A stretch of 64,000 bases of DNA from Megaustenia siamemsis. Lineage: Eukaryota; Mollusca; Gastropoda; Stylommatophora; Ariophantidae. A program made the translations under genes and the position numbers. This document shows positions 1 through 64,000 of this stretch, in pieces; position 1 is the stretch's first letter; each line of letters starts with the position of its first letter. The DNA is taken from the NCBI GenBank assembly GCA_032433765.1, contig JAVIAB010000102.1, forward strand, positions 13,328,414 to 13,392,413, given 5' to 3'. The notes under the pieces were generated by a model, which had not been told where the DNA came from, did not search any database, and saw only the letters and a program-made list of their open reading frames with translations.

Positions 1-1640
1 AAGTAAGGACTGACAATACGCATAAAATACAAATTTCAGTTAAATGCATAAAAAAAGTTCTGAAATATGAAAATCAAACAATAAAAAATAAAATCAGCAC
101 GATAAACTGCAGCTGTTACACCATTAGTGGTGAGGGAATATGGCTTTGGTGCTTAATTTTCTCCATGGCTGTTGACACATATTGGGGTGGGCAGCAGCAC
201 ACCAGTTCACAACACTTTGGCAGAGGAGGAAATGTGTGATCTTCAGTTACATAGACTGAGTGAACCAAGCAGCCAAATAGGCATATTGGAAACTAGGAGG
301 TAGACATAGGCATGTGTGATTCTGATGTCAGAAATATGCGGTTGTTGTAAAGTTGATGACAGGGATAACTACAAATGAAATAAAAAATATGTTGATAAAA
401 GAGTTATGCTGATAAGAGATGCTGCAAGACAACATATTAACTGTCCTGTGATGTCATTTATCACATAAAAGGTCCAAACCAGACCATTTCTGTAATCATG
501 ATATTGGAAAATAGCTTGCTGTAGGTGGTGGGTGGTTGGATCTTGGATAGCCTGGTCAATAACAAGGGCACTAACAATCTCACCACCATAAACACCATAA
601 AGTGAAGGCCGTATGCTATTGCTTGGGAAAAATTTGCTGAAAGTGAAATAAATATTTGTACTCCAAACTCCTTCTGTTAAATAAGTGCTAGTGAAGGAAA
701 CCTGCCTGCTGAGGAAAAAATCCACAAAATCTCTAGAATTAGAATGCATTATATTGGGCCAAAAAGTGCAAAAGCCCACAGGCCACAGGGTTGTTAACAA
801 ACAAACAACAATAAATCTCTTAAAACTTTAGACTAGGGCTTGGATTTTTATGACATGTCATATTTTTTTTCCTGACATGTGACATCAACTTGTTTCAAGC
901 CTTTCTGAACACTCTGACGCTGTTTTTATTGCTCATATAAATGCATATTTTAACCATAATTTAGGTTAAGATCATATATTGACAAATTGGGGGGTATAAA
1001 TGCATATTTTTATTATATCATTTTAGGGACAATAAAACTTTCATTTAGATGACTATTTATTAAGTAGAAAAAAATATGGCCAATCAAGAAAGAAATAAAA
1101 TTTGTAATTTTATTGTTACAAAACATGTAAACTTGTCTGAATAAATGTGTGTCTATAACCCAGACAAAGTTATTCAAAATAAATATTTAGATGGAAAATT
1201 AATGACTACTTTTCATATGTGAGGGTAAACATTTGAAGTTAAAATATTAAATAAACTTTTGGCCAAAACACTGCGCCGAGCTGCAGCACACAGGAGTGAC
1301 AGTAGAGTTAAGAAAGTTTGTTCTGAAGTGAGAAGTTAAACAGGAATACCATCCTAAGCGGTTTCACTGTTTGAGGTGGCAACAACCCAGTCAGACACTA
1401 CTTTTGTGTTAAAGTAATTGCAGACACCGAGAAAGAAAATAAATGTGTCCAAAAATTGAAAAAAAAAAACAACTTTTAGATATGGACATGAAAGCAGAGC
1501 CCGGCGCAAAAGATGTAGACACCTTAGCAGATAATTTAACATAATTTTAAATAGCAAATGAGTAATTAACTTATGTCATATTTGTGTCTATTTTTCATTT
1601 TTAGATCATATTTTTCATTTTTTAGGCCATAGATGCAAGA
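1..1640. other. AT-rich flank with no recognised gene
   Basis: No exon of a known family, RNA gene or tandem array was recognised. A 143-codon frame is open on the minus strand at 369-800 (contains GVYGGEIVSALVIDQ), in moderately complex sequence. It could be a degraded mobile-element ORF or an unrecognised exon. I cannot assign it. Confidence 0.4.
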
Positions 1641-2009
1641 TCATCATCATCATCGAGTGCCATCTCCGCAATGAAGGTCAGCTACCATAGAGCGCCATTC
1701 TGCTCTGTCTCTTGCTTTGATGGTGCAGGTTGTCATAGGCTGATTTGTCCATCTTTTGATGTTACTCGTCCATGTTAGTCTTGGTCTGCCTCTGCTTCTT
1801 TTACCTTGTATTTTCCCCTCCAGGATTACTTTTAGTAGGCTGTTGTGTCTTTTAACATGGCCCAAAAATGTCATCTGTCTTGTTTGAATTGTATTTAGTA
1901 ATTTTCTTTTCATTTTTAGTTGTTTTAAGACTTCATCATTTTCTGTAATATTTCCTCATATTATTTCTAGAATGTTTTCTTTCCTTTCCATCCAATTCTA
2001 CCTATTCTT
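1641..2009 (-). mobile_element. RTE-like LINE 3' end, family C
   Basis: The minus strand encodes the C-terminal tail of a non-LTR reverse transcriptase (TRQMTFLGHVKRHNSLLKVI, GKRSRGRPRLTWTSNIKRW) and ends in a (GAT)n tail. It is 5'-truncated. It shares with 8705-9072 a 30-bp insertion and the same junction to a second copy. The RTE assignment rests on the FLGHVKRHNSLL / GRGRPRLTW pattern and the trinucleotide tail. Confidence 0.75.
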
Positions 2010-2345
2010 CTCATCATCATCGAGTGCCATCTCCACAACGAAGGTTGGCTACCATGGAGCATTTGTCTTGTTTGAATTGTGTTTAGTAATTCTCTTTTCA
2101 CTTTTAGTTGTTTTAAGACTTCATCGTTTGTTTTCATTTTCTTCCATCCAATTCTGTCTATTCCTCTATATATTCAAATTTCAAAGCCTTCAATTCTCTG
2201 TTCTGTTTTCTTGTCTAATGTCCATGTTTCTGCACCATATAGGAATGTTGAGAAGATTTAACATTTTGCTATTCTCAGTTTTAGCCCTAGTGTTATTTGT
2301 TTTGATGTTAGTATGTTCTTCATGACATTAAAATTACTTTTTGCT
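2010..2345 (-). mobile_element. RTE-like LINE 3' end, family C, second copy, internally deleted
   Basis: It begins with the same (ATC)n tail as the copy before it and follows it directly. It jumps from the last-codon region to the middle of the tail region, then continues to the equivalent of WIYRRIGRIGWKE. It is degenerate and non-coding. Confidence 0.65.
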
Positions 2346-2429
2346 ACTCCTATTTTTTTTCTTTATTTCAGATGCAAGCATATTTTGATGATTTTTAGGT
2401 CATGACATTTTTTCTAGCTCATAAAAATG

Positions 2430-3065
2430 AGAGCCCTATTTATGATAATCAACATCAACTAAATCTGATAAAAATCAGCACTCATCATGTCTGATGAAAA
2501 ATCAACATGCAGCAAAGCATATAAACATCAAAAGCTATTAGATCTTATGAAAATCAGCATCTATTAAATCTTTATAAAATGTAGCATTCAACAAATCTTG
2601 AAAATTAACACCCATCATACCTTATGAAAATCCAGATCCATTAAATGCTATAAAACAAAGCACTCATCAAATTTGACTAAAATCAACATCCACGACATCA
2701 TATAAACATAACAAAATCATGAAATCTTATGAAAAATCAACATCCACTACATCATATAAACATAACAAAATCATGAAATCTTAAAAAAAATCAGCATTCA
2801 CTACATCATATAAACATAATAAAATCATGAAATCTTACGAAAAATCAGCATCCACAACATCATATAAACATAACAAAATCATTAAATCTTACAAAAAATC
2901 AACATCCACTACATTTTTATAAAAATCAATATTAATCAAATTTTAAGAAAATTAACATCGATAACATCTTATGAAAATCGAAGTCATATGCTATAAAACA
3001 AAGTACCCATCAAATCTGATAAAACTCAGCATCTATCAAATCTTATAACAAAGATATTTCACAAG
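2430..3065. repeat. AT-rich degenerate minisatellite, about 54 bp in its centre
   Basis: Around 2690-2920 a unit with ATCAACATCCACTACATCAT and AAACATAACAAAATCATGAA repeats four to five times. Flanking sequence consists of shorter, more diverged relatives. Confidence 0.7.
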
Positions 3066-3077
3066 TATTATAAGTAA

Positions 3078-3622
3078 AAAAAAAATAGGTAAAGTACCCC
3101 CGTGACGCTGAGTGGCGTATAGGGAATATGGTGCTCTATCTATCTATTGTCCTTTCAAGCCGAAGACGGCACATAGGGCAGCACCAATCTCAAAAACAGA
3201 AACCTTGCGTGCCAAAATGGCACATATTGCAGAGATCACTGCTTCTAAAATCTATGGCTCTGTTTCCATAGCAACACTTTTTACAATGACAGCTTGTCAA
3301 GCCATCGATCAATCTCCTTAGTCGCCTCTTACGACATGCCTGGAAGGTCACAGAGTCACTATTCTTTACTTCCCTCATAATGAAGCCCCGGTAACACATG
3401 GGAAATATGGTGTTAGTGACCATAAATTTTACAGACCTTCAGCACATGATTTTTGGGGTAATGTGGTCAGTATTACGCCCGTGCCGCTTTACTTTCCCAG
3501 AAAAAATCCGGTACCCATTTAAGGCTTGGTGAACCTTGGAAGCCGTCGGTTGTGATCGAACCCTCCCTCTTGTCCTTTGTAGTCCAGTTCACTAACCACT
3601 GAGCTATCGCAGCTCTCAAGTA
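3078..3622 (-). mobile_element. tRNA-derived SINE1 copy, interrupted by element M
   Basis: On the minus strand the element starts near 3622 with GCGATAGCTCAGTGGTTAG (A-box-like), then GGTTCGATCAC (B-box-like), and ends in a T run at 3078. A 267-bp element M is inserted at 3134-3400. About 11 bp (aatatggtg core) are duplicated on both sides. Confidence 0.75.
3134..3400 (-). mobile_element. Element M, SINE-like, with (GATA)n tail, inserted in SINE1
   Basis: A near-identical copy lies at 33093-33358 and a fragment at 10375-10480. On the minus strand it ends CTTGAAAGGACAATAGATAG, the same end as the K-family LINEs here. No tRNA-like head was seen. Confidence 0.65.
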
Positions 3623-3894
3623 TTATAAATGCAACATCCAAAAGCTGTGATGAAAGACGGTATCTGACATTATAAAGAGTCCTACACCCTTGCATTATGG
3701 TTGGTATTCAAATACTTTTAATTTGAATCATACAGACATCCCATCATCGTTCATCTTCACAAAATTTATCACAAAAGTGAGTGTGCGTGTGTTGGGATTC
3801 ATTCTTTTCTTTCATAACAATTTTTTTTGGGGAACATGTTTCAATGATTTTCATTCCAATGTTGTGCTACCAATACCTGACACAAGCTAAAGAA

Positions 3895-4260
3895 CAAGAA
3901 GAAAAATAACCACCACTGAGATGAGATGTTAGACAAACGTCAGGAAACAGTCTGAGAGATAAGATCAGAAATGAAGAACTGAGAAAAAAGCTAGGAATAT
4001 TTCCTGCCACAGAGTACATAGATAAACTATAGGTAAAATTGTTTGGCCACGTGGTAAGGCAGAAAGATTAAAACACCATACAATATGCTCTGAATAAAAG
4101 TTGTGACCCAAGGGGTGACCACGAAAAAGATGGAGTGATGAAATATTACAAACACTAGGAAACATAACAGCAGCAGAATCAACAGAAGAGCTAAAGACTG
4201 CAAATTGTGTCTATCCTTGACGCTGAATAGCAAATTAAGAAGGAAAGAAGAAGAAAAAAT
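3895..4260 (+). mobile_element. Degenerate LINE C-terminal remnant, family D
   Basis: The broken plus-strand frames match the copy at 28600-29105 (TTEM.C, two-Lys stretch, then a GH or WxGH-type turn). Several stops and shifts are present. Confidence 0.5.
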
Positions 4261-4609
4261 GCTTCAATGACATTTTCTCTTGTTTCTTCCCCACCTCAAC
4301 TTATCTCATATGTAATTAGTTCCCTCTCTTTATATATTCTGAAAACCATTTTTTTGCTTTTAGGTGTATTAAGCTACCTAACAATATCTCATTTTTCTTT
4401 GTGGCTACATTCTTGTTTCAAGATTGATCATGAGTATTTAATTTTCTATAAGCAATGCAGATTTGTGATCTGTTTCATTTTGTTTGTTATTTTGTTGTCT
4501 CTTCTGAAGGAAAAGCTTTGAAACCTTTCAATTGTTTGTATTGCCTTTTCCACAACATGGTTTAATAGTTTTTTTGTGTTATTTTATTGTGCTGCTGTAG
4601 AGTCAATAA

Positions 4610-4900
4610 ACAGTTACAAACATGACCTACCTAGGTAGCAAAATGCCTAGAGATGGAGACATAACATCAGAAATCATGACACACATTGCACTATCATCAA
4701 ATGCTTTTAATAAACTGATGAGTAGCGGGAGATCCTAAGTACTCAGTGAATTAACAAAACTTAGATTGTTCAACTTCTGTAAGGTACCAGCGCTAACATA
4801 TGGATGTGAGAGTTGGAAATCTGTCAAGACTTTAGATAGGAAATTAAATGCCTTTAAAAAAAGGACAAAACAAAATAATGACGTTCTGGCCTACATGTGG
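4610..4900 (+). mobile_element. LINE reverse-transcriptase C-terminal remnant
   Basis: Plus-strand pieces TYLGSKMPRDGDITSEI and FNFCKVPALTYGCESW are typical of the end of a non-LTR reverse transcriptase. It is followed directly by the 38-bp array. Confidence 0.6.
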
Positions 4901-4940
4901 GCTTATTCAGAGAATGAAGACAACACAAACAGACAATGAA

Positions 4941-6064
4941 ATGAAGAAAAACTCTACTACATGTTCTAGAGTAACTAGAATGAAGATAAACTCTACTACA
5001 TGTTCTAGAGTAACTAGAACTAACACATAAACTCTACTACATGTTCTAGAGTAACTAGAATGAAGATAAACTCTACTACTTGTTCTAGAGTAACTAGAAT
5101 AAACTCTACTACATGTTCTAGAGTAACTAGAATGAAGATAAACTCTACTACTTGTTCTAGAGTAACTAGAATAAACTCTACTACATGTTCTAGAGTAACT
5201 AGAATGAAGATAAACTCTACTACATGTTCTAGAGTAAATAGAATAAACTCTACTACATGTTCTAGAGTAACTAGAATGAAGATAAACTCTACTACATGTT
5301 CTAGAGTAACTAGAATGAAGATAAACTCTACTACATGTTCTAGAGTAACTAGAATGAAGATAAACTCTACTACATGTTCTAGAGTAACTAGAATGAAGAT
5401 AAACTCTACTATATGTTCTAGAGTAACTAGAACTAACAGATAAACTCTACTACATGTTCTAGAGTAACTAGAATGAAGATAAACTCTACTACATGTTCTA
5501 GAGTAAATAGAATAAACTCTACTACATGTTCTAGAGTAACTAGAATGAAGATAAACTCTACTACATGTTCTAGAGTAACTAGAACTAACACATAAACTCT
5601 ACTATATGTTCTAGAGTAACTAGAATGAAGATTAACTCTACTACATGTTCTAGAGTAACTAGAATGAAGATAAACTCTACTACATGTTCTAGAGTAACTA
5701 GAACTAACACATAAACTCTACTACATGTTCTAGAGTAACTAGAACTAACACATAAACTCTACTACATGTTCTAGAGTAACTAGAACTAACACATAAACTC
5801 TACTACATGTTCTAGAGTAACTAGAACTAACACATAAACTCTACTACATGTTCTAGAGTAACTAGAACTAACAGATAAACTCTACTACATGTTCAAGAGT
5901 AACTAGAATGAAGATAAACTCTACTACATGTTCTAGAGTAAATAGAATAAACTCTACTACATGTTCTTGAGTAACTAGAATGAAGATAAACTCTACTACA
6001 TGTTCTAGAGTAACTAGAATGAAGATAAACTCTACTACATGTTCTAGAGTAACTAAAACTAACA
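4941..6064. repeat. Minisatellite of 26-38 bp with an internal palindrome
   Basis: Units read AACTCTACTACATGTTCTAG then AGTAACTAGAATGAAGAT, with shorter variants and an ACTAACACAT variant. Each unit holds TTCTAG-N5-CTAGAA, an inverted repeat. There are roughly 35 units. The open frames across it are unit-length artefacts. Confidence 0.9.
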
Positions 6065-6254
6065 GATAGAACAGAAATAAAAATTTAATGAGATGAGATG
6101 AAAAGATGAAACGAAATGAAATATGTCTGTGTGGACAAAGTAGATTTCCCTTTCATTTTGTCTTCTCATTTCATTTCATTTTTTATCTATTTCTTTTTGA
6201 TCTACTTGTTCTACTACTAGTTTGATCTACTAGTTTTCAAATCCACGTCACTTC

Positions 6255-6425
6255 TTCGGATGATAGAGATGGGAGTTAAGATGGGCAAGGCCAGAAATGA
6301 GAAACTTAGTGGGCATGTAAGAAGACTTATCAACCAACACAGAACTGGAGTCGTCAGTCACTGGACACTGCGGGACTTGCTGAGGAGGTAATCTGAGCAC
6401 TTATGAACATGTTCAGAGTGCAATG
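6255..6425 (+). repeat. Dispersed repeat R3
   Basis: Related copies lie at 39105-39290 (minus) and twice at 61540-61860 (plus). A conceptual frame reads RRLINQHRTGVVSHWTLRDL with CSEC further on, as in a retroelement tail. The family is unknown. Confidence 0.55.
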
Positions 6426-6439
6426 ATGATGACCCGCAA

Positions 6440-6845
6440 ATAACTCAACTACTAGTTTTAGTTACTCTAGAACATATGGTAGAGCTTGTCTTCATTTCGA
6501 TGTTCGTTTCTATTGTCCTTGTTTTTAGATGAAGGCTGCTTGTAAGCCGAAACATCATTATTTTGTTTTGTCCTATTGTAAAGCTGTCTCCAAACTCTGT
6601 AGAAGTGTATGCTACACCCAAACACTTGCTTACTTAACACTTAGGCACCACATATGGTAATGATAAATGTAATGTTAACTTGCATTTGATACTCCCCACA
6701 ACAAAATATTTCTTTTCTTCCACTTCTGTTCTGATTTCCTTCCATTTATCGAGCCAACAATAAATTCCCTTAGCTTTTTTGTGTAAAAAATAAATAATCA
6801 TTTAAGCATGAAACATTATATTAAGCATTTAGTAATCACAGAAAA
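6440..6845. other. Intergenic stretch with an inverted fragment of the preceding array
   Basis: 6447-6500 is an inverted, diverged copy of the 4941-6064 unit. 6515-6570 holds a hammerhead-like motif described in the findings. Nothing else was recognised. Confidence 0.5.
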
Positions 6846-7395
6846 AATTCATATTATCTGTTAGACATCACATATATCTTCATTAGTATATGGAATATCA
6901 CAGATACATTCACATATTTTAATACATATATAACATAAATATTCACCTGTCTACAAGACATCATAGAAAGATATACATGTCTACAAGACATCACAAAAAC
7001 ATTCACCTGTCTGTAAGACATCACAGAAACATTTACCTGTCTATAAGACACCACAGAGACATTCACCTGTACTGTACGGCATCACAGAGACATTCACCTG
7101 TCTGTAAGACATCACAGAAACATTCACCTGTCTATAAGACATTACAGAAACATTCACCTGTCTATAAGACATCACAGAAACATTCACCTGTCTATAAGAC
7201 ATCACAGAAACATTCACCTGTCTATAAGACATCACAGAAACATTCACCTTGCCTATAAGACATCACAGAAACATTCACCTTGTCTATAAGACATCACAGA
7301 AACATCCACCTGTCTATAAGACATCACAGAAACGTTCACCTGTCTATAAGACATCACAGAAACATTCACCTATCTGTAGGACATCAGACAATATT
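6846..7395. repeat. 30-bp minisatellite with donor-like motif on the minus strand
   Basis: The unit is ACATTCACCTGTCTATAAGA then CATCACAGAA, about 17 copies, most nearly identical in the centre. On the MGAT4 sense strand each unit reads TCTTATAGACAGGTGAATG. Confidence 0.92.
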
Positions 7396-7745
7396 TACAA
7401 TGTGCAACAACAAAATATTTATCTCAAAGCACAACAAAAAAATAACATAAATATTCACCTGTCTTCAAAATAATACACACGCATTCACTTATCTACAATG
7501 TAATATATAAACATTCACTTATCTGCGATATAATATATTAAAATTCACTTATCTGTAAGGTAAAACATAAATAATCACTTATCTGTAAAGCAATACATAC
7601 AAATTCACTTATCTGCAATGTAATATATTAACATTCACTTATTTTAAAGGTAATACATAAACGTTCACTTATCTGTAAAGCAGTACAAACAAATTCATTT
7701 ATATGTAAGGTGATGTAGTAACATTCGCCTGTCTATATAAGACAT
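7396..7745. repeat. Degenerate relatives of the 30-bp array
   Basis: CATTCACTTATCTGTAA and similar recur about every 36-38 bp with heavy divergence. Confidence 0.65.
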
Positions 7746-7932
7746 TAACAAATAACCATTCATCAAGCATTAAATTATCTTTAACATCAACTTTAACATC
7801 AACTTTACACGAGCATCAATTACTCATCTTCACAATATAAAAATGCAAATCTGTATCTACAATTCACTCTCTAGTTATTTCATTACATTTTTCTTTCATT
7901 TACACAATATTTTCTGACAAAAGTTTCTAGAT

Positions 7933-7938
7933 TTTATT
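7933..7938 (-). promoter_or_regulatory. Candidate polyadenylation signal AATAAA
   Basis: The minus strand reads TTAATAAAATC about 105 bases after the proposed MGAT4 stop at 8041. The region is AT-rich, so such hexamers occur by chance. Confidence 0.25.
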
Positions 7939-8040
7939 AATTTATCATGTAGTGCATTCCCCTTATGAATATATTTTTTATAAGTTTTCACGTAAGCCAT
8001 TGATTTGAACACAAGAAAATGATGATTTTTTCTATAAATA

Positions 8041-8067
8041 CTACCTCTTGCTTTCTTGAATCATAAT
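8041..8067 (-). CDS. MGAT4: Probable terminal MGAT4 exon J (8 codons and stop)
   Basis: After the acceptor TCTTATTTTCACAG the minus strand reads IMIQESKR and TAG. Family members end with a short strand after WxILxE, of the form I-x-I-x-K, and this segment has the right phase (0), length and alternating hydrophobic pattern. No better candidate was found between 12099 and 1. An AATAAA follows about 105 bp after the stop. The exon is too short to be proven by similarity alone. A different last exon further downstream remains possible. Confidence 0.55.
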   Translation of the reverse strand: MMIQESKR

Positions 8068-8177
8068 CTGTGAAAATAAGATGAAAATAATTTACAGATT
8101 ATTACATAAAATATCAATGAAATTATAAAGCAACAAAAACTCTTTGTTGATGAATTTACTTATCCTATCCATAAGTA

Positions 8178-8440
8178 AAAAAAAAAGTTAACAGCCCCCG
8201 TCACGCCAAGTGGCGTATAGGGAAATATGGTGTTAGTGACCATAAATTTTACAAACCTTCAGCACATGATTTTTAGAGTAATGTGGTCGGTATTATGCCC
8301 ATGCTGCTTTACTTTCCCATAAAAAAATCTGGTACCCATTTAAGGCTGGGTGAACCCGGAAGCCGTCGGTTGTGATCGAACCCTACCTCTTGTCCTTTGT
8401 AGTCCAGTTCACTAACCACTGAGCTATGACAGCTCCCCTG
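8178..8440 (-). mobile_element. tRNA-derived SINE1 copy
   Basis: It runs on the minus strand from the A-box-like GTCATAGCTCAGTGGTTAG to the CGCCACTTGGCGTGACG hairpin and a T run. It starts about 100 bp upstream of proposed exon J. Confidence 0.75.
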
Positions 8441-8502
8441 TCCATAAGTGCCATGAACAATTTTGGAGAGTTATAGTTGTCTATCATGTTTTTGCTATTC
8501 AT

Positions 8503-8704
8503 TCAATCATTGGTTGTTGTCTTCACATCGAAGGTTGGTTACCATGGAGTGCCATTTTACTCTGTCTCTTGTCTTGATGGTGTATGTTGTCATAGGTTCA
8601 CGTGACCACCTTTTGATATTACCTGTCCACTTTAGTCTTAGTCTGCCTCGTCTACCTTGTATCTTCCCTTCCATGTTGTCTTTTAGAAGGGTATTATGTC
8701 CCTT
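8503..8704 (-). mobile_element. RTE-like LINE 3' end, family C
   Basis: The minus strand encodes HNTLLKDNMEGKIQGRRGRL and WTGNIKRWSREPMTTYTI. It is truncated where the next copy starts. Confidence 0.65.
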
Positions 8705-9072
8705 CATCATAATCATTGTGTGCCGTCTCCGCATCAAAGGTTGGCTACCATGGAGCCTCATTCCACTCTGTCTCTTGCATTAATGGTGCAGATTGTCATA
8801 GGCTGGCTTGTCTATCTTTTGATGTTACTCGTCCACATTAGTATTTGTGTGCCTCTGTCTCTTTTACCTTGTATTTTCCCTTTCAAGATTACTTTTAGTA
8901 GACTGTTGTGTCTTTTAACATGCCCCAAAAATGTCATCTGTATTGTTTGAATTGTATTTAGTAATTCTCTTTTCATTTTTAATTGTTTTAAGACTTCATC
9001 ATTTTCTGTAATATTTCCTCATATTATTTCCAGAATGTTTTCTTTTCTTTCCATCCAATTCTACCTATTCTT
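8705..9072 (-). mobile_element. RTE-like LINE 3' end, family C, with 30-bp insertion
   Basis: It matches 1641-2009 including the CTGTAATATTTCCTCATATT insertion and the exact junction to a following copy. Confidence 0.7.
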
Positions 9073-9255
9073 CTCATCATCATCGAGTGCCATCTCCGCA
9101 ACAAAGTTTGCCAACATGGAGCGCCATTCTGCTCTGTTTCTTGGTTTGATGGTGCAGGTTGTCATAGGCTGATTTGTCCATCTTTTGATGTTACTTGTCC
9201 ATGCCATGTTAGTCTTGGTCTGCCTCTGCCTCTTTTATTCTATTCTTCTATAAAT
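9073..9255 (-). mobile_element. RTE-like LINE 3' end, family C, split by an insertion
   Basis: The copy breaks off at TAAATCCAC and resumes at 10172. The 9256-10171 segment lies between two copies of that 9-bp motif. Confidence 0.65.
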
Positions 9256-9589
9256 CCACGTCATTAGCTGTAAATAGAAGGTTGTGATGTGTCATGATTA
9301 TTCAAGGCAATTTAAGAAGGTAGTTTGCCATTCCTTTCCTTCTTGGCAGTGACTGTACTAGTCGGTGATCACAGCCATTGTCTCTATACATGAGATCCTC
9401 TGCCTGCCATCGCGGTGTGGGGACCATAACCGGCACTACTTGTTGGCTGCTCCCACAACACCATCCACCACCTGCTCCAATGGCTTCACATAACCCTGAT
9501 AGGGGGGCTAAACGGGGAGCTCCACCTTGCCCAGGGGTGTCCCGAAGACTAGCGGAGGAAAGGAGACGTCTTACTCAAATACTTTTCAA
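9256..9589. other. GC-richer segment of the nested insertion
   Basis: It lies upstream of the family-B LINE and inside the same target-site duplication. An open frame covers part of it, but I recognise no protein. It may be the 5' part of the inserted element. Confidence 0.4.
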
Positions 9590-10171
9590 ATACTTGGGCA
9601 CAATAATTACATCATGGGAGATGCACCACAGAAATAAAAAGCAGAATAGCTCAGGCCAAAATAGCATTTCAGAAAATGAAAAATATCTTATGCAACAAAT
9701 CTATGTCAATAAAAATGAGAAAGAGAGTTAATCAGTGCTATATAGAACCAATTCTGGCCTATGGAAGCGAATCATGGACAGTAGACAAACAAATGAAAAG
9801 ACGGTTAGAGGCCACAGAGATGGGATTTCTCAGAAGAATGTTGAAAGTTCCCTGGACAGATAAAAAGACCAATGAGGAAGTTCTCAAAGAGGCCAACACA
9901 AAAAGGGAGCTCTTAAAAAACATCAGAAAGAAGCAATCAACATTTTTCTGGCACATCATGAGAAGAGGAAAGTTGGAATACTTGGTTACAACTGGCAAAA
10001 TAAAAGGAAAGAGAGATCGCGGACGACAAAGAGAGAAAATACTGGATAGCTTGGTGTCATGGCATGGAAAACAGTCAACAACAGAACTGATATGATGCAC
10101 TGTGGATAGAAGATTGTGGAGGGACATGATCGCCTACGCCAACCGGCAGGGTACATGATGATGATGATGAT
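9590..10171 (+). mobile_element. RTE-like LINE 3' end, family B, nested insertion
   Basis: It encodes SRIAQAKIAFQKMKNIL-like, YGSESWTVDKQMKRRLEATE, MGFLRRMLKVPW, FWHIMRRGKLEYLVTTGKI and RGRQREKILDSL. It ends in (GAT)5. The C-terminal frame is open to a TGA after TTELI. Confidence 0.8.
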
Positions 10172-10345
10172 GATAAATCCACATTTCAAAGGCTTCAATT
10201 TTCTGTTCTGTTTTCTTGTCTAATGTCCATATTTCTGCACCATACAGGAATGTTGAGTAAATATATCACTTTGCTATTCATAGTTTTAATTCTGATGTTA
10301 TTTGCTTTGATGTGAATATATTTTTCATGTTGTTATGTTGGTTTT
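10172..10345 (-). mobile_element. Continuation of the split family-C LINE
   Basis: It resumes after the nested insertion with the equivalent of TEQKIEAFEMWIY and the tyrosine-rich end of the palm/thumb region. Confidence 0.6.
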
Positions 10346-10374
10346 TGTCATTTCTATTCTTTTGTTTTACCCGT

Positions 10375-10480
10375 GTGTTACTGGGGCCTCATTACGAGGA
10401 AAGTAAACAATAGTGACACTGTGACCTTCCAGTAAGAGGCAACTAAGGAGGTTGATCGATGGTCTGACATCCCGTAAAAG
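10375..10480 (+). mobile_element. Fragment of element M
   Basis: CGTGTGTTACTGGGGCCTCA and GTGACACTGTGACCTTCCAG match the start of element M at 33358 and 3400 in reverse orientation. Confidence 0.55.
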
Positions 10481-10684
10481 TCTCCCTGTTTTCCGGTGTG
10501 TGACTGTTCTGGCAACATGACGCAATTGCCGATGGAAGTCAAATTTAAGTTATAAATGAATTTCATTGCCTGTAGTAAAAATAAATGAAAGTGTTCTTGT
10601 GTGTAATTTCGAAGACATATTAACAGATATTAATAAAGAGGTGGCTTATATACACCAATCTACTGAGGAAATGAAAAAACTATA

Positions 10685-10820
10685 GTCATGTAAACAAGGC
10701 ACAGTGGTCTGGAAATAACAATAATGGAATGGATGGTTACTTGATGACACATCAGGGGCAGACCAAGATGAAGGTGGTTTCAAGACATCAATGAGACCTT
10801 GAACATAACAACAGTAGAAG
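10685..10820 (+). mobile_element. LINE C-terminal remnant, family J
   Basis: Reads IRGRPRWRWFQDINETL and DLVRKRNSFRRAVMN, the usual end of a non-LTR retrotransposon ORF2. Its last codons seed the following array. Confidence 0.65.
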
Positions 10821-11180
10821 TGGGGGATCTGGTTAGAAAAAGAAATTCTTTCAGACGGGCTGTGATGAATACAACATTCTGTGGAAGATTTGGCTAGAGA
10901 CAGAATCTTTCAGATGGGTTGTGATGAATGTAACATTCTATGGGACATCTGGCTAGAGATTCTTTCAGGCAGGCTGTAAGAAATGCAATGTTCTTTGGGA
11001 GATCTGGCTAGAGACAGAGATTCTTTCAGGCAGGTTGTAAGAAATGCAATGTTCTTTGGGAGATCTGGTTAGAGACAGAGATTCTTTCAGATAGACTGTA
11101 GTGAATGCAACATTCTGTGGAAGATCTGGCTAGAGACAGAGATTCTTTCAGGCGGGCTGTAATGAGAGCAACGTTCTGCA
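10815..11180. repeat. 61-bp minisatellite grown from a LINE C-terminus
   Basis: Five to six units containing GAGATCTGGCTAGAGACAGA and TTCTTTCAGGCAGGCTGTAA. The first unit is continuous with the LINE reading frame. Confidence 0.85.
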
Positions 11181-12099
11181 AAGGACATGCGTCATGATGA
11201 TAGGAGATGTCTAACAGAGGTAAGGTGAAAAAGGCCACATTCCAAAGGAGAAAGTAATTTTACCTTGCCCATTTATGACAATGGAGATTTGAACAAGTCC
11301 AGAAAACAAATTTCTTGTCTTATGTATAGCCTTGTATAGTCTTGACATATAAATGTAGACTCTGGGCAACAGACATGACAAATGTAGAAAAATGTTGAGA
11401 ATACGAAAAGCTAAAATGAGGTCAAAGCAAAATGAGAACTTATAACCAACATGAATATGAAAGAATTATAATCTTTTTTGGCTGCTATATATAACTGCTG
11501 AAACATAGTGGAGACAACAGGAAAATTTATTCCTTATAATTAGAGGGTAAGACTGAAAAAAAAGACACCAAACAGTTTAAGAGAATGGCTTGATAGGATG
11601 TCAAAGATATAACAGATAGCAACTGTGAAGATGGAGAGATTTTTGAAGAAATATGATTGCCTACATCAGCAACAATGGCACTTGATAATGATACAGGGTC
11701 AAGTAAAAACAAAAACAACTGTTATTTTCATTTTTAAACAGATTATCGTTATTTTCATTTTAAAAAATCCCCCTACAGAAAAGATCATCTGCTGCCTTGC
11801 AGGAAGATTGGGGACAATCAAAGGCTAAGGAGAGCTAACCTGAATAAAATACTGGCTGAAATCGGATGCACTGGGCCACTGGCGCAGAACACAGTGCAAT
11901 GTTTTAACGGGTGTTCAATCAGAGTGGATCTGGCAGACTCTAATTGTGATGGTCTGTCTGTGGGGGCGATCAACACACTTAACCTGACAGCTGACTTCAT
12001 GTGAGAGTCTGGAATCCTACTCTGATTGAGTCCTGATCGCAGAGACAGAGAGAGATTAAAAAAAATTATCGTTATTTAAATTAAAAAATACACACTTAC
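11181..12099. other. Intronic stretch between exons I and J
   Basis: 11543-11700 is a degraded family-A LINE tail (plus strand). 11790-12010 is more GC-rich and unassigned. No exon supported by family similarity was found here. Confidence 0.45.
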
Positions 12100-12388
12100 T
12101 TCACTTAAAATCACCCAGGCATTAGACTTCTCATGAATATGTATTCGAAGCGTCTGTATATTCCCCACCTCTTTTGGTACTCCTCCTTCTGCAAATCCAG
12201 CATTATTAAATCGTCCAATGGGAAAGAAGCCCTCAGATGTATGATTAAGCTCTAAGTTACTCAGCCCAACATTCGATACAATTGTGTCAACGGTTGATTG
12301 GCTGATCTTGTCCACTGGTAGAACTTCTATAGTTGTGTTGTGAAAGATGTCCCCTGGGTGGTCCATGTGTCCACTACGGAATAAGTAC
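12100..12388 (-). CDS. MGAT4: MGAT4 exon I: lectin-like domain
   Basis: The 289-bp exon completes Leu, then reads YLFRSGHMDHPGDIFHNTTI, EVLPVDKI and so on to GFAEGGVPKEVGNIQTLRI and SNAWVILSE. YLFRSG, HPGDxxxNTT, VEVLP, VAEG and WVILSE are family landmarks. The HNTT sequon could be N-glycosylated. The acceptor is TTTCATTCCAG and the donor GAA|GTAAGT, phase 0. If unspliced, reading on from the donor gives Val-Ser-Val-Tyr-Phe-Leu-Ile and a stop. A 30-bp minisatellite starts about 80 bp upstream of the acceptor. The protein lacks only about eight to ten residues after this exon. Confidence 0.94.
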
Positions 12389-12469
12389 CTGGAATGAAAT
12401 TAAATAAAAGCATTCACACTGTGTAAACAGGCTCAATTAAAAGTAGAGGTACATAAAGAAACAGAACAA

Positions 12470-13044
12470 TGAGAGTGTATAATGAAATATAGAGAACAAT
12501 GAGGGTGCATAATTATATGTAGAGAACAATGAGGGTGCATAATGATATGTAGAGAACAATGAGGGTGTATAATGATATGTAGAGAACAATAAGGGTGCAT
12601 AATGATATGTAGAGAATAATGAGAGTGCATAATGATATACAGAGAACAATGAGAGTGTGTCATGATATACAGAGAACAATGAGAGTGTATCATGATATAC
12701 AGAGAACAATGAGAGTGTATCATGATATACAGAGAACAATGAGAGTGTATCATGATATACAGAGAACAATGAGGGTGTATCATGATATACAGAGAACAAT
12801 GAGAGTGTATCATGATATACAGAGAACAATGAGGGTGCATAATGATATACAGAGAACAATGAGAGTGTATGATATACAGAGAACAATGACAGTGTATCAT
12901 GATATACAGAGAACAATGAGAGTGTATCATGATATACAGAGAACAATGAGAGTGTATGATATACAGAGAACAATGAGAGTGTATGATATACAGAGAACAA
13001 TGAGAGTGTATCATGATATACAGAGAACAATGAGAGTGTATAAG
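12470..13044. repeat. 30-bp minisatellite upstream of exon I
   Basis: The unit is ATACAGAGAACAATGAGAGT then GTATCATGAT, about 19 units. On the transcribed strand each unit is pyrimidine-rich (CACTCTCATTGTTCTCTG). The two long minus-strand frames here are repeat artefacts. Confidence 0.93.
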
Positions 13045-13738
13045 GAAACTCATTCACCAATGACAGTCATATCTAAACACTTGCTCTTTCAAGCCTCTAC
13101 TTTAGTTTCATGCAGTGATGACGTCAAATATGAAATTCCCTCCCGCATGACATCACGCCTCTGTATGTTATATTATGATCCACTTAATTCATGATGTTTA
13201 ATCTCTCATATTGACATTGAACAACTAGATTTGTTTATACAATAATATCCATATTATTTGATAATTTCTGTGAGTAAAGGTGAAAGTCATAATTTTTTTG
13301 AGTGTTTCAATTTTATGGAAATTTCTCTCAGAAGTTGATCTACATTTTTGGGCTTGCAGCACAGGTAAAAGTGAAAGTCACAAACACTGGACTAAAAGTC
13401 GGCAATTTTAGCAAATTAATGAGACGAACTGAAACAACAGACACTGTAAAGTCTGCAACATTAAATAAACATTAACAACTTTTATAGCGGGAAGGCAGGA
13501 AAAGTTCATGAAAGTTATTAGACAACAATCCTGAATGTAGGTCAGAAACTTCAAACTTTTTGTCAGGGAAAGGACCTCATTTGCTTCATATTAGGGTCTC
13601 TTATGCGTAAATGTGATTTAGGTCATTTCAACTAAAGAACGTGTCCCGAACTGGCATGCAGTATATGCAGAAACACTTCAGAACAATGATGATATTTAAC
13701 AAAGTTCACAGCACAATAATGGTAAATAAGGTCAAAAA
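13045..13738. other. Intronic unique-looking sequence
   Basis: AT-rich. No exon, repeat family or RNA gene was recognised. Confidence 0.4.
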
Positions 13739-14515
13739 AAGTTAGCATGCCTGCTGGCGTAGGTGATCATGTCTCTCCACAAATTTCAATCTCGCCAGTT
13801 ATTTATCATATATGTTGTTGACCTTCTGCCAAGCCATTCTCTTAAGCTGTCTTGAATCTTTTATTTTTGCTTCTCTCTATGTCTTTGTCTCTCAATTCTC
13901 CCAGTTATCACAATATTATATTCCAGCTGTTCCCTTCTCATTACATGGCCAAAATGATCCATGATTGTTTCTTCCTAATATTGGAAATTAGCTCTCTTTT
14001 TGCTTTGGCCTCTTTCAGAATGTTTTCATTACTCTTCTTAGCTGTCTATGGTATTCTCAACATTCTTCTGTAAAACCACATTTCTACAGACTCCAGTGAT
14101 TTTCTTGTCTGTTGTCCTATTATCCATGATTCACATCCATATGTTAAGACTGGCTATACAGAACATTTAAGAACTCTTTTTCTTGTTTCTATTTTCAAAA
14201 ATGGATTGCACAGTATCTTCCTCATTTTTTTTAGAAAGCTGCTTTTGCCTGAGCCATTCTGCATCTCACCTCTGTTGTACATCTAATATCAGAGGTTAAC
14301 ATTGTTCCCAGATATTTAAATTCATTTACCTGTTTTAATATTGTTTCACTTGTCTTTATTGTGCATTGCGGTGATGTCTTTTTCTTTGTTGCTACCATTA
14401 CTTCTGTCTTTTTGCTACTAAGGCTGAGTCCCTTATTTTTGCTTTCCTTCACTATAATGTCTAACATTTCTTGTAACTCTTTTGTTAAGGTAGATAAGGT
14501 CATAAAAAATTAACA
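13739..14515 (-). mobile_element. RTE-like LINE 3' part, family A
   Basis: The minus strand encodes LSSKKTEVMVATKKKTSPQC and EFKYLGTMLTSDIRCTTEV, then a degraded C-terminus and the 3' end at 13739. It covers more of the reverse transcriptase than the other A copies. Confidence 0.75.
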
Positions 14516-15115
14516 TTTTGAGGTTACCCACCATGCCTCATAGCTTATGGATAATAGTATGAGTGCCAATATTTTTCAATGACTAAAATGGTACATTTTA
14601 AGAATGATTTGATCGGTATCTTGCCAGATTGCCCTACCTTTCCATAAAGAAAATCTGTCTACTTATTTTTAGAGGCCGAAACCCTGAAGCTATGAAAAGT
14701 CCAAATAATTTTGTCACATTTAAGAGTTTCAACTGGACCCTCTTGATCATAAAAGAGAGCACAAATCACTGACCACTGTGGCTAGCCACAGAACAGTGAG
14801 GGTATATAAAGTAGGTCACAGAGAAATTAGGGAGCATAAAGAATCTCACAGAGAAAGTTTTTAAAAAATTTACAGAATGAAGAATGTTCATAAATAAATT
14901 CATAGAGAAATGAGGACACATATTCATAAAGAAACTCACAAGAGTAATGAGGGAACTACAAAGATTTGTCACTGATTTTTTTAGTTATCTTTGCTAATTT
15001 CAGAAATATAACCAAATTACAGATCTTCTTTGTTCAGCTGAAGGAAGTTATATCTTAAATTTGAATATTCTTCATGAATAGGGTAAAGATTACATATATG
15101 CCATGGATTACTTAC
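14516..15115. other. Intron with a weak repeat
   Basis: 14780-14960 holds degenerate units with AGAGAAATGAGG, loosely related to the 12470-13044 unit. The rest is unassigned. Confidence 0.4.
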
Positions 15116-15309
15116 AAATCCACATGAATTGGTGGATTAAATTTAAAATCAATGGTGTCACCCTTAATTGGGTTTGATGCCCAGAAGAAAGTCTCGCCAG
15201 CGTAGGCTTTACTAAGCAGGTAGTTCTGGTAGGTGTTTAGTGTTGTGGACAACTCTGCAGGTGGGTTGGCGTGAGCTCTGTATAGACCTGCCTTGCCAAA
15301 GTCACGATC
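15116..15309 (-). CDS. MGAT4: MGAT4 exon H: start of the C-terminal lectin-like domain
   Basis: The 194-bp exon reads DRDFGKAGLYRAHANPPAEL, STTLNTYQNYLLSKAYAGET and FFWASNPIKGDTIDFKFNPP, ending IHVD plus two bases. NPPAxxxTxLxxYQ and GExFFWA are typical of the MGAT4 C-terminal region. In vertebrate GnT-IV that region forms a lectin domain that binds glycans with terminal GlcNAc. The acceptor is TTTTATTTTAG and the donor GATTT|GTAAGT. Phase matches exons G and I exactly. Confidence 0.93.
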
Positions 15310-15364
15310 CTAAAATAAAATTTAAAAAAAAACATAAATAAACAATTATTGTGGTAATCTTCTT

Positions 15365-15715
15365 CTTTCTTTAATCCTCCAGCTTGTGCTGTATAGTGTC
15401 ACAGAGAGGTGACATGTTGAGCATGTGATGAGAAGAGATAATAACCGGACAGCAAAGCAAGCCCTTATGTAGATAGGAGGAAAAGAGGCCAACCCAAAGA
15501 GACACTGAGAAGGACATTGTTCAGAGAGGCAAAAGCAACAGGAATCGGCTCCCTCAATGAGATAGAGTTGATTGCACAGTACAAAGACAAATGACGAGAT
15601 ATGATAAAAGATCTTCACAAGGACTGAGACTGCTAGAATGAAAAAAAAATTAGATAGAAAAAGTAATCTGGGTCTATCCACTATGGCTCGAAAGGTCAAT
15701 AGATAGATAGATAAT
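15365..15715 (+). mobile_element. LINE 3' end, family K, (GATA)n tail
   Basis: Encodes RGKEANPKRH-like and RGKSNRNRLPQ-like remnants and GSLNEIELIAQYKDK. It ends GGCTCGAAAGGTCAATAGAT then (AGAT)n. Related to 24000-24190, 35148-36330 and 36550-36862. Confidence 0.65.
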
Positions 15716-15865
15716 TGTATAGCTTGAGATCTTGTCATGTTGAATTACTTCACTTCTCATTGATTCCATTTATTTCTGGTTTTTCCTTTTTCTCTGTACC
15801 TGAATGTTTTCATGTAAAATGCTCAAGCTGCTGGTTGGTTTGATTTCATTCTGGTCTGATGTCTA

Positions 15866-16175
15866 AACCATTTGATTCTGTGTTGTTGAATATGGTCAAT
15901 AGCTGGGGTTACACCAACCATTTGATTCTGTGTTGTTGAATATGGTCAATAGCTGGGGTTACACCAACCATTTGATTCTGTGTTGATGAATATGGTCAAT
16001 AGCTGGAGTTACACCAACCATTTGATTCTGTGTTGTTGAATATGGTCAATAGCTGGGGTTACACCAACCATTTGATTCTGTGTTGTTGAATATGGTCAAT
16101 AGCTGGGTTACACCAACCATTTGATTCTGTGTTGTTGAATATGGTCAATAGCTGGGGTTACACCAACCATTTTTC
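15866..16175. repeat. 50-bp minisatellite, about six units
   Basis: The unit is AACCATTTGATTCTGTGTTG then TTGAATATGGTCAATAGCTG and GGGTTACACC. Copies are nearly identical. Confidence 0.93.
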
Positions 16176-16204
16176 TCAAGGCCTCACTTCTAATCTTATC
16201 TCTT

Positions 16205-16640
16205 CTAGCTTTCATCAACATTGAGTGCCGTCTCCACATAGAAGGTTGACTACCATGTAGCACAATTCTACTCTGTCCCTTGCTTTGATAGTACAGGTTG
16301 TCATAGGCTGACTTGTCCGTCTTTTGATGTTACTTGTCCATGTTAGTCTTCGCCTGCCTCTTTTACCTTGTACTTTCCCTTCCAAGATTACTTTTAGTAG
16401 ACTGCTGTGTTTTTTAGCATGGCCCAAAAATCTAAATTGTCGTGTTTGAATTGTGTTTAGTAGTTATCGTTTAATTTTTAGTTGCTTTAAAACTTCATCA
16501 TTTGTTTTCTTTTCTTCCCATCTAATTCTTCTTATTCTTCTATAAATCCATATTTCAAAGGTTTCAATTTTCTGTTCTGTTTCTTGACATGTTAGAATCT
16601 CTCCATAGATTTTCTTTAAAATAGCACGTGATGAGGCTCC
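16205..16640 (-). mobile_element. RTE-like LINE 3' end, family C
   Basis: Encodes HSSLLKVILEGKVQGKRGRR and FEIWIYRRIRRIRWEEKKTN on the minus strand, with a shift between the two. Confidence 0.7.
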
Positions 16641-17100
16641 AATCTCTTTCATGGTGATCAGCCATATTCATCTTTCATGCCCAGGATAGGCCTCTTGTGT
16701 ACCACAAACTTTGCTATTTTCGCTTTCTGAGATGTTGATCATTTCTGATTTTTCCACCTCATCTTCCTCAAAGTCACAGACTTTGTACATTCAGAACGGA
16801 CATTCCCAGTAGGCGCCATTGTTGTCAAAATAGATGTTTGCCTGTCGAACCGTGAACACACATGGCCCTAACGATGATCGACACAAGAAGAATAAATAAT
16901 ATTCAACTGAAATATGGATAAAGTTCACAGTCCATCTGCTTGTCCGAAGTAAACATAACTACAATGGGGAATGGCAGCATATTTTTTCACAACTAAACTG
17001 TCGCAGAAATCATTTAAACACACCAGAAAAACTATCAACACGCAGCCTTTCATGGCACCTTGACTCTTCTTCACTTCTAGCTTTGCTTACAGATTGTCTT
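16641..17100. other. Intronic stretch, nothing assigned
   Basis: No recognisable exon, repeat or RNA gene. Confidence 0.35.
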
Positions 17101-17620
17101 CATCATGATCATCATCGAGTGCTGTCTCTGCAACAAAGGTTGGCTACCATGGAGCACCATACTGCTCTGTCTCTTGCTTTGATGGTGCAGGTTGTCATAG
17201 GCTGATTTGTCCATCTTTTGATGTTACTTGTCCATGTTAGTCTTGGTCTGCCTCTGCCTATTTTACCTTGTATTTTCCCCTCCAGGATTACTTTTAGTAG
17301 GCTATTGTGTCTTTTAACATGGCCCAAAAATCGCACTTGTCTTGTTTGAATTGTGCTTAGTAGTTCTCTTTTCATTTTTAGATGTTTTAAGACTTCATCG
17401 TTTGTTTTCTTTTCCTTCCATCCAATTCTACCTATTCTTCTATATATCCACATTTCAAAGGCTTCAATTCTCTGTTATGTTTTCTTGTCTAATTTCCATG
17501 TTTCTGCATCATCTGGGAATGTTGAGAAGATGTAACATTTTGCTATTCTTAGTTTTAGCCCTGGTGTTATTTGTTTTGATGTTAGTATGTTCTTCATGAC
17601 ATTAAAATTACTTTAAAATT
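17100..17620 (-). mobile_element. RTE-like LINE 3' end, family C
   Basis: Encodes MWIYRRIGRIGWKEKKTNDE, RQVRFLGHVKRHNSLLKVI and RGRPRLTWTSNIKRWTNQ, 113 codons without a stop. The (GAT)n tail is at 17100. Confidence 0.78.
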
Positions 17621-18017
17621 ACAGATTGTCTTACACAATAACATTTCATTTTATCAGGCAGTCAACAAAACTAAGCATATCAAACATAACAAATTTAACA
17701 TAAAAATTAACTGAACTAGAAGATGAAATAATGAATTTTGTAATATAACAATTCATGGAAAACTCAGTAAGTATGCAGCAAATTATGAAAACTCGTGACA
17801 TCTACATGAGATCATTTATATGCTCAAAGAAAGTGTATACAGGCATACAGGATGCCAGGTCATGCTCACTTGTGACAAATAAGGCAACACACAATCATTG
17901 CTTTCCATCTAGAATACTGTTCTATTATACAGAATTCATGATTCTTGATCTTTCCAGTGCCACTAAAATGTCACATAGGGCTTTACCTATACGTATATAT
18001 ATATATATATATATATA
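17621..18017. other. Intronic stretch with (TA)n
   Basis: AT-rich. A TA dinucleotide run lies at 17994-18016 just before a LINE fragment. Nothing else was recognised. Confidence 0.4.
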
Positions 18018-18290
18018 CGTTCTAAAAGAGGTCAAAACAAAAAATGAGCTAATTTCCAATATTAGGAAGAAATAATCATCAGTTTTTGTCCATGTAATGA
18101 GAAGGGAACAGCCGGAATATATATTAAAACAACTGAGAAAATTGAGGGACGAAGAGATAGAGAGAAGCAAAGAGAAAAGATACCAGACAGCTTAAAAGAA
18201 TGGCTTGGCAGAAGGTCAATAACAGAAATGATAAATAACTGTTGAGATCGAAAGTTGTGGATAGACATGATCACCTACGCCCTCCCTTCC
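18018..18290 (+). mobile_element. RTE-like LINE 3' end, family A
   Basis: Encodes VLKEVKTKNELISNIRKK, then a degraded tail ending GATCACCTACGCC. It joins a different LINE remnant on the opposite strand. Confidence 0.65.
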
Positions 18291-18665
18291 TTCGGGGTAG
18301 TTACAAAGTTCCGGTTCTCACTCTTCTAGCACTTCAGTCATTGCCAGATGATGTTGTGCTAGCATTTCTTTGAAGTTGTCTGTCCATCTTACTCCGAGTC
18401 TATCTCATGGTCTTCTCCCATCTCCTCTTTTAATATATGCCTTGTATGATAAGAAATTGCACAGTATTCTTTCTAAAAGGGTCATCCATTTTATTTGTTA
18501 TTTCTAAAAATTGTTTGTTTCTGTTGACAGCTTAGGATTGATTCAATGCCCACTCTTTCTCTTATAAAATCATTTCTAATTCTGTATTTTCTGGTCACTC
18601 CAAGTGCTTTTCTCAGAAATCTCATCTCTGTGGTGACAAGCTTTCTTTTAAGCTCAGAGGTAAGT
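18291..18665 (-). mobile_element. Degraded LINE C-terminal remnant, family H
   Basis: The minus strand reads RRP.DRLGVRWTDNFKEMLAQ with stops upstream. It does not match the A, B or C families. Confidence 0.5.
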
Positions 18666-18820
18666 GATTATATTTGGCATTGATCTCTAACGGTTTGAAA
18701 AAATGATTGTAAAATTGAAAGAAAAATTGGAAATAGTACCTTAATTAAATGACAACAGATTGTTGAAGAACTAACACTAGAAGTCATCCTAAAAGGTAAA
18801 TATGAACTTAAAAAGCTTAC

Positions 18821-18928
18821 CTTCAGTTTTTGCACTTTCCCAGGAAGTGATGACTCCGTGCCTATATGTTGAAACAATGATGGTTTATATCTGCAACGTA
18901 CAGACTGAATCATCCGCTGGCAATGTTT
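18821..18928 (-). CDS. MGAT4: MGAT4 exon G
   Basis: The 36-codon, phase-0 exon begins [20 protein letters not shown] and ends [16 protein letters not shown]. The KHC at the start and KPSLFQHxGxxSSLxGKxQKL fit the end of the catalytic domain in the family. I placed the start at TATGGTAG|AAA rather than at the AG 12 bases later, because only the earlier one restores the conserved Lys-His-Cys. The donor is AAG|GTAAGC. Upstream of the acceptor the intron becomes an AT-rich (GATAAGATATAA)-like repeat. Confidence 0.92.
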
Positions 18929-18959
18929 CTACCATAAGAAAGCATATTTTTAAGAAAAC

Positions 18960-19235
18960 ATATTTTTAAAATGTGGTTAGATATGGGAGAATAAGATATA
19001 CAAAATAATGTAAAGATTAGACAAATTAAGATATAATGTAAAAATAAAATAAGATATAAGATAATGTAAAATGAGGTGAGATAAGATGACACAAAACAAT
19101 ATAATATCAGATAAGATATAAGATAATGTAATTATAAGATAAGATATAAGACACTAAGATGAGATAAGATAATATAATACATACGATAATGGAAAAATAA
19201 GATAAAATATAAAACAATGTAAGAATATGGTTATG
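18960..19235. repeat. AT-rich (GATAAGATATAA)-like simple repeat
   Basis: Short imperfect units of GATAAGATATAA and GATAATGTAA. A related stretch is at 20020-20145. It begins about 30 bp upstream of the exon G acceptor. Confidence 0.7.
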
Positions 19236-19242
19236 GAAGGCT

Positions 19243-19541
19243 CACTGCAAACGAATTAAAATCCATAATTACTCAACCGCCCGTGCCAGTGGAATAGTCT
19301 GAATTACTATCTCATCTCCCAAACAAAGAAAGGTAGCTGTAGTCCCCATCAAAGCAGTCTCAGCACTCGCCAAAAGACATAAGGCGAAACCGCACAGAAA
19401 GTGAACACAACCGTTTGTTCCCTGTCATACAATATCATCATTCATCGTAAGCAATCAGAATATTGAAACACGATTAAAATGGATGAAATGCATAGCTCAC
19501 GGTGTGCACAGAACACTTAACTCAGTAGTCTACAACAAGCC
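19243..19541 (-). repeat. Dispersed repeat R1, left arm of an inverted pair
   Basis: It matches 19684-19986 in inverse orientation over about 300 bp, with a spacer of about 140 bp. A third copy is at 37896-38252. Confidence 0.85.
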
Positions 19542-19593
19542 AGATGTAAATGTAAGATGAGGTGAGATAAGATAATATATACAATAATCCAGA

Positions 19594-19996
19594 ACTTCCG
19601 GTCAATATGGTGGATAGGCGGCAGGAACCATTGAAGGCTATGTATGAAAAGTGTTCCTGGTCGCAGTTTCCTCATATTCCAATTCTGGCTTGTTGCAGGA
19701 GCTACTAAGTTAGGTGCTCTGTGCACACCGTGAGCTGTGTGTTTCATCCATTTTGATCATGTTCCAATATTCCAATTGTTTACGATGAATGCTGATATCG
19801 TATGACAGGGAACAGTTGGCTGTGTTCACTTTCTGTGCGGTTTCGCCTATGTCTTTTGGCATGTGCTGAGACTGCTATGATGGGGACTACAGCTACCTTT
19901 GTTTGTTTGGGAGATGAGATAGTAATTCGGATGATTCCACTGGCACAGGCGGTTGAGAAATTATGGATTTTAATTCGTTTGCAGTGATACCAGGGC
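19594..19996 (+). repeat. Dispersed repeat R1, full-length right copy
   Basis: It starts ACTTCCGGTCAATATGGTGG and ends GCAGTGATACCAGGGCCTTA. The start combines an ETS-like CTTCCGG with a YY1-like ATATGG, as seen in some retroelement promoters. No protein was recognised. Confidence 0.7.
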
Positions 19997-20153
19997 CTTA
20001 AATAACCAAAACTAATAATCCAAAAATAAAAATAAAATATAAGACAGTGTAAGATGAGGTGATATAAGATAAGACATGGTAAAATAAGATAAGATATAGA
20101 ACAATAATGCAAGATGAGATAAGACAAGACAAGACAATGAAACATACTCTTAC

Positions 20154-20284
20154 CACATCTTTTTCTGGACTGCAGACTTTGACCCACAAGAGATGGTCCA
20201 TGAGCCAGTCAATGGGTTTATCCGAGTGAAACATCAGGAAGAACTCAACCACAGTGGACACATCCGAGGACTTGAACATCTTAC
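20154..20284 (-). CDS. MGAT4: MGAT4 exon F
   Basis: The exon starts with GT of a split Gly codon and reads [40 protein letters not shown] and KDV. DKPIDWLxDHxLWVKVC is one of the most conserved blocks of MGAT4 enzymes. The acceptor is TTATTTGCAG and the donor GTG|GTAAGA, phase 0. The region just upstream in the transcript holds an RTE-like LINE copy in the opposite orientation (20345-20860). Confidence 0.93.
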
Positions 20285-20344
20285 CTGCAAATAAATGGAA
20301 CAAAGAAAAGGGCATCACCGCAATGCACAATAAAGACAAGTAGA

Positions 20345-20860
20345 ACAAAATTAAAACAAGTCAATGAATTTAGATATCTAGGAACAATGTTAACCTCAAA
20401 TGGTAGATTTACAACAGAGGTGAGATGTAGAATGGCTCAGGCAAAAGCAGCTTTCCAAAAAATGAGGAAGATACCGTGCAATCCATATTTGAAAATAGAA
20501 ACAAGGAAAAGAGTTCTTAAATGTTATGTAGAGCCAGTCTTAACATATGGATGTGAATCATGAACAATAGGACAACAGACAAGAAAATCACTGGAGGCTG
20601 AAGAAATGTGGTTTTACAGAAGAATATTGAAAATACCATGGACAGCTAAGAAGAGTAATGAAAATGTTCTGAAAGAGGTCAAAGCAAAAAGAGAGTTAAT
20701 TTCCAATATTAGGAAGAAACAATCATCATTTTTTGGTCATGTAATGAGAAGAGAACAGCTGGAATATATTGTAACAACTGGGAAAATTAAGGGACGAACA
20801 GATAGAGGGAAGCAAAGAGAAAAGATATCAGACAGCTTAAGAGAATGGCTTGGCAGAGAG
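20345..20860 (+). mobile_element. RTE-like LINE 3' part, family A
   Basis: Encodes RMAQAKAAFQKMRKI-like, MWFYRRILKIPWTAKKSNEN, FFGHVMRREQLEYIVTTGKI and RGKQREKISDSLREWLG. An opal-like break lies in the CESW region. The 3' end runs into a purine tract. Confidence 0.78.
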
Positions 20861-21120
20861 AGGGAGGGGAGGGGAGGGATAGAGAGAGGGAGGGAGAGAG
20901 AGAGGAAGAGAGAGGGAGGGAGGGGGAGAGAGGGAGGAAGAGAGGAAGGGATAGATAGAGGGATGGAGGAAGAGAGAGAGAAAGGGAGAAAAGGAGAGAG
21001 AGGGAAGAGAGAGGGGAGAGAGGGAGGGATAAAGAGAGGGAGAGACAAAGAGAGAGAGGAAGAGAGAGAAAGGGAGGGATGGAGAGAGAGAGGCCAGGAG
21101 GCAGAGAGAGAGAGAGAGAA
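20861..21120. repeat. Purine-rich (GAGAGGGA)n tract
   Basis: About 260 bp of almost pure A/G on the plus strand, following the LINE frame GGCAGAGAG. It may form triplex DNA. Confidence 0.9.
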
Positions 21121-21296
21121 AAGTGTAAAACTCTTCCTCATTGAAATCCAAATCACATGAAAGTCATAACCTGGCACAGCGAGTCTGTTGAGGATACTGG
21201 CAAGTTATAACAAAAATATAACAAATATCATCATCCAAAAGATGAAAGTACAATGTTAGTACAACTTCAGAATTATAACTCCAGTATGCCATCATC

Positions 21297-21552
21297 TGGG
21301 GAGCCACACTAGCTCAGTGGTTAGTGAACTGGCCTACAAAGGACAAGGGGGAGGGTTCAATCCCAACCGACGGCTTCCGGGTTCACCCAGCCTTAAATGA
21401 GTACCGTATTTTTTTCTGGGAAAGTAAAGCAGCACGGGCGTAATACCGACCACATTATCCCGAAAATCATGTGCCGAAGGTCTGTAAAATTTATGGTCAC
21501 TTACACCATATTCCCTATATGACACTTGGCGTGACGGGGCTCTTTACTTTTT
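21297..21552 (+). mobile_element. tRNA-derived SINE1 copy, plus strand
   Basis: CTAGCTCAGTGGTTAG resembles a pol III A box and GGGTTCAATCCC a B box. A body of about 150 bp follows, then a short hairpin near the end and a T run at 21541-21553. Confidence 0.82.
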
Positions 21553-22029
21553 TTTTTCTTACGCCATCATTTGTGTCAACAATTAAAACATCTATATTCT
21601 AATTACAGAAAGCTGATGTCTGAACCCAAGCTGATAAAGGTTGATAACAATATTACTTTCATCAACATCAATGGAACAACAACATACAGTTACAAAATAT
21701 GTAAAATTAATTATAGTTTATTTTTCTTCTTCTCCCTTTCATCTCCTGTTGGGCACAGGTCTGCAACAAACACTTTCCAAGCCGTCCTGTTTTTCACCAT
21801 TTATTTAAGATCATTTCACATTTTCCACATTCTCTTCATCTCTGCTTACACCTGACCACCTCCCCACCCACCCACCGGGATAAAAAAAAATGACTTGTCA
21901 TGTAATACTCTCAGCAGCTGGGTTTCGCTGTCTGAGTCCTATCCAGTAAAGGTAAAGTACGAGACTTGAACCGGCATCTTAGCACGTGAGTTGTCACCCA
22001 TAAGTGCTCGGCTGCCTATCCAGAAATGT

Positions 22030-22284
22030 TTGGAGATTTCTGGATAGTGTCGCCTCATGCATCAAAACTCACATCCTATCCAGTGTCATCTTCATTGTAT
22101 TTCCTTGTTCATTGGTATTTGACTGGTCCTTTCCCATAATTCTACGTTAGTGATATTGTCCTGCCAGTTCCATCATTTTATTCTACGCAAGCATCCATTA
22201 ATGAAAGTCTATACCTTCTGTAATTGTCATTTTTGTAGTTCTCCATGTTTCACAGCCATATAATAGAACTGATTTAACATTGGA
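22030..22284 (-). mobile_element. LINE reverse-transcriptase remnant, family I
   Basis: The minus strand has the Y.AVKHGELQK-like and CLRRIKWWNWQDNITN-like pieces of an RT C-terminus, with breaks. Confidence 0.45.
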
Positions 22285-22865
22285 GTTTCATCATCATCAT
22301 GTGCCATACTGGTTGGCATAGGTGATAATGCCCTTCCACAATCTTCTATCTACAGTGCATCGTACCAGTTCTATTGTTGACTGTTTTCCATGCCATGACA
22401 CCAAGCTATCCAGTATTTTCTCTCTTTGTTGTCCGCAATCTCTCTTTCCATTTTGCCAGTTGTAACCAAGTATTCCAACTTTCCTCTTCTCATGATGTGC
22501 CCGAAAAATGTTGATTGTTTCTTTCTGATGTTTTTTAGTAGCTCCCTTTTTGTGTTGGCCTCTTTGAGAACTTCCTCATTTGTCTTTTTAGCTGTCCTAG
22601 GAACTTTCAACATTCTTCTGAGAAATCCCATCTCTGTGGCCCCCAATCGTCCTCTCATTTGTTTGTCCACTGTCCATGATTCGCTTCTATAGGTCAGAAT
22701 TGGTTCTATATAGCACCGATGAACTCTCTTTCTCATTTCTATTGACATAGATTTGTTGCATAAGATATTTTTCATTTTCTGAAATGCTATTTTGGCCTGA
22801 GCTATTCTGCTTTTCATTTCTGTGGTGCATCTTCCATCTGATGTTATTATATTGGAGTTTAACAT
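22285..22865 (-). mobile_element. RTE-like LINE 3' part, family B
   Basis: A 164-codon frame encodes SRIAQAKIAFQKMKNILCNK, YRSESWTVDKQMRGRLGATE and FFGHIMRRGKLEYLVTTGKM. The (GAT) tail is at 22285. Confidence 0.82.
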
Positions 22866-22924
22866 TTTAAAATTAATTTGTAATATTAATTACAGACTAG
22901 CTAAGAATTAAATTATTCATAAAA

Positions 22925-23185
22925 AAAAGGAGGTGTGCGTGGCTGTGAGGCTAAAAACCACTGTTCCGCTGGCTGAAAAACCGGCATATGGTGTTCAAAA
23001 CCCGCAGTAGACAGAAAGGATTTTTTCTATCGGGGTTGAAATAAAAATTCTGAGTCTCACACGTCGTGGCGACTGCTTTGACCAAGCGGCCTTTATCCCT
23101 CTGGTTCTATCGTGAGGCCCCCGACATACACCAGCAATGGTACTATGTGTCATAAAGATAGTTTTTTAATGACAAAAAAGGAAAC
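22925..23185 (+). mobile_element. Candidate tRNA-related SINE2 copy
   Basis: Contains GTGGCTGTGAGG near the start, GGTGTTCAAAACCC as a B-box-like site, and ends CATAAAGATAGTTTTTTAA. The same order and end occur at 38680-39035. It lies 45 bp from exon E. Confidence 0.5.
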
Positions 23186-23230
23186 CAAATAATTTTGGAA
23201 TAATTAAAATAGGCTTGTAGCAACACTTAC

Positions 23231-23341
23231 CAATAAACCCAGAGTTGAGAATTCTAGCATTATCCAGTCATCTTTTTGCTCATGAGCAAATGTCTTCATG
23301 ATGTTCAGGTAGTCTGGTTTAGCCATGACATCATCCTCTAA
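23231..23341 (-). CDS. MGAT4: MGAT4 exon E: acidic EDD motif, with an apparent 1-nt frameshift
   Basis: The exon reads LEDDVMAKPDYLNIMKTFAH then EQKDDWIMLEFSTLG. The Glu-Asp-Asp at residues 2-4 is the DxD-like motif expected to bind the metal and UDP-GlcNAc. The acceptor is TGTTTTCAG and the donor TTG|GTAAGT. The family reads LGFIG|GK across this junction, and exon F starts GT AAG ATG, needing one leading base. Here the exon ends CTG GGT TTA TTG, one base short of CTG GGT TTT ATT G. This looks like one T missing from a T run. A sequencing or assembly indel is the simplest explanation. A real frameshift, or use of an acceptor five bases inside exon F, cannot be excluded. An RTE-like LINE starts about 40 bp upstream of the acceptor. 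Confidence 0.9.
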
Positions 23342-23382
23342 CTGAAAACATGAATTATCTACCCTTAGATTCAATAACAGCA

Positions 23383-23865
23383 AAACTTACAACAAAACAA
23401 ATATCAGCAGGGCTGAAACTAAGAATGGCAAAATTTTACATCTTCTCAGTATTCCTGTATGGTACAGAAACATGGACATTAGACAAGAAAACAGAACAGA
23501 AAATTGAAGTCTTTGAAATGTGGATTTATAGAAGAATAGGTAGAATTGGATGGAAAGAAAAGAAAACAAACAATGAAGTTTTAAAACAACTGAAAATAAA
23601 AAGAGAACTACTAAATACAATTAAGACAAGACAAATGAAATTTTTGGGGCATGTTAAAAGACACAACAGCCTACTAAAAGTAATATTGGAAGAGAAAATA
23701 CAAGGTAAAAGAGGCAGAGGCAGACCAAGACTAACATGGACGAGTAACATCAAAAGATGGACAAGTCAATCTATGACAGCCTGCACCATCAAAGCAAGAA
23801 ACAGAGTAGAAAGGCGATCCATGGTAGCCAAACTTCGTTGCGGAGAAGGCACTCAATGATGATTG
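23383..23865 (+). mobile_element. RTE-like LINE 3' part, family C, well preserved
   Basis: About 160 codons open: TKQISAGLKLRMAKFYIF, YGTETWTLDKKTEQKIEVFE, MWIYRRIGRIGWKEKKTNNE, FLGHVKRHNSLLKVI and RGRPRLTWTSNIKRW. It is antisense to MGAT4. Confidence 0.85.
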
Positions 23866-23999
23866 AGATTCAATAAACAAGCTTCTATTTGCAGACGATC
23901 AGACACTAATACACGAAGAAATAGAAGACCTATAAGAATCACTTAAATAGACTTAAGACACAGGCACTAAATCTATCTATCTATTGTCCTTTCGAGTCA

Positions 24000-24190
24000 T
24001 AACCTGCCCATAGGGCATAGACACAGATACTCTTTCTCTTATCTAAATTTGTATTCTAGCAGTTTTCAATCCTTCTAAAGATCTTTTATCAAATTTTGCC
24101 ATTTGTCTCTTTTCTGTGTAAACAACTCTATTTCATTGAGGGAGCCGATTCCTGCTGCTCATGCCTCTCTGATCAATGTTCTTCTCAGTG
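24000..24190 (-). mobile_element. LINE 3' end, family K, with (GATA)n tail
   Basis: Reverse complement of the 15365-15715 type, including GGAATCGGCTCCCTCAATGA and the CTCGAAAGGACAATAGATAG end. Confidence 0.65.
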
Positions 24191-24234
24191 TCTCTATCAG
24201 ATCTACATTTCATTAACAAAAGCGTTTTTACGAT

Positions 24235-24540
24235 AGCGGCAGGCACAAAATACAACATGAAAATCAACATCAACAAAATAGAAGTTAAGAAATATTGCAA
24301 AAGAGAAACACTATAGACGACAGTAGCTAAAACAAATAAAGGAATTAAAATATATAGGAAGTGTAGTGACAAACGACAATTCACAAACAGCAGAGATAGA
24401 CTCAAGATGCATCAAAGCTTGTCAAATCATTGGACAGCTATCACCAATATTGTCTAACGAGGAAATAACTCTAGAGGCAAAATGCACTTTTCGAGAAATG
24501 GTGGAGCGGATATGGGGATGCCCTTACTGCAACGAAACTG
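24235..24540 (+). mobile_element. LINE reverse-transcriptase remnant
   Basis: Encodes KELKYIGSVVTNDNSQTAEI and SRCIKACQIIGQLSP, the usual end of the RT domain. It is followed by the TAGGA array. Confidence 0.6.
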
Positions 24541-24547
24541 ATTCCAT

Positions 24548-26370
24548 GAATAGGATAGGATAGGGTAGGGTAGGGTAGGGTAGGGTAGGATAGGATAGGG
24601 TAGGATAGGATAGGATAGGATAGGGTAGGATAGGATAGGGTAGGGTAGGGTAGGGTAGGATAGGATAGGGTAGGGTAGGGTAGGGTAGGATAGGATAGGG
24701 TAGGGTAGGGTAGGGTAGGGTAGGATAGGATAGGATAGGATAGGATAGGATAGGATAGGGTAGGGTAGGGTAGGGTAGGATAGGATAGGATAGGGTAGGG
24801 TAGGGTAGGGTAGGGTAGGGTAGGATAGGATAGGATAGGATAGGATAGGATAGGGTAGGGTAGGGTAGGGTAGGATAGGGTAGGATAGGATAGGATAGGA
24901 TAGGGTAGGGTAGGGTAGGGTAGGATAGGATAGGATAGGATAGGGTAGGGTAGGGTAGGGTAGGGTAGGATAGGGTAGGATAGTATAGGATAGGATAGGA
25001 TAGGATAGGATAGGGTAGGATAGGATAGAATAGAATAGAATAGGATAGGATAGGATAGGATAGGGTAGGATAGGGTAGGATAGGATAGAATAGGATAGGA
25101 TAGGATAGGATAGAATAGGATAGGATAGGATAGGGTAGGGTAGGATAGGATAGGGTAGGATAGGATAGGATAGGATAGGATAGGATAGGATAGGATAGGA
25201 TAGGGTAGGATAGGATAGGGTAGGGTAGGATAGGATAGGATAGGATAGGGTAGGATAGGGTAGGATAGGATAGGGTAGGATAGGATAGGATAGGGTAGGA
25301 TAGGGTAGGATAGGATAGGATAGGGTAGGGTAGGATAGGATAGGATAGTATAGGATAGGATAGGATAGGGTAGGATAGGATAGGATAGGGTAGGATAGGA
25401 TAGGATAGGATAGGATAGGGTAGGATAGGATAGGATAGGGTAGGGTAGGATAGGATAGGATAGTATAGGATAGGATAGGATAGGGTAGGATAGGATAGGA
25501 TAGGGTAGGATAGGATAGGCTAGGTTAGGATAGGGTAGGATAGGATAGGATAGGATAGGATAGGATAGGATAGGAAAGGATAGGATAGAATAGGGTAGGA
25601 TAGAATAGGATAGGATAGGATAGGATAGGATGGTACAGGATAGTACAGGATAGTATAGGATAGTACAGGATAGTATAGGATAGGATAGGATAAGATATGA
25701 TAGAATAGAATAGGATAGGATAGGATAGGATAGGATAGGATAGGATAGAATAGGATAGGATAGAATAGGATAGAATAGAATAGGATAGGATAGGATAGGA
25801 TATGATAGGATAGGATAGGATAGGATAGGAAAGGATAGGATAGGATAGGATAGGATAGGATCGGATAGGATAGGATAGAATAGGATAGGATAAGATAGAA
25901 TATAATATAATAGATTAGAATAGGGTAGGGTAGGGTAGGATAAAATAGGATAGGATAGAATAGGATAGGATAGGATAGAATAGGATAGGATAGGATAGTA
26001 CAGGATAGTATAGGATAGTACAGGATAGTATAGGATAGGATAGGATAGGATAGGATATGATAGAATAGAATAGGATAGGATAGAATAGGATAGAATAGAA
26101 TAGGATAGGATAGGATAGGATAGGATAGAATAGAATAGGATAGGATAGGATAAGATAGAATATAATATAATAGATTAGAATAGGATAGGATAGGATAGGA
26201 TAAGATAGAATAGAGTAGAATAGAATAGAATAGAATAGAATATATTAGAATAGGATAGGATAGGATAAGATAGAATAGAGTAGAATAGAATAGAATAGAA
26301 TAGAATAGAATAGAATAGAATAGAATAGAATAGAATAGAATAGAATAGAATAGAATAGAATAGAATAGAA
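24548..26370. repeat. TAGGA / TAGGG / TAGAA pentanucleotide array, 1.8 kb
   Basis: Pure 5-bp units. TAGGG and TAGGA are mixed at the left, mainly TAGGA in the middle, and pure TAGAA at 26280-26370. The plus strand is G-rich; the MGAT4 pre-mRNA would carry UACCC/UAUCC. Confidence 0.97.
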
Positions 26371-26635
26371 TTGTCCTCAGTGGAGCAGTTCACTGGGCCA
26401 TCATAATGATTTAAAAGTCAGTTTGAAATCTGTAGCTATTAATAAGTACATTGTATTTTAGGCTCAGTATTAGGCTTTACAAATTCTTTGCATCGATATG
26501 GTGCAAAGAAGAAAATCTAATGCCAGCAAAAGCTAGACAGGCACTGTCACAGAACCCACAAGAGAAGAGATTGGCCAGGAATGCCCAGGAATGAATGGAG
26601 CAGAGTAGTCATGACAACCTTAAGAACATGGCCTA
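26371..26635. other. Short intronic stretch
   Basis: 26540-26630 resembles a degraded LINE tail. Otherwise nothing was recognised. Confidence 0.35.
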
Positions 26636-27230
26636 GATTGTATAAAAATGAATTTAAATATATGGGAACAATTGTTAACCTAAGATGGTAAATGTACAAC
26701 AGAGGTGAGCTGCAGAATGGCTCAGGCAAAAGCAGCTTTCCAAAAAATGAGGAAGTGCAATACATTTTTGACAATAGAAGCAAGAACAAGATTTCTTAAA
26801 TGTTATGTAGAGTCAGTCTTAACATGTGGATGTGAATCATGGGCAATAGGACAACAGACAAGAAAATCACTAGAGGCTGTAGAATTGTGGTTTTACAGAA
26901 GAATGTTAAGAATACCATAGACAGCTAAGAAGAGTAATGAAAATGTTCTGAAAGAGGCCGAAGCAAAACGAGAGCTAATTTCCAATATTAGGAAGAAACA
27001 ATCATCACTTTTTGGCCATGTAATGAGAAGGGAACAGCTGGAATATATTGTAACAACAGGAAAAATCGAAGGACGAAGAGATAGAGGGAAGCAAAGAGAA
27101 AAGATACCAGACAGCTTAAGAGAATGGCTTGGCAGAAGGTCAACAATGGAAATGATAAATAACTTTCTAGATTGAAAGTTGTGGAGAGACATGATCACCT
27201 ACACCTGCAGGCACCGATGGTACTTAATGA
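26636..27230 (+). mobile_element. RTE-like LINE 3' part, family A
   Basis: Encodes CRMAQAKAAFQKMRKCN, YVESVLTCGCESWAIGQQTR, LWFYRRMLRIP, a stop, then LISNIRKKQSSLFGHVMRRE. It ends with GATGATGA directly before the 34-bp array. Confidence 0.8.
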
Positions 27231-27235
27231 TGATG

Positions 27236-28510
27236 AGTCTAAGGTTAGGATGGACTCACCTGCACATAGTATGTTGCTTTAGGATGGACTCACCTGCACA
27301 TAGTATGTTGTTTTAGGATGGACTCACCTGCATATAGTATGTTGCTTTAGGATGGACTCACCTGCACATAGTATGTTGCTTTAGGCTGGACTCACCTGCA
27401 CATAGTATGTTGCTTTAAGATGGACTCACCTGCACATAGTATGTTGCTTTAGGATGGGACTCACCTGCACATAGTATGTTGCTTTAGGATGGACTCACCT
27501 GCACATAGTATGTTGCTTTAGGATGGACTCACCTGCACATAGTATGTTGCTTTAGGATGGACTCACCTGCACATAGTATGTTGCTTTAGGCTGGACTCAC
27601 CTGCACATAGTATGTTGCTTTAAGATGGACTCACCTGCACATAGTATGTTGCTTTAGGATGGACTCACCTGCACATAGTATGTTGCTTTAGGCTGGACTC
27701 ACCTGCACATAGTATGTTGCTTTAGGATGGACTCACCTGCACATAGTATGTTGCTTTAGGATGGACTCACCTGCACATAGTATGTTGCTTTAGGATGGAC
27801 TCACCTGCACATAGTATGTTGCTTCAGGCTGGACTCACCTGCACATAGTATGTTGCTTCAGGCTGGACTCACCTGCACATAGTATGTTGCTTTAGGCTGG
27901 ACTCACCTGCACACAGTATGTTGCTTTAGGATGGACTCACCTGCACATAGTATGTTGCTTTAGGCTGGACTCACCTGCACATAGTATGTTGCTTTAGGAT
28001 GGACTCACCTGCACATAGTATGTTGCTTTAGGAGGGACTCACCTGCACATAGTATGTTGCTTTAAGCTGGACTCACCAACACATAGTATGTTGCTTTAGG
28101 ATGGACTCACCTGCACATAGTATGTTGCTTTAGGCTGGACTCACCTGCACATAATATGTTGCTTTAGGCTGGACTCACCTGCACATAGTATGTTGCTTTA
28201 GGCTGGACTCACCTGCACATAGTACGTTGCTTTAGGCTGGACTCACCTGCACATAGTATGTTGCTTTAGGCTGGACTCACCTGCACATAGTATGTTGCTT
28301 TAGGCTGGACTCACCTGCACATAGTATGTTGCTTTCGGCTGGACTCACCTGCACATAGTATGTTGCTTTAGGCTGGACTCACCTGCACATAGTATGTTGC
28401 TTTCGGCTGGACTCACCTGCACATAGTATGTTGCTTTAGGCTGGACTCACCTGCACATAGTATGTTGCTTTAGGCTGGACTCACCTGCACATAGTATGTT
28501 GCTTTAGGCC
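27236..28510 (-). repeat. 34-bp array of exon D end plus 5' splice site, about 38 units
   Basis: On the MGAT4 strand each unit reads AAAGCAACATACTATGTGCA, then G|GTGAGTCC and A(G/T)CCT. The first 21 bases are the end of exon D and the rest the start of its intron. Nearly all units keep a consensus CAG|GTGAGT. The real exon end is the unit at 28485. Confidence 0.95.
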
Positions 28511-28560
28511 TACTGTACAGCATGAGATAAGCATAATCCAAGTTCTGCTTTGTGCGCCAT
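28485..28560 (-). CDS. MGAT4: MGAT4 exon D
   Basis: The 76-bp exon completes a Lys codon, then reads [18 protein letters not shown] and [16 protein letters not shown] is a signature of MGAT4 enzymes, immediately before the metal-binding acidic motif. The acceptor is TTTGACACACAG and the donor is CAG|GTGAGT, a near-perfect 5' splice site, phase 0. The last 21 bases of the exon plus the first 13 of the intron form the unit of a 34-bp tandem array running from here to 27236. Any downstream donor would add Val-Ser-Pro-Ala (or Ser) and then a TAA, so only the first donor gives full-length enzyme. Confidence 0.94.
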
Positions 28561-28599
28561 CTGTGTGTCAAATAAAACAGGCTTTAAAGACACAGTTTT

Positions 28600-29105
28600 C
28601 ATAGCTGTTCTACTATCCTTCCACCAATTCCATTGGTGTCGAGGGGAGATACACTCTGCGATTCTTTGCTCTTCTGGTGGCCTCTTCTGGTGTTATCCCT
28701 CCTAGTGACTCTAGTATTCCCTTTATCCATCTCTTTCTTGGTCTTCCTCTTAATCAGGCGTTTTCGTAGCGTTTTTTTTATGGCTCTTTGAGTCATTGTT
28801 AGTTCTTTTTGTCTTGTTTTGTGGCCGAACCAATTTATCTGTTGTTTCTTTATGTATTCGATGGCTGGTTCAATTTCGAGTTTCTTCCTCAGGTCAGTGT
28901 TTCTTACTCTGTCCCTTAAGCTGTTTCCTGTCATTCTTCTGACACATTTCATTTCGGTGGTCATTATCTTTCTTAATGTTCTAGAGTCCAGCGTCCAATT
29001 CTGACACTGATAGCACAGAGTTGGTAGAAAAATTGATTTGTATATTGCCCTTTTTGCTTCCGTAGTTATTGCTTTGTTTTTCAATAGTGTTGATACTTGG
29101 CCTAT
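28600..29105 (-). mobile_element. Non-LTR retrotransposon C-terminal part, family D
   Basis: A 161-codon frame reads AIYKSIFLPTLCYQCQNWTL, MKCVRRMTGNSLRDRVRNTD, YIKKQQINWFGHKTRQ. The (TA)n at 29130 flanks its 5' side. Confidence 0.75.
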
Positions 29106-29309
29106 AACTTGGCATGCTTTGTTACACCTTATATATATATATATATATCTCTAAGTTTCATAGCTGTGAAAACCAATAATAGGGGAAGCAACCCAAAACA
29201 AATAAATGCTTGAAAAAAATGCATTATGGGATAAACAGTCCCAAACAATTGAATACACAATACAAAGATTAACTGGACTGCTTGGGGCAATATACTTCTT
29301 CTTCTTCTT

Positions 29310-29600
29310 TCCTTCCTCATTTAGCCTTTCTGGGGGGACTGGTTGGTCTCGAGGCAAGAAGCCGGCCTCGAGACAGAGAGGTTGTGGGTTCAAATCCCAG
29401 CTACCCCGGTAGGGATTTTTATTTATGATTTCTGTCTGCGGCAACAACCCTGGTCTCAGCAATGAGGCCCGGGTTGAAACATCAATTACTCATCGATGGA
29501 AAAAAAAATATGAGTACCTCTGAAGATGGAGTTATCTGCCTGTACTGTGAGGGACCCCTGTGCACACTGCTGCCAGGGAAAAATGGATTCTTCTTTTCTC
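29310..29600 (+). mobile_element. Candidate tRNA-derived SINE3, 5' part
   Basis: GTTGTGGGTTCAAATCCCAG is a near-perfect B box within a tRNA-like arm. The body includes GGACCCCTGTGCACACTGCT. It is interrupted at 29600 by a LINE and resumes at 29835. A second 5'-truncated copy lies at 31595-31755. Confidence 0.6.
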
Positions 29601-29835
29601 TTTTCACTGATACCTTAAAGGTGTCATGGTTTATATCATTTGTTGTTCTTGAGCTGCTCGAACTGTCTGAATTAGTGATTTTCCTTTGTTGTTACATGTC
29701 TCTGTCACTGCATCTATCCATCTTCTTCTGGGTCTTCCTCTTGGTCTTTTTCCATGCATTCTCAAGAAGAATGCCCTTGATGGTGATTGGTGAGGATTCA
29801 TTCTGACCAGGTGGCCAAACCATTTAAGAATGGAT
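29600..29835 (-). mobile_element. LINE C-terminal remnant, family G, nested in SINE3
   Basis: The minus strand reads LKWFGHLVRMNPHQSPSRAF and KRPRGRPRRRWIDAVTETC. AATGGATT is present at both ends, consistent with a target-site duplication. Confidence 0.65.
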
Positions 29836-29900
29836 TAACATGCAAAATTCAGTTCCTAGTCTCTAGCTGGTAAAAGCTGGTGAACGAAAGAGAGAAAAAA
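29835..29900 (+). mobile_element. Candidate SINE3, 3' part
   Basis: AACATGCAAAATTCAGTTCC and AGTCTCTAGCTGG match 31660-31715, which follows the SINE3 body without interruption. Confidence 0.5.
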
Positions 29901-29904
29901 AAAT

Positions 29905-30222
29905 AAGTCTTTCAGCATTGAGGGGAGATATAATTCGTGGGCTTTTACTCTTCTGTTGGCCTCTGCTGCTGTTATGTTTTCTAGTATTTCACATAATCTA
30001 TCAATCCATTTTTTTTTGGTCAACCCTCGAGTCTGGTGTTCTCATAACTTTTATCAAAGGCTCGTTGTATTTTGGTATTTTTGTTTTATTACATGGCCTA
30101 GCCTTTCCATCTGTTGTTTCTTTATGTATTCTGTGGCAGGAATTATTCCTAGCATTTCTCAGTTGTTCCTTTCTGAATTATTTTTCAGGCTGTTTCCTGT
30201 AATTCGTCTAATTTATTTCATC
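29905..30222 (-). mobile_element. Degraded LINE C-terminal remnant, family D
   Basis: It matches the 28600-29105 family on the same strand, with several breaks (YIKKQQM and FGHVI-like pieces). Confidence 0.55.
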
Positions 30223-30224
30223 TT

Positions 30225-30482
30225 AGCAAAAAAAGTAAAGAGCCCCGTCACGCCAAGTGGTGTATAGCCATTATGGTGTTTAGACCATAAATTTTACAGA
30301 CCTTCGGCACATGATTTTTGGGGTAATGTGGTCGGTATTACGCCCGTGCTGCTTTACTTTCCCAGAAAAAAATCCGGTGCCATTTAAGGCTGGGTGAACT
30401 CGGAAGCCGTCGGTTGGGATCGAACCCTACCTCTTGTCATTTGTAGTCCAGTTCACTAACCACTGAGCTTTCACGGCTCCCT
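30225..30482 (-). mobile_element. tRNA-derived SINE1 copy
   Basis: The minus strand starts at the GTGAAAGCTCAGTGGTTAG A-box-like site and ends in a short T run at 30225. Confidence 0.75.
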
Positions 30483-30635
30483 TATTTCATCTTGGTAGTG
30501 GTAATTTTTCTTATTGCTGTCGAGTCTATTATCCAAGCCTGGCATTGGTAACACAACGTTGGGATACAGAGTAATGCAATCCATTAATAAATATACAAAG
30601 GTGAAGATGGACTGCTGGAAGCAAATATACAGAGC

Positions 30636-30945
30636 AATCTTCATCATCATTAAGTGCCATTTCTGCATTGAAGGTTGGCTACCATGGAGTGCCACTCCAC
30701 TCTGTCTCTTGCTTTGATAGTGCAGATTGTCATAGGCTGACTTGTCCATCTTTTGATGTTCTCGCCCATGTTAGTCTTGGTCTGCCTCTGCCTCTTTTAC
30801 CTTGTATTTTCCCTTCCAAGACTACTTTTAGTAGTTTTCTTTTCATTTTTAGATGCTTTAAAACTTCATCATTTGTTTTCTTTTCTTTCCATCCAATTCT
30901 TCCTATTCTTCTATAAATCCACATTTCAAAGAATTCACTTTTAAC
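30636..30945 (-). mobile_element. RTE-like LINE 3' end, family C, internally deleted
   Basis: Encodes MWIYRRIGRIGWKEKKTNDE joined to KVVLEGKIQGKRGRGRPRL. The FLGHVKRHNS segment is missing. Confidence 0.7.
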
Positions 30946-31212
30946 CAAGTAATGCAATCCATTAATATATGTATGAAAGTGAGGAGGAAGAATGATTGGT
31001 TAATAGAAATAATCTCTTTGCATTGTGGGAAATTTGTCAATCATTTTCTGCTTGACCGTAACACATACCTAAATGTTGTTTGCTTTCTGAGGAAGGTAGT
31101 ATATAGGCCAAAACATCATGGATTTTTTTGGTTTTCTCTTCTGTTTAACTTTCATGTGTTCGCCTTCTTAACTGAAGCACCACAATTTTTTGCCTATTCC
31201 ACGTGACCAAAG

Positions 31213-31473
31213 GGAGCCGCGATAGCTAAGTGGTTAGTGAACTGGACTACAAAGGACAAGAGGCAGGGTTTGATCCCAACCGACGGCTTCCAGGTTCACC
31301 CAGCCTTTAATGGGTACCGGATTTTTTTTCTGGGAAAGTGAAGTGGCATGGGCATAATACCAACCACATTACCCCAAAAATCATGTGCCAAAGGTCTGTA
31401 AAATTTATGGTCACTAAACACCATATTCCCTATACGCCACTTGGTGTGACAGGGGTACTTTACTTTTTTTTTT
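31213..31473 (+). mobile_element. tRNA-derived SINE1 copy, plus strand
   Basis: GCGATAGCTAAGTGGTTAG, GGGTTTGATCCC, body, then a TTTACTTTTTTTTT end. Confidence 0.78.
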
Positions 31474-31594
31474 AATGTGACCAAGCTGTCTTTATTTTGT
31501 TGTGCTTTTGTTCTGTTAAATGATTAAATCTTAAGGTCACAGCATATTTGTTCTTTGTTCTGTCTCATACCCCTAAAACTGTAAAATACATTTG

Positions 31595-31755
31595 TTTTCA
31601 TCCTCGCCTGTGTGGTGAGGGACCCCTGTGCACATGGCTGCCAAGGAAAAATCTCTTTGCGTGATTAACACGCAAAATTCAGTTCCTAGTCTCTAGGGAC
31701 TTCGTCAGAGATGAAAGCTGGCGTACGCAACAACAACAACAACAACAACATTATC
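31595..31755 (+). mobile_element. Candidate SINE3, 5'-truncated, (CAA)n tail
   Basis: GGACCCCTGTGCACATGGCT through GTCTCTAGGGACTTCGTCAG, ending in (CAA)n at 31728-31750. Confidence 0.5.
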
Positions 31756-31774
31756 CCTAAAACTGTAAAATACA

Positions 31775-31937
31775 TTTTGGTACCGGAGTATTTTCTGGGA
31801 AAGTAAAGCAGCACAGGCATAATACCGACCACATTACCCCAAAAATCATGTGCTGAAGGTCTGTAAAATATATGGTCACTAACACCATATTCCCTATACG
31901 CCACTTGGCGTGATGGAGGTACTTTACTTTTTTTTTT
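31775..31937 (+). mobile_element. tRNA-derived SINE1 copy, 5'-truncated
   Basis: Starts at GGTACCGGAGTATTTTCTGG in the body and runs to the T-rich 3' end. Confidence 0.75.
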
Positions 31938-31994
31938 TACTATTATCATTAATAGGGCAACAACAGTAATATAGGAATGATTCTATTAAAACAT

Positions 31995-32185
31995 ATTAGC
32001 TTGAAACTCTATGTGATATTAGCATGAGATTCTATGTCACATTAGCTTGAAACTCTATGTGACATTAGCATGAGATTCTATGTGACATTAGCTTGAAACT
32101 CTATGTGACATTAGCATGAGATTCTATGTGACATTAGCTTGAAACTCTCTGTGACATTAGCATGAGATTCTATGTGACATTAGCA
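31995..32185. repeat. 46-bp minisatellite, four units
   Basis: ATTAGCTTGAAACTCTATGT alternates with ATTAGCATGAGATTCTATGT. Confidence 0.9.
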
Positions 32186-32189
32186 TTAA

Positions 32190-32290
32190 CATCAAGTGCT
32201 ATGCCTGATGGTGTAGATGATTGCCTCTATCCGCAACTATGTATCACTACAGCTCAGCTGTTTATCAATTCTGTTGTTGACTTCTTAAAA
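32190..32290 (-). mobile_element. Fragment of a family-A LINE 3' end
   Basis: GGTGTAGATGATTGCCTCTA and TTCTGTTGTTGACTTCTT match the 3' end at 13739-13830. Confidence 0.5.
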
Positions 32291-32660
32291 CTTACTTGAC
32301 TCTTTCTTTGGAGTCACCAAAGTTCTAGCAATAACTTACTTGACTCTTTCTTTGGAGTCACCAAAGTTCTAGCAATAACTTACTTGACTCTTTCTTTGGA
32401 GTTACCAAAGTTCTAGCAATAACTTACTTGACTCTTTCTTTGGAGTCACCAAAGTTCTAGCAATAACTTACATGACTCTTTCTTTAGAGTCACAAAGTTC
32501 TAGCAATAACTTACTTGACTCTTTCTTTGGAGTCCAAAGTTCTAGAAAAAACTTACTTGACTCTTTCTTTGGAGTCACCAAAGTTCTAGCAATAACTTAC
32601 TTGACTCTTTCTATGGAGTCATCAAAGTTCTAGCAATAACTTACTTGACTCTTTCTTTGG
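32287..32660 (-). repeat. 44-bp array of exon C end plus 5' splice site, nine units
   Basis: On the MGAT4 strand each unit reads AGAACTTTGGTGACTCCAAA, GAAAGAGTCAA|GTAAGTT and ATTGCT. The ninth unit (32645) is the true exon end. All nine keep GTAAGT. A few have small deletions in the exon-derived part. Confidence 0.95.
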
Positions 32661-32758
32661 AGTCACCAAAGTTCTCCTTCAGGTTGTCTAGGTTTGGGTA
32701 GAACTCAGGTTGAGGAACAATCACCTCCAGCAGACCTGACTCCAAAGAAGGGGTAAAG
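32645..32758 (-). CDS. MGAT4: MGAT4 exon C
   Basis: The 114-bp exon completes a Ser codon, then reads [37 protein letters not shown] and two bases of a Lys codon. The SGLLEVI and [13 protein letters not shown] blocks are strongly conserved in the MGAT4 family and belong to the nucleotide-sugar binding domain. The acceptor is TTTTCTTTGCAG and the donor is TCAA|GTAAGT. Reading through the donor gives Lys then TAA at once. The last 30 or so bases of this exon and its donor have been copied in tandem eight more times into the downstream intron. A separate 38-bp array begins about 30 bp upstream of the acceptor, so the exon sits between two minisatellites. Confidence 0.93.
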
Positions 32759-32789
32759 CTGCAAAGAAAACAGACCAGAAACAGCTTGT

Positions 32790-33088
32790 TTTAGCATGAT
32801 GAAGTTGTATATAGTGATGTGTCTTGTTTTAGCATGATGAAGTTGTATATAATGATGTGTCTTGTTTTAGCATGATGAAGTTGTATATAGTGATGTGTCT
32901 TGTTTAAGCATGATGAAGTTGTATATAGTGATGTGTCTTGTTTTAGCATGATGAAGTTGTATATAGTGATGTGTCTTGTTTTAGCATGATGAAGTTGTAT
33001 ATAGTGATGTGTCTTGTTTTAGCATGATGAAGTTGTATATAGTGATGTGTCTTGTTTTAGCACGATGAAGTTGTATATAGTGATGGGT
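32790..33088. repeat. 38-bp minisatellite, about eight units, upstream of exon C
   Basis: The unit is TGTCTTGTTTTAGCATGATG then AAGTTGTATATAGTGATG. It begins about 30 bp from the exon C acceptor. Confidence 0.94.
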
Positions 33089-33092
33089 CTAT

Positions 33093-33358
33093 ATCTATCT
33101 ATCTATCTATTGTCCTTTCGAGTCGAAGACGGCACATAGGGCAGAACCACAATCTCAAAAACCTTGTGTGCCAAAATGGCACATATTGCAGAGATCGCTG
33201 CTTCCAAAATCTTTGGCTCTGTTTCCATAACAATACTTTTTACAATGACAGCTTGTCAAGCCATCGATCAATCTCCTTAGTCGCCTCTTACGACATGCCT
33301 GAAAGGTCACAGTGTCACTATTCTTTAATTTCCTCATAATGAGGCCCCAGTAACACAC
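33093..33358 (-). mobile_element. Element M, complete copy
   Basis: Same sequence as 3134-3400. On the minus strand it ends GACTCGAAAGGACAATAGAT plus (AGAT)n. Confidence 0.65.
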
Positions 33359-33371
33359 GGGGATATTTATA

Positions 33372-33470
33372 TATACACAATACCCAAAAATCATGCGCCA
33401 AAGGTCTGTAAAAATAATGGTCACTAACACCATATTCCCTATACACCACTTGGCATGACAGGGTTCTTTA
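33372..33470 (+). mobile_element. SINE1 3' fragment
   Basis: CAAAAATCATGCGCCAAAGG through the CACTTGGCATGACAGGG end. Confidence 0.65.
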
Positions 33471-33484
33471 TATATATATATATG

Positions 33485-34310
33485 ATATATTCTGTTCTGT
33501 AACTATGACATGACTCAACAAACTATTGCAACAGTTCTGTAAACTATGACATGACTCAACAAACTATTGTAACTGTTCTGTAAACTATGATATGACTCAA
33601 CAAACTATTGCAACTGTTCTGTAAACTATGACATAACTCAACAAACTATTGCAACTGTTCTGTAAACTATTACATAACTCAACAAACTATTGCAACTGTT
33701 CTGTAAACTATGACATAACTCAACAAACTATTGCAAAAGTTCTGTAAACTATGACATGACTCAACAAACTATTGCAACAGTTCTGTAAACTATGACATGA
33801 CTCGACAAACTATTGCAATTGTTCTGTAAACTATGACATAACTCAACAAACTATTGCAAAAGTTCTGTAAACTATGACATGACTCAACAAACTATTACAA
33901 CTGTTCTGTAAACTATGACATGACTCAACAAACTATTGCAACAGTTCTGTAAACTATGACATGACTCGACAAACTTTTGCAATTGTTCTGTAAACTATGG
34001 CATAACTCAACAAACTATTGCAAAAGTTCTGTAAACTATGACATGACTCAACAAACTATTACAACTGTTCTGTAAACTATGACATGACTCAACAAACTAT
34101 TGCAACAGTTCTGTAAACTATGACATGACTCGACAAACTTTTGCAATTGTTCTGTAAACTATGGCATAACTCAACAAACTATTGCAAAAGTTCTGTAAAC
34201 TATGACATGACTCAACAAACTATTACAACTGTTCTGTAAACTATGACATGACTCAACAAACTATTGCAACTGTTCTGTAAACTATGACATAACTCAACAA
34301 ACTGCTTTTC
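33485..34310. repeat. 41-bp minisatellite, about 20 units, partly in four-unit blocks
   Basis: The unit is AACTATTGCAACTGTTCTGT then AAACTATGACATGACTCAAC. The CGACAAACT variant recurs at about 33803, 33967 and 34131, i.e. every 164 bp. Confidence 0.93.
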
Positions 34311-34925
34311 TGGAGTAAGCAAAGAGGAAGAATTAGAATTCCCCTCCCACATTTGCTCATGTCCTTGGATGCAAGTTATAAATCAACATCATGGATATAC
34401 AGAGACAGGAAAGAAGGAAGGAGGGAAACAAGAAACTCAACCTTTTTTAGGGAAAAAAAATGAAAGACTGAGAGGGAAACAAACTTGTGAAAGAAAGTGT
34501 CAACTGCGTGTCTGTTGATAAAAAAAATCTACTACAATCAATATTCCCTCTGAGTATTGGCTTCAGCTCACTAGATCAATGTGCAGTGCTGAAGAATAAC
34601 AATGCATTACATTTTGCTGCACGCACAGTCCAAACAGGTTTTGTTTGAAATTGGTTTTTTTTATTGTGCATTTCAAATTAATTATGGATTACACGACTCA
34701 TTGTCCAGCCATTCAGGGAATCTCACAGCACACATTAAAACAGCAACCAAAAAATATAAAAAAATAAAGAGGCAAAAAGAAGTTGTTAAGAATGTATTCA
34801 GTGACTGGAAAGCTCTGGTCATAAATGAGCACATGCATCAATGTTAATTCACTCAAGTGAAGTAGGAAAAAATATAGAAAGGTGAATTTTTTCACTGCAT
34901 TATGAATACTAAATATATGGTCTTT
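34311..34925. other. Intronic stretch, nothing assigned
   Basis: AT-rich. A short plus-strand frame (34602-34847) has no recognisable similarity. Confidence 0.35.
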
Positions 34926-35103
34926 GGTGTCTTGACAGATGGTTGGTAGCAAGCAATGTCTTGACAGATGGTTGGTAGCAAGCAATGTCTTGACAGATGG
35001 TTGGTAGCAAGCAATGTCTTGACAGATGGTTGGTAGCAAGCAATGTCTTGACAGATGGTTGGTAGCAAGCAATGTCTTGACAGATGGTTGGTAGCAAGCA
35101 ATC
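34926..35103. repeat. 29-bp minisatellite, six units
   Basis: The unit is GTCTTGACAGATGGTTGGTA then GCAAGCAAT; copies are almost identical. Confidence 0.94.
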
Positions 35104-35147
35104 ATGATTTGTCAGTAATTTGGTCATATTAGTGTATGACTATGCTG

Positions 35148-36330
35148 AATGAGAAGCACTAAACAGAACATTAAAGCAAGAGGCAACAACAGCAGGTATC
35201 CCTTGCCAAGATTGAGCAACTCTTCCAGAACAGAGCCATGTGGGAATACACAATGCAGGTCCTGTGTTGAGATTGAGCAACTCGTCCAGAACAGAGCCAT
35301 GTGGGAAGACACAATGCAGGTCCTGTGTTGAGATTGAGCAACTCGTCCAGAACAGAGCCATGTGGGAAGTCACAATGCAGGTCCTGTGTTGAGATTGAGC
35401 AACTCATCCAGAACAGAGCCATGTGGGAAGACACAATGCATGTCCTGTGTTGAGATTGAGCAACTCGTCCAGAACAGAGCCATGTGGGAAGACACAATGC
35501 ATGTCCTGTGTTGAGATTGAGCAACTCGTCCAGAACAGAGCCATGTGGGAAGACACAATGCAGGTCCTGTGTTGAGATTGAGCAACTCGTCCAGAACAGA
35601 GCCATGTGGGAAGACACAATGCAGGTCCTGTGTTGAGATTGAGCAACTCGTCCAGAACAGAGCCATGTGGGAAGACACAATGCAGGTCCTGTGTTGAGAT
35701 TGAGCAACTCGTCCAGAACAGAGCCATGTGGGAAGACACAATGCAGGTCCTGTGTTGAGATTGAGCAACTCATCCAGAACAGAGCCATGTGGGAAGACAC
35801 AATGCAGGTCCTGTGTTGAGATTGAGCAACTCGTCCAGAACAGAGCCATGTGGGAAGACAATGCAGGTCCTGTGTTGAGATTGAGCAACTCGTCCAGAAC
35901 AGTCATGTGGGAAGACACAATGCAGGTCCTGTGTTGAAATTGAGCAACTCGTCCAGAACAGAGCCATGTGGGAAGACACAATGCAGGTCCTGTGTTGAGA
36001 TTGAGCAACTCGTCCAGAACAGAGCCATGTGGGAAGACAATGCAGGTCCTGTGTTGAGATTGAGCAACTCGTCCAGAACAGAGCCATGTGGGAAGACAAT
36101 GCAGGTCTTGTGTTGAGATTGAGCAACTCGTCCAGAACAGAGTCATGTGGGAAGACACAATGCAGGTCCTGTGTTGAGATTGAGCAACTCGCCCAGAACA
36201 GAGTCATGTGGGAAGATACAATGCAGGTCCTGTGCAAGGGGTGACATTTGAAAGATCATCGGACACAAGGGTCTAGAATTTCTGTCTTATGTGCTATCGT
36301 TGGTTCCAAAGGACAACAGATAGATAGACA
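35148..36330 (+). mobile_element. LINE 3' end, family K, expanded internally by a 61-bp array
   Basis: It opens with the equivalent of LNRTLKQEATTAGIP, then the last coding segment (IEQLVQNRAMWEDTMQVL) is repeated about 17 times. It then resumes with the 3' tail ending in ACAGATAGATAGACAG. Family comparison is with 36550-36862 (NDIELLAQNRDKW). Confidence 0.7.
35210..36236. repeat. 61-bp minisatellite, about 17 units
   Basis: The unit is GATTGAGCAACTCGTCCAGA, ACAGAGCCATGTGGGAAGAC and ACAATGCAGGTCCTGTGTTG plus A. Some units lack two to four bases. The long open frames on both strands are artefacts. Confidence 0.95.
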
Positions 36331-36549
36331 GAAAGATTATGCTGTATGCTGTTTTACCAAACAGCTTCTCTTATGACTGAATCTGCCAATATTGGAAAGA
36401 CAGATCTGACCACAGAACAAACAATATGTATTTGTGGTGCATTTCATTAACAGTTTCCGGTTGTATCCAAGATGGAGGAATTATTTTTCTCCGGCTTGGT
36501 ATAGAACCATTGATCAGAGGTTTAACAAGCCGCTATCGTAAAAATGATT

Positions 36550-36862
36550 TTGTTAATGTAACGTAGACCTGATAGCAAAGCAAGCCCTCATGTGGGAGAC
36601 AACAGGTAAGAGGAAAAGAGGAAGACCCAGAGAGACACTGACAAGAACACTGATGAGAGAGGCAAGAACAGCAGGAATCGTTTCCCTCAATGATATAGAG
36701 CTGCTTGCACAGAACAGAGACAAATGGTGAGATTTGATAAAATATCTTTAAAATAATTAAAAATTTCTAGAACAAAAATTCAGAAAAGAGAAGGAGTTTC
36801 CTGATCTACGCCCTATGGGCTGGCTACGGCTCGAAAGGTCAATAGATAGATAGATAGATTTG
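36550..36862 (+). mobile_element. LINE 3' end, family K, (GATA)n tail
   Basis: Encodes GKRKRGRPRETLTRTLMREA and RTAGIVSLNDIELLAQNRDK then a stop. It ends GGCTCGAAAGGTCAATAGAT. Confidence 0.72.
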
Positions 36863-36966
36863 TGGTGCCTGGCCTCATCTAATTTATCCGGCATCTTTTG
36901 TCTTCTGACTTTCGCATCAACACTTCCTTGAGTGTTACTGCGCCATTTAAAAATGTTTGTTCTCCA

Positions 36967-37222
36967 TGTGCTATGAGCCGCGATAGCCCAGTGGTTAGTG
37001 AACTGGACTACAAAGTAGGGCAAGGGTAGGGCTCGATCCCAACTGACGGCTTCCGGGTTCACCCAGCCTTAAATGGGTACCGGATTTTTTTTCTGAGAAA
37101 GTAAAGCAGCCCGACCACATTACCCCAAAAATCATGTGCTGAAGGTCTGTAAAATATAGGGTCACTAACACCATATTTCCCCATACGCCACTTGGCGTGA
37201 CGGGGGTACTTTACTTTACTTA
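36967..37222 (+). mobile_element. tRNA-derived SINE1 copy, plus strand
   Basis: GCGATAGCCCAGTGGTTAG and GGGCTCGATCCC, with an internal deletion of about 20 bp in the body. Confidence 0.76.
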
Positions 37223-37254
37223 TGTGCAATGATCTGATGCTAGATTTTCCTTGT

Positions 37255-37450
37255 TTCTTTCACTGATTGAGAATTCACTCCATGAAGCCCTGAAAAAAAT
37301 CCTTATATCTCAGCACTGGTTTGCCCTTTGGTCTCTTTCCATCACTAAATTCTCCATACAATAATTTTTTGGAAACATGATTGTTGTCCATCCTTCTCAC
37401 ATGACCCAACCACCTTAAATTTCTGACTCCTAAGTGTTGCCATGAATGAT
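37255..37450 (-). mobile_element. LINE C-terminal remnant, family E
   Basis: The minus strand reads LRWLGHVRRMDNNHVSKKLL and GEFSDGKRPKGKPVLRYKD, a common end of non-LTR ORF2 proteins. Confidence 0.7.
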
Positions 37451-37895
37451 TGGAGTTTGGCTCATTACAAGATGTTAGAGTTGGTTACGTTGTCCTGCCA
37501 TTTGATGCTCATTATCTTGCAAAGACAACACACATAAAAAGTGTTTAACCTTCCCTGCATAGGCAGTCCAAGCCGCCTAGAACTAAGGATTTATGTCAGC
37601 CGACGACTGAGGAAATTTCCCTGGTCCCAGCAAAAAAAAAATACCAATTTGTTTAAATGTGGCAATATTTTTATTTCACATTGTAGGATCGTATCTCACA
37701 AAATGAAAAAAAAAAAATCTGACAATAATAGAAGCAAATCTAACACTCAGGCGTCACCAGAAATAGTTATTAGCAAGGTATGCGGGGGGGGGATGTTTGA
37801 ACATGGTAAACTATCAAATTTTTAAGAATTTGTGTTTTGATGTAGTCATTTTTACTACAGTATTGTAATCTAGGATTAAACCTGTTTATTCTCAG

Positions 37896-38252
37896 ACTTC
37901 CGGTCAATGTGGCGAACAGACGAAAGGAATCATTGAGGCTTAGTCTGAAATGTGTTCCTTGTTGCAGGTTCTTCATATTCCATGTCCAGCTTGCTGTTGG
38001 AGCTACTGAGTTTAGAGCTCTGTGCACACCGTGAGCAGTGTTTTTCATCAGGATTGTGTTTCAATATTCAGATTGTTTACGAAGAATGATTATCGTATGA
38101 TGAAGGCTGCGTTATATAACAGGATGGGGACAACACCTATCTTTCTTTTTTTGGATCCTTCAATGCGATGAGATGTAAATCTAATGATTTCACTGGCATG
38201 GCTAGTTGAGCAATTAAGGATTTTAATTAATTTGCAGTGACACCGGGGCCTT
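37896..38252 (+). repeat. Dispersed repeat R1, third copy
   Basis: Starts ACTTCCGGTCAATGTGGCGA and ends TTTGCAGTGACACCGGGGCC. Confidence 0.7.
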
Positions 38253-38675
38253 CGACTAACTACAACTACATTCTCAATACATCATCTTGCCATGAGAGAC
38301 CTACATTTCAACATGTCAGCTCAGCATATTAAAAAAAATTGCTATTGTTTTAAAGGACTTATATTTCTATATTGTCCTTTGCATAAGATATCAACAACAA
38401 TTTAGGAATGATCATTCATGTCTGTAAGTCCTTTCAAGCAACAGCAACATCTTTAAAAGGTGCTTAGCAGTGTGCTTAAACGCACATCTTTCATGTCAAG
38501 ACACTGCATTGAGGAGTAAAGGTTGTCTTAGTCTGGGCTTCTTCTCTCTCTGTTGACTGTTGTTTTTTGTGTGGATTTTTCAGCGTGCTGTAAAAATACA
38601 CATGTCTCTGCGTAATTTGTTTCTCTCTTGCCTTGAAAGGTTCCTTTCATAGTAAATATTCATTCATCTATTATT
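38253..38675. other. Intronic stretch, nothing assigned
   Basis: AT-rich, with no recognised exon or repeat. Confidence 0.35.
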
Positions 38676-38679
38676 TATT

Positions 38680-39035
38680 GTTGAAGAGCTGGTGGTCAAA
38701 TTGATAATTTGTTGGGCTCCAAACCAGGATAATGTGGGTTTGAATTGAGGTAGGGTCAAAAGTTTTATCTATCAGGGGAGAATTAAAAACTCAGACCCGA
38801 ACACCTCATGGCATCTGCACTGGACAAATGACCATTATTCTCTAGTCCTACAAGACTCCACCCTCGTGGCATCTGCACAGGACAAATGACCATTATTCTC
38901 TAGTCCGACAAGACTCCACCCTCGTGGCATCTGCACAGGACAAACGACCATTATTCTCTGGTCCTACAAGACTCCACACGGTAGACCCCAGTAATGGGAA
39001 AATGCTATAAAGATAGTTAAGAAAGATAGTTTTTA
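38680..39035 (+). mobile_element. Candidate SINE2 copy with a 58-bp internal triplication
   Basis: GTGGGTTTGAATTGAGG is B-box-like. GGCATCTGCACAGGACAAAT recurs three times at 58-bp spacing, and the end ATAAAGATAGTT matches 23165-23180. Confidence 0.5.
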
Positions 39036-39104
39036 TTTATTATTATTGTTGGTGTCTTCCCATTCTTATTGAACTATTGAGTTTTATTAGCGGGTCATCA
39101 TCAT

Positions 39105-39290
39105 TGCACTCCGAACATGTCCATTGGTGCTTAGATCCCCCCCTTCTCAGCAAGTCACGCAGTGTCCAGCGACTGACGACTCCAGTTCTGTTGGTTGATT
39201 AGTCTTCTTACGCGCCCACTAAGCGCTTCACGTTTCAGGCTGTGCCCATCTTAACTCCCATCTCTTTCATCCGAAGGAGTGACACAGACG
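39105..39290 (-). repeat. Dispersed repeat R3
   Basis: Reverse complement of the 6255-6425 family (TGGACACTGCGTGACTTGCT). Confidence 0.55.
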
Positions 39291-39420
39291 CATGGTTGTC
39301 AAAGTCCACTTCCCGTTGGGCATTCTTCTATAAATCTACTTTTTAAGGAAATCAACGTTGTATATATTTAATGGCACTTTTATATTAATTTTAAAGAGCT
39401 GAGATAACAAATGTACCAAC

Positions 39421-39470
39421 CTTTCCCTGATACTTGCTATCACCTGATCTGAATACTGTTTATCCCATGG
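39421..39470 (-). CDS. MGAT4: MGAT4 exon B (50 bp)
   Basis: This small exon encodes PWDKQYSDQVIASIRE plus two bases of a Ser codon completed by the next exon. It fills exactly the gap between exon A (ending FIGE, phase 0) and exon C (starting with one base, then [12 protein letters not shown]). The acceptor is TTGTTTTCAG. The donor AG|GTTGGT is weak by consensus, but it is the one that gives the correct phase. A stronger-looking site inside the exon (CAG|GTGATA) would break the frame of exon C. A 22-bp minisatellite starts about 20-30 bp upstream of the acceptor, so the branch-point region is largely repeat-derived. The join is inferred from phase and family order, not from a transcript. Confidence 0.8.
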
Positions 39471-39491
39471 CTGAAAACAAGGATAAGACAA

Positions 39492-39965
39492 AGAATCATC
39501 ATCAGCAATACCATTAAACATCAGCAATACAATTAAACATCATCAGCAATACCATTAAACATTATCGGCAATACCAGTAAACATCATCAGCAATACCATT
39601 AAACATCATCAGCAATACCATTAAACATAATCAGCAATACCATTAAACATAATCAGCAATACCATTAAACATCATCAGCAATACCATTAAACATAATCAG
39701 CAATACCATTAAACATAATCAGCAATACCATTAAACACCATCAGCAATACCATTAAACATAATCAGCAATACCATTAAACATAATCAGCAATACCATTAA
39801 AATATCAGCAATACCATTAAACATCATCAGCATTACCATTAAACATCATCAGCAATACCATTAAACATCATCAGCAATACCATTAAATATCATGACAATA
39901 CTATTACACATCATCAATAATACCATTACACATCATCAGCAATATCTTTAAACATCGTCACAACA
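39492..39965. repeat. 22-bp minisatellite upstream of exon B
   Basis: The unit is CAGCAATACCATTAAACATC plus AT, about 20 copies, becoming degenerate at the right. Confidence 0.92.
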
Positions 39966-40104
39966 TCGCTAACTAGCTAGATCAGAGGTGAACAATTTTC
40001 CATAAAATACGCCATCAATCTTGATTGTGCAACAGATGTTTTTCTCTAAATGTCAGCAGTCAGTTACTGAAGTCAATAACTGCAATCAGCTCAGTCATGC
40101 ATTA

Positions 40105-40367
40105 AGTAGAAAAAAGTAATGTACCCCCCGTCATGCCAACTGGCGTATAGGAAATATGGTGTTAGCAACTATAAATTTTACAGACCTTCGGCACATGATT
40201 TTTGGGGTAATGTGGTTGGTATTACGCACCGTGCTGCTTTACTTTCCCATAAAAAAATCCGGTACCCAGTAAAGGCTGGGTGAACTGGAAGCTGTCGGTT
40301 GGGATTGAACCCTACCTCTTGTCCTTTGTAGTCCAGTTCACTAACCACTGAGCTATCGCGGCTCCCA
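40105..40367 (-). mobile_element. tRNA-derived SINE1 copy
   Basis: The minus strand starts GCCGCGATAGCTCAGTGG and GGGTTCAATCCC, ending near 40105. Confidence 0.78.
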
Positions 40368-40387
40368 GTCATGCTTTACTTCTATCT

Positions 40388-40885
40388 ATCATCATCATCA
40401 TCGAGTGCCTTCTCCGCAACGAAGGTTGGCTACCATGGATCGCCATTCTACTCTGTTTCTTGCTTTGATGGTGCAGGCTGACATAGATTGGCTTATCCAT
40501 TTTTTGATGTTACTCGTCCATGTTAGTCTTGGTCTGCCTCTGCCTCTTTTACCTTGTATTTTCCCTTCCAATACTATTTTTAGTAGGCTGTTGTGTCTTT
40601 TAACACGCCCCAAAAATTTCATTTGTCGTGTCTTAATTGTATTTAGTAGTTCTCTTTTTATTTTTAGTTGTTTTAAAACTTCATCGTTTGTTTTCTTTTC
40701 TTTCCATCCAATTCTACCTATTCTTCTATAAATCCACATTTCAAAGGCTTCAATTTTCTGTTCTGTTTTCTTGTCCAATGTCCATGTTTCTGCACCATAC
40801 AGGAATATTGAGAAGATGTAACATGTTGCCATTCTTAGATTCAGCCCTGTTGATATTTGTTTTGTTGTTAGTATATTTTTCATAT
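40388..40885 (-). mobile_element. RTE-like LINE 3' part, family C, well preserved
   Basis: A 161-codon frame encodes TKQISTGLNLRMATCYIF, YGAETWTLDKKTEQKIEAFE, MWIYRRIGRIGWKEKKTNDE, FLGRVKRHNSLLKIV and RGRPRLTWTSNIKKW. The (GAT) tail is at 40388. Confidence 0.85.
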
Positions 40886-41112
40886 ACTATCACTTCTCAC
40901 TTCTAGTATCACTTATATCTATATATTGTTCTTTTGAGCTGAAGACGAAATTAGATCAGAAATGTAACATACTCTGTGTTAGACAATCTCTGCTATTAAA
41001 TCTTAGAGCTTGCACAGGACATAAGTTGTATCTTGTCACTTGACCCTGGTCTGGGTAAACCTTTAAACCTTGGTAAAGGAGTTGATGTCAACTGTTTTTG
41101 CTGCTCATCTTG

Positions 41113-44100
41113 GTGGACATCAACAGTGTCTGTCAGGCTATCTATGTGGACATCAACAGTGTCTGTCTTGCTATCTATGTGGACATCAACAGTGTCTGTC
41201 TTGCTATCTATGTGGACATCAACAGTGTCTGTCTTGCTATCTATGTGGACATCAACAGTGTATGTCTGGCTATCTATGTGGACATCAACAGTGTCTGTCT
41301 TGCTATCTATGTGGACATCAACAGTGTCTGTCTTGCTATCTATGTGGACATCAACAGTGTCTGTCTTGCTATCTATGTGGACATCAACAGTGTCTGTCTT
41401 GCTATCTATGTGGACATCAACAGTGTATGTCTGGCTATCTATGTGAACATCAACAGTGTCTGTTTTGCTATCTATGTGGACATCAACAGTGTCTGTCTGG
41501 CTATCTATGTGGACATCAACAGTGTCTGTCTGGCTATCTATGTGGACAGCAACAGTATCTGTCTTGCTATCTATGTGGTCATCAACAGTGTCTATCTGGC
41601 TATATATGTGGACATCAACAGTGTCTGTCTTGCTATCTATGTGGGCATCAACAGTGTCTGTCTGGCTATCTATGTGGACATCAACAGTGTCTGTCTGGCT
41701 ATCTATGTGGACATCAACAGTATCTGTCTGGCTATCTATGTGAACATCAACAGTGTCTGTCTGGCTATCTATGTGGACATCAACAGTGTCTGTCTTGCTA
41801 TCTATGTGGACATCAACAGTGTCTGTCTTGCTATCTATGTGGACATCAACAGTGTCTGTCTTGCTATCTATGTGGACATCAACAGTGTCTGTCTTGCTAT
41901 CTATGTGGACATCAACAGTGTCTGTCTGACTATCTATGTGGACATTAACAGTGTGAGTCTTGCTATCTATGTGGACATCAACAGTGTCTGTCTTGCTATC
42001 TATGTGGACATCAACAGTGTCTGTCTGGCTATCTATGTGGACATCAACAGTGTCTGTCTTGCTATCTATGTGGACATCAACAGTGTCTGTCTGGCTATCT
42101 ATGTGGACATCAACAGTGTCTGTTTTGCTATCTATGTGGACATCAACAGTGTCTGTCTGGCTATCTATGTGGACATCAACAGTGTCTGTCTGGCTATCTA
42201 TGTGGACATCAACAGTGTCTGTCTTGCTATCTATGTGGACATCAACAGTGTCTGTCTGGCTATCTATGTGGACATCAACAGTGTCTGTCTTGCTATCTAT
42301 GTGGACATCAACAGTGTCTGTCTTGCTATCTATGTGGACATCAACAGTGTCTGTCTGGCTATCTATGTGGACATCAATAGTGTCTGTCTGGCTATCTATG
42401 TGGACATCAACAGTGTCTGTCTGGCTATCTATGTGGACATAAACAGTGTCTGTCTTGCTATCTATGTGGTCATCAACAGTATATCTCTGGCTATCTATGT
42501 GGACATCAACAGTGTCTGTCTTGCTATCTATGTGGACATCAACAGTGTCTGTCTGGCTATCTATGTGGACAGCAACAGTGTCTGTCTGGCTATCTATGTG
42601 GACATCAACAGTATCTGTCTGGCTATCTATGTGGACATCAACAGTATCTGTCTGGCTATATATGTGGACATCAACAGTGTCTGTCTTGCTATATATGTGG
42701 ACATCAACAGTGTCTGTCTTGCTATCTATGTGGACATCAACAGTGTCTGTCTGGCTATCTATGTGGACATCAACAGTGTCTGTCTTGCTATCTATGTGGA
42801 CATCAACAGTGTCTGTCTGGCTATCTATGTGGACATCAACAGTGTCTGTTTTGCTATCTATGTGGACATCAACAGTGTCTGTCTTGCTATCTATGTGGAC
42901 ATCAACAGTGTCTGTCTTGCTATCTATGTGGACATCAACAGTGTCTGTCTTGCTATCTATGTGGACATCAACAGTGTCTGTCTGGCTATCTATGTGGACA
43001 TCAACAGTGTCTGTCTTGCTATCTATGTGGACATCAACAGTGTCTGTCTGGCTATCTATGTGGACATCAACAGTGTCTGTTTTGCTATCTATGTGGACAT
43101 CAACAGTGTCTGTCTTGCTATCTATGTGGACATCAACAGTGTCTGTCTTGCTATCTATGTGGACATCAACAGTGTCTGTCTTGCTATCTATGTGGACATC
43201 AACAGTGTCTGTCTTGCTATCTATGTGGACATCAACAGTGTATGTCTGGCTATCTATGTGACCATCAACAGTGTCTGTTTTGCTATCTATGTGGACATCA
43301 ACAGTGTCTGTCTGGCTATCTATGTGGACATCAAAAGAGTCTCTATCTGGCTATCTACGTGGACATCAACAGTGTCTGTCTTGCTATCTATGTGGACATC
43401 AACAGTGTCTATCTGGCTATATATGTGGACATCAACAGTGTCTGTCTTGCTATCTATGTGGGCATCAACAGTGTCTGTCTTGCTATCTATGTGGACATCA
43501 ACAGTGTCTGTCTTGCTATCTATGTGGACATCAACAGTGTCTGTCTTGCTATCTATGTGGACATCAACAGTGTCTGTCTGGCTATCTATGTGGACATCAA
43601 CAGTGTCTGTCTTGCTATCTATGTGGACATCAACAGTGTCTGTCTTGCTATCTATGTGGACATCAACAGTGTCTGTCTGGCTATCTATGTGGACATCAAC
43701 AGTGTCTGTCTTGCTATCTATGTGGACATCAACAGTGTCTGTCTTGCTATCTATGTGGACATCAACAGTGTCTGTCTTGCTATCTATGTGGACATCAACA
43801 GTGTCGGTCTGGCTATCTATGTGGACATCAACAGTGTCTGTCTTGCTATCTATGTGGACATCAACAGTGTCTGTCTTGCTATCTATGTGGACATCAACAG
43901 TGTCTGTCTGACTATGTGGACATCAACAGTGTCTGTCTAGCTATCTATGTGGACATCAACAGTGTCTGTCTTGCTATCTATGTGGACATCAACAGTGTCT
44001 GTCTTGCTATCTATGTGGACATCAACAGTGTCTGTCTTGCTATCTATGTGGACATCAACAGTGTCTGTCTGACTATCTATGTGGACATCAACAGTGTCTG

Positions 44101-47100
44101 TCTTGCTATCTAGGTGGACATCAACAGTGTCTGTCTTGCTATCTATGTGGACATCAACAGTGTCTGTCTGGCTATCTATGTGGACATCAACAGTGTCTGT
44201 CTTGCTATCTATGTGGACATCAACAGTGTCTGTCTTGCTATCTATGTGGACATCAACAGTGTCTGTCTGGCTATCTATGTGGACATTAACAGTGTCTGTC
44301 TTGCTATCTATGTGGACATCAACAGTGTCTGTCTTGCTATCTATGTGGACATCAACAGTGTCTGTCTGGCTATCTATGTGGACATCAACAGTGTCTGTCT
44401 GGCTATCTATGTGGACATCAACAGTGTCTGTCTGGCTATCTATGTGGACATCAACAGTGTCTGTCTGGCTATCTATGTGGACATCAACAGTGTCTGTCTT
44501 GCTATCTATGTGGACATCAACAGTGTCTGTCTGGCTATCTATGTGGACATCAACAGTGTCTGTCTTGCTATCTATGTGGACATCAACAGTGTCTGTCTTG
44601 CTATTTATGTGGACATCAACAGTGTCTGTCTGGCTATCTATGTGGACATCAACAGTGTCTGTCTGGCTATCTATGTGGACATCAACAGTGTCTGTCTGGC
44701 TATCTATGTGGACATCAACAGTGTCTGTCTTGCTATCTATGTGGACATCAACAGTGTCTGTCTGGCTATCTATGTGGACATCAACAGTGTCTGTTTTGCA
44801 ATCTATGTGGACATCAACAGTGTCTGTCTTGCTATCTATGTGGACATCAACAGTGTCTGTCTTGCTATCTATGTGGACATCAACAGTGTCTGTCTGGCTA
44901 TCTATGTGGACATCAATAGTGTCTGTCTGGCTATCTATGTGGACATCAACAGTGTCTGTCTGGCTATCTATGTGGACATAAACAGTGTCTGTCTTGCTAT
45001 CTATGTGGTCATCAACAGTATATCTCTGGCTATCTATGTGGACATCAACAGTGTCTGTCTTGCTATCTATGTGGACATCAACAGTGTCTGTCTTGCTATC
45101 TATGTGGACATCAACAGTGTCTGTCTTGCTATCTATGTGGACATCAACAGTGTCTGTCTGGCTATCTATGTGGACATCAACAGTGTCTGTCTGGCTATCT
45201 ATGTGGACATCAACAGTGTCTGTCTGGCTATCTATGTGGACATCAACAGTGTCTGTCTGGCTATCTATGTGGACATCAACAGTGTCTGTCTTGCTATCTA
45301 TGTGGACATCAACAGTGTCTGTCTGGCTATCTATGTGGACATCAACAGTGTCTGTCTTGCTATCTATGTGGACATCAACAGTGTCTGTCTTGCTATTTAT
45401 GTGGACATCAACAGTGTCTGTCTGGCTATCTATGTGGACATCAATAGTGTCTGTCTGGCTATCTATGTGGACATCAACAGTGTCTGTCTGGCTATCTATG
45501 TGGACATCAACAGTGTCTGTCTTGCTATCTATGTGGACATCAACAGTGTCTGTCTGGCTATCTATGTGGACATCAACAGTGTCTGTTTTGCAATCTATGT
45601 GGACATCAACAGTGTCTGTCTTGCTATCTATGTGGACATCAACAGTGTCTGTCTTGCTATCTATGTGGACATCAACAGTGTCTGTCTGGCTATCTATGTG
45701 GACATCAATAGTGTCTGTCTGGCTATCTATGTGGACATCAACAGTGTCTGTCTGGCTATCTATGTGGACATAAACAGTGTCTGTCTTGCTATCTATGTGG
45801 TCATCAACAGTATATCTCTGGCTATCTATGTGGACATCAACAGTGTCTGTCTTGCTATCTATGTGGACATCAACAGTGTCTGTCTGGCTATCTATGTGGA
45901 CATCAACAGTGTCTGTCTGGCTATCTGTGTGGACAACAACAGTATCTGTCTGGCTATCTATGTGGACATCAACAGTATCTGTCTGGCTATCTATGTGGAC
46001 ATTAACAGTATCTGTCTGGCTATCTATGTGGACATCAACAGTGTCTGTCTGGCTATCTATGTGGACATCAACAGTATCTGTCTTGCTATCTATGTGGACA
46101 TCAACAGTGTCTGTCTTGCTATCTATGTGGACATCAACAGTGTCTGTCTTGCTATCTATGTGGACATCAACAGTGTCTGTCTTGCTATCTATGTGGACAT
46201 CAACAGTGTCTGTCTTGCTATCTATGTGGACATCAACAGTGTCTGTCTGGCTATCTATGTGGACATCAACAGTATCTGTCTGGCTATCTATGTGGACAGC
46301 AACAGTATCTGTCTGGCTATATATGTGGACATCAACAGTGTCTATCTGGCTATATATGTGGACATCAACAGTGTCTGTCTTGCTATCTATGTGGGCATCA
46401 ACAGTGTCTGTCTGGCTATCTATGTGGACATCAACAGTGTCTGTCTGGCTATCTATGTGGACATCAACAGTATCTGTCTGGCTATCTATGTGAACATCAA
46501 CAGTGTCTGTCTGGCTATCTATGTGGACATCAACAGTGTCTGTCTTGCTATCTATGTGGACATCAACAGTGTCTGTCTTGCTATCTATGTGGACATCAAC
46601 AGTGTCTGTCTTGCTATCTATGTGGACATCAACAGTGTCTGTCTTGCTATCTATGTGGACATCAACAGTGTCTGTCTGACTATCTATGTGGACATTAACA
46701 GTGTCTGTCTTGCTATATATGTGGACATCAACAGTGTCTGTCTTGCTATCTATGTGGACATCAACAGTGTCTGTCTGGCTATCTATGTGGACATCAACAG
46801 TGTCTGTCTTGCTATCTATGTGGACATCAACAGTGTCTGTCTTGCTATCTATGTGGACATCAACAGTGTCTGTCTGGCTATCTATGTGGACATCAACAGT
46901 GTCTGTCTTGCTATCTATGTGGACATCAACAGTGTCTGTCTTGCTATCTATGTGGACATCAACAGTGTCTGTCTGGCTATCTATGTGGACATCAACAGTG
47001 TCTGTCTGGCTATCTATGTGGACATCAACAGTGTCTGTCTTGCTATCTATGTGGACATCAACAGTGTCTGTCTGACTATCTATGTGGACATTAACAGTGT

Positions 47101-50100
47101 GAGTCTTGCTATCTATGTGGACATCAACAGTGTCTGTCTTGCTATCTATGTGGACATCAACAGTGTCTGTCTGGCTATCTATGTGGACATCAACAGTGTC
47201 TGTCTTGCTATCTATGTGGACATCAACAGTGTCTGTCTGGCTATCTATGTGGACATCAACAGTGTCTGTTTTGCTATCTATGTGGACATCAACAGTGTCT
47301 GTCTGGCTATCTATGTGGACATCAACAGTGTCTGTCTGGCTATCTATGTGGACATCAACAGTGTCTGTCTTGCTATCTATGTGGACATCAACAGTGTCTG
47401 TCTGGCTATCTATGTGGACATCAACAGTGTCTGTCTTGCTATCTATGTGGACATCAACAGTGTCTGTCTTGCTATCTATGTGGACATCAACAGTGTCTGT
47501 CTGGCTATCTATGTGGACATCAATAGTGTCTGTCTGGCTATCTATGTGGACATCAACAGTGTCTGTCTGGCTATCTATGTGGACATAAACAGTGTCTGTC
47601 TTGCTATCTATGTGGTCATCAACAGTATATCTCTGGCTATCTATGTGGACATCAACAGTGTCTGTCTTGCTATCTATGTGGACATCAACAGTGTCTGTCT
47701 GGCTATCTATGTGGACAGCAACAGTGTCTGTCTGGCTATCTATGTGGACATCAACAGTATCTGTCTGGCTATCTATGTGGACATCAACAGTATCTGTCTG
47801 GCTATATATGTGGACATCAACAGTGTCTGTCTTGCTATATATGTGGACATCAACAGTGTCTGTCTTGCTATCTATGTGGACATCAACAGTGTCTGTCTGG
47901 CTATCTATGTGGACATCAACAGTGTCTGTCTTGCTATCTATGTGGACATCAACAGTGTCTGTCTGGCTATCTATGTGGACATCAACAGTGTCTGTTTTGC
48001 TATCTATGTGGACATCAACAGTGTCTGTCTTGCTATCTATGTGGACATCAACAGTGTCTGTCTTGCTATCTATGTGGACATCAACAGTGTCTGTCTTGCT
48101 ATCTATGTGGACATCAACAGTGTCTGTCTGGCTATCTATGTGGACATCAACAGTGTCTGTCTTGCTATCTATGTGGACATCAACAGTGTCTGTCTGGCTA
48201 TCTATGTGGACATCAACAGTGTCTGTTTTGCTATCTATGTGGACATCAACAGTGTCTGTCTTGCTATCTATGTGGACATCAACAGTGTCTGTCTTGCTAT
48301 CTATGTGGACATCAACAGTGTCTGTCTTGCTATCTATGTGGACATCAACAGTGTCTGTCTTGCTATCTATGTGGACATCAACAGTGTATGTCTGGCTATC
48401 TATGTGACCATCAACAGTGTCTGTTTTGCTATCTATGTGGACATCAACAGTGTCTGTCTGGCTATCTATGTGGACATCAAAAGAGTCTCTATCTGGCTAT
48501 CTACGTGGACATCAACAGTGTCTGTCTTGCTATCTATGTGGACATCAACAGTGTCTATCTGGCTATATATGTGGACATCAACAGTGTCTGTCTTGCTATC
48601 TATGTGGGCATCAACAGTGTCTGTCTTGCTATCTATGTGGACATCAACAGTGTCTGTCTTGCTATCTATGTGGACATCAACAGTGTCTGTCTGGCTATCT
48701 ATGTGGACATCAACAGTGTCTGTCTGGCTATCTATGTGGACATCAACAGTGTCTGTCTTGCTATCTATGTGGACATCAACAGTGTCTGTCTTGCTATCTA
48801 TGTGGACATCAACAGTGTCTGTCTGGCTATTTATGTGGACATCAACAGTGTCTGTCTTGCTATCTATGTGGACATCAACAGTGTCTGTCTTGCTATCTAT
48901 GTGGACATCAACAGTGTCTGTCTTGCTATCTATGTGGACATCAACAGTGTCGGTCTGGCTATCTATGTGGACATCAACAGTGTCTGTCTTGCTATCTATG
49001 TGGACATCAACAGTGTCTGTCTTGCTATCTATGTGGACATCAACAGTGTCTGTCTGACTATGTGGACATCAACAGTGTCTGTCTAGCTATCTATGTGGAC
49101 ATCAACAGTGTCTGTCTTGCTATCTATGTGGACATCAACAGTGTCTGTCTTGCTATCTATGTGGACATCAACAGTGTCTGTCTTGCTATCTATGTGGACA
49201 TCAACAGTGTCTGTCTGACTATCTATGTGGACATCAACAGTGTCTGTCTTGCTATCTAGGTGGACATCAACAGTGTCTGTCTTGCTATCTATGTGGACAT
49301 CAACAGTGTCTGTCTGGCTATCTATGTGGACATCAACAGTGTCTGTCTTGCTATCTATGTGGACATCAACAGTGTCTGTCTTGCTATCTATGTGGACATC
49401 AACAGTGTCTGTCTGGCTATCTATGTGGACATTAACAGTGTCTGTCTTGCTATCTATGTGGACATCAACAGTGTCTGTCTTGCTATCTATGTGGACATCA
49501 ACAGTGTCTGTCTGGCTATCTATGTGGACATCAACAGTGTCTGTCTGGCTATCTATGTGGACATCAACAGTGTCTGTCTGGCTATCTATGTGGACATCAA
49601 CAGTGTCTGTCTTGCTATCTATGTGGACATCAACAGTGTCTGTCTGACTATCTATGTGGACATTAACAGTGTCAGTCTTGCTATCTATGTGGACATCAAC
49701 AGTGTCTGTCTTGCTATCTATGTGGACATCAACAGTGTCTGTCTGGCTATCTATGTGGACATCAACAGTGTCTGTCTTGCTATCTATGTGGACATCAACA
49801 GTGTCTGTCTGGCTATCTATGTGGACATCAACAGTGTCTGTTTTGCTATCTATGTGGACATCAACAGTGTCTGTCTGGCTATCTATGTGGACATCAACAG
49901 TGTCTGTCTGGCTATCTATGTGGACATCAACAGTGTCTGTCTTGCTATCTATGTGGACATCAACAGTGTCTGTCTGGCTATCTATGTGGACATTAACAGT
50001 GTCTGTCTTGCTATCTATGTGGACATCAACAGTGTCTGTCTTGCTATCTATGTGGACATCAACAGTGTCTGTCTGGTTATCTATGTGGACATCAATAGTG

Positions 50101-53100
50101 TCTGTCTGGCTATCTATGTGGACATCAACAGTGTCTGTCTGGCTATCTATGTGGACATCAACAGTGTCTGTCTTGCTATCTATGTGGACATCAACAGTGT
50201 CTGTCTGGCTATCTATGTGGACATCAACAGTGTCTGTTTTGCAATCTATGTGGACATCAACAGTGTCTGTCTTGCTATCTATGTGGACATCAACAGTGTC
50301 TGTCTTGCTATCTATGTGGACATCAACAGTGTCTGTCTGGCTATCTATGTGGACATCAATAGTGTCTGTCTGGCTATCTATGTGGACATCAACAGTGTCT
50401 GTCTGGCTATCTATGTGGACATAAACAGTGTCTGTCTTGCTATCTATGTGGTCATCAACAGTATATCTCTGGCTATCTATGTGGACATCAACAGTGTCTG
50501 TCTTGCTATCTATGTGGACATCAACAGTGTCTGTCTGGCTATCTATGTGGACATCAACAGTGTCTGTCTGGCTATCTATGTGGACAACAACAGTATCTGT
50601 CTGGCTATCTATGTGGACATCAACAGTATCTGTCTGGCTATCTATGTGGACATTAACAGTATCTGTCTGGCTATCTATGTGGACATCAACAGTGTCTGTC
50701 TGGCTATCTATGTGGACATCAACAGTATCTGTCTTGCTATCTATGTGGACATCAACAGTGTCTGTCTTGCTATCTATGTGGACATCAACAGTGTCTGTCT
50801 TGCTATCTATGTGGACATCAACAGTGTCTGTCTTGCTATCTATGTGGACATCAACAGTGTCTGTCTTGCTATCTATGTGGACATCAACAGTGTCTGTCTT
50901 GCTATATATGTGGACATCAACAGTGTCTGTCTTGCTATCTATGTGGACATCAACAGTGTCTGTCTGGCTATCTATGTGGACATCAACAGTGTCTGTCTTG
51001 CTATCTATGTGGACATCAACAGTGTCTGTCTGGCTATCTATGTGGACATCAACAGTGTCTGTTTTGCTATCTATGTGGACATCAACAGTGTCTGTCTTGC
51101 TATCTATGTGGACATCAACAGTGTCTGTCTTGCTATCTATGTGGACATCAACAGTGTCTGTCTTGCTATCTATGTGGACATCAACAGTGTCTGTCTTGCT
51201 ATCTATGTGGACATCAACAGTGTATGTCTGGCTATCTATGTGGACATCAACAGTGTCTGTCTTGCTATCTATGTGGACATCAACAGTGTCTGTCTTGCTA
51301 TCTAGGTGGACATCAACAGTGTCTGTCTTGCTATCTATGTGGACATCAACAGTGTCTGTCTTGCTATCTATGTGGACATCAACAGTGTATGTCTTGCTAT
51401 CTATGTGAACATCAACAGTGTCTGTTTTGCTATCTATGTGGACATCAACAGTGTCTGTCTGGCTATCTATGTGGACATCAACAGTATCTGTCTGGCTATC
51501 TATGTGGACAGCAACAGTATCTGTCTGGCTATATATGTGGACATCAACAGTGTCTATCTGGCTATATATGTGGACATCAACAGTGTCTGTCTTGCTATCT
51601 ATGTGGGCATCAACAGTGTCTGTCTGGCTATCTATGTGGACATCAACAGTGTCTGTCTGGCTATCTATGTGGACATCAACAGTATCTGTCTGGCTATCTA
51701 TGTGAACATCAACAGTGTCTGTCTGGCTATCTATGTGGACATCAACAGTGTCTGTCTTGCTATCTATGTGGACATCAACAGTGTCTGTCTTGCTATCTAT
51801 GTGGACATCAACAGTGTCTGTCTTGCTATCTATGTGGACATCAACAGTGTCTGTCTTGCTATCTATGTGGACATCAACAGTGTCTGTCTGACTATCTATG
51901 TGGACATTAACAGTGTCTGTCTTGCTATATATGTGGACATCAACAGTGTCTGTCTTGCTATCTATGTGGACATCAACAGTGTCTGTCTGGCTATCTATGT
52001 GGACATCAACAGTGTCTGTCTTGCTATCTATGTGGACATCAACAGTGTCTGTCTTGCTATCTATGTGGACATCAACAGTGTCTGTCTGGCTATCTATGTG
52101 GACATCAAAAGAGTCTCTATCTGGCTATCTACGTGGACATCAACAGTGTCTGTCTTGCTATCTATGTGGACATCAACAGTGTCTATCTGGCTATCTATGT
52201 GGACATCAACAGTGTCTGTCTGGCTATCTATGTGGACATCAACAGTGTCTGTCTTGCTATCTATGTGGACATCAACAGTGTCTGTCTGACTATCTATGTG
52301 GACATTAACAGTGTGAGTCTTGCTATCTATGTGGACATCAACAGTGTCTGTCTTGCTATCTATGTGGACATCAACAGTGTCTGTCTGGCTATCTATGTGG
52401 ACATCAACAGTGTCTGTCTTGCTATCTATGTGGACATCAACAGTGTCTGTCTGGCTATCTATGTGGACATCAACAGTGTCTGTTTTGCTATCTATGTGGA
52501 CATCAACAGTGTCTGTCTGGCTATCTATGTGGACATCAACAGTGTCTGTCTGGCTATCTATGTGGACATCAACAGTGTCTGTCTTGCTATCTATGTGGAC
52601 ATCAACAGTGTCTGTCTGGCTATCTATGTGGACATCAACAGTGTCTGTCTTGCTATCTATGTGGACATCAACAGTGTCTGTCTTGCTATCTATGTGGACA
52701 TCAACAGTGTCTGTCTGGCTATCTATGTGGACATCAATAGTGTCTGTCTGGCTATCTATGTGGACATCAACAGTGTCTGTCTGGCTATCTATGTGGACAT
52801 AAACAGTGTCTGTCTTGCTATCTATGTGGTCATCAACAGTATATCTCTGGCTATCTATGTGGACATCAACAGTGTCTGTCTTGCTATCTATGTGGACATC
52901 AACAGTGTCTGTCTGGCTATCTATGTGGACAGCAACAGTGTCTGTCTGGCTATCTATGTGGACATCAACAGTATCTGTCTGGCTATCTATGTGGACATCA
53001 ACAGTATCTGTCTGGCTATATATGTGGACATCAACAGTGTCTGTCTTGCTATATATGTGGACATCAACAGTGTCTGTCTTGCTATCTATGTGGACATCAA

Positions 53101-56100
53101 CAGTGTCTGTCTGGCTATCTATGTGGACATCAACAGTGTCTGTCTTGCTATCTATGTGGACATCAACAGTGTCTGTCTGGCTATCTATGTGGACATCAAC
53201 AGTGTCTGTTTTGCTATCTATGTGGACATCAACAGTGTCTGTCTTGCTATCTATGTGGACATCAACAGTGTCTGTCTTGCTATCTATGTGGACATCAACA
53301 GTGTCTGTCTTGCTATCTATGTGGACATCAACAGTGTCTGTCTGGCTATCTATGTGGACATCAACAGTGTCTGTCTTGCTATCTATGTGGACATCAACAG
53401 TGTCTGTCTGGCTATCTATGTGGACATCAACAGTGTCTGTTTTGCTATCTATGTGGACATCAACAGTGTCTGTCTTGCTATCTATGTGGACATCAACAGT
53501 GTCTGTCTTGCTATCTATGTGGACATCAACAGTGTCTGTCTTGCTATCTATGTGGACATCAACAGTGTCTGTCTTGCTATCTATGTGGACATCAACAGTG
53601 TATGTCTGGCTATCTATGTGACCATCAACAGTGTCTGTTTTGCTATCTATGTGGACATCAACAGTGTCTGTCTGGCTATCTATGTGGACATCAAAAGAGT
53701 CTCTATCTGGCTATCTACGTGGACATCAACAGTGTCTGTCTTGCTATCTATGTGGACATCAACAGTGTCTATCTGGCTATATATGTGGACATCAACAGTG
53801 TCTGTCTTGCTATCTATGTGGGCATCAACAGTGTCTGTCTTGCTATCTATGTGGACATCAACAGTGTCTGTCTTGCTATCTATGTGGACATCAACAGTGT
53901 CTGTCTTGCTATCTATGTGGACATCAACAGTGTCTGTCTGGCTATCTATGTGGACATCAACAGTGTCTGTCTTGCTATCTATGTGGACATCAACAGTGTC
54001 TGTCTTGCTATCTATGTGGACATCAACAGTGTCTGTCTGGCTATCTATGTGGACATCAACAGTGTCTGTCTTGCTATCTATGTGGACATCAACAGTGTCT
54101 GTCTTGCTATCTATGTGGACATCAACAGTGTCTGTCTTGCTATTTATGTGGACATCAACAGTGTCGGTCTGGCTATCTATGTGGACATCAACAGTGTCTG
54201 TCTTGCTATCTATGTGGACATCAACAGTGTCTGTCTTGCTATCTATGTGGACATCAACAGTGTCTGTCTGACTATGTGGACATCAACAGTGTCTGTCTAG
54301 CTATCTATGTGGACATCAACAGTGTCTGTCTTGCTATCTATGTGGACATCAACAGTGTCTGTCTTGCTATCTATGTGGACATCAACAGTGTCTGTCTTGC
54401 TATCTATGTGGACATCAACAGTGTCTGTCTGACTATCTATGTGGACATCAACAGTGTCTGTCTTGCTATCTAGGTGGACATCAACAGTGTCTGTCTTGCT
54501 ATCTATGTGGACATCAACAGTGTCTGTCTGGCTATCTATGTGGACATCAACAGTGTCTGTCTTGCTATCTATGTGGACATCAACAGTGTCTGTCTTGCTA
54601 TCTATGTGGACATCAACAGTGTCTGTCTGGCTATCTATGTGGACATTAACAGTGTCTGTCTTGCTATCTATGTGGACATCAACAGTGTCTATCTTGCTAT
54701 CTATGTGGACATCAACAGTGTCTGTCTGGCTATCTATGTGGACATCAACAGTGTCTGTCTGGCTATCTATGTGGACATCAACAGTGTCTGTCTGGCTATC
54801 TATGTGGACATCAACAGTGTCTGTTTTGCTATCTATGTGGACATCAACAGTGTCTGTCTTGCTATCTATGTGGACATCAACAGTGTCTGTCTTGCTATCT
54901 ATGTGGACATCAACAGTGTCTGTCTTGCTATCTATGTGGACATCAACAGTGTCTGTCTGACTATCTATGTGGACATTAACAGTGTCAGTCTTGCTATCTA
55001 TGTGGACATCAACAGTGTCTGTCTTGCTATCTATGTGGACATCAACAGTGTCTGTCTGGCTATCTATGTGGACATCAACAGTGTCTGTCTTGCTATCTAT
55101 GTGGACATCAACAGTGTCTGTCTGGCTATCTATGTGGACATCAACAGTGTCTGTTTTGCTATCTATGTGGACATCAACAGTGTCTGTCTGGCTATCTATG
55201 TGGACATCAACAGTGTCTGTCTGGCTATCTATGTGGACATCAACAGTGCCTGTCTTGCTATCTATGTGGACATCAACAGTGTCTGTCTGGCTATCTATGT
55301 GGACATCAACAGTGTCTGTCTTGCTATCTATGTGGACATCAACAGTGTCTGTCTTGCTATCTATGTGGACATCAACAGTGTCTGTCTGGCTATCTATGTG
55401 GACATCAATAGTGTCTGTCTGGCTATCTATGTGGACATCAACAGTGTCTGTCTGGCTATCTATGTGGACATAAACAGTGTCTGTCTTGCTATCTATGTGG
55501 TCATCAACAGTATATCTCTGGCTATCTATGTGGACATCAACAGTGTCTGTCTTGCTATCTATGTGGACATCAACAGTGTCTGTCTGGCTATCTATGTGGA
55601 CAGCAACAGTGTCTGTCTGGCTATCTATGTGGACATCAACAGTATATGTCTGGCTATCTATGTGGACATCAACAGTATCTGTCTGGCTATATATGTGGAC
55701 ATCAACAGTGTCTGTCTTGCTATATATGTGGACATCAACAGTGTCTGTCTTGCTATCTATGTGGACATCAACAGTGTCTGTCTGGCTATCTATGTGGACA
55801 TCAACAGTGTCTGTCTTGCTATCTATGTGGACATCAACAGTGTCTGTCTGGCTATCTATGTGGACATCAACAGTGTCTGTTTTGCAATCTATGTGGACAT
55901 CAACAGTGTCTGTCTTGCTATCTATGTGGACATCAACAGTGTCTGTCTTGCTATCTATGTGGACATCAACAGTGTCTGTCTGGCTATCTATGTGGACATC
56001 AATAGTGTCTGTCTGGCTATCTATGTGGACATCAACAGTGTATGTCTGGCTATCTATGTGGACATAAACAGTGTCTGTCTTGCTATCTATGTGGTCATCA

Positions 56101-57964
56101 ACAGTATATCTCTGGCTATCTATGTGGACATCAACAGTGTCTGTCTTGCTATCTATGTGGACATCAACAGTGTCTGTCTGGCTATCTATGTGGACATCAA
56201 CAGTGTCTGTCTGGCTATCTATGTGGACAACAACAGTATCTGTCTGGCTATCTATGTGGACATCAACAGTATCTGTCTGGCTATCTATGTGGACATTAAC
56301 AGTATCTGTCTGGCTATCTATGTGGACATCAACAGTGTCTGTCTGGCTATCTATGTGGACATCAACAGTATCTGTCTTGCTATCTATGTGGACATCAACA
56401 GTGTCTGTCTTGCTATCTATGTGGACATCAACAGTGTCTGTCTTGCTATCTATGTGGACATCAACAGTGTCTGTCTTGCTATCTATGTGGACATCAACAG
56501 TGTCTGTCTTGCTATCTATGTGGACATCAACAGTGTCTGTCTTGCTATATATGTGGACATCAACAGTGTCTGTCTTGCTATCTATGTGGACATCAACAGT
56601 GTCTGTCTGGCTATCTATGTGGACATCAACAGTGTCTGTCTTGCTATCTATGTGGACATCAACAGTGTCTGTCTGGCTATCTATGTGGACATCAACAGTG
56701 TCTGTTTTGCTATCTATGTGGACATCAACAGTGTCTGTCTTGCTATCTATGTGGACATCAACAGTGTCTGTCTTGCTATCTATGTGGACATCAACAGTGT
56801 CTGTCTTGCTATCTATGTGGACATCAACAGTGTCTGTCTTGCTATCTATGTGGACATCAACAGTGTATGTCTGGCTATCTATGTGGACATCAACAGTGTC
56901 TGTCTTGCTATCTATGTGGACATCAACAGTGTCTGTCTTGCTATCTATGTGGACATCAACAGTGTCTGTCTTGCTATCTATGTGGACATCAACAGTGTCT
57001 GTCTTGCTATCTATGTGGACATCAACAGTGTATGTCTGGCTATCTATGTGAACATCAACAGTGTCTGTTTTGCTATCTATGTGGACATCAACAGTGTCTG
57101 TCTGGCTATCTATGTGGACATCAACAGTATCTGTCTGGCTATCTATGTGGACAGCAACAGTATCTGTCTGGCTATATATGTGGACATCAACAGTGTCTAT
57201 CTGGCTATATATGTGGACATCAACAGTGTCTGTCTTGTTATCTATGTGGGCATCAACAGTGTCTGTCTTGCTATCTATGTGGACATCAACAGTGTCTGTC
57301 TTGCTATCTATGTGGACATCAACAGTGTCTGTCTTGCTATCTATGTGGACATCAACAGTGTCTGTCTGGCTATCTATGTGGACATCAACAGTGTCTGTCT
57401 TGCTATCTATGTGGACATCAACAGTGTCTGTCTTGCTATCTATGTGGACATCAACAGTGTCTGTCTGGTTATCTATGTGGACATCAACAGTGTCTGTCTG
57501 GCTATCTATGTGGACATCAACAGTGTCTGTCTTGCTATCTATGTGGACATCAACAGTGTCTGTCTTGCTATCTATGTGGACATCAACAGTGTCTGTCTTG
57601 CTATCTATGTGGACATCAACAGTGTCGGTCTGGCTATCTATGTGGACATCAACAGTGTCTGTCTTGCTATCTATGTGGACATCAACAGTGTCTGTCTTGC
57701 TATCTATGTGGACATCAACAGTGTCTGTCTGACTATGTGGACATCAACAGTGTCTGTCTTGCTATCTATGTGGACATCAACAGTGTCTGTCTTGCTATCT
57801 ATGTGGACATCAACAGTGTCTGTCTTGCTATCTATGTGGACATCAACAGTGTCTGTCTTGCTATCTATGTGGACATCAACAGTGTCTGTCTGACTATCTA
57901 TGTGGACATCAACAGTGTCTGTCTTGCTATCTATGTGGACATCAACAGTGTCTGTCTTGCTATC
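41113..57964. repeat. 33-bp satellite, 16.9 kb, about 511 units, with higher-order repeats
   Basis: The unit is TATGTGGACATCAACAGTGT then CTGTC(T/G)(T/G)GCTATC. It fills most of the intron between exons A and B and stops 11 bp from the exon A donor. Marker variants show block duplication: TCAAAAGAG at 43331, 48477 and 53691, and a 4-bp deletion at 43908, 49054 and 54268. The spacings are 5146 and 5214 bp. All three plus frames and one minus frame are open for long stretches because 33 is divisible by three. Confidence 0.98.
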
Positions 57965-57975
57965 CCATCACTCAC

Positions 57976-58109
57976 CTCCCCAATGAAGACAACAATGAGA
58001 CAGCTCTGACTTTCTTCACGACTCAGACCTGCAATCAGGGAGGACAGAGTCTTGATCAGGTATGATTCTTTAGCCCTCCTAATTGTAGGAACACCAAGGA
58101 CAATGCTTA
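57976..58109 (-). CDS. MGAT4: MGAT4 exon A: start of the GT54 catalytic domain
   Basis: This is the most 5' exon found for an alpha-1,3-mannosyl-glycoprotein 4-beta-N-acetylglucosaminyltransferase. The enzyme is a Golgi type II membrane protein that adds a beta-1,4-GlcNAc branch to the alpha-1,3-mannose arm of N-glycans. The 134 bp start after an acceptor (TTCTTGCAG), contribute two bases of a split Val codon, then read [20 protein letters not shown] and end in LIVVFIGE. This matches the conserved start of the GT54 domain. The donor is GAG|GTGAGT, phase 0. Reading on into the intron meets a TAG after 14 codons. A large 33-bp satellite begins 11 bp downstream of the exon end. The preceding exons (cytoplasmic tail, membrane anchor, stem) were not found up to 64000. 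MGAT4A, B or C type cannot be decided here. Confidence 0.93.
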
Positions 58110-58370
58110 CTGCAAGAACAGAAGAAAGAGCATATAAAAATGTATACCAGCAAAATTGCGTAACAAGTGATTCTATTTATATAGGACACTGAAACACCGA
58201 AGTTTCTTCTACTTTGTTGAGATAGAGAACTCCATTGATATATCCAGTACCTCTAATTTCAGCACAAATTTATTTCACATCAGCTTGTATTAATCCATTT
58301 TTGACAATAGAAATAAGAAAAAAAAAATAAATAAATTAGAAAAAGGAATTAAAAAAAAAAAATAGATATG
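58110..58370. other. Intron 5' of exon A
   Basis: AT-rich with poly(A) stretches; nothing else was recognised. Confidence 0.4.
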
Positions 58371-58374
58371 AACA

Positions 58375-58675
58375 AGTTATCATTATACGCCTCAGAACAG
58401 GACACAATCGACTCCATAGTCACATGTATACGAAATTCAAGATCGGCACCTCAACTACTTGTACATGTGGACAGGCGCCCCAGACTGCTGAACACATACT
58501 TCATGACTGCACTGAATATAGTAGACTGAGGAAAATCCATTGGCCCATAGATACAACACTACAGACAAAACTATATGGGCCACTGCAAGAATTACAAAAG
58601 ACAGTAACATTTATACAGGAAACGACATTGCAGATATAGACAATACTTCAGGCAAACGAAAGATAGATAGATAGA
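58375..58675 (+). mobile_element. Jockey-like LINE C-terminus, (GATA)n tail
   Basis: Encodes VIIIRLRTGHNRLHSHMYTK, FKIGTSTTCTCGQAPQTAEH, ILHDCTEYSRLRKIHWP. The RTGHN and CxCG..ET.EHIL..C pattern marks the end of jockey-clade ORF2. A GATAGATAGATAG tail follows the TAG. Confidence 0.78.
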
Positions 58676-58677
58676 AA

Positions 58678-59106
58678 AAAAAGAGTTCTTAAATGTTATA
58701 TAGAGCCAGTCTTAACATTTAGATGTGAATCATGGACAACAGGACAACAGACAAGAAAATAACTGGATGCTGAAGAAATGTGGTTTTACAGAAGAATATT
58801 GAGAATACCAGGATAGCTAAGAAGAGTAATGAAAACATTCTGAAAGAGGCCCAAAAGCAAAAAGAAAGCTGATATCCAATATTAAGAAGAAACAATCATC
58901 ATTTTTTTGCCATGTAATGAGAAGGTAACAGCTGGAATATATTGTAACAACTGGGAAAATTGAGGGACGAAAAGAGAGGGAAGCAAAGAGGAAAGATACC
59001 AGACAGCTTAAGAAAATGGCTTGGCAGAAGGCCAACAACAGAAATGATAAATAATTGTCGAGATCGATCTTTGTGGAGAAACACTATCACCTATGCCAGA
59101 AGGCTT

Positions 59107-59115
<9 letters not shown>
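58678..59115 (+). mobile_element. RTE-like LINE 3' end, family A, degraded
   Basis: Pieces of VEPVLTFRCESWTTGQQTRK, MWFYRRILRIP and REGKQRGKIPDSLRKWLGRR are visible with frameshifts. It runs into a (TA)n of about 45 bp. Confidence 0.65.
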
Positions 59116-59149
<34 letters not shown>

Positions 59150-59735
59150 CATGATCATCATGTGTCATACCGGTTGGCGTAGGCGATCATGTATTTCCAC
59201 AATGTTCTATCTACAGTGCATCGAATCAATTCTGTTGTTGGCCTTTTTCCATGCCATGACACCAAGCTATCCAGTATTTTCTCTCTTTGTCATCCATGAT
59301 CTCTCTTTCCTTCTATTTTGCCAGTTGTAACCAAGTATTCCAACTTTCTTCTTCTCATGATGTGCCTGAAAAATGTTGATTGTTTATTTCTGATGTTTTT
59401 TAGAAGCTCCCTTTTTGTGTTGGCTTCTTTGAGAATTTCCTCAATGGTATATTTAGCTGTCCAGGGAACTTTCAACATTCTTCTGAGAAATCTCACCTCT
59501 GTGGCCTCTAATTGTCTTTTCATTTGTTTGTCTACTGTCCATGATTCACTTCTATAGGTCAGAATTAGTTCTATATAGCACCGATGAACTCTCTTTCTCA
59601 CTTCTATTGACATAGATTTGTTACATAAGATGTTTTTCATTTTCTGAAATGCTATTTTGGCCTGAGCTATTCTGCTTTTTATTTCTGTGGTGCATCGTCC
59701 ATGTGATGTTATTATTGAGCCTAAGTATATATATA
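59150..59735 (-). mobile_element. RTE-like LINE 3' part, family B
   Basis: A 154-codon frame reads GSIITSHGRCTTEIKSRIAQ, YRSESWTVDKQMKRQLEATE, FFRHIMRRRKLEYLVTTGKI. It is flanked by (TA)n on both sides. Confidence 0.8.
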
Positions 59736-59751
59736 TATATATATTATCAAG

Positions 59752-59968
59752 CACTGGGCCTACAGGCGTAGGTGATCATGTCTCTCCACAACTTTCAATC
59801 TCGATAGTTCTTTATCATTTCTGTTGTTGACCTTCTGCCCAGCCATTCTCTTAAGCTGTCTGGTATTTTCTCTCTTTGCTTCCCTCTATCTCTTTGTCCT
59901 TCAATTTTCCAGTTGTTACAATATATTCCAGTTGTTCTTTTCTCATTACATGGCCAAAAAATGATGAC
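59752..59968 (-). mobile_element. RTE-like LINE 3' end, family A
   Basis: The minus strand encodes GQRDRGKQREKIPDSLREWL and RRSTTEMIKNYRD. Confidence 0.68.
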
Positions 59969-60367
59969 TGTTTCTATATGTATATGTATATATACATACA
60001 TATATATTACACACACAACACATACATATATAAATATTATTTGATAGCAAATAATGTGGGGAATTACATATAACAACACAGTAGAGATCTTAGCACCTAT
60101 GGGTCCTAAAGGTCCTATGTGCATCGAGGATGACCTGTCGACCTGAAGCTAAAACTAATCTAAGGATTCAACATTTTGCATCAACGATCACACACCAGAA
60201 TTGATTCCTGGAGAGAAAAAAAAACCACACATTCAGTACTGAATCCCTGATTTGAAAATCTCATTTCTTTATTTTTCGTTACTAAAATCTTGCTATAATT
60301 TTTTGTCATGTTCATTGTTATAATTCTCATAATAATCTTACAAACGTAGATTATTATTGTTCTACAA

Positions 60368-60680
60368 CGAGTAGCTAAAAAGACCAATGAGGAAATTCTC
60401 AAAGAGGTCAACACAAAAAGGCAGCTCCTAAAAAATATCAGAAAGAAACAATCAACATTTTTCGGGCACATCATGAGAAGAGGAAAATTGGAATACTTGG
60501 TCACAGCTGGCAAAATACAAGGAAAGAGAGATCACGGACGACAAAAAGAGAAAATACTAGATAGCTTGGTGTCATGGAATGGAAAACAGTCAGCAACAGA
60601 ACTGATACGATGCACTGTAGATAGAAGATTGTGGAAGGACATGATCGCCTACGCTAACCGGTATGGCACATGATGATGAT
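60368..60680 (+). mobile_element. RTE-like LINE 3' end, family B
   Basis: Encodes KKTNEEILKEVNTKRQLLKN, FFGHIMRRGKLEYLVTAGKI and DRRLWKDMIAYANRYGT, ending in GATGATGAT. Confidence 0.78.
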
Positions 60681-60984
60681 AACGAGTAATATAAATGTAA
60701 TGATTAGATTTGTATAATTTTCCGTCAGGGGAGGGAAAGACAAAATCCCCCCCCCCCCCCACTCTTGAAAGAAACCCTGTAGACAATCAGACATACTGAC
60801 GAACTGAAAGGTAGAGGACCATACAGATATAAGATAAACAGGGGTAAAGGGATTAAAAATGTAAAGCTGTTGTAAAGTAAGAATGAAGGGAAAAATGTAT
60901 AATAAAAGTGGTATTGTTGCAGCTTTACGTAGGTGAGAGACAAAAGAACATCAAAACGACTACATAGGCAGTAAGCCTATGCTG

Positions 60985-61320
60985 CTACATACCTTTATTG
61001 GCTTTGTTATATGTTTCATGAAGACTGAACATAAACCCTGCAGCCTGGGCAGACATAGCAGACCGCAATATTTGGAAACAAACTCTAAAGCTCCAACTCA
61101 AGCAAGAAGCAGACAGATACATAGAACATGAGAATACACGGCGAAAGAAAAGAAAAAAAATTAACTTTTCCCAGAGGCGCTGAAAAATCAATTGTCAACT
61201 ATGTCTCTCGGATGCTACTACTATATATTATGTGTTTTGTCCATTGTTTCAGCTGAGGACTACTAAGCCGCAACATCGTTTTGATTCTGTGTTGTCTCTC
61301 ACGTACGTAAAGCTAAAGCT
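60985..61320 (+). mobile_element. Possible retroelement C-terminal remnant with a ribozyme-like 3' motif
   Basis: One plus frame reads AWADIADRNIWKQTLKLQLK then QEADRYIEHENTRRKKRK and stops. A CTGAGGA...AAGCCGCAACATC motif follows at 61250-61275. This is suggestive of a Penelope-like or related element only. Confidence 0.3.
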
Positions 61321-61539
61321 ATAGATTTAAAAAAAAAATAATATCTATTTTTTTTCATTCTATAACAAATAACATACTATTACAGGGTAATGAAAGAGTG
61401 GATGGGTTGGCTATCTGTACTTTCGTTGAAGACGGTCAACCAAAGGATAGGGCGGACGTCATTAATGTCCTCCGAGCTGTGGGAAGGACACAGGACTTCA
61501 ACAACCATAAGTCCTCGTCTCTCTGGAGACGGGTGTAAA

Positions 61540-61860
61540 GATGGAAACATATAGAAACGAGAGGGTTACAGAGCTCATAAGAAGACTTATCAAACAACAC
61601 AGAACTTAAGTCGTCAGTCGCTTGACGCTGCGGGACTTGCTGGGGAGGGGATCTGAGCACAAATGGACATGATCGGAGTGTAATGATGGAAACATCTAGA
61701 AACGAGAGGTATACAGAGCCATAAGAAGACTTATCAACCAACACAGAACTGGAGTCGTCAGTCGCTGGACACTGCGAGACTTGCTGAGGAGGGGATCTGA
61801 GCACCTATGGACGTGTTTGGAGTGTAATGATGATGACACGCAAATAACTCAATTACTCAA
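61540..61860 (+). repeat. Dispersed repeat R3, two partial copies in tandem
   Basis: GTCGTCAGTCGCTGGACACT and GGATCTGAGCACCTATGGAC occur in both halves, about 125-130 bp apart. Confidence 0.6.
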
Positions 61861-62845
61861 TAACGGAATGGCCTAACTGCAGGTGGGGCATTCCTCATAT
61901 CATGGGCATGGTGCCCCGTTCCAGCAATCAACAAATTCTTCATCCCGATCGATCATATTGTCTGTTACAATATTTTAAGTTGAGTTTTTACGTTCATTAA
62001 ACAAAAAACCTAAATAAATCATCATGTGTGTCTGCAACACAATTATTCAGCCCTACCGGGAGATACTAGTCTTAATATAAAAATACAGATACATTTATTC
62101 CCGAGCTGTGATCGTAACCTTATACTATAGTCACGATAACGCCTGCGTGAAAGACACCTCCGATGATGGCTAATTGTGTTCCCTAGCATTTGGCTTTTCG
62201 TTGCAGGGCGCTATGCCATGGAGTACGGGTTCGATCCTGCTTCGGACCATATATTACTCTTTGTTTTTCTTGTCTGTTGTTGATTGTTTGTCATTTTATT
62301 CCGAATGCTGTAAACATACATCCTCCTCCTACGATTCGCTAAATCATCATTATCATCATTATGATAAATTAATCACCACGATAAACCAATATCTGTGTAC
62401 AACACAACTAAATAAATGTAAAAGGTTCATAAACGCCCATTTATACGTTAGTGAGTCTATGGTAATATAATAGACTCTATAGACAGGCGCTTACATAATA
62501 CGGCCCTCTCATCCAGTTCACGATTAGTCCCTCGTATTTGCACTTATATTCACATGTTCGCCAGGGGACAAGTCAACAATGGCCTTTTAGTGATAACACA
62601 TTTGAGCGATAACAATTAATACAAGGCGGCGTACACACACACACACACACAAACGATTCCTTTTAGAGCAACCAAGTATGTGACCACACATACATATGTT
62701 TCCTGGTACTAATAATGAATCGTGAGGAACACAATGACGCAATCAATATCACAATATGATTGTTAAGATGCACAGCATAATGTGAGGGAACGATTTGTCG
62801 TATCTGCATGCCTTTTCTAGTTACAGAATCAGCACAGGAAATAAA
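61861..62845. other. Non-coding stretch with a weak tRNA-like site and (CA)n
   Basis: GGGTTCGATCCTGC at about 62227 is B-box-like, but no matching A box or cloverleaf was found. (CA)n lies at 62633-62650. No exon was recognised. Confidence 0.4.
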
Positions 62846-62849
62846 GCTT

Positions 62850-63430
62850 CAAAGCTCCTCATCATCATCGTCACCATCATCATCATCATTATAACAACCA
62901 TCACCGTTAGCATCATCATAATCATCAACAACAAGATGACCATCACTGTCATCATCACCATCATTAGCATCACTGTCAACGTTGCCATCATCATCATCAA
63001 CACCATCATCATCATCAACACCATCGTCATCACTACCGTCACATTGTTATCATCATTACCATTACAATCATCATCATCGCTACATCATCATCAAAATTAA
63101 TACTATCATCATCATCATCGCTACATCATCATAAAAACAAATACTACCATCATCATCGCTACATCATCACCATAACAAATACTACCATCATCATCGCTAC
63201 ATCATCACCATAACAAATACTACCATCATCATCGCTACATCATCACCATAACAAATACTACCATCATCGTCATCGCTACATCATCACCATAACAAATACT
63301 ACCATCAGCATCATCATCGCTACATCATCACCATAACAAATACTACCATCATCATTGCTACATCACCCCCCTTTCTAATACTACCATCATCATCATCGCT
63401 ACATCATTACCATCACATGAACACCATCAT
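62850..63430. repeat. (CAT)n-rich region with a 38-bp minisatellite
   Basis: Imperfect CAT triplets, then CATCATCGCTACATCATCAC with CATAACAAATACTAC about seven times at 63070-63400. Confidence 0.9.
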
Positions 63431-63434
63431 CATT

Positions 63435-63520
63435 AATTATAACTAATGCTGGCGTAGTCGATCATGCCTCACCATAACTTTCTATCTCTCCAGTTGTTTA
63501 TATGTCTTGTTGTTGACTCA
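63435..63520 (-). mobile_element. Fragment of a family-A LINE 3' end
   Basis: GCTGGCGTAGTCGATCATGC and CTTGTTGTTGACTCA match the end at 13739-13830. Confidence 0.5.
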
Positions 63521-63704
63521 CTATTAAATTCATTCTCTCACATTTCTCTGAAAATGAAGACATAACAATATAATTGTATACATTGAGACTGCTGCTAATG
63601 CAAGTCGTGGGTGTGTCCAGAATACAGGTCTCATGCCCAGTGCAGTCGTCACAAGGTGTTCAGGTCAGAGGTTTTATCCGCATCCGCTTAAAGTCACTAT
63701 AAGG

Positions 63705-63945
63705 GCAGACGATGAAAAGGAGTAGTCATCTGGTGAGCGAAGAAGAGCAAGAAAATAAAGGAAAAAAGAGAAGGATGGAGAAGGAGAAGAAGATGATGAA
63801 AAAGAAGAAAAAAAGAAAGAAGAAGAAGACGAAGAGGAGGAGAAGCAAGAAGACGAAGAGGAGAAGAAAGCAGAAGAGGAAGAGAGAGAGAGGAAGAAAG
63901 CGAGAAAGAGGGAGAAGAGAAAGAGGAAGAAAAAGAATAAGAATC
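63705..63945. repeat. Purine-rich (GAA/GAG) tract
   Basis: About 240 bp of nearly pure A/G on the plus strand. The open frames opposite it are low-complexity Ser/Leu/Phe strings. Confidence 0.9.
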
Positions 63946-64000
63946 GACATACACTCATATATATGTTCTCCGGATGCTGATAACCCATATGCATGTCTTG

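Follow-up and report, generated by a model that had tools for sequence, protein, structure and literature searches.

An MGAT4-type N-acetylglucosaminyltransferase gene spans the window, our term for the whole 64,000-nucleotide stretch of Megaustenia siamemsis DNA analysed, and is read from its minus strand. A preliminary description of the locus had named the gene correctly: the protein joined from exons D-F matches the Pfam profile MGAT4_cons (PF04666) at E 6.6e-48, and relatives possess an equal exon order. The closest protein is that of Candidula (77%, a partial record), which is continuous across the E-F join; the exon D-F protein, compared with solved structures, had no match at 1e-3. The joins B-B2-C-D and H-I were read in frame, and the remaining joins were judged by phase. 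Exon D continues the phase of exon C and closes with a complete codon, and exon E is entered in frame from its acceptor at 23341, so the exon-proximal donor at 28485/28484 gives the right protein, as had been proposed. Exon F (20284) starts with GTAAGA directly after CAG, which places a strong donor-like sequence across its acceptor. The 22-bp array that precedes exon B2 stops 26 bp short of the B2 acceptor.

Table 1. Coordinates of MGAT4 exons and tandem arrays in the window (slashes mark exon-intron junctions; TRF, Tandem Repeats Finder)
Feature	Position	Strand	Description	Basis
Exon B	57976..58109	minus	134 nt, donor GAG/GTGAGT	
33-bp array	41113..57964	minus	about 511 copies, 17 kb; starts after 11 intron bases behind exon B, donor outside	
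Exon B2	39421..39470	minus	PWDKQYSDQVIASIRE; 50 nt, weak donor AAG/GTTGGT, array-free donor	
Exon C	32645..32758	minus	114 nt, true donor is copy 1 of the 44-bp array	
44-bp donor minisatellite	32289..32675	minus	9 copies of exon C end plus GTAAGTT	TRF, motif reading
Exon D	28485..28560	minus	76 nt, true donor is copy 1 of the 34-bp array	
34-bp donor minisatellite	27245..28509	minus	37 copies of exon D end plus GTGAGT	TRF, motif cutting
Exon E	23231..23341	minus	111 nt, in frame with exon D	
Exon F	20154..20284	minus		
Exon G	18821..18928	minus		
Exon H	15116..15309	minus		
Exon I	12100..12388	minus		
Exon J, coding part	8041..8067	minus	last coding exon (IMIQESKR, stop)	

The 5' splice site of exon D is the first of a long train. 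Tandem Repeats Finder places an array of period 34 at 27245-28509 (37.2 copies, 96% matches), and cutting it at GGTGAGT yields 37 donors, running head-to-tail on the minus strand from 28484 to 27259. About 38 copies at 27236-28560 had been reported previously; the array is real, and its number and limits are corrected here, the copy number being the value from one assembly. The repeated element is the end of the exon with its donor, ...AAAGCAACATACTATGTGCAG/GTGAGT. Donor spacing is 34 bp in 35 of 36 intervals and 35 bp in the other, which excludes a hidden copy with a broken donor between them. GTGAGT is intact in all 37 copies; the full CAG/GTGAGT, which had been ascribed to each copy, is found in 36, and the remaining one reads TTG/GTGAGT. 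Reading through by one unit gives ...YYVQVSPA and a stop, identical for every downstream donor, in agreement with the TAA within five codons noted earlier. A two-unit probe was compared with the 2.59-Gb assembly (155 contigs), scoring the best candidates only and skipping very common words, and its matches were confined to this array, at 21 places. The possibility of a dispersed satellite was rejected, since among the candidates scored the probe matched this locus only.

Exon C, directly upstream of exon D, carries a second donor array that is absent from the preliminary description. The exon ends in GAACTTTGGTGACTCCAAAGAAAGAGTCAA/GTAAGTT, and this junction is repeated nine times with small changes at spacings of 44, 44, 42, 43, 44, 44, 44 and 44 bp. 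GTAAGTT is intact in 9/9 copies, and use of a downstream donor adds K and then an immediate stop. The authentic donors of two adjacent coding exons are thus the first copies of two arrays, the property by which a splice-donor minisatellite is recognized. On the acceptor side of exon C, a 38-bp array (32785-33090) ends 26 bp short of the splice site, and its last copy may contain the exon C branch point.

How would such arrays arise, and why would they be kept? We consider it likely that they are slippage-born, mostly neutral donor minisatellites, tolerated by splicing in a tandem-rich gastropod genome. The two minisatellites would have originated independently in one MGAT4 copy, each when replication slipped, or unequal exchange took place, across a 5' splice site. 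At exon D, slippage between an exonic CCTAA and another some 10 bp inside the intron would produce a unit of exactly 34 bp, and a matching scar is visible: from CCTAA in the exon (...AGGCCTAAAGC) to CCTAA in the distal flank (GTGAGTCCATCCTAACC) the distance is 34 bp. Such an event fits the neutral slippage that had been listed among several options. The scar also suggests that the unit consists of 24 exonic and 10 intronic bases; the division into 21 exonic and 13 intronic bases given previously is one of several equivalent phases. The distal intron flank has CCATCCTAACC, and the predicted 'T' form of the unit is found in 17 of 37 copies. The 'G' form, equal to the exon copy, fills copies 1-12 (one-sided Mann-Whitney P 8e-5 for the gradient), a pattern that the exon copy would produce by feeding or converting the array. 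The copies would then have multiplied and become partly homogenised. The scar at exon C is weaker, with AGAA on both sides and a distal flank that is not an exact match to the unit length. Both arrays would persist because the exon-side donor is kept and the remainder is spliced away with the intron.

Do the additional donors serve the gene? A decoy, a nonsense-mediated decay (NMD) switch, a U1 platform and a recursive-splicing ratchet had all been suggested, and none of them gains positive support. A paralogue with an exon order equal to that of the window copy lies at C1:36803796-36889307, and the introns behind its exons B, C and D are free of arrays over the 191, 229 and 216 bases read, respectively. 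The donors there are GAG/GTGAGA, CAA/GTAAGT and CAG/GTATGT; Tandem Repeats Finder reports only a 9-bp x 2 repeat inside exon C and, beyond the first 160 bases of the intron that follows exon D, some short runs. Equal exon ends therefore exist free of arrays, and a poison element conserved between the copies was not found at these three donors. The paralogue may stem from the land-snail genome duplication proposed in the accessible text of PMC12407731. A more distant MGAT4-like exon set lies at C1:60187268-60329223.

Within the arrays, the donor hexamers are unchanged in all 46 copies of the exon D and exon C units taken together. This uniformity counts against the slippage account: the probability of finding no change in either hexamer is 0.015 when the two column probabilities are multiplied and 0.079 by Fisher's combination. 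Selection on the donor columns was considered and rejected: P is 0.056 for exon D and 0.28 for exon C, which is suggestive and not convincing. RNA hairpins that hide the exon D donors were likewise rejected, since exon D together with the 136 bases (four units) behind it is no more stably folded than shuffled sequences (z 0.26).

These results bear directly on the idea of a decoy or NMD rheostat, by which downstream donors would give a controlled fraction of transcripts a premature stop and tune MGAT4 output. Any downstream donor does lead to a stop within the first unit (VSPA-stop at exon D, K-stop at exon C), and the hexamers are intact in 37/37 and 9/9 copies; an early stop is, however, usual on reading into introns, and the paralogue lacks arrays at the corresponding donors. 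We regard such a rheostat as very improbable. Still less probable is a model in which each copy acts as a zero-length-exon recursive site and the array trims itself out stepwise with the donor always restored. The YAG/GTRAGT junction of recursive splicing is present in 36 of 37 exon D copies as CAG/GTGAGT, CCTAA or a close variant lies about 20 nt ahead of it in each copy, and splicing of copy 1 to copy k would regenerate the same donor. Tandem duplication across an exon boundary is, moreover, described as a source of new introns in the accessible text of PMC4974935. Against this model, no pyrimidine tract precedes the AG, as the preliminary description had remarked; the consensus copy, inspected by eye, has AAGCAACATACTATGTGCAG in its place.

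A different possibility is that the window gene is a decaying duplicate whose arrays reflect lost constraint, which would be compatible with slippage. Exon E is one nucleotide short at its end, where it reads LGLL against LGFIGK in relatives, and the E-F join is off by 1 nt in the assembly, making the 17th codon of exon F a stop; the frame across the MGAT4 exons is thus broken, and the copy may be decaying. Of nine exons compared with the Biomphalaria protein, moreover, seven are closer in the C1 paralogue than in the window copy, exon F is a tie and exon A2 goes the other way. However, the other joins are in frame, and the partial Candidula protein, which spans the E-F join, is closest to the window copy. 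The missing base adjoins a G run and could be either an assembly error or real decay. On balance, we think decay rather unlikely, and we retain slippage followed by tolerance as the preferred explanation.

Splice-donor arrays had been thought undescribed; two published human cases, ABCA7 and IFI6, make them a known kind. As far as the accessible text of PMC5954066 goes, the exon 18 donor of human ABCA7 forms part of a 25-bp VNTR in intron 18, which ranges from about 12 to about 427 copies. Retention of one unit shifts the frame and accounts for 2 +/- 1% of transcripts at steady state; transcripts with premature stops rose when translation was blocked, hence NMD (PMC5954066). One-unit retention is independent of allele length, longer alleles raise skipping of the next exon, and alternative isoforms together exceed the canonical one in some brain samples (PMC5954066). 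The likeness is close, in that a minisatellite holds the donor of the upstream exon and use of the next copy brings one-unit retention and a premature stop. The ABCA7 array differs in that its 25-bp unit opens with the GT of the donor and has no exonic tail described in the accessible text, and in being polymorphic (PMC5954066). The snail array, in contrast, has a 34-bp unit with 21-25 exonic bases, belongs to a mollusc, and is accompanied by a second array in the same gene. The minisatellite of IFI6 has a 12-bp unit that stays in frame, and its isoforms gain a few amino acids, whereas the first downstream unit of the exon D array already brings a stop. The IFI6 array (6-16, G1P3) supplies multiple donors, of which two downstream units are used, according to the accessible text of PMC4526556, citing Turri 1995. 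The new introns of PMC4974935 also involve a duplication across an exon-intron boundary that copies splice signals; in the accessible account each follows from one duplication, whereas the snail has its junction copied dozens of times and shows no sign of a new intron. Earthworm metallothionein genes contain intronic minisatellites that the accessible text of PMC12783039 does not describe as donor arrays. Among the matches listed from the open-licence literature, none was a splice-donor minisatellite in a mollusc or a pair of them in one gene.

Which of 37 donors would the spliceosome choose? Work ascribed to Eperon in 1993 is said to show that, of equally strong competing donors, the intron-proximal one is favoured in vitro. 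By that rule, the snail array would be destructive. The ABCA7 array points the other way: its next copy takes a small share of transcripts, and the exon-proximal donor is expected to win in the snail as well. The rise of premature-stop transcripts under blocked translation, and the brain samples in which alternative ABCA7 isoforms exceed the canonical one, tell against this expectation. That donor probably performs nearly all splicing; the downstream donors would then be used at a low level to give premature-stop transcripts, and array length may alter splicing efficiency, by analogy with ABCA7. With 37 near-identical strong donors in series, the locus amounts to a natural experiment on spliceosome choice among equal 5' splice sites. 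To our knowledge, such a train exceeds any laboratory construct.

Do exon-intron junctions seed tandem repeats? The question is raised by the presence of two donor arrays in one gene and of two more donors touched by arrays. Since 33 is divisible by three, the 33-bp array behind exon B can be read as long trivial open frames on either strand. Exon A2, which lies upstream in the gene and outside the window, is followed after 6 intron bases by a 60-bp x 14 array. In total, 4 of 10 donors (A2, B, C and D) carry or abut an array, by a rule that counts any array touching the first 15 bases of the intron and extending no more than 60 bp into the exon; this rule was fixed after B, C and D were known, and A2, its sole fresh test, was also positive. 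An array lies within 15 bp of 0 of 11 acceptors and within 30 bp of 2 of 11. When 29 arrays (period at least 15, at least 3 copies, score at least 100) were re-placed at random over 103 kb, four donors were reached in 2 of 50,000 trials.

Arrays are abundant throughout this genome. A sample taken in 1-Mb steps along one contig (198 kb, including 7.5 kb of N) contained 49 arrays with period at least 15, at least 4 copies and score at least 150, covering 26.6% of bases, as compared with 14 arrays and 37.7% in the window. The sample density extrapolates to about 640,000 arrays genome-wide, and, given an assumed animal-typical exon number, chance alone would be expected to yield a few thousand that span donors. 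One donor-spanning array is therefore not astonishing here. Random placement predicts about 0.1 donor-spanning arrays per 10 donors, with P 0.003-0.006 for at least two, and the two that span donors in this gene, together with the four donors touched, exceed it. This excess may argue against plain random slippage as the whole story.

Tests on array edges gave results that depend on distance. An edge lies within 30 bp of 5 of 18 splice sites (about 0.68 expected, P 0.0006) and within 20 bp of 1 of 18 (P 0.37), using 21 arrays merged by hand from 59 Tandem Repeats Finder rows, one of them a 5-bp array, and an exon F end that is one base off. In a run with 16 sites that left out exon B2, and in which several exon ends are off by 1-3 bases, four sites have an edge within 35 bp (P 0.005) and one has an edge within 15 bp (P 0.27).

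One explanation is that 5' splice sites act as minisatellite hot spots in this genome, R-loops or replication stalled at the exon-intron junction being possible causes, and that the pattern recurs in many genes, which would carry functional-looking trains of U1 sites at intron starts. Such hot spots would refine the slippage explanation and are not an exclusive alternative to it. They would account for the four donors, out of 10, that have an array across them or beginning no more than 11 bases away, for the lack of arrays within 15 bp of any acceptor, for the rarity of this outcome on random re-placement and for the positive result at A2 when it was examined later. However, the observation comes from a single gene and from a rule set once three of the donors were known, and the genome sample lends no support. 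Only 2 of its 49 arrays hold a donor of score at least 9 in the unit (scores from an approximate weight matrix), both in one sampled piece, and as candidate exon ends these units were set aside, since no coding sequence could be shown. Arrays with a donor in the unit are not significantly more frequent in the window (2/14) than in the sample (2/49; Fisher P 0.21), and donor-like sites of score at least 8.5 at the edges of sample arrays, three facing in and five facing away, show no excess. Arrays also stop 26 bp ahead of two acceptors. Introns tolerate arrays, and array edges would therefore be pushed towards exons without any donor preference. We thus hold preferred birth at 5' splice sites to be improbable, and slippage with subsequent tolerance by splicing remains our favoured account. 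Were donor seeding true, repeat instability would be tied both to the signals of splicing and to VNTRs in disease, such as that of ABCA7.

The introns of the window hold further repeats and open frames. Between exons D and E, the intron contains 1.8 kb of the tandemly repeated pentamer TCCTA (minus strand, 24550-26368). Some intronic open frames, such as those at 22297-22889 and 28599-29150, resemble what we take to be the C-terminal ends of LINE reverse transcriptases. Downstream of the stop codon lies a 30-bp array (6933-7386), many units of which contain the donor-like CAGGTGAAT, altered in several.
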